From Phormidium tenue FACHB-886 (GTDB lineage: Bacteria > Cyanobacteriota > Cyanobacteriia > Elainellales > Elainellaceae), in NCBI RefSeq assembly GCF_014764505.1, contig NZ_JACXWX010000058.1, positions 1-32,724 of the forward strand: 32,724 nt of DNA, written 5' to 3'. Shown here piece by piece: positions 1 through 32,724 of the stretch (position 1 is the stretch's first letter; the number at the start of each line of letters is the position of its first letter). The position numbers and the translations under genes were made by a program. Below the pieces are notes generated by a model, which saw only the letters and a list, made by a program, of their open reading frames with translations, did no database searches and had not been told where the DNA came from.

Positions 1-96
1 GTGGTTGAAGGCTTCAAAGCTAGCATGAAGATTGTCTTCGACGAGCTTCTACCGCAATGGAACTACACAGCCAAACCAGAATTACAGGTTATTTAA
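1..96 (+). pseudogene. C-terminal tail of a probable transposase (partial, cut by window start)
   Basis: An open frame runs from the window edge to TAA at 94-96 and encodes 31 residues ending in a W-N-Y tail (LPQWNYTAKPEL). A similar PQWNY tail ends the ISAzo13-type transposase further along this window, which is why I read this as a transposase end. The family is not secure from 31 residues. Its stop codon overlaps the last codons of the truncated kelch gene on the other strand, so an IS boundary probably lies near positions 97-110. The rest of the gene, if any, lies outside the window. Confidence 0.4.
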
Positions 97-710
97 TTCA
101 CAATCCTTAGAGCATCGGCACGGGCTGACCAACGCCCTATCGTCGGATCAAAGACTTCGTTTCGCACAGTGTTGATGTGGTCATTGAACAGCCGCGCATC
201 CTCAGTGGCTCGGACGCGCCCACCGATCAGGTAGATCTTGTCATCAACCACTGTGGCTACGCCCTCGGCACGAGCCTCTGGTAGGTCAGTTCCTCCAGTC
301 CAAGTATTAGAGGCAGGATCGTAGATGAACATTGTCGGCTGCGCCCGCCAGTCTGGAAATCCGCCCGTGAAACCGCCCACACCATAGAGCAAGCCATTGA
401 CTGCCGACAGCGTAATGTGATGGCGGGCTTCAGGAAGCGGTCTCAAGACTGTCCATGCATTATTGACTGGATCATAAGACTCGAAATGCGCTGAGAATCC
501 GGTGTTTGGGCTGAGTAAACCACCAGCTACATAAATTTTTCCGTTCAACACTTCTGGATAAAGCTCTTGCCGAGCGACTGTTGGCGGTGCAGCTTCAGTC
601 CAATAGGGCAACTGGCTTTGTGTTTGACTGAGCACGGGCGAACCTAGCGCTATAAGCGAAAAGACCAAGAGCGACAGGGAAATCAAATATCCAAATCTAT
701 GCAACATCAT
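93..710 (-). CDS. Secreted kelch-repeat protein, C-terminally truncated
   Basis: The 205-residue product starts with a signal peptide (hydrophobic LISLSLLVFSLIALG, then a likely cleavage site near VLSQ). At least three kelch blades follow, each with the GG doublet, a Y about ten residues on and a W (for example VAGGLLS, FESYDPVNNAW; YGVGGF, FIYDPASNTW; YLIGG, FDPTIGRW). Kelch proteins usually need five to seven blades to close a beta-propeller. This one stops right after the W of a blade and ends with the unrelated residues LRIVN. The stop codon lies inside the neighbouring transposase tail, so the 3' half was probably removed by an IS event. GGAG sits six bases before the first ATG of an ATG-ATG pair. 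Role unknown; kelch propellers usually bind ligands or carbohydrates. It is transcribed divergently from the LysR gene. Confidence 0.75.
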   Translation of the reverse strand: MMLHRFGYLISLSLLVFSLIALGSPVLSQTQSQLPYWTEAAPPTVARQELYPEVLNGKIYVAGGLLSPNTGFSAHFESYDPVNNAWTVLRPLPEARHHITLSAVNGLLYGVGGFTGGFPDWRAQPTMFIYDPASNTWTGGTDLPEARAEGVATVVDDKIYLIGGRVRATEDARLFNDHINTVRNEVFDPTIGRWSARADALRIVN

Positions 711-1057
711 ACATACTCCATTACTTGAACTTGTGCGATCGCAGAGCTAGCCGTGGATAAACTGAGGGTCAAACTTGTAGCGGCAGAAGATGCATTGAAG
801 GATGTGCCAAGCGCAGTAAGGGCGGGCATTTCCATATCGATCGCTAAGGGCAGTAACGCAGCGAGCGGTAAAACGTTTTAAGTGACCGCTTTTACGTCAC
901 TGTCAACGCTGAAGTTCGAATCGTCGCTGATGAATGCAGGCAATCCTTCGTTGATGACAAACACGAATGAAACTATGTCGATCATTACATGCTATTCGTA
1001 ATGTGTCCAATGCATATTTAGAATAGGGATTATGCTAATAATGGTATAGTTGAACGT
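711..1057. other. Divergent intergenic region between kelch gene and lysR
   Basis: These 347 bases hold no convincing gene. A 43-codon GTG-started frame exists at 753-884 (+) but resembles nothing I know. The part before lysR is AT-rich (near 1020-1050) and would suit a promoter. A LysR regulator commonly controls its divergent neighbour, so an operator is plausible here, but I could not single out one T-N11-A site. Confidence 0.5.
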
Positions 1058-1993
1058 ATGGCTCAACAGTTCCCTAACCTCTCTCGCATCGACCTGAACC
1101 AACTTCTGGCTTTACAAGCCATTTTGGAGGAGAAGCACATCACTCGCGCTGCTGTTCGCGTCTCGCTCAGTCAGCCCGCGATGAGTCGGGTGCTGGGGCG
1201 GTTGCGGGCGGCGCTCGGCGATGATCTGCTCGTTCGTAGCGGCGTGGGGTACGAGCGGACACCCCGTGGCGATCGCTTGCTGCAAGAATTAGAAGCGCTC
1301 CTGCCTCGCTTAAACGCGGCGATCGGCAGCAACGACTTCGATCCTGCTCTTTCGCACCAATACTTCCGCGTCACGGGCACCGACTACGCAGCCGCCGTAA
1401 TCGTCAGCGGTGCGGTACGGCTCTGCCGCCAGCTTGCTCCTAGCGTTCGCGTCGAGGTCGTTGGCTGGACACCAGAGAGTTACCGTCACGTAGAAACGGG
1501 ACGCTGTGACTTGGCGCTCGGTGTGGGCAGCGTCCCAACCCCGCCCAAGGGATTAAAGGTGGAAGTGCTGTACCAGGAGCAGTTTATCTGCCTTATCAGT
1601 GCAGACAACCTATTTGAGAACGAGCGGTTTTCTTTGGACGAATACCTGCGTCGTCCCCATGCGATCGTCGCCACCGCCGAAGGGCAACAAACAATGATCG
1701 ATCGTCCGCTGGCTGATTTGGGAAAGGCAAGAGAGATTGTGTTCCAGTCACCCTACTTCATGGCAACCGCACTCAACATCGTGGATACCGACCTGATATT
1801 CACCGTTCCCATGCGTTTAGCACTCGAACTCCCAAAGTTGGCAAACCTTCGGCAAGTATTGCCCCCTCAAGAGATTGATGACTTCCCTTACACCATGATC
1901 TGGCATCCTCGGCTTGAGGGTGATGCTGGACAGGCATGGTTCCGTGACCAGATCCGGGCGACGGTGAGAGGTGGTGTCGCAAAAACTTATTAA
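1058..1993 (+). CDS. LysR-family transcriptional regulator
   Basis: The 311-residue product has the LysR layout. A winged helix-turn-helix occupies about residues 10-70 (LNQLLALQAILEEKHITRAA, then LSQPAMSRVLGRLR), followed by LGDDLLVRSG, the usual end of the DNA-binding domain. A type-2 periplasmic-binding-like effector domain follows from about residue 95 to the end, resembling the NahR/PbrR side of the family. It probably senses a small aromatic or organic compound and may control the divergent kelch gene. The last residues (VAKTY, stop TAA) are encoded by the terminal sequence of the adjacent IS6 relic (GTGTCGCAA), so the native C-terminus has been replaced by a few IS-derived codons. The domain is otherwise full length, so function may be kept. 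Confidence 0.9.
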   Translation: MAQQFPNLSRIDLNQLLALQAILEEKHITRAAVRVSLSQPAMSRVLGRLRAALGDDLLVRSGVGYERTPRGDRLLQELEALLPRLNAAIGSNDFDPALSHQYFRVTGTDYAAAVIVSGAVRLCRQLAPSVRVEVVGWTPESYRHVETGRCDLALGVGSVPTPPKGLKVEVLYQEQFICLISADNLFENERFSLDEYLRRPHAIVATAEGQQTMIDRPLADLGKAREIVFQSPYFMATALNIVDTDLIFTVPMRLALELPKLANLRQVLPPQEIDDFPYTMIWHPRLEGDAGQAWFRDQIRATVRGGVAKTY

Positions 1994-2023
1994 GGACAAA
2001 CGATCGGTATCGTTATCATTCCC

Positions 2024-2490
2024 TTAAGCAGCAATTCCAAAGGTCGCTTCGATGAATTTCACTTGAGGCACACTGTCCCCTTGTTTGACTCCTTTTACTT
2101 GTCCTTTCCGAATCATATTCATCGCTGCAATTCTGCTCAACGTTCTTCTTGCTGTGTTGAACGTGTCTTAAATCCCATCATCGGCTTCACGATGCGCTTG
2201 ATAATTTGATGATCCTGCTCAACCACATTATTCAAATATTTGCTCTGCCTTAATTTGGTCTCTTTTTCAATCGTCTCATCTTCTTTGAGAGTGTATTGCC
2301 GCCCGATAAGCAGCATTCTTGTCTGCTGTAATCACCGGTGGAGACTGAGTGTGCTGAGCCTTGAGCACTTTACGAAAGCATCTTGCTGCTGCCTTGCCAT
2401 CCCGCTTTGCGCTCGTGCCGTAAGTCAAGGGTATTGCCTTCTGAATCGACTGCTCGGTAAAGGTATTTCCACACACCCTTGATTTTGATG
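2024..2490 (-). pseudogene. IS6-family transposase, 5'-truncated and frameshifted
   Basis: Pieces of an IS6 transposase are readable in different minus-strand frames. Near the 5' end are IKIKGVWKYLYRAVDSEGNT and, one frame over, KVLKAQHTQSPPVITADKN (the second catalytic Asp region). Near the 3' end are MIRKGQVKGVKQGDSV and FIEATFGIAA followed by TAA. These match the intact copy at 31372-32082 (for example IKIKGVWKYLYRAVDSEG and VITVDKNAAY). The first roughly 105 codons, including the HTH, are missing, and at least one frameshift and several stops interrupt the remainder. No active product is expected. Confidence 0.85.
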
Positions 2491-2499
2491 TTCGTTGAA

Positions 2500-2553
2500 G
2501 GGGCACAAGCGGCGGCGTAGGGTCCACCTGCCGATCCACCTGCAACCGCAAAA
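2500..2553 (-). pseudogene. Fragment of an alpha/beta-hydrolase gene (nucleophile elbow)
   Basis: Between the inverted IS end and the truncated transposase, the minus strand encodes FAVAGGSAGGPYAAACAP. GGSAGGP followed by small residues is the nucleophile-elbow pattern (G-x-S-x-G) of alpha/beta hydrolases, where the Ser is catalytic. Only about 18 codons remain, fused in frame to transposase sequence. I infer that an IS6 copy once inserted in or next to a hydrolase gene. Unrelated GC-rich sequence could mimic this, hence the moderate confidence. Confidence 0.5.
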
Positions 2554-2603
2554 CAATCGGTATCGTTTGTCCTTAACAAGTTCTTGCGATACAACCCGAT
2601 AAC

Positions 2604-3386
2604 TTACTTAAAAGCACGTTGACTTACACTTCCAACGAGAGTTGCCATCGCAGCACGCGGCAGTAAGCGCGGCAAAATGTTCGACTCAAACGAGTTTTTG
2701 AAACCGGGAATGACATAATGCCTATTATGTTCCAGTGCTGATAGTCCAACGCGAACGACTTTCTGCGGAGAATGCTTCCCAGCGACAACATCACGTCCCA
2801 TTGCGTCAAAGAAGCTTGTGTTTGTCGCACCTGGGCATAAAGCCAGCACTTTAATTCCTCGTTTTCGATACTCAATCCACAATGCTTCGCTAAATGACAG
2901 GACAAATGCTTTAGTGGCTGCATACACAGCTTGACGAGGGAGGGGGTAGAAACTTGTCGTTGAACCCACATTGATAATGCTGCCTGCACCCTTTGCTAAC
3001 ATGTCTGGAATAAACGCATGAGTTAAATCAACCACAGAAACGACATTGAGCATGACTTGCTGATGGTCTTTATCTGACAAGATGGACTCGAACGCTCCGT
3101 GAGTGCTGAAGCCAGCGTTATTGATCAGCATATCAACGTGCAATTGTCTTGCTTGCGCTTCGTCATAGACCCGAAAGCCTTCTCCTTCACGACTGAGATC
3201 GGCTGTAATGACATCGATACTGATGCTGTAGCGACCGCGAAGTTGGGTTGCTAGAGCTTGTAACTTCTCTTCTGAGCGTGCTACAAGAACAAGGTTCATT
3301 TTTCGGCTTGCTAATTCATCAGCAAATGATTCTCCGATGCCACTAGATGCGCCAGTAATCAGGGCAGTTTTTCCAGCATAGTGCAT
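2604..3386 (-). CDS. Short-chain dehydrogenase/reductase (DltE-like)
   Basis: This 260-residue classical SDR probably carries out NAD(P)-dependent oxidation or reduction of an unknown carbonyl or alcohol. Visible motifs are TGASSGIG at residues 11-18 (dinucleotide-binding loop), NNAG at 89-92, a catalytic Ser near 142 (NVGSTTS) and YAATK with Tyr155 and Lys159. R37 after the second strand suggests NADP(H) preference. It belongs to the DltE/YqjQ-like subgroup (long C-terminus with no IDGG end). It lies 87 bp downstream of a MarR gene on the same strand, and the gap carries the same TTGAA/TTCAA inverted repeats as the marR promoter. MarR control is therefore likely. GGAGAA precedes the ATG. The stop codon is only a few bases from the IS6 relic. 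Confidence 0.9.
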   Translation of the reverse strand: MHYAGKTALITGASSGIGESFADELASRKMNLVLVARSEEKLQALATQLRGRYSISIDVITADLSREGEGFRVYDEAQARQLHVDMLINNAGFSTHGAFESILSDKDHQQVMLNVVSVVDLTHAFIPDMLAKGAGSIINVGSTTSFYPLPRQAVYAATKAFVLSFSEALWIEYRKRGIKVLALCPGATNTSFFDAMGRDVVAGKHSPQKVVRVGLSALEHNRHYVIPGFKNSFESNILPRLLPRAAMATLVGSVSQRAFK

Positions 3387-3429
3387 AGCTTTTCTCCTGG
3401 GTTGATTGGTTGAATAGAAAGCTCACATT

Positions 3430-3465
3430 TTGAAAGATTCAATTTTTGAAGCTTATCTTCAAAAA
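3430..3465. promoter_or_regulatory. Candidate MarR operator in front of the SDR gene
   Basis: Overlapping inverted repeats fill this gap: TTGAA-AGA-TTCAA at 3430-3442, TTCAA-TTT-TTGAA at 3438-3450, and a perfect 9-bp stem TTTTTGAAG/CTTCAAAAA at 3443-3451 and 3457-3465. The TTGAA-N3-TTCAA and TTCAA-N3-TTGAA arrangements recur upstream of the marR gene, which supports an operator. The 9-bp stem could also act as a weak terminator for marR. Confidence 0.65.
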
Positions 3466-3473
3466 AATAACGG

Positions 3474-3923
3474 CTACAAGTTCTTCAGCAGTTCGGCTTT
3501 CTGTTGATTGAGGTGCACTGCTACTTGCCGCATCATCCGCAACATCTCCTGTTGCTCTGGTTCATCTAAACCATCAAGAATGGCTCGACTAACCTTTCTG
3601 TAGTTCTCAACCTCCATTGCATAAATTTCCTCTCCTTCAGGTGTAAGACGAATTCTGACTATTCGCCTATCTTCGTCAGAGCGATCGCGGCGCAGACACT
3701 TCCTTTTGACTAACTTATCCACAATTCCAGTTGTGTTCGTGATGCTGAGTTTCGCTCTTTCAGCAATCTCGCGCATCATGAGCGGTTGAAACTGTCCAAC
3801 TACATTAATGACACGACATTCTTGTTTATTGAGGTTGACCGCTTCACCTGAACTCTCCTGTGCCACCTCGAAAAGGTCGGCAAGGACGGCAATGTACTTC
3901 GTTAACTCGTCCGCTTTACTCAC
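3474..3923 (-). CDS. MarR-family transcriptional regulator
   Basis: The 149-residue protein has the MarR winged-helix fold: an N-terminal dimerisation helix, PLMMREIAERAKLSITNTTG as the helix-turn-helix at about residues 50-70, the wing RRDRSDEDRRIVRIRLTPEG at about 79-98, and long C-terminal dimerisation helices. The D-x-R pattern in the wing (SDEDRRIVRI) is typical. The start is GTG with no nearby ATG. It lies directly upstream of the SDR gene on the same strand. Shared palindromes before both genes suggest that it represses itself and the SDR until a ligand or oxidant releases it. It has one Cys near residue 36 and one at the HTH/wing border, so redox sensing is possible but not shown. Confidence 0.9.
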   Translation of the reverse strand: MSKADELTKYIAVLADLFEVAQESSGEAVNLNKQECRVINVVGQFQPLMMREIAERAKLSITNTTGIVDKLVKRKCLRRDRSDEDRRIVRIRLTPEGEEIYAMEVENYRKVSRAILDGLDEPEQQEMLRMMRQVAVHLNQQKAELLKNL

Positions 3924-3944
3924 GTCACTTCTGAATCAAAAATA

Positions 3945-3965
3945 TTCAATTATTGAACAATTCAA
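3945..3965. promoter_or_regulatory. Candidate MarR autoregulatory operator
   Basis: Just upstream of the marR start are a perfect palindrome TTCAATTATTGAA (3945-3957) and an overlapping TTGAA-CAA-TTCAA (3953-3965). The same half-sites with the same 3-bp spacers are found before the SDR gene. MarR regulators typically bind such AT-rich palindromes of 13-20 bp near their own promoter. Confidence 0.7.
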
Positions 3966-4120
3966 TCATAGCGCAAATCTTCTTCTTGTCAATCTCACAC
4001 TGCAAGTTCTTGGCAGCATAACGATCCAAATCAGCGGTAGCAGCGAGATTTGAATGCCTAGCAGCAGCTGTGACTGTCCGCTGCATTTGACTGGTTATGC
4101 AGCCGCTTACTGAAAATTAG

Positions 4121-4500
4121 GGGTTGTGTCGCAAAAACTGATGGGTGGTAAGGTAGATAGTCCTAACCTCGCCTTTTCTTCCTCCGATGTCTACTCCTGC
4201 TCTGTTTAAGTGGCGGCACTTTCTGCCTGAAATTACCCTGCTCAACGTCCGCTGGTACTGTCCTTCTAGTTCGCCAGTTCCCTAAGGCGGGAGACCCGTC
4301 TGCAGGACTGGACTCACCGCTACTCCCTCAACTATCGAGACTTGGAGGAGATTATGATTCGGAAAGAACAAGTAAAAGGAGTCAAACAAGGGGACAGTGT
4401 GTCTCAAGTGCAATTTATCGAAGCGACCTTTGGAATTGCTGCTTAAGAGGATGCTAACGATACCGATCGTTTGTCCTTAATAAGTTTTTGCGACAAAACC
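4121..4500 (+). mobile_element. Miniature IS6 derivative with internal deletion
   Basis: The element starts with the same 14-bp end as the intact IS6 copy (GGGTTGTGTCGCAA at 4121-4134) and finishes near TTTTTGCGACAAAACC (to 4500). The plus strand encodes the first 25 residues of the transposase (MSTPALFKWRHFLPEITLL...) and then, after an insertion, THRYSLNYRDLEEIM joined directly to IRKEQVKGVKQGDSVSQVQF and FIEATFGIAA. About 165 central codons, with all three catalytic acidic residues, are missing. The join falls at an ATG-AT shared by both sides of the deletion, so it looks like microhomology-mediated deletion. The element keeps both ends and could be mobilised in trans. Confidence 0.85.
4261..4316. 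repeat. 56-bp insert inside the miniature IS6 (small dispersed repeat-like)
   Basis: Compared with the intact IS6 transposase, whose ...RWYCRYALSYRNLEE... reads through, about 56 bp is inserted between the codons for WYC and RYS. The insert contains the partly palindromic GGCGGGAGACCCGTC and CTGCAGGACTGG, and puts a TAA into the frame. It resembles the very short mobile repeats known to interrupt genes in Nostoc-type cyanobacteria. The match is from memory of the general type, not from a search. Confidence 0.45.
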
Positions 4501-4670
4501 GGATTTGGAGCGTTTGAATCAGCGCAGCGATTTTGTCAAGTGTATGATGAGGTAAGGAACTTTATGAGAGTACAGCGCTATATGGCAGAAGCAGTGTCCC
4601 TAGCTGAGTGAAGAGAAAATTTATAGAACAAGTTAATGAACTACAAGTAATCTTTAAATCTGCTTGGTAA
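4501..4670 (+). pseudogene. C-terminal transposase fragment
   Basis: Starting directly after the miniature IS6, the plus strand encodes FGAFESAQRFCQVYDEVRNF and then MRVQRYMAEAVSLAE. TGA follows and, one frame over, ENFIEQVNELQVIFKSAW with TAA at 4668-4670. The FxSAxRFCxxYDEVRN(F/Y) pattern with a basic, helical end is that of the C-terminus of a DDE-type cyanobacterial transposase different from the neighbouring IS6. One nonsense codon and one frameshift show that it is dead. No 5' part is present, so it was truncated before or by the miniature IS6. Confidence 0.55.
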
Positions 4671-4756
4671 AGGAAAAAGAAAGGGAAAATATATTTACGA
4701 AAAAGGAACGAGATTGAATAATTAGTTCTGACAATTTTGTTTATCTTCATCAGCAC

Positions 4757-5236
4757 TTATGGAAAAACGATCTTAGGAGTCGCAGCATGCTCAAGATAAA
4801 GGTAGGCAGCCGATCGCAATACAATTTCAGAGTAAAGAATCTTTTGAATCTCCAGACTAGGAACTCGTTTTGCTGTGAAATTGTAAGCTGCGATCTCTCC
4901 TTCCAAGCTGAAATCGGTATTCGTTAGATAGTGATCGTAATCATGCATGCCCTGAAAGATAAATCCATAAATTGGATTGGGGTATATAGCAGAATCGTAA
5001 CTATCAGCAGAAACCCAGAGATGACCTTGCTCAATATCTGCAAACATTTCTTCAACAGTGTCGTAGCGCATGTAGTCTGAGAATTGTAGATTTAAGGGCA
5101 ATTGCTGAAATTCATCCATGAGCCAATCGCAAAGTTGGGCGATTGTTTCTTCTAAAATCTCAGCAGGTTCGCTTTGCAGGTAAAGTTGAGCAAGAGTTTC
5201 AACTTGAGTTGGGATGGATGAGTGAGCAACTATCAT
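4757..5236 (-). CDS. Conserved-looking protein of unknown function with HDYDH motif
   Basis: I do not recognise this 159-residue acidic soluble protein. There is no signal peptide or membrane segment. A notable stretch is FQGMHDYDHY at about residues 94-103, followed by a Glu in SLEGEIAAYN. This His-Asp-x-Asp-His...Glu pattern could be a metal site, as in some phage or plasmid proteins with a VHDxxGH...GE motif, but that is a resemblance only. The ATG at 5234-5236 is preferred. The frame stays open to a TTG at 5287, which would add 17 residues. It stands alone, with relic sequence downstream and a possible small gene upstream on the other strand. Confidence 0.65.
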   Translation of the reverse strand: MIVAHSSIPTQVETLAQLYLQSEPAEILEETIAQLCDWLMDEFQQLPLNLQFSDYMRYDTVEEMFADIEQGHLWVSADSYDSAIYPNPIYGFIFQGMHDYDHYLTNTDFSLEGEIAAYNFTAKRVPSLEIQKILYSEIVLRSAAYLYLEHAATPKIVFP

Positions 5237-5341
5237 GAGGTTAAACCTATTTACGTTTGATACTTTTACAGTGCTTGAGATACTCAATTTAGTCCTTGAG
5301 CTAGCTCATAATTCAACTGTGTGAATTCTGTAAGTTCAACT

Positions 5342-5479
5342 ATGCAGACGATTCTTGAAGACCTGAAGAAAATCTCAATTTTAGTGGGGTTGAATCTAGA
5401 CAAAGTTGCGCAGCTTCAGTCTCAAGCAGCCGTTAAGTTATTCAAGCCGCGGCGATCGCTGAAAGAACAGATCTCATAG
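5342..5479 (+). CDS. Possible 45-residue small protein
   Basis: An ATG-to-TAG frame encodes MQTILEDLKKISILVGLNLD and then KVAQLQSQAAVKLFKPRRSL before a short end. It would form an amphipathic helical segment with a basic tail. No good ribosome site precedes it, and a frame of this length can arise by chance. It is listed because the gap between the two flanking minus-strand genes holds nothing else and the residue composition is protein-like. Confidence 0.3.
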   Translation: MQTILEDLKKISILVGLNLDKVAQLQSQAAVKLFKPRRSLKEQIS

Positions 5480-5543
5480 ATCAGGAATTACAGTTGCGAT
5501 CGCGCTTGCCCTACTACTGAATGCGGTCAAGATAACGCTTCCA

Positions 5544-6233
5544 TCAAACTTCTTCAGCTGGCAAAACTTTGGCTGCAACAAAAACCGTATGAGGGCTTCT
5601 GAGGGTCAGTCGTGCCTCTGGTATCTGAAGTGCCGTCATTGTTTTCACATGTTCGCATTCATCATCACGAATGTTGACAAACACATCATAGAGGTTGTCT
5701 ACTTTGGGACGGCGAAATTCATGATCTGGTGTAGTTTGAAATTCCTCAAACATATAGAGGTCGCCATCGCGATAGTAGTCGATCGCCACTTGGGGAGCTG
5801 ATTGAGTTTTCAATTCCGCTTCATACGTTCTCAAGTAGTTGTCATAGGTGTGATAGGCATGATTCTCAATTAATTCCATTAGGTAGTAAGCAGACCCAGG
5901 TGACAACATGTACAGTACGACTGCGACCCAGTAGTATGCCACTCCAATTAGATGCGCGACGAGGCGATCGAACCAGTGCTGGTTTCCGCCCAGCGATTCC
6001 ATAATTAGCAGATGGTGCAGTTCGTTCCAGGTTTCAGCAAAGTGAACTTTTAGCAAGTCCGCTTTACGCCAAGAGCCAAGCGTTTCATACAGATGCAGCA
6101 CCGAGAGGTAGGAAAAATAAGGAACGCGGGCGATCGTTTCCAGCACATAGAACCGAGGATAGGAGCGGTTGCCATACACAACATCAACAACGAAGACGAA
6201 AAAACTGACAATGGCTCGAATTAGAATTTTCAT
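5544..6233 (-). CDS. ptox: Plastid terminal oxidase (PTOX/alternative oxidase family)
   Basis: This is a membrane-associated di-iron quinol oxidase that passes electrons from plastoquinol to oxygen, protecting against over-reduction. In the 229-residue product, all iron-ligand regions are present: LETIAR (Glu32), NELHHL (Glu71, His74), ELIENHAYHTYD (Glu near 123) and DDECEH (Glu192, His195). Two hydrophobic stretches flank the second and third regions. The motif VARxPYFxxxSVLHxYETxG is close to plant IMMUTANS and cyanobacterial PTOX. The ATG at 6231-6233 (MKILIRAIV) fits the family better than the upstream ATG at 6260. It follows the DUF4331 gene by about 50 bp on the same strand, so it is probably the last gene of an AraC-controlled unit. 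Confidence 0.9.
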   Translation of the reverse strand: MKILIRAIVSFFVFVVDVVYGNRSYPRFYVLETIARVPYFSYLSVLHLYETLGSWRKADLLKVHFAETWNELHHLLIMESLGGNQHWFDRLVAHLIGVAYYWVAVVLYMLSPGSAYYLMELIENHAYHTYDNYLRTYEAELKTQSAPQVAIDYYRDGDLYMFEEFQTTPDHEFRRPKVDNLYDVFVNIRDDECEHVKTMTALQIPEARLTLRSPHTVFVAAKVLPAEEV

Positions 6234-6282
6234 AATGCATACGCTCAACGTAGAATACACAATCAGAAATCTGCTGCGTCAA

Positions 6283-7296
6283 TCATTTGGGCTGGATTGA
6301 GTTTGGCTCTGCCAAGTAGGGAAATTGGGGTCGTAAGCCAGCGGGCTTACCCACTCGGTCTGAGAAGGGGGTATTTGCCAGCAGGCTCAAAATCACGTCG
6401 GCTGTATCATCTGCCAGTGCTCGCCCATTTCTGCCAGCAAACCCATAGCTAGTCGGTAGCTGCGGATTGTAAGTGAGCACATCAGGAAGGAGAAACTGTA
6501 CGACCTGCTGTCCGTAAGCTTGAGGATCAGTCGTCGTGCCCGCGAGGTGAGTGACCTTGGCAGTGAATGCGGCGATCGCCTCCCCGTATTTGGCAACATC
6601 CTCGTGTGGCAGAGATTTGTTATAGGCATCCTTCAGATGCTCGTCTTGAATGAACACTTGCTGAACCAGAGGCACCGCCGCTCGGTTGATGGTCTTCCAC
6701 TTGCCTTCGTGCTGAATGGTTGTGGTTCCCCAAAGCTGCATCGTTTCAGCGCTGAGAGCTGCGTTGGGCAGTTCTAAGACGATCGCGGTCACATTATGCC
6801 CTGCCAAAGCGTTTTCAGCCGTATCAAACACGCTGGGATCGAACCGATTCTCCTCTAGAATCAGCTTGGCGAATTGCCCAAACCCTCCCAAATTAAAGAA
6901 GAATGGATCAGCGACCAGCCCTGCCCAAAGTCGTCCTCCGTGATCGATCGGAGTGATTTCGCCCGTATTGCCTGCTGCAATGAGTTTGCCATCACGGCTG
7001 TATTCGGCGGCAGCACTGCCCTCCAATCGACGCAACTCGATCCGCTGAATGCCGCTGGAATCAGGCTCTCCAAAAGTGACACGGTAATCAAGGTCTTCGA
7101 TCACGTCAGCATTGGTATCGATTTTGAAATCATACAGCGCGCCTGCTCGAAAGGTAGTCGGTGATACTTCACCTGCCAAAGGATTAACCGCCATGATCAA
7201 AACAGTAGTGTCTGTATCGCCTGCGAAGACATAGACATCGGTAATGTCTACTCGTCCATCTTCCTTGGCAGTGGGGGAATCGAGATGGTGTGACAT
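6283..7296 (-). CDS. DUF4331 family protein
   Basis: The N-terminus MSHHLDSPTAKEDGRVDITD and the following VYVFAGD are hallmarks of DUF4331, a bacterial family of about 300-450 residues with unknown function. It has a beta-rich fold and often conserved N-terminal His/Asp residues that may bind metal. The ATG at 7294-7296 is the likely start: AAGGAG lies ten bases upstream, and the motif normally begins the domain. The frame is open for 30 more codons upstream, but those codons copy the start of a globin gene (separate entry). No signal peptide is seen in the chosen form, so the protein appears cytoplasmic, unlike its secreted neighbour. It lies 100 bp downstream of the secreted-protein gene and about 50 bp upstream of the PTOX gene, same strand. 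Confidence 0.85.
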   Translation of the reverse strand: MSHHLDSPTAKEDGRVDITDVYVFAGDTDTTVLIMAVNPLAGEVSPTTFRAGALYDFKIDTNADVIEDLDYRVTFGEPDSSGIQRIELRRLEGSAAAEYSRDGKLIAAGNTGEITPIDHGGRLWAGLVADPFFFNLGGFGQFAKLILEENRFDPSVFDTAENALAGHNVTAIVLELPNAALSAETMQLWGTTTIQHEGKWKTINRAAVPLVQQVFIQDEHLKDAYNKSLPHEDVAKYGEAIAAFTAKVTHLAGTTTDPQAYGQQVVQFLLPDVLTYNPQLPTSYGFAGRNGRALADDTADVILSLLANTPFSDRVGKPAGLRPQFPYLAEPNSIQPK

Positions 7297-7332
7297 AAAT
7301 TGTGTACTCCTTCGTTCATGTTTCGTTGAACG

Positions 7333-7386
7333 TTGTTCCGCAACTTGGGCAAAACTCGTTTTTAGAAGTTCGACATTGAGAGACAT
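7333..7386 (-). pseudogene. Remnant of a globin gene start
   Basis: In frame upstream of the DUF4331 start is a frame beginning MSLNVELLKTSFAQVAEQ. The intact globin at 16648-17103 begins MALNIELLEQSFEQVKAR, so 11 of the first 16 residues agree and most changes are conservative. Homology ends after about 18 codons, and the remaining 12 codons contain the DUF4331 ribosome site. A deletion joined a lost globin gene to the DUF4331 leader. Translation from this upstream ATG would make a 367-residue fusion. Confidence 0.7.
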
Positions 7387-7395
7387 TTGATTCCA

Positions 7396-8193
7396 TTACT
7401 GAGGTTGCACACTGTAGGGAAGGCTTAAGTCTCCTGAATCAACGCTGTACACCTGGTACACGCCCAGCATCGGCAGAGCATTGTTCGTCGCGTTCACTTG
7501 CAGGTAGGCAGCCACTCCATCAAATTTGAAGTCTGTTTTGGAGCCAATCCGCGAGGCTGGAACTAAGACCTTAAGTGTGTTGCCGTTTAACATCACCGGA
7601 AATCCAGGAGAGTCAAAATACATCGGCATATCTGGATGGGTCGGTGGCATCACAATATTTGAGTCTGTTGGGCTGAACTGTTTGACGGATAGTCCACCCG
7701 GTACACGATCGTCTTCATTGAGCACGACCCAATGACTGTGATACATAACGCCATCATCGGCAGGGTTCAAGTTATTGTTTTCATCCCACAGTGGGGTGTC
7801 ATCGAAATCAGGATGGGAAGTGGCTGCTAATGCCACAATTCCTTCGGTTGAGCTAAAGCCGACATCTTCTGCTTTCAAGGTAGTTGGGAACACGTATGCC
7901 AATACGGATGCTCCATCTGTGCCCTCTTTGAGTTGTGGTACAGTTCTACCCGCCGTTCCTTTGACGGTTTGTTCAAAGACAAGCAGATCCATATCCCTGA
8001 GATAGTGCACGCTCGTACCTTCTATTTCCAAATCAGATGATTGAGCGGTTGGAGTAATGGCAGATGTCGATTGAGCGATTGGGGTTGAAGCGACCTGAGA
8101 TATTGGGTGAGCACTCAGTTTAAGCGTAGGATATGAAATCCACAGAACGAGAGTTAAACCGATGCCAAATAAGGCAGTAAAAAGACGGCTCAT
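7396..8193 (-). CDS. Secreted protein of unknown function, partner of DUF4331
   Basis: The 265-residue product has a signal peptide: MSRLFTALFGIGLTLVLWIS with cleavage probably near LSAHP or slightly later. A low-complexity Ser/Thr/Gln linker follows, then a beta-rich domain with conserved-looking blocks EGTSVHYLRDMDLLVFEQ, GTAGRTVPQ, GFSSTEGIVALAATSHPDFD and MYHSHWVVL. His-containing blocks (TSHPDFDD, YHSHW) could bind metal. No named family is recalled, though similar proteins seem to accompany DUF4331 genes in cyanobacteria. The start with GGAG nine bases upstream (ATG 8191-8193) is chosen over an open extension to 8271. It is the first gene after an AraC gene and its phased direct repeat, so AraC control is likely. 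Confidence 0.75.
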   Translation of the reverse strand: MSRLFTALFGIGLTLVLWISYPTLKLSAHPISQVASTPIAQSTSAITPTAQSSDLEIEGTSVHYLRDMDLLVFEQTVKGTAGRTVPQLKEGTDGASVLAYVFPTTLKAEDVGFSSTEGIVALAATSHPDFDDTPLWDENNNLNPADDGVMYHSHWVVLNEDDRVPGGLSVKQFSPTDSNIVMPPTHPDMPMYFDSPGFPVMLNGNTLKVLVPASRIGSKTDFKFDGVAAYLQVNATNNALPMLGVYQVYSVDSGDLSLPYSVQPQ

Positions 8194-8470
8194 AGCAAAC
8201 TCCTGTTGCTTAGAAATAGTGATTGAGAATTGAGCAAAGAGATGGAAAGACGCGATTTGCCTGTGCCCCATTTAAGGCAGGATTAAGTTGTTGGGTTCTA
8301 AGTTGTTCCAAATTCCAGACTCAAAGCGATTTACGGTTGTGTTGCAAAACGGTATTGGGGATAGAAGTCTCGAACCGAAAATTGATGACAAGCAGCAAAA
8401 GCTTGAACGCTAATATGCTCTTCTCTGTCTGATGCTGGCTGCATTGAATTTTCTTTGTTTTATCTACCTG

Positions 8471-8534
8471 AAGTGTATGAGTTCTACTACTCAACTTCTT
8501 TCAGGTTCTTACAACGATTTATCAGATTCTTATG
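8471..8534. promoter_or_regulatory. Phased direct-repeat site, copy 1 (candidate AraC operator)
   Basis: TTCTT cores lie at 8496, 8506 and 8527, within ACTTCTTTC, AGGTTCTTAC (8503) and AGATTCTTAT (8524). The last two repeats are exactly 21 bp apart, two helical turns, as expected for tandem AraC half-sites. An AGTGTA block lies 20-25 bp further toward the target gene. The same arrangement occurs after the second AraC gene and beside the third AraC remnant. It sits between this araC gene and the secreted-protein gene. Confidence 0.6.
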
Positions 8535-8537
8535 AAA

Positions 8538-9419
8538 TTAGCGAACCTGCCTGGGTGTCATTCCCGTGAATCGCTTAAAGTGTTGCGTCAAATGGCTTTG
8601 GCTGGAGAAGCCGACTTGTAAGGCAATGTCTGCGATCGCTAAATCCGTCTTACTCAACATCACTTTCGCCTGTTCTACCCGCTGTTGAATCACATACTGG
8701 TGCGGCGAAATCCCCATCGCCTGTTTGAATAAATTGGCGAAGTAAGTGGGGCTGATATTGATCACGCTTGCCAGTTCAGCCAGGGATAAATCTTGATTCA
8801 GGTGAGTGTGAATATAGTCAATAGCTTGCTGCAATTGCGTACGAGTTAAGCTTCTGTTCTCAGGCGTGATGATTTGTGCAACCTCAGAATAGTGCCGCAA
8901 GAGATGAATGGTTAACGCTTGAGTCAAGGATTCGATATATAATCGCCCCATCATGCCATCTGAACGCATCTCAGACAAAAGCAGCATGGCGATCTGCTGA
9001 AGATTCAGATCCTGTTTGGCGAAATGGTTTGTGAGCTCGACCCGCTTTGTATCTATTTCAGATGCTTGGGCAACTTGTCTAACCAGCTCCGGCTGTAAGT
9101 GAATATGCAGTTTTGTCTCGAATGAGTGACTTGTTGAACAACGCCAGTAGATTGGTTTTCCAGCAGGAACTAAAAGGCTGTCCCCGTTCTGAAAGATTAT
9201 TTCATGTAGGCGATCGTCAGACCTCAAATGAAAATGTGTGGGATGTTGCAGGGGTAAGATCAGCCAATGATTAGACAGGGCAGGAAGTTCTCCTTCTTCT
9301 GTTTCACCCGGAGTTGTAGAGTGTTGATGCTGCTCAACCAAGATGCCATTCCAGCCCATTTGCCGACTGGACAACACCGAAGTTTTATGATCAAACCGTT
9401 GGCTACGTTCACTTGGCAT
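8538..9419 (-). CDS. AraC-family transcriptional regulator (copy 1)
   Basis: This 293-residue regulator has an N-terminal cupin-like sensing domain (about residues 1-165, with HPTHFHLRSDDRLHEIIFQ and GDSLLVPAGKPIYWRC) and a C-terminal double helix-turn-helix. The first HTH is at about 205-235 (LSLAELASVINISPTYFANL), and the second ends in FSSQSHLTQHFKRFTGMTPR. The start is the ATG at 9417-9419 with GGAG nine bases upstream; an open extension to 9455 lacks such a site. It is closely related to the second AraC at 12198-13085 along its whole length, so the two are recent duplicates. It probably activates the downstream secreted protein-DUF4331-PTOX genes through the repeat at 8496-8533. Confidence 0.92.
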   Translation of the reverse strand: MPSERSQRFDHKTSVLSSRQMGWNGILVEQHQHSTTPGETEEGELPALSNHWLILPLQHPTHFHLRSDDRLHEIIFQNGDSLLVPAGKPIYWRCSTSHSFETKLHIHLQPELVRQVAQASEIDTKRVELTNHFAKQDLNLQQIAMLLLSEMRSDGMMGRLYIESLTQALTIHLLRHYSEVAQIITPENRSLTRTQLQQAIDYIHTHLNQDLSLAELASVINISPTYFANLFKQAMGISPHQYVIQQRVEQAKVMLSKTDLAIADIALQVGFSSQSHLTQHFKRFTGMTPRQVR

Positions 9420-9769
9420 GAGACAGTCTCCTGAGTGCAAGATATAAAGACACAAACCGCACTATTAAGGGGGAACGGGACAACCAAGCAATGGTGAGCC
9501 AAAATCAACAGGGAATAGACCGAAATTGTCGGATCTGAGTACTCAAATCATAGCTTTTTGTATCACTTTTCATCATTGCAAACTTTTGGCGATCGGCATT
9601 ACTTCACAGCAGAGCTTGTTGTCATAGCAGAGTTTGCTGCTTCAATAATCAGGTTGGCAACCTCTCCTGGGTGAGATATGGCTCGACAGGAACGACTAAT
9701 TGAATGTGTTGCCAGTGGAACGCATAGACTCCTTTAAAAGCAATTAGCCTCCACTGGCGAACGTTTCGG
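9420..9769. other. Intergenic region upstream of araC copy 1
   Basis: These 350 bases contain no intact gene. The perfect palindrome TGAGTACTCA lies at 9536-9545 within GATCTGAGTACTCAA, a 15-mer that recurs at 32349-32363. Around 9608-9720 the minus strand reads ISHPGEVANLIIEAANSAMT before a stop, which has the look of the end of a decayed gene whose family I cannot name. Confidence 0.45.
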
Positions 9770-10549
9770 TCAGGTTACTGTAAATCCGCCATCAATTACT
9801 AAGGGTTGTCCAGTGATGTAGCTGGCAGCATCAGAGCAAAGAAAAACGACAGCTTGAGCAATTTCTTCTACCTGTCCTATACGCCCCATCGGAACCGTAG
9901 ATGCAAAATCATCAGCCGTGATACCCATTCGATCAAGGCTACGATCGAGCATCTCAGTCGCAGTAGCACCGGGGGTAACCGCATTAATCCGAATGCCCTG
10001 CTTGGCATAGTCTAACGCTGCCGCTCGTGTCAGTCCCATGACGGCATGTTTACTCGCGGCATATGGAGATGCCCATGGAAACGCAATCAACCCTGCTAAC
10101 GAAGAGGTATTGACGATAGCGTAAGCGCTACGAGAGTCGTTCGCCCCGGCTCCTTGAGTCAGCATTTGCTGAATTTCATATTTCATGCACAAGAACAGTC
10201 CTCGTGTGTTAATTGCCATCAGTTTGTCAAAGTCTTCGATCGATTGCTCGTGCAGAGGTTTTGGAAGTGCCTCTATGCTCGCGTTATTAAAGGCAAAGTC
10301 GAGTCTCCCAAACTTCTTGACGGTGGTTTGCACAAGCGCTTTTATCTCGACTTCGTTCGAGACATCCGATCGCACAAACAAACAGTCAATGCCAGCATCT
10401 CGTAGCTGAGCTTCCGTTGCTTTACCTTCTGGTTCGCGTCGTCCTGAGAAAACCACTTTAGCTCCTGCAACACCGAATGCTTTAGCAGTTGCCTTGCCAA
10501 TTCCCGAAGTTGCTCCCGTAATCAAAATCACTTTATTTTCAAGTTTCAT
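9770..10549 (-). CDS. Short-chain dehydrogenase/reductase (glucose 1-dehydrogenase-like)
   Basis: This 259-residue classical SDR starts [18 protein letters not shown] (nucleotide loop at residues 11-18). It has R37-R38 after the second strand (SGRREPEG; suggests NADP), NNAS in place of NNAG near residue 89, NTSSLAG with the catalytic Ser, YAASK with Tyr and Lys, PGATATEM, and the C-terminal signature [14 protein letters not shown] of the FabG/GDH subgroup. The substrate is unknown. AGGAGAAAACG precedes the ATG. The gene for a 132-residue unknown protein ends 22 bp upstream on the same strand, so the two are probably cotranscribed below the cupin and AraC copy 2. Confidence 0.92.
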
Positions 10550-10570
10550 CGTTTTCTCCTTTGTTGCTGT

Positions 10571-10969
10571 TTAAGGTAGCTTTTGATTGCTTGAGTACTT
10601 GCAAGTGTAGATTTCAACGAAATACTCTAGCGGTTGTAGTAGTTTGTCGATCGTTGGATCATCAGATTTAAGGATGCCGCGATCGCTGCTCCAGCAATGC
10701 CTCCACCATTCAGGATTGTGATTACAAAGTGCTTGCAGTAAATGCGGGTAGGAATCGTCAAATGCCGCGTTTAGGCTATGCTTGCCTGCTAATCTCGGCT
10801 CCTGACGCAGCTTGCGAATGGCGAGGCAACAGAGTCGCAGGTAGGATGTCATTTTTAGCTGTTGTGGCGTCTTGGTCAGTAACTTAGTTCTTGCATAATT
10901 GAGCAAATGGACAACCTCTTTGTCGAGGTCTGTAGAACAAAATTCAATGGTTTGGGTTGCGGTTAACAT
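10571..10969 (-). CDS. Protein of unknown function (132 aa)
   Basis: I do not recognise this protein. It is mostly helical by composition, with LLNYARTKLL, YLRLCCLAIRKLRQEPRLAG and ALCNHNPEWWRHCW as distinctive pieces, and has several Cys and Trp residues. No signal peptide or membrane segment is present. It resembles small cyanobacterial proteins of unknown role. Its position just before the SDR gene suggests cotranscription, but no functional link can be read from the sequence. Confidence 0.6.
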   Translation of the reverse strand: MLTATQTIEFCSTDLDKEVVHLLNYARTKLLTKTPQQLKMTSYLRLCCLAIRKLRQEPRLAGKHSLNAAFDDSYPHLLQALCNHNPEWWRHCWSSDRGILKSDDPTIDKLLQPLEYFVEIYTCKYSSNQKLP

Positions 10970-10999
10970 AGTTCAAAACTCGAGTTGCACCTAAGTCAT

Positions 11000-11260
11000 C
11001 TAAAAGCGAGTGCAAAATTGACGGGTGTGTAGCACTGCTTCACCATGTTCGGGAATCCACGCTGCCCACTGATCCTCTGATACCTGACAAAGTAGCAGTG
11101 CTTCGTCAAAACTAAAGGTGCTGGGAAGTTCCAAAAGGTGTACCCAAGTATCAGCCTGGAACGCCTGCTGCGACGATTTGAGGTGAGACTGGTTTGACGA
11201 CTCCAGATTCTACTTTTGAGGTCGAACACCGAAATCTTGTATGCAGGAATTAAGTTTCAT
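11000..11260 (-). pseudogene. Small gene interrupted by one in-frame TAG
   Basis: The frame from ATG 11258-11260 to TAG 11000-11002 encodes 86 codons with one internal TAG at 11210-11212 (codon 17). The downstream part looks like real protein: TWVHLLELPSTFSFDEALLL, then CQVSEDQWAAWIPEHGEAVL. No other frame here looks coding. The first codons (ACGATGAAACTT) copy the start of the SDR gene at 10549, so the 5' end may be a duplicated SDR start fused to an unrelated small gene. The downstream part may begin at a non-ATG codon instead. Family not recognised. Confidence 0.5.
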
Positions 11261-11388
11261 CGTTTTGTTTTCCTTCCTGATAGACAACACAATCAAGGCT
11301 GGCTCATCTCTAGCAAACAGCCTTATTCAAATCTTTAATACAGCTATAGATAGGGGGAAATCTTTCCTGTCTGCGATCCCCTTCTTAG

Positions 11389-11952
11389 TTACTGAATCCG
11401 TTTCTTTCGCGGTACTCCGAAGCCCGGGTAGTGGGGCAACAGTTCTGCCGTTTCTTCTGGAGTCAGCATCTTGACTCCGTACTTGGCAGCTAGCGCGATG
11501 GCGGGGACTGGATCGGAAAGCGCGTATGTGGTTGCGCTCGCAGGTAGTTCCATGCTGGTGGACGGACTCGACATCGCTTCAAAGTACCCGTCCAGACCGT
11601 GTCCGTCCGGACCACCCGGTTGCAACAGGGCGAGAAACCGGAGGGTAGGCGACAGGTAGTAGAACGCGTGCGCCTGGTTCCGGGGGAGGAAGATCGTTTC
11701 GCCTGCTCGCACTGTTCGGACTTCGCCCATGCAGTACACCTCCAGTTCGCCTTCTAGAATGTAATACACCTCATCCTGGTCATAGTGGAGATGGGGCGGC
11801 GGCTCATTTCCCGGTTTCATCCGCAGCTCCAGAAGAACAAAGCGGTTTTCGGTCTCGACCGATGTCACAAGAAAAGACATGAGACTGCCCATGTAGGACC
11901 GGGTGGTCTCCCTGACCGCGCTACGAACGAAGAAATCTGCTGACTGTTTCAT
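11389..11952 (-). CDS. Cupin-domain protein (quercetin dioxygenase-like)
   Basis: The 187-residue product has a single cupin barrel. The first motif is PGNEPPPHLHYDQDEVYYIL with HxH and the following Glu (two His and one Glu as metal ligands). The second motif is GETIFLPRNQAHAF with the fourth ligand His. An extended C-terminus (DGYFEAMSSPS and PEETAELLPHYPGFGVPRKK) is typical of the quercetin 2,3-dioxygenase/AraC-neighbour cupins that follow this arrangement. It could be a metal-dependent dioxygenase or isomerase; the substrate is unknown. The ATG at 11950-11952 fits the family better than an upstream start at 12021. Codon use looks more GC-rich than in neighbours, a hint of transfer. It is the first gene below AraC copy 2 and its operator-like repeat. 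Confidence 0.85.
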   Translation of the reverse strand: MKQSADFFVRSAVRETTRSYMGSLMSFLVTSVETENRFVLLELRMKPGNEPPPHLHYDQDEVYYILEGELEVYCMGEVRTVRAGETIFLPRNQAHAFYYLSPTLRFLALLQPGGPDGHGLDGYFEAMSSPSTSMELPASATTYALSDPVPAIALAAKYGVKMLTPEETAELLPHYPGFGVPRKKRIQ

Positions 11953-12128
11953 GATTTGATCTCTGATATTAATGTGAACGTCGTATTCACAATTGGTTTT
12001 GAGGTGATTTAAGTCTTGCAACTCAGTCGTTGCAATTGTTTATATAAATTCAATAGATGTATGAGAACAAGTTATGTATTGCTCTGTGCGGAGAAGTTTG
12101 TATGGGATTCTCCTGATTCTTTACACCT

Positions 12129-12191
12129 AAAGTGTACTCAGTTCCAATACTCAACTTCTTTCGGGTTCTTACAATGATTTGTTAGATTCTT
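12129..12191. promoter_or_regulatory. Phased direct-repeat site, copy 2 (candidate AraC operator)
   Basis: TTCTT cores at 12156, 12166 and 12187 reproduce the 10/21-bp spacing of copy 1 exactly, with matching context (ACTTCTTTC, GGGTTCTTAC, AGATTCTTAT) and an AGTGTA block on the target side. It lies between AraC copy 2 and the cupin gene, so it is a candidate activator site for the cupin unit. Confidence 0.6.
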
Positions 12192-12197
12192 ATGAGG

Positions 12198-13085
12198 TTA
12201 GCGAACTTGCTTGGGTGTCAATCCGGTAATTCGCTTGAAGTGTTGTGTTAAGTGGCTTTGGCTGGAGAAACCCACTTGTAAGGCAATGTCTGCAATCGCC
12301 AAATTCGTTTTCGACAGCATCACTTTTGCCCGTTCCACTCGCTGTCGAATCACATACTGATATGGGGAAATCCCCGTAGCTTGTTTGAACAAATTAGCAA
12401 AGTAAGTGGGGCTAATATTGATGACGCTTGCCAGTTCAGCTAATGACAAATCTCGATCGAGGTGAGTGTGAATATAATCGATCGCTTGCTGCAATTGGGT
12501 ACGAGTTAAGCTTCTGTTCCCCGATGTAATGACTTGTACAACCTCAGAGTAATGTCGTAGCAGATGAATCACTAAAACTTGAGACAATGATTCAATATAT
12601 AATCGCCCCATCAGACCGTCTGAACGCAATTCAGCTAAAAGCAGCATGGCGACATGCTGAAGATTCGAGTCCTGCTTACCGAAACGATTCACAAAGTTGA
12701 GCCGCTTTATATCCATTTCGGAAGCCTCAGCGACTTGTCCGATCGCCTCTGACGGTAAGTGAATGTTCAGCATTGAACGACAGGTATCAGTTCTGTGGCA
12801 GTGCCAGTAGCTCGGTTGTCCTGCCGGAATAAAAATGGTGTCCCCCTTTTGAATTGTTGATTCATGCAGGCGATCGTCACGCTTCTGAGTCAAAGGAGCG
12901 GGTTGTCCTAGGTGTAGGATAAACCAATGATCGGATAGGGCAGGAAGCTCAAATTCACTTGAAGTTGGAGCATATTGATACTGTTCAACTAAGACACCAT
13001 TCCAGCCCATCTGCCGACTAGATAATATTGGAGATGTATGCAAGCGTCGGCTGAGGTCGAGTGGATTAATCAGGTTGCTAGTCAT
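12198..13085 (-). CDS. AraC-family transcriptional regulator (copy 2)
   Basis: The 295-residue protein is a close paralogue of the AraC at 8538-9419. They share SSRQMGWNGVLVEQ near the N-terminus, DDRLHES and GDTIFIPAGQPSYWHC in the cupin-like sensor domain, and a nearly identical C-terminal double HTH (LAELASVINISPTYFANLF and GFSSQSHLTQHFKR). Differences cluster in the sensor half, which suggests a changed ligand with a conserved DNA site. A third copy of the operator-like repeat lies just upstream of its ATG (13083-13085), so autoregulation or regulation by a lost third AraC is likely. Downstream, on the same strand, come the cupin, a broken gene, an unknown gene and an SDR. Confidence 0.92.
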   Translation of the reverse strand: MTSNLINPLDLSRRLHTSPILSSRQMGWNGVLVEQYQYAPTSSEFELPALSDHWFILHLGQPAPLTQKRDDRLHESTIQKGDTIFIPAGQPSYWHCHRTDTCRSMLNIHLPSEAIGQVAEASEMDIKRLNFVNRFGKQDSNLQHVAMLLLAELRSDGLMGRLYIESLSQVLVIHLLRHYSEVVQVITSGNRSLTRTQLQQAIDYIHTHLDRDLSLAELASVINISPTYFANLFKQATGISPYQYVIRQRVERAKVMLSKTNLAIADIALQVGFSSQSHLTQHFKRITGLTPKQVR

Positions 13086-13098
13086 AAATCTTTACTCA

Positions 13099-13160
13099 AA
13101 GTGTATAAAGTTTGAATGCTTGACTTCTTTCGGATTCTTACGACGATTTATCAGATTCTT
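13099..13160. promoter_or_regulatory. Phased direct-repeat site, copy 3 (candidate AraC operator)
   Basis: TTCTT cores at 13125, 13135 and 13156 again show the 10/21-bp phasing (ACTTCTTTC, GGATTCTTAC, AGATTCTTAT), with AGTGTA near 13100. This copy ends less than 20 bp from the AraC copy 2 start codon, so a promoter overlapping it would directly drive that gene. Confidence 0.6.
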
Positions 13161-13166
13161 ATGGTG

Positions 13167-13192
13167 TTAACGAATTTGCTTGGGTGTCATTC
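13167..13192 (-). pseudogene. Last codons of a third AraC gene
   Basis: Next to repeat copy 3 the minus strand reads GMTPKQIR and TAA. This matches the ends of the two intact AraC proteins (GMTPRQVR and GLTPKQVR). Homology stops after eight codons. Together with the adjacent repeat this shows a third araC unit, deleted except for its 3' end. Confidence 0.7.
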
Positions 13193-13292
13193 CCTATCTC
13201 GCTCAGAGATTGGGCAACGAAAGAAACAACTGCCGATAAGAGGCTTCAGAGAATCTTTGCGAATTCGCTAAAACCTCTTGGAAACGAGAGAA

Positions 13293-14009
13293 CTACGAAA
13301 GATAAAGGCTCCAATTTTGTTGAGCGGTTTCAGGATCGGCTGCAACGTGTTCGGCACAGTTGAGACGAAGATGACGATCGCCAAAGGCTGCATTGACCAA
13401 CGCACAATGATGGGGGCGTTCCGAATCTGGATACCGATTGGGCTGAAAGAATTGACAAGTGACACACATTTTTGCCACTGAAACTTGTCCTTGTTCCTGA
13501 AGCTTGCGAATCATCTTAATCAGCCCTCGCAGGAAGATGACTTGCTCCTCCTCCGATAGTTCATCTACTGTATTCAGCAGAAAATTAGACCAGGATGTGG
13601 TTTGGGCGGCGGCTTGTTGTCCTTGAGTGGTCAATGTAATCGCGATCGCTCGTCCATCGGCTGGCGATCGCGTTTTCTGCACTAACCCTTTCTCGACTAG
13701 CGAAGTGACCGCATCACTTGCCGTCGCCGCCGTGACTGCCAAATTTTTTGACACTTCCGTCAACCGCATCCCAGCGTTGCCCTTGTCAATCAGCAGCGCC
13801 AGAATTTGCCCTTGAGTCGGCGTTAACCCTTGCTGCCCGGCATCCTGCCAAGACTGACTTTTCAGCGCTAGCCCAATTTTCTCCAGACCAATCAAGATGT
13901 GTTGCTCGATCGCAGTTGAGGCATCAAAGGGATTAGCGATGACACCCGCATTTGGCTGTTCGGCGGGAAGGGCTGATTCTGTGTTGCGATCGGGCTGAGA
14001 GTTATTCAT
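13293..14009 (-). CDS. MarR-family regulator with Cys-rich C-terminal extension
   Basis: The 238-residue protein has a poorly conserved N-terminus, then a MarR domain at about residues 35-170: LTPTQGQILALLIDKGNAGM, MRLTEVSKNLAVTAATASDA as the HTH and KTRSPADGRAIAITLTTQG as the wing. A C-terminal extension reads MCVTCQFFQPNRYPDSERPH and HCALVNAAFGDRHLRLNCAE. Its spacing C-x2-C-x16-C-x15-C, with several His, suggests a zinc or iron-sulphur/redox site. Related MarR proteins with this tail occur in other bacteria, but I know of no defined signal. ATG 14007-14009 is preferred to an in-frame GTG at 14030. It lies downstream of, and on the same strand as, the globin-to-Tpx operon, about 160 bp after it. 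Confidence 0.88.
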   Translation of the reverse strand: MNNSQPDRNTESALPAEQPNAGVIANPFDASTAIEQHILIGLEKIGLALKSQSWQDAGQQGLTPTQGQILALLIDKGNAGMRLTEVSKNLAVTAATASDAVTSLVEKGLVQKTRSPADGRAIAITLTTQGQQAAAQTTSWSNFLLNTVDELSEEEQVIFLRGLIKMIRKLQEQGQVSVAKMCVTCQFFQPNRYPDSERPHHCALVNAAFGDRHLRLNCAEHVAADPETAQQNWSLYLS

Positions 14010-14166
14010 GGTACTGACGGTGTAAGGCACTGAATCAGTGAGAGCGGCTGCAAGCGCAGCTACGAGTCATTTCTTCCTGAATTATGGCTGTACTGTGGTT
14101 GAGCAGGAGTAGTAACGATCCTACAACGATAGCCACTTCTAGCGCAGTAGGACACAAATTCTCGAT

Positions 14167-14703
14167 TTACGATGCCGCTTTCAATGTGGCGATTTCTGCG
14201 GAAAGCACTGCAAAAGCAACGCCATAGTCAGGTTCAGTCGTCAGTTCAGCAACAATTTCTTGATAGGTAACGATGCCTGTAGAATCTACGACATAAACAG
14301 CGCGTGCCAGTAATCCTAGATCCTGAATGAGCAGTCCCCAACTGCGGGCAAAGTCCAGATCGCGATAATCTGAAAGCATGGTGATACTGGTAACTTTCTC
14401 GATCGCCTGCCAACGAGTTTGAGCAAAAGGAAGGTCGGCGGAGATGAGAAAAACTTCAACAAAATCAGTTAATTCCTGACCCAGTAGAGTTAGACGTTGG
14501 CTGAACTTGCGGATCTCAGCACTACAGACTGGCATATCTAAAGAAGGAATCGTGAGTAACAGACGGACTTTTCCTCGCGATCGCGCCAGTGGCAGCACGG
14601 GTAACAGGTTATTATCAATCACCCGCACATCACGGGCACGAGTGCCAACTTTCATCGGCAATCCAATCAATCGCATCGGTTGCCCATGAAAGGTTACTTG
14701 CAT
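14167..14703 (-). CDS. tpx: Thiol peroxidase (Tpx-type peroxiredoxin) lacking the resolving cysteine
   Basis: The 178-residue peroxiredoxin reduces hydroperoxides using a peroxidatic Cys. The active-site block TIPSLDMPVCSAEIRKF holds Cys60, and FLISADLPFAQTRW, ARAVYVVDSTG and ELTTEPDYGVAFAVL are Tpx-family landmarks. In E. coli Tpx the resolving Cys follows DLPFAQSRF (RFCGAEG). Here the equivalent is RWQAIEK, so the resolving Cys is replaced and Cys60 is the only Cys in the protein. It would have to use a partner thiol. The ATG at 14701-14703 overlaps the end of the upstream TlpA-like thioredoxin gene by 10 bp, so that protein is the obvious candidate partner. Last gene of the globin operon. 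Confidence 0.88.
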   Translation of the reverse strand: MQVTFHGQPMRLIGLPMKVGTRARDVRVIDNNLLPVLPLARSRGKVRLLLTIPSLDMPVCSAEIRKFSQRLTLLGQELTDFVEVFLISADLPFAQTRWQAIEKVTSITMLSDYRDLDFARSWGLLIQDLGLLARAVYVVDSTGIVTYQEIVAELTTEPDYGVAFAVLSAEIATLKAAS

Positions 14704-15329
14704 AGTTCCTGGGTTACTCGATTGCCAGTGTTGATGTATTTCTCGATTCGTTGAATCACATCTGCTTCCGGCGTATGTCCAAACCATCCTTCTAATAATT
14801 CTAAGTTTTGATCGACTAGAAGAAAGGTCGGTGTTCCTGGCAGATGATTCAGCGTAAAGGTTGCTGATGTTTGAGTGCTCTTTTGTAAGTAAGTCTTCAC
14901 TTTCTGACGCAACGCTTCTTGTTCGAGATGGGATGAATTACCGAAACCAGCGATCGCTTCACACACCCGCTCGATGTTCGCGGGGGTTGCAAGTGCCGTA
15001 CCTGTAGTAAATTGATCGATCGCAACGGGAAAATCAATTGCTTGAGCGTAATTCTCTCCGAGGGCTTGCCGAGTTGCCCCAACCATCTGTTTCTGAGTCA
15101 AAAGTAACTCTGTATTTGCAGCCGTGTTGTACTCAAAATCCTCAAACGCTGTTGAGAGTCCCAGAACATTTAACCCAGATTCACGGTACTTCCAATACAA
15201 CTTGTTGACGAGTGGAAACCCATAAATGAAACAACCGGGACAATTGACTTGAAACACGAACAAAAGGTTTAGCGCTTTGAGGTCAAATGAACCTTGTAAA
15301 ACGCGATCGATCTTGAGTTGGATTGCCAT
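14694..15329 (-). CDS. TlpA/AhpC-TSA-like thioredoxin-fold protein
   Basis: The 211-residue cytoplasmic protein (no signal peptide) has a thioredoxin fold with the redox motif CPGC in LFVFQVNCPGCFIYGFPLV (about residues 29-32 of the mature start). A long insert of about 100 residues follows, then the cis-Pro segment LPGTPTFLLVDQNLELLEGW. This is the layout of TlpA-like or redoxin-like proteins with an extended helical middle. It probably reduces or exchanges disulphides, possibly recycling the one-Cys Tpx encoded next. GGAG lies seven bases before ATG 15327-15329. The start of the frame at 15365 has no such site. It follows the Rof-like gene by four bases and overlaps tpx by ten, so translation is likely coupled. 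Confidence 0.82.
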   Translation of the reverse strand: MAIQLKIDRVLQGSFDLKALNLLFVFQVNCPGCFIYGFPLVNKLYWKYRESGLNVLGLSTAFEDFEYNTAANTELLLTQKQMVGATRQALGENYAQAIDFPVAIDQFTTGTALATPANIERVCEAIAGFGNSSHLEQEALRQKVKTYLQKSTQTSATFTLNHLPGTPTFLLVDQNLELLEGWFGHTPEADVIQRIEKYINTGNRVTQELCK

Positions 15330-15333
15330 TGTG

Positions 15334-15579
15334 CTACTCCTGAGCAAAACGAGTCGGGTTACCATTGACTGAGATCAGGCGATCGAGCCGGATTTCAGTC
15401 CCATCTTTGAGCTTCAAAAAATCTGCTTTGTTGGCAGCATAGACATCGACAATCTGACTTTGAACTTCAATAATTTCCTCAGTAGCAGTGCGATAGGAAA
15501 TCTGACAGGTTTGCCGTAGCGTTGCCAAGGCTTCTAGCTGATCGTGAAAACCACAGTCCACTAAACAATAGTCATTCAT
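15334..15579 (-). CDS. Rof-like (Rho-binding antiterminator-like) small protein
   Basis: The 81-residue product matches the Rof/YaeO family pattern: MNDYCLVDCGFHDQLEALAT at the start, LRQTCQISY, then VYAANKADFLKLKDGTEIRL and DRLISVNG at the end. In E. coli Rof binds the transcription terminator Rho and blocks it. Most cyanobacteria lack Rho, so the role here must differ or the family is broader than its name. The fold is a small SH3/Sm-like beta barrel that could bind RNA or protein. GAGG lies six bases before the ATG (15577-15579). It sits one base after the preceding gene and four before the thioredoxin gene, inside the globin operon. Confidence 0.75.
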   Translation of the reverse strand: MNDYCLVDCGFHDQLEALATLRQTCQISYRTATEEIIEVQSQIVDVYAANKADFLKLKDGTEIRLDRLISVNGNPTRFAQE

Positions 15580-15580
15580 C

Positions 15581-15829
15581 TTAAACCTCACTATTTTTCC
15601 AATAATTGTTAGCAGCAGCAATTGTGGCAAGCTCAGTAGCAACTGTTTGTCCTACGGCAATTAACATCATGGCATCATTGCCATAGACATCTCGTAGCTG
15701 TTTGCGCTTCTCTTCATCACGTTGAGTCAGCTTGATAATCAGCCGTGCCAGTTTCACGGCTAATTGCCGTCCTTCCTCAGGTATTTCGGTGATTAACGAG
15801 TTGTTAGGAACTAGTGCAATCATATCCAT
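15581..15829 (-). CDS. Small protein of unknown function (82 aa)
   Basis: The product reads MDMIALVPNNSLITEIPEEG, then RQLAVKLARLIIKLTQRDEE and a helical, Ala-rich end. It is largely alpha-helical by composition and lacks cysteines, signal peptide or membrane segment. No family recognised. The ATG at 15827-15829 is chosen; the frame is open to 15895 but has no ribosome site there. It lies 75 bp after the MOSC gene and one base before the Rof-like gene, so it is a member of the operon. Confidence 0.6.
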   Translation of the reverse strand: MDMIALVPNNSLITEIPEEGRQLAVKLARLIIKLTQRDEEKRKQLRDVYGNDAMMLIAVGQTVATELATIAAANNYWKNSEV

Positions 15830-15903
15830 TGTTTGTTCTCTTGTTAGTTGTAAGGACGATCGCCGATTGGATTTCTTTTGCAATCGTCCTAGCACGATCA
15901 GGC

Positions 15904-16608
15904 TCAGTTCTCACCCCAGAGCCGGGGAACCGGATCTGGATTGACATTTTTAGCAGCTCGCTTGGACAAAGTGCGTTGCCAATTTACCGCCAACAACGGA
16001 CAGTTTGCCAATGCAGCCGACGCTTCCCTATCATTTAATTCGTGATGCATGATTTGGTTGGCTCGGGCGATCGTCCATTGGGGAAACGGGCGATCGCGCA
16101 ACACCAGTTTCATTCCCGCTTCCACCAGTCCTTCTTTCAATACGCGAAAATACCATCCGGTCTGCCCAGTCGTCTGAACTTGAAATGCAAGATCCCGAAT
16201 TCCCCAGCGACGCGATAGTTTCCAGCAAGGCTGGCGGGGTTGAGACACCTGAACTTGAGCTTCACCGATGTCATAGATATCGCCAATGCAAACGGATGAT
16301 TCTGTTTGATCAGCAACCGTAAAGTTTTCTCCAAACGCTCCGTAGGAGAGGTCGGGCAACTTCAAACGCGCTTGCCAGGAGGGGTAGTGTTCAGCCGCAT
16401 ACGCCAGTACCGCTTTTTCTACACCGCCATGACGTTTGAGATCGGCTTGACCATCCCCAGCTAAATTAGTGCTTCCGAGCCAGGCTTCTCCCTGAATCGG
16501 CTCCTTGAAGAAACCTGTAGACCAAGGACGATCCATTGGGGCTGGCGCACCTGTCACACCAAGCGATTTGGGCAGTCCAACTTGAATCGAAAGAATTTGG
16601 GCAACCAT
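15904..16608 (-). CDS. MOSC-domain protein (YiiM-like)
   Basis: The 234-residue protein has a MOSC beta-barrel: an N-terminal strand segment VAQILSIQVGLPKSL, NLAGDGQADLKRHGGVEKAV at about residues 48-67, FGENFTV, GDIYDIGEAQVQVSQPRQPC with the conserved Cys, WKLSRRWG and TGQTGWYFRVL. A C-terminal helical 3-alpha extension follows (WTIARANQIMHH). YiiM-type proteins use molybdenum cofactor or its sulphur and are linked to resistance to N-hydroxylated base analogues. Here it probably handles a Mo-cofactor-dependent reduction. It is the second gene of the globin operon, 39 bp after globin, on the same strand. Confidence 0.9.
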   Translation of the reverse strand: MVAQILSIQVGLPKSLGVTGAPAPMDRPWSTGFFKEPIQGEAWLGSTNLAGDGQADLKRHGGVEKAVLAYAAEHYPSWQARLKLPDLSYGAFGENFTVADQTESSVCIGDIYDIGEAQVQVSQPRQPCWKLSRRWGIRDLAFQVQTTGQTGWYFRVLKEGLVEAGMKLVLRDRPFPQWTIARANQIMHHELNDREASAALANCPLLAVNWQRTLSKRAAKNVNPDPVPRLWGEN

Positions 16609-16647
16609 TTATCCCTCTGGGTAAAACACAAACAAAATGTAATCCAC

Positions 16648-17103
16648 TCATGCAGTTGCTCCTGAAGAGCTAGATTGTAGTTTGAGTGCTGCAGGGGTAT
16701 AGTCAGCACCTTCCAGCATGATTTGAGCGATCGCGTCGTAAGCATCTGCCCAGGCTTGTTTCGTTTGGGGTGTCCAGGCAGTTCCTACAAAAGATGCCAG
16801 CGTTTTCAACAAGGTGTTGCCAACCATTGGATAATGCTCCGGCAAAACGCCATACTGAACATGGCGTGTGCCTAAACCTGTCAGAGCGGCATTTAACGCG
16901 TCAGGTTGGCGAAGGCTATTAACCACCAGTACCAGCGAAGCAAATAGCTTCTTACCCTGCTCCTCCATTGAGGTGTGAACGAACAGTGGTTTCGTCTCTG
17001 GATAGTCTGCGAACAGATAGGAATAGAACAAAGCGGTGAAGTCAGATTCACGCGCCTTCACTTGCTCAAAGCTTTGTTCCAGTAGTTCAATGTTCAGTGC
17101 CAT
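16648..17103 (-). CDS. Single-domain globin (flavohaemoglobin-type haem domain)
   Basis: The 151-residue globin lacks the FAD/NAD reductase part of flavohaemoglobin. Features are the A-helix start MALNIELLEQSFEQVKARES, CD region YPETKPLFVHTSM, Gln49 at the likely distal E7 site (MEEQGKKLF), His81 as the likely proximal F8 ligand in TRHVQYGV, LPEHYPMVGNTLLKTL, and a WTPQTKQAWADAYD end. Such globins bind oxygen or nitric oxide and, with a reductase, can detoxify NO. It is the first gene of a minus-strand operon and has a strong promoter upstream (17182-17225) and AAGGAG before the ATG. A paralogous N-terminus survives in front of the DUF4331 gene. Confidence 0.92.
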   Translation of the reverse strand: MALNIELLEQSFEQVKARESDFTALFYSYLFADYPETKPLFVHTSMEEQGKKLFASLVLVVNSLRQPDALNAALTGLGTRHVQYGVLPEHYPMVGNTLLKTLASFVGTAWTPQTKQAWADAYDAIAQIMLEGADYTPAALKLQSSSSGATA

Positions 17104-17181
17104 TGTTGTGAGTTTACTCCTTCCTCTGAGTTGTCAGGATTGACACACCAGGCGGCAATCCCTGTGCTAACATCTAAGTTG

Positions 17182-17225
17182 TTTAGGACTCCTAAATAAT
17201 AAAACGATAGTTGCCTAACTGTCAA
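17182..17225 (-). promoter_or_regulatory. Promoter and overlapping palindromic operator of the globin operon
   Basis: Reading the minus strand, TTGACA (17220-17225) is followed after 18 bp by TATTAT (17196-17201). The perfect palindrome TTTAGGA-C-TCCTAAA (17182-17196) begins at the last base of the -10 box and covers the expected start site. A repressor bound there would block transcription. Candidate repressors in the neighbourhood are the Cys-rich MarR (13.3 kb) and the divergent XRE-cupin protein. Confidence 0.7.
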
Positions 17226-17392
17226 TGTGTTTTTCCATTAAAGCTAGGTTTCAGCTTTGAGATTCAACTGACCAAAGCTGGTGAATTAAGGAGAATTGGC
17301 TATTTTAGGCAGTAAACATCATTTTCACAGTGCCCATCTACTACCAGATCGATTGAGAAGAATCCAGCAAGCTTGCCTGCTAGGCAATATAA

Positions 17393-17410
17393 TTAAGCTA
17401 ACTTGCTTAA
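17393..17410. promoter_or_regulatory. Inverted repeat before the XRE-cupin gene
   Basis: TTAAGC at 17393-17398 and GCTTAA at 17405-17410 form a 6-6-6 inverted repeat that ends ten bases before the ATG. GCCTGCTAGGC at 17375-17385 is another dyad close by. XRE regulators often bind such dyads to control themselves. The position could also affect translation. Confidence 0.4.
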
Positions 17411-17420
17411 TGAGCAATTT

Positions 17421-18059
17421 ATGGAAAATTCGATCGAGGCTCTACTCAAGCCTGAATTAGCCAAACTGGGGCAACGGTTACGGGCTTTAAGAACGGAACG
17501 GGGTTGGACGTTAAGTCAACTGAGTGAGCAGGCAGATGTGTCTGAGGCTTACTTGTCTCGCCTAGAAGGTGGCGAACGGCAGCCCTCACTGGCAGTTCTG
17601 TTTACCTTGGCACGGGTGTATGGGGTATCGCTACCCGACCTATTTGGCTCAACTTCGGAGAACCCAAAGCCAACGGTTCCAAAGCAGCAAGCTTCTGCTG
17701 GGGTTGTGATTCGTGCAGGCGATCGTCGGCTTCAAGAGGGCAATGGGCTATTCTACACCTCTCTAGCTGGCGGGAATCATCTAGCTGATTTGCATCCACT
17801 CCGAGTGATCGTGCCTGTGAATCGACAAGGAGAACAGCATTATCAGCATAGTGGTGAAGAGTGGCTCTATGTTCTCTCCGGGCAACTCATTCTGACTCTA
17901 GCAGACGAGCAGTTTTTGCTCAATCCTGGTGACGCGGCACATTTTGATGCGTTTCTCCCCCACAATCTCTCTGCGATCGGAGACCAAGATGCTGAGATTC
18001 TTCTCGTTGCCTGTACGCCCACACGCTCTTTATTGAAAAGTTACCTCTCTGAAAAATAA
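17421..18059 (+). CDS. XRE-family regulator with C-terminal cupin
   Basis: The 212-residue protein has an XRE helix-turn-helix at about residues 15-70 (LGQRLRALRTERGWTLSQLS, then ADVSEAYLSRLEGGERQPSL) and a cupin sensor domain at about 120-205. The latter shows HYQHSGEEWLYVLSGQLILT with HxH-like and Glu positions, and NPGDAAHFDAFLPHNL as the second motif. This domain order is typical of regulators of amine, sulphur or polyamine metabolism. The ATG at 17421 is preferred over a TTG at 17403 in the same frame. It is divergent from the globin operon with 317 bp between them, and followed by the broken amidotransferase gene, either of which could be its target. Confidence 0.9.
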   Translation: MENSIEALLKPELAKLGQRLRALRTERGWTLSQLSEQADVSEAYLSRLEGGERQPSLAVLFTLARVYGVSLPDLFGSTSENPKPTVPKQQASAGVVIRAGDRRLQEGNGLFYTSLAGGNHLADLHPLRVIVPVNRQGEQHYQHSGEEWLYVLSGQLILTLADEQFLLNPGDAAHFDAFLPHNLSAIGDQDAEILLVACTPTRSLLKSYLSEK

Positions 18060-18164
18060 TGCCTTTATCTTAGAGAGCCTCCCCATGTCTGAATTCCTAA
18101 ACTGATGGTGCTACCTGAAGCTCACCTTGTCTAATCAAACTTAAACCAACGCGAGGGTGAAAAA

Positions 18165-18935
18165 ATGAGAGTTCATTATTTGCAACATGTTCCCTTCGAG
18201 GGACTGGGCAGTATTTCAACCTGGGTGGACGAACAAAACCATTCGTTATCATCCACCAAATTCTACGCCAACGATCCCTTACCAACGGTGAGTGATTTTG
18301 ATTAGCTGATCGTCTTGGGTGGATCAATGAATATCTATGAAGAGGAGCAGTACCCCTGGCTCATCGCAGAGAAACAACTCATCAAACAGGCGATCGAGGA
18401 AGACAAGATAGTGCTTGGCATTTGTCTGGGAGCGCAACTGATCGCGGATGCTCTGGGTTCAAAAGTGTATGCGGGGCAGCACAAAGAGATCGGATGGTTT
18501 CTGATCAAAACAACAGAAGCAGTTCAGCAATCCGATGCCCTTGAGTCTTTACCCACTCAACTGACAGTTTTCCATTGGCATGGAGATACATTTGAGTTAC
18601 CAGAAAAAGCAACCCACCTGACCTACAGCGAGGGTTGCCTCAATCAAGCATTTCTCTAGGGTGAAAAGGTGCTTGGCTTGCAATTTCACCTAGAAATGAA
18701 TCGACACGGTATACAGCAGATCATTGAAAACGATGCCTCGGAATTAATTCCAGGGAAGTACATTCAGACTTCTGAGAAAATGCTTTCTGAGAATAAGAAT
18801 TTTGCAGAAATTCGTGAGGTCATGTACCAGTTTTTCGAACTGCTCTCACATCAACACCAAAAAGCTTCCCAGCCTGTTTGGGTTACTGGAATGTTATTTG
18901 TTTTAGATTCATGTGAATCAAATGATTTGACGTAA
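18165..18935 (+). pseudogene. Type 1 glutamine amidotransferase, interrupted by two TAG codons
   Basis: One continuous frame of 257 codons has TAG at 18303-18305 and 18657-18659 but no frameshift. It reads MRVHYLQHVPFEGLGSISTW, then (after the first TAG) LIVLGGSMNIYEEEQYPWL, LGICLGAQLIADALGSKVYA (nucleophile Cys in GICLGAQ) and VFHWHGDTFELP. After the second TAG come VLGLQFHLEMN (catalytic His and Glu) and a C-terminal helix. These are all the landmarks of a class I glutamine amidotransferase of the GuaA-like/YfeJ type, which moves ammonia from glutamine. The first TAG most likely replaces a Trp (FDW). Unless TAG is read through, no full-length product is made. It follows the XRE gene by 105 bp on the same strand. 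Confidence 0.85.
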
Positions 18936-18973
18936 TTAGCAAATGGATAGCGTAAATCTCTGATTACACACCA

Positions 18974-19087
18974 ATATCAAATCCGGTTAATTCCCGATTA
19001 TGGGGGAGGTGTGGAGGCTTCGCCTCCACGAAGGGGACTTGCCCCCTTCATCCCTTTTTATCACGGTTATTCAGGCGGATTTGATAT
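18974..19087. repeat. 114-bp palindromic repeat element with nested hairpin
   Basis: Perfect 12-bp inverted ends ATATCAAATCCG (18974-18985) and CGGATTTGATAT (19076-19087) enclose a perfect 8-bp hairpin, GTGGAGGC-TTC-GCCTCCAC (19011-19029), and a second G/C-rich stem (AAGGGG/CCCCTT, near 19031-19048). No coding frame is inside. The structure is that of a non-autonomous MITE- or REP-like intergenic element of cyanobacteria. It lies between the amidotransferase relic and the ISAzo13 relic. Confidence 0.75.
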
Positions 19088-19092
19088 AAGTA

Positions 19093-20450
19093 AGGGCTTA
19101 TAAATAAATAAGTTCATGCTTTTTCAAGGATTGGAGTGCGAGGATGGATTATATAGTTCCACTGCGGACAAATCTTGCGTCTAGTCAGGTTCAATGCTGC
19201 CATTTCCTCGTCAGAAACTTTGACTTTAGTCGGGTAATCTCCTTTCAGTTGAGCAGCTTTGACACTTAATCCCGTTTGGGTCTTGGTGCCTCGAATCAAA
19301 GCAGTCATCCGGTTGAGAGAACGCAACGGTTTGCCAGCCCAATTGAGGCAAATAAAGCTGAACAAGCGATATTCAATCGGATTCCACTTGGAAGCACCCG
19401 ATGGATAATGGCAAACCATCACCTTAATGCCATAACGGTCAGCTAATTGCTGTTGCAATTGATGGTTCCAGTTACGAACCCGCTAACCGTTGCTGCCTTC
19501 TGAATCACACAAGATCAGCAGTTTACGTTCATCGGCAAAACCAGGACGGTCTTTGCGCTCAAACCATCGCTCGATCGCATCCACGGCAAAGGCTGCTGTA
19601 TCACTAGAAGTCCCAACATAGACAAAACTTTGATTGTGCACTAGGTCATATATGCCATAGGGAACTGCTTTAGCAATGGCATCTTCTGGAAATTCGTGGT
19701 CATTGACCGCATCTACTTCCACCCTCCAAGTTTGTCCGGCATTTTTGAAGTTTCCAATCAGTTCCTTCTTCTGGGTATCAACACTGACCACCCGATGCCC
19801 TGCTTGGATAAACCGTCGCTTGACTCGCTCAATGTATCGCAATTGCCTATCCCGTTGGAGATGCTGAGTCGTTGCTACCGCTCTACGATTTGCTTTGAGC
19901 GAGTAGTTCTGCTGTTTGAGCAACCGTTGAATACTGCTATGACTGAGAAACACTCCCACACCCACGAGCTTTGCTTTGATGCCACGCAGACTTTGACGAA
20001 TCCATTTACTGGCACCACATGGGTCTCCTGCAGTATCTGCTTCTCCAACGACTTGCAGGATTGCCTCGACTCCTGCTAGTTTTTTCGACTTGTTTGCGCC
20101 CGCCTCCAGCTACTCGTATCCGCGCTACTGGACGGTTCGCTAGTCCTGCATCGAGTTCTCGTCGTCCCCGTCGAATCGTATTGATATCTAACCCAGCGAT
20201 GTCACTCACCTGTTGGCTTTCCCCATGTCCCACCCGTTTCGCTTCCAACGCTGCCAGCCATCGTCGTTGCTATTCATCTAAACGGCTCATCAGCAGGTTC
20301 AACGGTTCATGCTGCTATTGAATCATTTCATTGCCGTTCTGACACGCTTGACATTGACGAATGGCTCGGCTCTTCATCTTTATATTTTGATTCCGATACT
20401 TCCCTCCCTAAACTAGCTTAAAACCATGAAATTGTTTTCTTACAAACCCT
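19093..20450 (-). mobile_element. ISAzo13-family insertion sequence, decayed
   Basis: The element carries the transposase pseudogene described below. Imperfect inverted ends are visible: the left end at 19093-19112 and the reverse complement of 20431-20450 agree at about 14 of 20 positions, both starting AGGG. The right boundary falls exactly where histidine-kinase coding sequence resumes (codon TAT at 20450-20452), so the element, or a deletion next to it, removed the 5' part of that kinase gene. I see no clear target duplication. Confidence 0.65.
19114..20377 (-). pseudogene. ISAzo13-family transposase with three TAG codons and one frameshift
   Basis: The frame starts MKSRAIRQCQACQNGNEMIQ, with a CxxC near the N-terminus. 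TAG codons are at 20315-20317 and 20270-20272. A helix-turn-helix part follows (LEAKRVGHGESQQVSDIAGL, RRGRRELDAG), then GGGRKQVEK and a frameshift at an A6 run (T6 at 20080-20085 on the plus strand). The next part contains HRVVSVDTQKKELIGNFKNA (first Asp), LLILCDSEGSNG (second Asp), TAG at 19483-19485 and HYPSGASKWNPIEYRLFSF (catalytic Glu), ending PQWNYIIHPRTP. All DDE residues are still readable, so decay is recent. The order and motifs match ISAzo13 transposases of about 400-420 residues. Confidence 0.88.
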
Positions 20451-20758
20451 ATCCTCTATCCTCTGATCTGGAAAATAATCTGTTTCGGATTGGGCAAGAA
20501 GCTTTGACAAATGCCATCAAATATGCGGAGGCGCATGAAATCCGCATTGAACTGATCTATGAACCAACCCAATGCAGCTTGCAAATTAAAGACGATGGGT
20601 AGGGATTTGAGGTAGACAACCAGGCGATGCGGAACGGCTTTGGTCTACTGGGGATGGCACAACGGGCTGAACGCATTAGCGCTGAATTAAAGATTCAAAG
20701 CCACTTAGGGCAGGGAACAGCAATCACGTTGTCCATTAGTCGCGGTAACTCAGCATGA
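20450..20758 (+). pseudogene. C-terminal ATPase part of a NarL-type histidine kinase, with one TAG
   Basis: Starting at the IS boundary, the frame encodes the HATPase domain of a two-component kinase: LFRIGQEALTNAIKYAEAHE (N box), LQIKDDG-TAG-GFEV (G1 box; TAG at 20600-20602), NGFGLLGMAQRAERI (G2 region) and GQGTAITLSI. It is paralogous to the end of the kinase at 22384-25173, where the equivalent reads KDDGRGFGV. The sensor and the His-containing dimerisation domain are missing. Its stop TGA overlaps the ATG of the response regulator gene (ATGA), a typical kinase-regulator arrangement, so the regulator has lost its cognate kinase. Confidence 0.85.
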
Positions 20759-21384
20759 GTCAACTCAGTCGCATCCGCGTTCTTGTGGTGGACGATCATC
20801 CCGTTGTCCGCCAGGGTTTGGTCGGAATGCTGGAGAAGGCGCCAGATATTGTGATCGTGGGTCAAGGGCGAGATGGGCATGAGGCGATCGCAGTGTTTCA
20901 GCAACAGCAGCCTGATGTGACTTTGATGGATTTACGGATGCCTGGGATGGGAGGTGTTCAAGCGATTACGGTGATTTGCAATGAGTTTCCCAGCACTCAA
21001 ATTGTTGTGCTGACCACATATGACACCGATGAAGAAATTTATCGAGGATTGCGAGCCGGGGCAAAGGGATATTTACTGAAGGATTCTGAGCCAGAGGAAC
21101 TATTGCCAGCAATCCGAACAGTGACCAAGGGACAACAGTATATTCCCTCTAACGTGGCTGCTAAGTTAGTCCAGCGGATAACTGCTCCAGAACTGAGCGA
21201 TCGTGAGCTAGAAGTTCTCCAGTTAATCGGACAGGGCATGAGCAACCAGGAAATTAGCGCGGTTCTAATAATTAGTGAAAGTACGGTGAAAACCCATATC
21301 AACCGCATCTTAAGCAAGCTAGATGTCAAAGATCGCACCCAGGCAGCCATTGTTGCGTTGAAACGCGGAATTTCTAGCTTGTGA
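20755..21384 (+). CDS. NarL/FixJ-family response regulator (orphaned)
   Basis: The 209-residue regulator has a receiver domain with the acidic pair in VLVVDDHPVV, phospho-acceptor Asp59 in VTLMDLRMPG, Thr in VVLTTYDTDEE and Lys in YLLKDSEPEE. A LuxR-type HTH follows: LSDRELEVLQLIGQGMSNQE, then ISESTVKTHINRILSKLDV. It is closely similar to the regulator at 25197-25811. Its own kinase, overlapping by ATGA upstream, is only a relic, so it may now be driven by the intact neighbouring kinase or by small phosphodonors. Possible targets are itself and the DsbA-like gene beyond the palindromes at 21471-21547. Confidence 0.93.
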   Translation: MSQLSRIRVLVVDDHPVVRQGLVGMLEKAPDIVIVGQGRDGHEAIAVFQQQQPDVTLMDLRMPGMGGVQAITVICNEFPSTQIVVLTTYDTDEEIYRGLRAGAKGYLLKDSEPEELLPAIRTVTKGQQYIPSNVAAKLVQRITAPELSDRELEVLQLIGQGMSNQEISAVLIISESTVKTHINRILSKLDVKDRTQAAIVALKRGISSL

Positions 21385-21470
21385 GAGTAAAGATGGTACT
21401 TCTGCCTGGATTAACAATTATCACCAGACATCACTTGGGAGCGAAGGATTTTAGACTATGAGGCAGGCAA

Positions 21471-21547
21471 TCAAACCTAAGTTTGATCTAAACCCCAACT
21501 TAAGTTTGGTTCGTTTTACTCCCTCAAGTTGATCAAAATACAGACCT
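21471..21547. promoter_or_regulatory. Cluster of palindromes before the DsbA-like gene
   Basis: Within this 281-bp gap are TCAAAC-CTAA-GTTTGA (21471-21486), AACTTAAGTT (21497-21506) and TTGATCAA (about 21539-21546). The first two share an AAGTTTG core repeated 23 bp apart (21479 and 21502). Such clustered dyads between a NarL-type regulator and the next gene are candidate binding sites for that regulator. An AAGGA ribosome site for the next gene lies further on, near 21655. Confidence 0.5.
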
Positions 21548-21665
21548 TAAATTGACTACAATCCTAAATAAGCCTTGTACACTAAACCTATAGAAACGAT
21601 CATCGGGTTGAAGGGAAGAGATTTCAGAGTATACGCGACGGATCTCTTTTTCTCAAGGATTTAGA

Positions 21666-22271
21666 ATGAGCGACGTTATTTCTGACAACGCACTTGGCGA
21701 CCCTCGCGGTAACTGCGAAGCAGAGCGCAATCAATTAGTTATACCCCCTGCAGAGCAAGACCATCGGCAAGGCTCATTGAATGCTCGCGTTGTGCTGGTT
21801 GAGTATGGGGATTATCAGTGTCCTCAATGCGGTGAACTTTATACCTTAATTAAGGCAGTTCAACGCCAATTTGAAGCAACCTTGTTTGGGAGAAATTGTC
21901 TATGCTTTGTATTCCGGCATTTTCCTCAACCTCAAATTCATCCTCAAGCTCAGAAGGCAGCAGCAGCGACAGAAGCAGCAGCAGCACAAGGGCAGTTTTG
22001 GCAGATGCACGAGATGCTATTGAAGCATCATCAAGAGCTAGGAGATGGGTATTTCGTAGAATACGCTAGCAAGTTAGGGTTTGATGTGACTCAGTTTATT
22101 CGAGACATTGCTCGGAAAGTGTACGTCGATCACATCAATCAAGACATTGCCAGCGGAATGGATAGTGGGGTGGTTAGCACTCCAGCTTTATTTATCAATG
22201 GTGTGCGTTATATAGGTGCTTTAGAGCTTTAGCCACTACTCGCTGCGATCGCTGAAGCTTCTCATCGTTAG
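21666..22271 (+). CDS. DsbA-like thioredoxin-fold protein; TAG at 22230 shortens its C-terminus
   Basis: The product has a DsbA/thioredoxin fold with LVEYGDYQCPQCGELYTLIK (CPQC redox motif, about residues 49-52), FVFRHFPQPQIHPQAQKAA, an inserted helical domain with QGQFWQMHEMLLKHHQELG, and the cis-Pro loop VVSTPALFINGVRYIG. No signal peptide is seen, so it is probably cytoplasmic (the FrnE/DSBA-like subgroup). A first TAG at 22230-22232 ends a 188-residue form after GALEL. The same frame continues PLLAAIAEASHR to TAG at 22269-22271, which is just how these proteins normally end. The C-terminal helix was therefore lost by a GAG/TAG-type change, or TAG is read through. The shortened form may still fold. 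Confidence 0.82.
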
Positions 22272-22282
22272 TAGTTTCGTTA

Positions 22283-22336
22283 ATGAACCAACCTGGACAA
22301 GGCACAGAAATTGTTGTGATTGTGAATCAGGAGTAG
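22283..22336 (+). pseudogene. Last codons of another histidine kinase
   Basis: NQPGQGTEIVVIVNQE followed by TAG matches the final residues of the kinase at 22384-25173 (SQPGQGTEITVTINRE). Only this end of the HATPase domain (G3 region) remains. It shows that a third kinase gene once lay here. Confidence 0.7.
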
Positions 22337-22383
22337 GACATGGGTCAACGTGCGCGAACTGCCATCAATGAGGAACCTAATTG

Positions 22384-25173
22384 ATGAGCAGGCTCCTCAA
22401 GCAAGCTATAGCCCAAGTGTCCAGAACGGTGCCATTGCAGACGGTTTTGATTGTACCGTTTGTGCTGCAAACTTTAGTGACGGTCGGCTTAGTGGGGTAT
22501 TTTTCCTTCAAAAATAGACACGAAGCCATCAACGATCTCGCCAGTCAACTGCGGCGAGAACTGACGAACCGGATCGAAGGCAAACTACAAACCTATACCG
22601 AGATACCTCATAACATCAATCGGCTCAATGCCAGCACCTTCGCTCAAGGAAAAATTGACCCTAGCGCAGTGAAAGGTGAGTTTCCACTCTGGCAGCAAAT
22701 TCAGATTTATCCAATGGTAAGTGATATCTACTGTGGCGATCGCAAAGGTTCTCTTCTAGGGGTGCGACGTAGCCCTGCCGATCGCTCTATTGAACTGCGG
22801 TCAAGTAATGTTGCTACAGATCATAAACTCTACGGCTACAGCCTTGATCACAATGGTCAGCGAGACCAGCTAGTCAGTCAAGGCAACAAACTCTTTGATG
22901 CGCGGGCTCGTCCCTGGTATAAAGCAGCAGTGATAGCAGGCGAACCCGTCTGGAGTGAAATCTATGCTGACTTTGCGAGCCAGTTACCAACTATCACCGC
23001 CAGTACGCCTGTCTATAGCACTGCCGATCGATCGCTGCTAGGGGTCTGCGCTACCGATGTATTTCTGCCTAATGAGATGAGTCGTTTTTTGGCTAGCCTG
23101 CAAATTGGCAAGACGGGCATTGCCTTTATTCTAGAGCGATCGGGGCAACTGGTTGCCACCTCCACCGGAGAGGCGGTTATCAGTAGTGGGGCGGCGGCGA
23201 ATCGATTGTCCGCAGTTGAGAGCCGTAACCCTACCGTGAGAGCTACTGCTGCCTATTTGCGCGATCATTTCAGCGATCTGCGGCAGATCCAGACTGCGGA
23301 ACAGCTTGATTTTAATTTGGATGGCAGGCGGCAGTTGGTTCAGGTGATGCCCTTCAAAGATACTCGTGGACTAGACTGGCTAATTGTCACAGTGTTGCCT
23401 GAATCTGATTTCATGTCAAAGATTAATCAGAGCATTCACGCAACTATCCTGCTTTGTATTGCGGCTTTGCTGCTTGGCATTGTTATTTGCGTTTTGATTG
23501 CCCGATGGATCACTAAACCAATTGTCAGCGTCAGTCAATCGGCAAAAGCGCTGGCAGATGGTGCATGGGATCAGACGGTAGAAGTTGAGCGATCGGGCGA
23601 TTTGGGTGAACTGGCTCGAGCATTCAATCAGATGGCACAGCAGCTTCAAATCGCATTTGCCAAAATGCAGTCTTTAAACCAGACTCTTGCCCAAAGTGAA
23701 ACCCGCCTCCAGAAATTTTTAGAGTCGGTTCCGATAGGAATTGCAATTCTGGACGCAGCAGGTCACCCTTATTACGCAAACCGAAAGGCAATCCAACTTC
23801 TAGGCAAGGACGTGCTGCCGTTTGTCAACCCAGAGCAAATTGCCCAAGCCTATCAACTCTATATGGCAGGAACCGATCGTCCCTACCCAACTGAACAACT
23901 GATGATTGTGCGAGCGCTAAACGGCGAACAGGGCAGTGTGGATGATATCGAAATTCACCAGGGGAATCGTATCATTCCGATCGAAAGTTGGGGAACCCCA
24001 ATTTTTGATGAGTTTGGAAGCATCCTGTATGCGATCGCAGTTTTTCAAGACATCACCGAACGTAAACAAGCAGAGAAACTGCTAGCCGACTACAACCGAA
24101 CCTTAGAGCAACAAGTCACCGAGCGGACGCTGCTGCTTTCTGAGGAGATTGAAGAACGACAACGAGTTGAAACCGCCCTGCGACAAAGTGAGGAGCAACG
24201 CAGGCTGACAATGGACTTCACTCACATCGGTAGTTGGAACTGGAATATTGTGGAGGATACAACAGAGTGGAATGATAATCACGCTCGACTGCTGGGGTTA
24301 GTTCCTGATGAGGTTGAGAGTAGCTATCGGGCATGGCGCGATCGAGTTCATCCAGAAGATATTGAGCGAGTCGAGCAAGCGGTGGCGGTAGCGCTAGCAA
24401 CCCATACCGATTTTGAAGCTGAATATCGAGTGATTTATCCAGATAGTAGTATTCACTGGCTCGTTGGCAAAGGTCGAGGCATTTATAACGAAGCTGGACA
24501 GCCTGTGCGAATGTTAGGGGTGATTCTTGATATCAGCGATCGTAAACGAGCAGAACACACTTCTATCTTGGAAGAGCGCAACCGGATGGCGCGAGAAATT
24601 CATGATACACTCGCTCAATCTTTTACAGGCATTCTGCTTCAAGTTGGAGCAGCAACACAAGTGTTAGTGGACGAGCCGGAAGCAATTCAGATATATCTAG
24701 AAATGATTGATGAACTGGCGCGCACTGGGCTAGCAGAGGCACGGCGATCCGTAGCAGCACTCCGTCCGCAGCTATTAGAAGAGGGCAATTTAGAAAGTGC
24801 TCTGCACCGCCTTGTGACTCAGATGAGATCGACGATCGACACTGTTCTGATTTACGAGACACAAGGTACAGCCTATCCTTTACCAGCGGATGTAGAGAAC
24901 AACTTACTCCGAATTGGGCAGGAAGCATTAACCAATGCAATCAAATACGCCTATGCTGGCGAAATTCGGGTTGAGTTAGTGTACAGCCAGACACAGTGCA
25001 TCTTACGAGTTAAAGATGATGGACGGGGCTTTGGAGTGGGTAGCGCTCCATTAAGCAATGGTTTTGGTTTATTAGGAATGAGCGAACGGGCAGAGCGCAT
25101 CAATGCCCAGCTAGCGATTCAAAGTCAACCGGGACAGGGAACAGAAATTACTGTCACTATCAACCGAGAGTGA
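22384..25173 (+). CDS. Membrane-bound multi-PAS histidine kinase (NarL type)
   Basis: The 929-residue sensor kinase has a transmembrane helix at about residues 22-42 (IVPFVLQTLVTVGLVGYFSF) and a large extracytoplasmic Cache-type sensor up to about 350 (RARPWYKAA, VYSTADRSLLGVCATDV). A second transmembrane helix follows (LLCIAALLLGIVICVLIARW), then HAMP (TKPIVSVSQSAKALADG...) and two PAS domains. PAS 1 is at about 440-560 (FLESVPIGIAILDAAGHPYY). PAS 2 is at about 605-725 (THIGSWNWNIVEDTTEWND, HPEDIERVEQ, GVILDISDRKRAE). HisKA_3 has the phospho-acceptor His740 in MAREIHDTLAQSF, and HATPase shows N, G1 (KDDGRGFG) and G2 (NGFGLLGM) boxes. It probably binds a small ligand outside the membrane and phosphorylates the regulator encoded 23 bp downstream. 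The ATG at 22384 follows a TTG codon in frame. Confidence 0.93.
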   Translation: MSRLLKQAIAQVSRTVPLQTVLIVPFVLQTLVTVGLVGYFSFKNRHEAINDLASQLRRELTNRIEGKLQTYTEIPHNINRLNASTFAQGKIDPSAVKGEFPLWQQIQIYPMVSDIYCGDRKGSLLGVRRSPADRSIELRSSNVATDHKLYGYSLDHNGQRDQLVSQGNKLFDARARPWYKAAVIAGEPVWSEIYADFASQLPTITASTPVYSTADRSLLGVCATDVFLPNEMSRFLASLQIGKTGIAFILERSGQLVATSTGEAVISSGAAANRLSAVESRNPTVRATAAYLRDHFSDLRQIQTAEQLDFNLDGRRQLVQVMPFKDTRGLDWLIVTVLPESDFMSKINQSIHATILLCIAALLLGIVICVLIARWITKPIVSVSQSAKALADGAWDQTVEVERSGDLGELARAFNQMAQQLQIAFAKMQSLNQTLAQSETRLQKFLESVPIGIAILDAAGHPYYANRKAIQLLGKDVLPFVNPEQIAQAYQLYMAGTDRPYPTEQLMIVRALNGEQGSVDDIEIHQGNRIIPIESWGTPIFDEFGSILYAIAVFQDITERKQAEKLLADYNRTLEQQVTERTLLLSEEIEERQRVETALRQSEEQRRLTMDFTHIGSWNWNIVEDTTEWNDNHARLLGLVPDEVESSYRAWRDRVHPEDIERVEQAVAVALATHTDFEAEYRVIYPDSSIHWLVGKGRGIYNEAGQPVRMLGVILDISDRKRAEHTSILEERNRMAREIHDTLAQSFTGILLQVGAATQVLVDEPEAIQIYLEMIDELARTGLAEARRSVAALRPQLLEEGNLESALHRLVTQMRSTIDTVLIYETQGTAYPLPADVENNLLRIGQEALTNAIKYAYAGEIRVELVYSQTQCILRVKDDGRGFGVGSAPLSNGFGLLGMSERAERINAQLAIQSQPGQGTEITVTINRE

Positions 25174-25196
25174 GAACTACAATCAGCCAATCTACT

Positions 25197-25811
25197 ATGA
25201 TTCGCGTTCTGATCGTTGATGACCATGCCATTGTCAGAAAGGGATTGGCAACCATCATTAACCATGATCCAGAAATGACCGTGATTGCTCAAGCCGAAGA
25301 TGGGCAACAAGCGATCGACCTGTATCGTGAACATCAACCCGATATCACGCTAATGGATCTGCGAATGCCCGGAACAACAGGAGTTGAAGCCATTACTGCA
25401 ATTTGTGCTGAATTTAAGCAAGCTCGGATTGCGGTACTCACGACCTACGACGGTGATGAAGACATCTATCGTGGCTTGCAGGCGGGTGCTCAAGGCTATC
25501 TGCTTAAGGATGCTAAACCTGGCGAGCTTTTGAATGCGATTCGCACCATTCATAATGGTCAGCAATATATCCCACCGGAAGTGGGAGCAAAATTATTGCA
25601 GCGAATGAGCAACCCAGAACTCAGTGAGCGAGAGTTGGAGGTGCTTCGGTTAATAGCACAAGGAATGGGTAATCAAGAAATTGGCACTGCTTTGGGTATT
25701 GGTGAAAGCACCGTCAAATCGCATGCGAATCGGATTTTTAGCAAACTGGGAGTGAACGATCGCACACAAGCCGTGATTGCTGCTGTTAAGCGTGGGCTCG
25801 TTAGTTTATAA
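25197..25811 (+). CDS. NarL/FixJ-family response regulator
   Basis: The 204-residue regulator starts MIRVLIVDDHAIVRKG (acidic pocket). Asp54 is in ITLMDLRMPG, Thr in AVLTTYDGDED, Lys in YLLKDAKPGE, and the LuxR-type HTH reads LSERELEVLRLIAQGMGNQE and IGESTVKSHANRIFSKLGV. It is the partner of the multi-PAS kinase just upstream. The ATG at 25197 is preferred; a GTG at 25170 overlaps the kinase stop and is possible. The protein is about two-thirds identical by eye to the regulator at 20755-21384, showing duplication of a kinase-regulator unit. Confidence 0.93.
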   Translation: MIRVLIVDDHAIVRKGLATIINHDPEMTVIAQAEDGQQAIDLYREHQPDITLMDLRMPGTTGVEAITAICAEFKQARIAVLTTYDGDEDIYRGLQAGAQGYLLKDAKPGELLNAIRTIHNGQQYIPPEVGAKLLQRMSNPELSERELEVLRLIAQGMGNQEIGTALGIGESTVKSHANRIFSKLGVNDRTQAVIAAVKRGLVSL

Positions 25812-25813
25812 GT

Positions 25814-25843
25814 GGGAAAAGGGAAGGGATATCAGCTTTTCCC
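25814..25843 (+). terminator. Possible terminator after the response regulator
   Basis: GGGAAAAG (25814-25821) and CTTTTCCC (25836-25843) form a perfect 8-bp stem with a 14-base loop just after the stop codon. Only a short TTT follows, so termination strength is doubtful. Confidence 0.45.
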
Positions 25844-25853
25844 TTTGAAGTGA

Positions 25854-26263
25854 CTTCAGACTCCAACTAAAGTTAAAGACAACCTTCCACTGCAAGAAGG
25901 AGCAGTTCATCCACCACTCGATCATACAGAAGTGTCAACTCTAAGTGGACGACAAGAACAGGGAAGTTACCTATATTTAGTTCTATAAGCGCTGACGCAG
26001 TGGAGTTGTAAAGCTGAAGTCTGCCTTATACAAACCGAAAAGAGCTTCCTGATTCCGGTTGGCACTCCACATGTTGTGGCTGCACTCAGCGATCGACTAG
26101 CTTGCGGATTAGTCGTTGCTTCGCCCAGCGCTTTGCTTACCTAGTTGAAGCAACAGGGACGCTAAACGAGAATGAGGCAACTGGCTCGGCATTGTTCATG
26201 CGCGTCTCTAGCGAAATTGGCGACGCAACTCTGAGTGTACCTGGAGATCTCTTTAAAGATTAG
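25854..26263 (+). pseudogene. Decayed cupin-domain gene
   Basis: Readable pieces in shifting frames are VHPPLDHTEVSTLSGRQEQG, SYLYLVL (then TAA), CLIQTEKSFLIPVGTPHVVA (second cupin motif with the ligand His) and, in another frame, FAYLVEATGTLNENEATGSA with [16 protein letters not shown] to TAG at 26261-26263. The order and the FAxLVE(A/T)xGT and EIGD end are those of single-domain cupins of about 150 residues. A pair of compensating small indels and one further frameshift disrupt it. No start codon is obvious. It precedes the SDR gene by about 20 bp, so the SDR promoter may lie inside it. Confidence 0.65.
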
Positions 26264-26285
26264 AACAACCACAGGATTTACCAAA

Positions 26286-27035
26286 ATGAGAAAGCTAGAA
26301 GGAAAAATCGCGCTTGTCACGGGTGGAACCAGCGGCATCGGTCTTGCCACTGCTAAACAGTTTGTCGCTGAGGGAGCCTATGTCTTCATCACAGGTCGTC
26401 GGCAAACCGAATTAGATGCTGCTGTAGAAGATATTGGTAAGAACGTCACGGGTATTCAGAGTGATGTCTCGAAGCTGGAAGATCTTGATCGCCTGTTTGC
26501 CACTATCAAGCAAGAGCAAGGACATCTTGACATCATCTTTGCCAATGCGGGTGTTGGCGAAATCGCTCCACTCGGAGTGATCACTGAGGAGCACTATGAC
26601 AAAACGTTCAATACCAACGTTAAAGGTCTGCTGTTCACTGTGCAAAAGGCGCTACCGCTTTTGCCAGACGGGGCTTCCATCATTTTGAATGCCTCGATTA
26701 CTTCCATCAAGGGCACCCCAGCCTTCAGCGTTTACAGCGCGACCAAAGCCGCTGTGCGATCGTTTGCCCGTAATTGGATACTCGACCTCAAAGAACGCAA
26801 GATCCGGGTGAATGCCATCAGTCCTGGCGTGGTGCCGACTCCTGGTTACGATCACCTGGGACTCAGTGATGAGCAGTTGCAAGAATTCGTGGATAGCCAA
26901 GCTGTCACCATTCCATTAGGGCGAGTCGGCACACCTAATGAGATTGCCAAAGCCGTTGTCTTTCTGGCGTCAGACGACAGCAGCTTTGTGAACGGTATAG
27001 AGCTATTTGTTGATGGTGGTATGGCACAAATTTGA
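26286..27035 (+). CDS. Short-chain dehydrogenase/reductase
   Basis: This 249-residue classical SDR carries TGGTSGIG at residues 12-19, RR after the second strand (ITGRRQTE; suggests NADP), [17 protein letters not shown] with the catalytic Ser, YSATK with Tyr and Lys, [10 protein letters not shown] and the C-terminal [12 protein letters not shown]. It belongs to the FabG/glucose-dehydrogenase-like group; the substrate is unknown. The ATG at 26286 fits the family start ([14 protein letters not shown]); the frame is open upstream only because it overlaps the cupin relic. It is the first of a plus-strand series of enzyme genes. Confidence 0.92.
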
Positions 27036-27097
27036 ATAGATTAATCTGCCATAAAACGCTGCCACTTGATTTTGATGCGCTGAGAAGGAGTAATCTC

Positions 27098-27232
27098 GTG
27101 ACTACACATCGCACCGTTTCGATCGATGGTTTAGATATCTTCTACCGCGAAGCTGATTCTCGTGATAATCCAACGATTCTGCTGTTGCATGGCTTCCCAA
27201 CTTCGTCTCATAATTTGAGGAAATCGACATGA
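27098..27232 (+). pseudogene. Alpha/beta-hydrolase gene cut after the oxyanion loop
   Basis: With AAGGAG seven bases before a GTG start, the frame encodes VTTHRTVSIDGLDIFYREAD and then NPTILLLHGFPTSSH. This is the typical first 40 residues of a haloalkane dehalogenase/epoxide hydrolase-like protein with the HGFP oxyanion motif. It then ends with NLRKST and TGA. The normal length is about 290 residues; the nucleophile and His are missing. The TGA overlaps the ATG of the next gene (ATGA), and the last codons contain that gene's GAGGAAA ribosome site. A deletion therefore joined the hydrolase front to the flavoprotein leader. The remnant may now act as a translated leader. Confidence 0.8.
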
Positions 27233-28668
27233 CAACAACGACCGATTTCGATTTTGCTGCCCGCGAGGCACTACGCCTGCTCGGTCCCGATCCCGAAAAC
27301 TGGGTGCCCGATCGTCCTGACATCGATCACAATGTCACGATCATCGGTGGTAGCGGCAGCGGTAGCACTTTTGTATTTGCACTACGGCGTGCTGGAATCG
27401 GTCGCGTGACAGTGATCGATGCAGCAGATGACGAGGTTCATGCAGGCGTGTGGCTGACGCGAGCGCGGATGAGAACGCTCCGCACGCCGAAACATTTGCC
27501 TGGACCAGAACTAGGCATCCCAGAATTGTCCTTCCAAGCCTGGTATGAAGCGCGGCAGGGTGCGGCAGCCTACGCGCAGATCGATCGCATCGGGCGAGTC
27601 GATTGGGCTGAGTACCTCAGTTGGTATCGGCATTTCCTCGGTATCCAGGTTCGTTACCGAACGAAGTTGGTGCGGATTGAGCCAGCCGCAGGTTTCTTCC
27701 GCCTACACCTTGAGGTAAATGGTGTCCCGCAGGTAGAGACTACGCGCAAAATTATCTTCGCCAATGGCGTGGCTGGCACTGGTGGTCCATACATCCCTCC
27801 AGTACTGGCTGACTTACCCCGCACGCTGTACGCCCATACCGCCGATGCCATTGATTTTGAAGCACTGCGCGGTAAGACCGTGGCGGTGCTGGGTGCGGCG
27901 GCTTCAGCTTTCGATGCAGCAGGAGTGGCACTGGAATCAGGAGCTAAGGCAGTACACCTATTTGTACGGCGGTCGGCGATCGCATCTCTGTCATTACTGC
28001 GGGTACGGGACTACCCTGGCGCTTACGACAACTATCCCCAACTATCCGATGCAGCCCGCTGGCTTCAGGCTTGGCACTTTCATCAAGCAGGCACCGCGCC
28101 ACCCCCGAACTCGATTAAGCGAGCGATTGCTTTCCCGAACTTTCACATCCACCTATCTGCACCTTGGAAATCGGTACGGAAAACGGGTGATCGCATTGCC
28201 ATTCAGGTGAACGATGATGTTTTCGAGTTTGATTTTGCGATCGCTGGCACTGGTTACTTCGTTGACCCAACAAAGCGTCCCGAACTAGCCGACTTTGCTC
28301 AGCACATTGCCCTCTGGCGCGATCGCTACGAGCCACCAGAAGACCTGCGAGACGACAATTTGGGGATGCACCCTTACCTCGGTAGTGCCCACGAATACCA
28401 AGAAAAAGTCCCTGGCACTGCCCCTTATCTAAAAGACATTCACGTATTTAATCCGGCTGGTTTGGTCAGCTTTGGCTTGCCAGTGGGTGACATCCACAGC
28501 ATCCGCCGTGACGTGCCTGCCATCGTATCGCGCATCAGTCACGACTTGTTCTTTAGAGACTGGGCGCATCATGAGGCGCGTATCACAGGCGATATCGCCC
28601 CCGATTTTGAGGACTCGCTCTATGCTACTGCGGTGTGGAAACAACCGATCGAGGCGGCGACCCGCTAG
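27229..28668 (+). CDS. FAD/NAD(P)-binding flavoprotein (flavin monooxygenase-like)
   Basis: The 479-residue protein has two Rossmann nucleotide sites. The first is an FAD-type site at about residues 35-65 (VTIIGGSGSGSTFVFALRRA, with VTVIDA). The second is at about 220-245 (KTVAVLGAAASAFDAAGVAL), where NADPH would bind in monooxygenases. Between them lie LTRARMRTLRTPKHLPGPEL and KIIFANGVAGTGGPYIPP, and later FDFAIAGTGYFVDP. This resembles flavin-containing monooxygenases (FMO/BVMO relatives), but the first glycine motif (GGSGSGS) and the second (GAAASA) deviate from GxGxxG, so activity is uncertain. Base composition is more GC-rich than in neighbours, suggesting transfer. It starts within the stop codon of the truncated hydrolase. 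Confidence 0.82.
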   Translation: MTTTTDFDFAAREALRLLGPDPENWVPDRPDIDHNVTIIGGSGSGSTFVFALRRAGIGRVTVIDAADDEVHAGVWLTRARMRTLRTPKHLPGPELGIPELSFQAWYEARQGAAAYAQIDRIGRVDWAEYLSWYRHFLGIQVRYRTKLVRIEPAAGFFRLHLEVNGVPQVETTRKIIFANGVAGTGGPYIPPVLADLPRTLYAHTADAIDFEALRGKTVAVLGAAASAFDAAGVALESGAKAVHLFVRRSAIASLSLLRVRDYPGAYDNYPQLSDAARWLQAWHFHQAGTAPPPNSIKRAIAFPNFHIHLSAPWKSVRKTGDRIAIQVNDDVFEFDFAIAGTGYFVDPTKRPELADFAQHIALWRDRYEPPEDLRDDNLGMHPYLGSAHEYQEKVPGTAPYLKDIHVFNPAGLVSFGLPVGDIHSIRRDVPAIVSRISHDLFFRDWAHHEARITGDIAPDFEDSLYATAVWKQPIEAATR

Positions 28669-28726
28669 GTCAACAACTTTTTCACCAGTAACAAGTAGTT
28701 CTGGCTGGGAAACGATATCAGTAGAA

Positions 28727-28791
28727 AGTGATTGCCATTCCACAATCACTGCTGATTAAGAATCACTGTTAAATCAATTCACTTAACAGTG
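28727..28791. promoter_or_regulatory. Two inverted repeats between flavoprotein and hydrolase genes
   Basis: AGTGATT/AATCACT (28727-28733 and 28744-28750) and a perfect 9-bp stem CACTGTTAA/TTAACAGTG (28764-28772 and 28783-28791). The second lies 43 bp before the next ATG. CACTGTTAA-N10-TTAACAGTG is a good operator candidate; no T-run follows, so a simple terminator is less likely. Confidence 0.5.
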
Positions 28792-28833
28792 TCATTTCAA
28801 TGGATTGTTTACTACATATCAAAGGAGAATGTC

Positions 28834-29829
28834 ATGGTTGCTCAAGTAAACTCGCCAGCAACAAAAATTTTGGAAGTTGCAGATGATCCACGTCTTTCCA
28901 GAGAGGTGAAGGCATTTTTGAAAAAGCTAAATTCAGGGGGTGTGGCATTAGAGACACTTCCTGCGATCGAAGCACGTCAAATTTTCGCGGATGCACAGGC
29001 TTCTGTTCCAGTCGATCTTTCCGGCATTGAAGAGTCTGAGAAAGTGATTACTGCTGATGGTTACACAATTACACTCAATATCGTGCGACCTGAAGGGGTC
29101 AAAGGCACATTGCCTGTTTTCATCTTTATTCATGGCGGCGGTTGGGTGTTGGGCGATTACCCAACGCACAAGCACATGGTTCGCAATCTCGTTGTGCTTT
29201 CTGGGTTTGCAGGTGTCTTTGTTAACTACACACGCACTCCAGATGCTCAATACCCACAAGCGATTAATGAGATTTATGCTGTCACTAAATGGGTTTCCGA
29301 ACACGGTGAAGAGATTGGGGTTGATGGCAAAAATTTGGCAGTTGTCGGAAACAGTGTTGGTGGCAACATGACAGCTGTGACTGCATTGAAGGCAAAAGAG
29401 AAGGGAGGACCGCACATTAAGCTGCAAATCTTGATGTGGCCGATCGTAGACGCTGATTTTGAAACGGAATCTTATCATCAATTTGGTGACAAACGTTTCT
29501 TAACTACACCAGGGATGAAGTGGATGTATGACATGTACATCCCTGACCCAGAAAAGCGCCAAGATATCTATGCCTCTCCCCTACAGGCGACGGTTGAGCA
29601 ACTGCAAGGATTGCCTCCAGCGTTAATTCAGGTGGCAGAGAGTGATATTTTGCGTGATGGTGGCGAGGCTTATGGACGCAAGCTCGATGAGGCTGGAGTG
29701 ACAGTGACAACCGTGCGTTACAACGGCATGATTCATGATTTTGGGCTGCTGACTGGTTTAGCCGAGGTTCCGGCAGTTCGTTCTCTGTTTGTTCAGGCTG
29801 CTGCTGAATTGAAGAAACACCTGCAATAA
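28834..29829 (+). CDS. Alpha/beta hydrolase, hormone-sensitive-lipase (fold-3) type
   Basis: The 331-residue carboxylesterase-like protein has the HSL-family HGGGWVLGD oxyanion motif (about residues 100-108), VNYTRTPDAQYPQAINE, the nucleophile elbow VVGNSVGGNM with Ser, Asp in QVAESDILRDGG and His in NGMIHDFGLL. These form a complete Ser-Asp-His triad. It probably hydrolyses small esters. AAGGAG is six bases before ATG 28834; an upstream in-frame ATG at 28789 lies inside the inverted repeat and is unlikely. No signal peptide. It stands after an operator-like dyad and before the DUF6130 gene. Confidence 0.92.
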   Translation: MVAQVNSPATKILEVADDPRLSREVKAFLKKLNSGGVALETLPAIEARQIFADAQASVPVDLSGIEESEKVITADGYTITLNIVRPEGVKGTLPVFIFIHGGGWVLGDYPTHKHMVRNLVVLSGFAGVFVNYTRTPDAQYPQAINEIYAVTKWVSEHGEEIGVDGKNLAVVGNSVGGNMTAVTALKAKEKGGPHIKLQILMWPIVDADFETESYHQFGDKRFLTTPGMKWMYDMYIPDPEKRQDIYASPLQATVEQLQGLPPALIQVAESDILRDGGEAYGRKLDEAGVTVTTVRYNGMIHDFGLLTGLAEVPAVRSLFVQAAAELKKHLQ

Positions 29830-29831
29830 GA

Positions 29832-29917
29832 GGATACGGAGACACGGGGACACTGAGAAGTTTCACTCAATTTCGCGTCACCGCGTCTCCCCTTCCGCGT
29901 TCCTCTTCCTCTCTCAA
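29832..29917. repeat. Degenerate G/C-rich inverted repeat
   Basis: The stretch contains GGAGACACGGGGACACTGAG and, facing it, CGCGTCACCGCGTCTCCCCT, which pair imperfectly over much of their length. Arrays of GGGGAGACGCGG-like words are a common type of intergenic repeat in cyanobacteria. It may also serve as a terminator for the hydrolase gene. Confidence 0.5.
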
Positions 29918-29930
29918 ATACCTATCAACA

Positions 29931-30320
29931 ATGGACAATTACACCCCAAGCGCCAAGGACATCATCGGTTCATCTCCGTTGATCGCGATCGAAGATGAAG
30001 CACCACCCAAGCTAATTGTCGATCCACCACTTCCCGAACCACTGTCTCAGGGACGTGTTTTCATTCAGTATTGGACGGAGAACCTACGCGTGTTGCCAGT
30101 GTTTGGCAAAGGTGCCCTCGATGTATCGCCTCGTATCGGACATATTCACATTACCGTTGATGATGCGCCGTGGCACTTTGTTGATGCCAGTGGTGAAACA
30201 ATCATTCTGGTTGGTCTGGAACCTGGACCGCACAAGGTGCTGATCGAACTAGCAGATCCCACGCACCAAGTGATTACCAGCGAAACAGTGACGTTTACAG
30301 TGCCCTATCTTAAGCAATGA
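29931..30320 (+). CDS. DUF6130-like protein
   Basis: The 129-residue product contains RIGHIHITVDDAPWHFVDAS and LVGLEPGPHKVLIELADPTH, the core of a family I recall as DUF6130. It is an Ig-like or beta-sandwich domain with conserved His in GHIHI and PWH, possibly metal-binding. Family members are usually secreted, but this start (ATG 29931) has no signal peptide, only a polar N-terminus with DIIGSSPLIAIEDEAPPKL. An upstream signal-coding part may have been lost, since the family often has one. No enzyme activity is known. It sits between two hydrolase genes on the same strand. Confidence 0.7.
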   Translation: MDNYTPSAKDIIGSSPLIAIEDEAPPKLIVDPPLPEPLSQGRVFIQYWTENLRVLPVFGKGALDVSPRIGHIHITVDDAPWHFVDASGETIILVGLEPGPHKVLIELADPTHQVITSETVTFTVPYLKQ

Positions 30321-30444
30321 GTCAGGTCTGTGAAATAAGGCGATCGTCTCTTCGCAGCGATTTGATATCGCAACCCACATCCGTCAATTTCTTACATCAC
30401 AGTCGCAGCCTATCCATCGAAATAAATTCAAAGGAAATCACAAC

Positions 30445-31266
30445 ATGAATATGCCTACCTTCAGAAACGGCATCCGCCTACTTCTGATTGTCATCCTCTT
30501 TGTAGGAACCATTACAATCACCTCTCTAGGAGCCATCATGAATACTGCCAGCGCACAAGACAATAAGCCTACGATCGTGTTCGTCCACGGCGCATTCGCC
30601 GAGTCTTCCAGCTGGAATGGTGTATTGACCAAACTGATCACAAAAGGTTACCCAACGGTTGCTGTGGCGAATCCCCTACGCGGCGTTAAGAGCGATGCAG
30701 ACTATGTTGCTAGCGTCCTTAAAGACATCAATGGTCCCATCGTGCTAGTTGGACATTCCTACGGAGGTTCGGTGACTACCAATGCGGTTCATGGTAATGA
30801 CAACGTGAAAGCACTGGTCTACGTTGCTGGCTTTGCTCCTGAGGAAGGCGAGACTGCCGCCGAACTCTCAGGACGTTATCCAGGCAGCACGCTCACACCG
30901 ACCCTCGCACCGCCGGTTGTCCTGCCCGATGGTGGCAAAGACCTGTATATTCAGCAGAGCAAGTTCCATGCCCAATTTGCTGCAGATGTACCCGCTAGCG
31001 ACGCGCAATTGATGGCTAGTACCCAGCGCCCGATTATGGAAGCCGCATTTAATGAAGCCTCCGGTGCACCTGCATGGAAATCTATTCCGTCCTGGTTCAT
31101 TTATGGTGAGCGCGACTTAAACATTCCGGCAGCGGTACATGCTTTCATGGCGGAGCGGGCTAACTCAAAAGAAACCGTTGCTGTCAATGGCGCATCCCAT
31201 GTCGTGATGATTTCCCATTCGGATGCCGTCGCTGAGATCATTGAGCATGCTGCAACTGCGTCATAG
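30445..31266 (+). CDS. Exported alpha/beta hydrolase
   Basis: The 273-residue protein has a signal peptide (basic MNMPTFRNGIR, hydrophobic LLLIVILFVGTITITSLGA, likely cleavage after NTASA). A compact alpha/beta-hydrolase domain follows: TIVFVHGAFAESSSW, VLVGHSYGGSV with the nucleophile Ser, WFIYGERDLNIP with Asp and NGASHVVMISH with His. The short lid and HGAF...SSSW pattern resemble EstC/RutD-like esterases and salicylate esterase-like proteins. It probably acts in the periplasm on a small ester. AAAGGAAA precedes the ATG. It ends about 50 bp before the IS6 element. Confidence 0.9.
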   Translation: MNMPTFRNGIRLLLIVILFVGTITITSLGAIMNTASAQDNKPTIVFVHGAFAESSSWNGVLTKLITKGYPTVAVANPLRGVKSDADYVASVLKDINGPIVLVGHSYGGSVTTNAVHGNDNVKALVYVAGFAPEEGETAAELSGRYPGSTLTPTLAPPVVLPDGGKDLYIQQSKFHAQFAADVPASDAQLMASTQRPIMEAAFNEASGAPAWKSIPSWFIYGERDLNIPAAVHAFMAERANSKETVAVNGASHVVMISHSDAVAEIIEHAATAS

Positions 31267-31317
31267 CAAGGAACATGGTTGTCCTCTATCGGGTCGTGGG
31301 TGACTGGCGAGTGCCTT

Positions 31318-32148
31318 GGGTTGTGTCGCAAGAATTTTTAATGACGAACAATCGGTATCGCTCACATTACTTTAAGCAGAAATTCCAAAGATCGATTCAA
31401 TAAATTTTGCTTGAGAGACACTGCTTCCTTGTTCAACTTCTTTCACTTTTCCTTTTCTGATCATGTTCATCGCTTCAATTTCGCTCAAGGTTTTTCTAGA
31501 ACTATTGAATGACTTAAACCCCATCATAGTTTTGGTAGTCCACTTGATGTTTCTGTAGTCTTGCTCAACTATGTCATTCAAGTATTTCACTTGCCGTAAC
31601 TCAGTTTCTGCTGCTAGTGCTTCATTATCCTTCAGGATTTCCATTGCCGCTGGATAAGCGGCATTCTTATCCACTGTAATCACCCGTGGAGGCTGAGTGT
31701 GCGGTGCTTTGAGCACTTTACGAAAGAAGCGTGCTGCTGCCTTGCCATCTCGCATCGCACTCAGCATGAAGTTTAGCGTGTTACCTTCGGAATCGACAGC
31801 GCGATACAAATATTTCCACACACCCTTGATTTTGATATAGGTTTCGTCCACCCGCCATGAATCATTCGTCGGCTTGAGGTGAGGACGAATGCGTTTGTCT
31901 AGTTCTGGGGTGTACCTCAAAATCCAACGGTTGATCGTGGAATGATTCATTTCCACGCCGCGTTCTTGCATCATCTCCTCCAAATTTCGGTAGCTCAAGG
32001 CATAGCGGCAGTACCAGCGCACATTCAGCAAGATGATCTCAGGCAAGAAATGCCACCACTTAAACAGAGCAGGAGTAGACATCGGAGGGCAGGGAGGAGA
32101 GTGTCGTCCTGCTTACCTTACCATTAGCTGGTTTTTGCGACACAACCC
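31318..32148 (-). mobile_element. IS6-family insertion sequence with intact ends
   Basis: An 831-bp element with perfect 14-bp inverted ends, GGGTTGTGTCGCAA (31318-31331) and TTGCGACACAACCC (32135-32148). It encodes one full transposase. The 8-bp flanks differ (AGTGCCTT and TGTAGGGT), so there is no target duplication. For IS6 elements this suggests that recombination or a cointegrate event replaced one flank. The gene to the right is cut, consistent with that. Confidence 0.9.
31372..32082 (-). CDS. IS6-family transposase
   Basis: The 236-residue DDE transposase copies its element by replicative cointegrate formation. An N-terminal HTH (LSYRNLEEMMQERGVEMNHS, TINRWILRY) is followed by the catalytic domain: first Asp in SWRVDETYIKIKGVWKYLYR, second Asp in VITVDKNAAYP and Glu in NDIVEQDYRNIKW. 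The C-terminus KVKEVEQGSSVSQAKFIESI is the part preserved in both relics near 2.0 and 4.4 kb. The frame has no internal stop, so it is potentially active and could act in trans on the miniature copy, whose ends match. Confidence 0.95.
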   Translation of the reverse strand: MSTPALFKWWHFLPEIILLNVRWYCRYALSYRNLEEMMQERGVEMNHSTINRWILRYTPELDKRIRPHLKPTNDSWRVDETYIKIKGVWKYLYRAVDSEGNTLNFMLSAMRDGKAAARFFRKVLKAPHTQPPRVITVDKNAAYPAAMEILKDNEALAAETELRQVKYLNDIVEQDYRNIKWTTKTMMGFKSFNSSRKTLSEIEAMNMIRKGKVKEVEQGSSVSQAKFIESIFGISA

Positions 32149-32341
32149 TGTAGGGTCATCCCCTTTCGGGACTTGCTTAGAAATACAATTGGTGGTGTGA
32201 GCTGGACAAATGGCGCAACACCTCCCAAAGAATAGCGCTTAGATAAAGGAAAGTGTCAGAACTGAATACTCATCATTCCTTATTGAGAATTTGGCTTCCT
32301 TTTTTCTAGTGGAATCCCTATTCTTTTGTTCGACTTATTGA
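32149..32341. other. Non-coding stretch between IS6 and GAF gene
   Basis: No gene is seen. TTATTGAGAAT occurs twice, at about 32280 and 32336, and a palindrome TGAGTACTCA follows at 32353-32362. This may be former promoter or coding sequence altered when the IS arrived. Confidence 0.4.
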
Positions 32342-32724
32342 GAATCGCGATCTGAGTACTCAATTCTGGCAGTTTCCCTAAAAGAGAATCAACTTACTGT
32401 AGTGGCTCAGTGGAGCGGAAGTAGACCGTGTGACCTAGAAAAGCTAGATGTTTCCGACTATGCAACGATTTCTGTTTCCGTCATTCACTCGGTAGAACGC
32501 ACTCAAGAAACTCTGGTGTTTGATGATGCAGTCAGCGAATTGTCTCTTTCAACTGATCCTTACATTCAAAAGCAACAGACGCGATCGCTCCTCTGTCTAC
32601 CCATTCTCAATCAAAGTCAGTTGATCGGCATCCTTTATCTAGAGAACAATCTCAGTACCGGAGTGTTTACCAACAAGCGCTTACAAGTTCTCAACCTGTT
32701 GATGGCTCAGGCAGCAATTTCACT
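32342..32724 (+). CDS. GAF-domain sensor protein, partial
   Basis: The frame is open from just after a TGA (32339-32341) to the window end. It encodes ENQLTVVAQWSGSRPCDLEK, then ISVSVIHSVERTQETLVFDD and LLCLPILNQSQLIGILYLEN. This is the middle and end of a GAF domain of the type found in large cyanobacterial multi-domain serine/threonine or histidine kinases (FL-x-x-RTQET-LVxDDA, LCxPI-x-x-QGxLxGILYLEN). No start codon or preceding domain is present on this side, so the gene seems to be 5'-truncated next to the IS6, unless the earlier part is in another frame. The 3' part lies beyond the window. Confidence 0.75.

What the first reader, a model, noticed from the sequence alone, without database searches (positions are those of the whole stretch)
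11210..22232. Eight in-frame TAG codons, and no TAA or TGA, interrupt otherwise well-preserved reading frames
Seen in sequence: TAG at 11210 (small gene), 18303 and 18657 (amidotransferase), 19483, 20270 and 20315 (ISAzo13 transposase), 20600 (kinase fragment) and 22230 (DsbA-like). The amidotransferase, kinase fragment, small gene and DsbA-like frames contain no frameshift at all, which is odd for ordinary decay. Several TAGs sit where Gln, Trp or Glu is expected. Possible readings are recent nonsense decay with a biased spectrum, or partial amber suppression/read-through in this organism. Against recoding: TAG also ends intact genes here (both marR genes, the Rof-like gene, the flavoprotein, the exported hydrolase). 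Outside this stretch other stops do occur in relics (TGA in the 4.5-kb relic, TAA in the cupin relic).
Basis: partly seen in the sequence, partly recalled or inferred. Interest (0 to 1): 0.62.

Follow-up and report, generated by a model that had tools for sequence, protein, structure and literature searches.

The report
Ordinary nonsense mutations in decaying genes
The in-frame TAG codons are ordinary nonsense mutations in spare or broken gene copies of a cyanobacterium that uses TAG as a normal stop signal, so nothing here suggests a changed genetic code.

Summary
The eight TAG triplets are real, but only six interrupt recognisable coding sequence. At those six the closest relatives carry codons one base from TAG: Trp TGG (18303), Tyr TAT/TAC (18657), Tyr TAC (19483), Gln CAG (20270, 20600), Glu GAG (22230). 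The TAGs at 11210 and 20315 lie in an unconserved leader and upstream of the likely transposase start. 'No frameshift' is only partly right: the amidotransferase has a 1-base insertion at its native stop, the kinase scrap has lost 1-2 bases at its end, the transposase has frame-changing indels. TAG ends 263 of 794 long ORFs in 1.95 Mb of this genome outside the window and ends the intact amidotransferase paralogue itself. A hand-cleaned census of internal stops outside the window gives 12 TAG, 10 TGA, 2 TAA. No tRNA(CUA) was found, in a scan that was not exhaustive; RF1 is present and open. Sequence behind TAG stops is as non-coding as behind TAA or TGA. Verdict: ordinary decay of redundant genes and IS debris; six of six TAG is a weak local excess (p = 0.06 against the census).

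The parts
18165..18935 (+). Class-I glutamine amidotransferase pseudogene, TAG at 18303 (TGG in three other copies) and 18657 (TAT or TAC in two); 1-base insertion at 18880 at the native stop
   Evidence: Pfam GATase 1.2e-18; paralogue G000:C79, 92% protein identity, no internal stop
19090..20378 (-). ISAzo13-type insertion sequence relic: TAG at 19483 (TAC in the closest copy) and 20270 (CAG in three copies), 1-base deletion at 20085 and further indels to about 19944
   Evidence: PF07592 2.9e-97; 81% DNA identity over 1277 aligned bases to a G009 copy, L157
20315..20317 (-). TAG upstream of the likely transposase start, probably not coding
   Evidence: equivalent triplet TCG, TAA or TTG in three relatives
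20446..20754 (+). C-terminal scrap (about 100 aa) of a large histidine kinase, TAG at 20600 (CAG in C42 and in Nostoc p057_G), 1-2 bases lost at 20745-20746
   Evidence: HATPase_c 1.2e-12
20755..21384 (+). Intact response regulator between the relics, ends in TGA
21666..22268 (+). DsbA-like gene; TAG at 22230 stands at a GAG codon of three homologues and removes the last 13 residues including that one; the product may still work
   Evidence: Thioredoxin_4 2e-17
11003..11260 (-). Second copy of a small conserved cyanobacterial gene, TAG at 11210 in its unconserved leader; the collinear G017 block lacks this 5' part

Best explanation
These are independent nonsense mutations in redundant or already broken genes of an accessory region of a cyanobacterial genome. 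The amidotransferase, the kinase-regulator-DsbA block and the small gene have open homologues elsewhere in the same genome, and the transposase is insertion-sequence debris. Under relaxed selection, single-base stop mutations, indels and truncations accumulated. TAG is read as stop by RF1 in the normal way. Shown: open homologues, the relatives' codons, the indels, the stop usage. Inferred: that RF1 terminates at these particular codons and that selection was relaxed before the stops arose.
For: Six of six testable TAGs are one base from the codon of the closest relatives: W, Y, Y, Q, Q, E, by transitions and transversions. Open homologues in the same genome: C79 amidotransferase 92%, C42 kinase-regulator-DsbA block about 80% in DNA, C1 small gene 54%. 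Indels or truncation in three of the same relics. Cleaned census outside the window: 12 TAG, 10 TGA, 2 TAA. TAG is the native stop of 263 of 794 ORFs of 250 aa or more, of 5 of 28 hand-picked window ORFs, of C79 and of the C1 small gene. RF1 521 bits, cut-off 423, no stop inside. 42 tRNA hits, none CUA. Another in-frame stop within 10 codons: TAG 113 of 262, TAA 124 of 308, TGA 93 of 222.
Against: Six of six TAG is somewhat more than expected (Fisher p = 0.057 against 12 of 24; pooled 18 of 30 against 42% p = 0.06), and no other verified internal stop was found in the window. In the cleaned census TAG is already half, and TAA is scarcer than the simple spectrum predicts (2 of 24, p = 0.005), which I do not explain. 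The amidotransferase keeps its frame to its native end, and its branch (12 nonsynonymous, 11 synonymous) is not significantly faster than those of the open copies (4:9, 14:22; p = 0.30), so any loss is recent. In more distant homologues the residue varies: R at 20270, H or S at 19483, T, G, N or A at 22230.
Confidence: 0.94

Rival explanations
1. Amber suppression or reassignment: a tRNA with CUA anticodon inserts an amino acid at the TAGs, so the proteins are made whole.
For: Only TAG at the six testable sites; the amidotransferase is otherwise well preserved.
Against: No tRNA(CUA) among 42 Rfam hits, in two CUA-loop pattern scans of the assembly, or by ARAGORN on 1.98 Mb. Four residues (W, Y, Q, E) would be needed. 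TAG ends a third of the long ORFs sampled, with ordinary non-coding sequence behind it. PylS not over its cut-off. Caveats: 150 of 327 first-look tRNA candidates were scored, no tRNA-Ile(GAT) or tRNA-Val(TAC) was recovered, the first pattern's form catches 29 of 41 known tRNAs, and the second was not calibrated.
Confidence: 0.015
2. A local mutational process that makes TAG in particular.
For: Six of six TAG in the stretch; p = 0.057 against the cleaned census.
Against: The changes are of different kinds (G to A, C to T twice, G to T, T or C to G, C to G), which no single process gives.
Confidence: 0.02
3. Sequencing or assembly errors in a draft contig.
For: Draft assembly of 255 contigs; no reads were available.
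Against: The relics differ from relatives at about 7-19% of aligned sites and carry truncation and multi-base indels.
Confidence: 0.025

Closest known systems
Bacterial pseudogenes with single-base nonsense mutations
   Same: Stops one base from the codons of open relatives, in duplicated genes and insertion-sequence debris, together with indels and truncation.
   Different: Only a short local run of one stop codon.
UAG reassignment or amber suppression (for example the TAG-containing ORFs of phage phAss-1, PMC10607447, seen as a listing with the start of its abstract)
   Same: In-frame TAG in recognisable genes.
   Different: No suppressor tRNA found, TAG widely used as a native stop, RF1 present, four different residues replaced.

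Membership tests
Ordinary pseudogenes (nonsense decay) | open homologue exists | tested here: met
   C79, C42, C1 in the same genome, Nostoc p057_G
Ordinary pseudogenes (nonsense decay) | stops one base from the closest relatives' codon | tested here: met
   6 of 6 testable sites; 2 of the 8 sites not testable
Ordinary pseudogenes (nonsense decay) | other disabling lesions in the same relics | tested here: met
   transposase, kinase scrap and amidotransferase end; none in the DsbA-like gene
UAG reassignment / amber suppression | tRNA with CUA anticodon | tested here: not met
   the scan is not exhaustive
UAG reassignment / amber suppression | TAG rare or absent as native stop | tested here: not met
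   263 of 794
UAG reassignment / amber suppression | one consistent amino acid at the TAG sites | tested here: not met
   W, Y, Y, Q, Q, E
UAG reassignment / amber suppression | peptides spanning TAG | not testable with these tools
   no proteomics
Pyrrolysine decoding | PylS | tested here: not met
   best hit 29.1 bits, cut-off 178; the same search rings below cut-off in most of the 14 control genomes
ISAzo13 insertion sequence family | DDE_Tnp_ISAZ013 domain | tested here: met
   PF07592 2.9e-97

The most novel reading that the evidence does not exclude
UAG is leaky enough in this cyanobacterium (through near-cognate tRNAs, not a dedicated suppressor) for the amidotransferase copy and the DsbA-like gene to yield a little full-length product, slowing their decay.
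Probability: 0.02. Interest if true: 0.4.

Novelty: already known. Interest (0 to 1): 0.06.

Why it matters
It matters little in itself. It shows that a local run of TAG in relics is not evidence for recoding when TAG is both a common native stop and the likeliest nonsense product of the genome's codon usage. [quoted passage not shown]

Tried and rejected
Suppressor tRNA: Rfam scan of the whole assembly, ARAGORN on the held loci, two CUA-loop patterns over the whole assembly (3 and 10 hits; the reversed-pattern controls gave 8 and 27); two of the first three hits lie inside known tRNA-Leu genes, the other eleven lie at no place of the tRNA list. ARAGORN also offered a tRNA-Ile(AAT) with a 2.7-kb intron over the tmRNA gene, which I take as spurious. 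Pyrrolysine: no PylS over cut-off. Different behaviour of sequence behind TAG stops: none. A segment-specific code: 5 of 28 ORFs that I picked by hand as likely genes of the window end in TAG.

The census went through three stages, told here in full. Raw: 57 internal stops, 23 TGA, 19 TAG, 15 TAA, window included. After dropping 16 stops from three query ORFs by codon usage: 35 outside the window (17 TGA, 13 TAG, 5 TAA) and 6 inside (4 TAG, 1 TAA, 1 TGA). Left: 24 outside (12 TAG, 10 TGA, 2 TAA) and 4 inside, all TAG. This last step was by hand and one of the 24 (L198 17865, in a TPR gene) is doubtful.

I first took the TGA stops listed for G017 as decay of the same gene; one search shows that the C102 one is a native stop and that the C28 copy is frameshifted and runs into unrelated sequence, so they are not used. 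A plasmid search with the G009 transposase gave 164 records, all below 60% identity. Paper searches.

Full report
Observation. All eight TAG triplets exist at the stated places. Homology sorts them. The amidotransferase (18165-18935) has an open paralogue on contig C79 of the same genome (92% protein identity, no internal stop) and another full-length relative in G017:C102. That contig has the same length, 190,837 bases, as JACJOC010000084.1 of Cyanobacteria bacterium FACHB-471, so I take G017 to be that strain. At 18303 the three other copies aligned have TGG; at 18657 two have TAT or TAC, and the third, a truncated copy, is no longer homologous there. The kinase-regulator-DsbA block matches a block on contig C42 and, more closely, plasmid p057_G of Nostoc sp. 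C057. At 20600 both have CAG, and three more distant kinases have CAA and one CAG. At 22230 the plasmid and two further homologues, C204 and G006, have GAG; over 21 distinct homologues the residue is E in 10, T in 8 (C42 among them) and G, N or A in one each (my count). The transposase matches an ISAzo13-type copy in G009 at 81% DNA identity: 19483 is TAC there, 20270 is CAG there and in two contig-end fragments of the own genome, while more distant transposases have Arg; 20315 is TCG, TAA or TTG and probably not coding. The TAG at 11210 is residue 17 of a small gene whose 40 other listed matches all start at residue 19 or later.

Frames. The claim that four genes contain no frameshift is right for the DsbA-like gene and not testable in the small gene's leader. 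The amidotransferase has a 1-base insertion at 18880, at its native stop, so its apparent C-terminus is not the original one. The kinase fragment is about the last 5% of a large kinase and has lost 1-2 bases at its end. The transposase has a 1-base deletion at 20085 and further indels.

Is TAG special in this genome? In 1.98 Mb of 8.93 Mb (116 stretches, window included), ORFs of 250 or more residues outside the window end in TAA 308, TAG 263, TGA 223 (ORFs chosen mechanically). From their codon usage, single-base nonsense mutations should be TAG 41-43%, TAA 33-37%, TGA 22-24%. A tblastn census gave 57 internal stops; after two rounds of dropping spurious queries (16 and 13 stops) there remain 24 outside the window, 12 TAG, 10 TGA, 2 TAA, and 4 inside, all TAG. 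In these 28 the residues aligned to TAG are Q 6, W 4, Y 3, H 1, C 1, K 1; to TGA W 5, R 3, L 2; to TAA L 1, Q 1, mostly single-base neighbours. The TAG share outside the window is what the spectrum predicts (p = 0.42), TGA is somewhat more (p = 0.048) and TAA less (p = 0.005).

How unusual is the stretch? The census rule catches four of the six window TAGs; the other two (20270, 22230) were read by hand. Six of six against 12 of 24 gives p = 0.057, four of four p = 0.11, before allowing for the choice of codon and stretch. I regard this as a weak excess that needs no special cause.

Decoding machinery. RF1 is present and open (521 bits, cut-off 423). PylS is not present over its cut-off. Rfam found 42 tRNA hits; 40 have an ARAGORN anticodon and two I read by eye (Ala TGC on C144; a 3' piece with anticodon TCT on C201); none is CUA. 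Only 150 of 327 first-look candidates were scored and neither tRNA-Ile(GAT) nor tRNA-Val(TAC) came up, so the list is incomplete. Two patterns for a CUA loop followed by a T arm gave 3 and 10 hits over the assembly, against 8 and 27 for the reversed patterns, none at a tRNA with that anticodon; the form of the first catches 29 of 41 known tRNAs. ARAGORN on the 1.98 Mb found no CUA. Another in-frame stop follows within 10 codons in 113 of 262 TAG-ended, 124 of 308 TAA-ended and 93 of 222 TGA-ended ORFs; the mean coding score of the next 20 codons is -0.034, -0.035 and -0.025.

Rate test. On a three-way amidotransferase alignment the window branch has 12 nonsynonymous, 11 synonymous and 1 stop change (the second stop site could not be polarised); C79 has 4:9, G017 14:22. 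The difference is not significant (p = 0.30): if selection was lost, it was lost recently.

Conclusion. Ordinary nonsense decay of redundant genes and insertion-sequence debris. The caution against reading this as recoding is in print (PMC8629427, passages). PMC4989110 (passages) reviews natural UAG read-through of about 1e-4 to 7e-3, which would make only traces of full-length product.

Noticed in passing
window 20069-20098 (-); G009:C13:98040-98070; G181:C19:10277-10307: In this ISAzo13-type subgroup the N-terminal frame of the G009 copy ends at A_AAA_AAC TAG with the catalytic domain in the -1 frame, which looks like a programmed -1 frameshift signal; the matched string in G181 has the same A_AAA_AAC TAG if read in the same frame, and the window copy has lost one A. 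3 of 388 genomes, the own one included, matched the pattern. The passages read of PMC5009743 name IS1, IS3, IS5 and IS630 as frameshifting families; a search for ISAzo13 with frameshift listed one paper, on mycobacterial tRNA.
   Followed up: partly
   Followed up: partly
window 20446-25823 against Nostoc sp. C057 plasmid p057_G: The kinase-regulator-DsbA-kinase-regulator order is shared with a Nostoc plasmid at 86-89% identity in the matched pieces.
   Followed up: partly
G000:C201:231400-231473 and 295667-295723: tRNA-Arg(TCT) and a same-strand 3' tRNA piece with the same anticodon 64 kb away: possible attachment sites of an integrated element.
   Followed up: no
G000:C30:11014-11169 (L124): A tRNA-Asp(GTC) and an odd tRNA-Glu(CTC) side by side, the second not among the Rfam hits; could come from a phage or plasmid.
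   Followed up: no
own genome, 19 matches: The DsbA-like gene belongs to a large family in this genome, several members beside kinase-regulator pairs.
   Followed up: no
cleaned census: TAA is scarce among internal stops of relics (2 of 24) although codon usage predicts about a third; unexplained, small sample.
   Followed up: no
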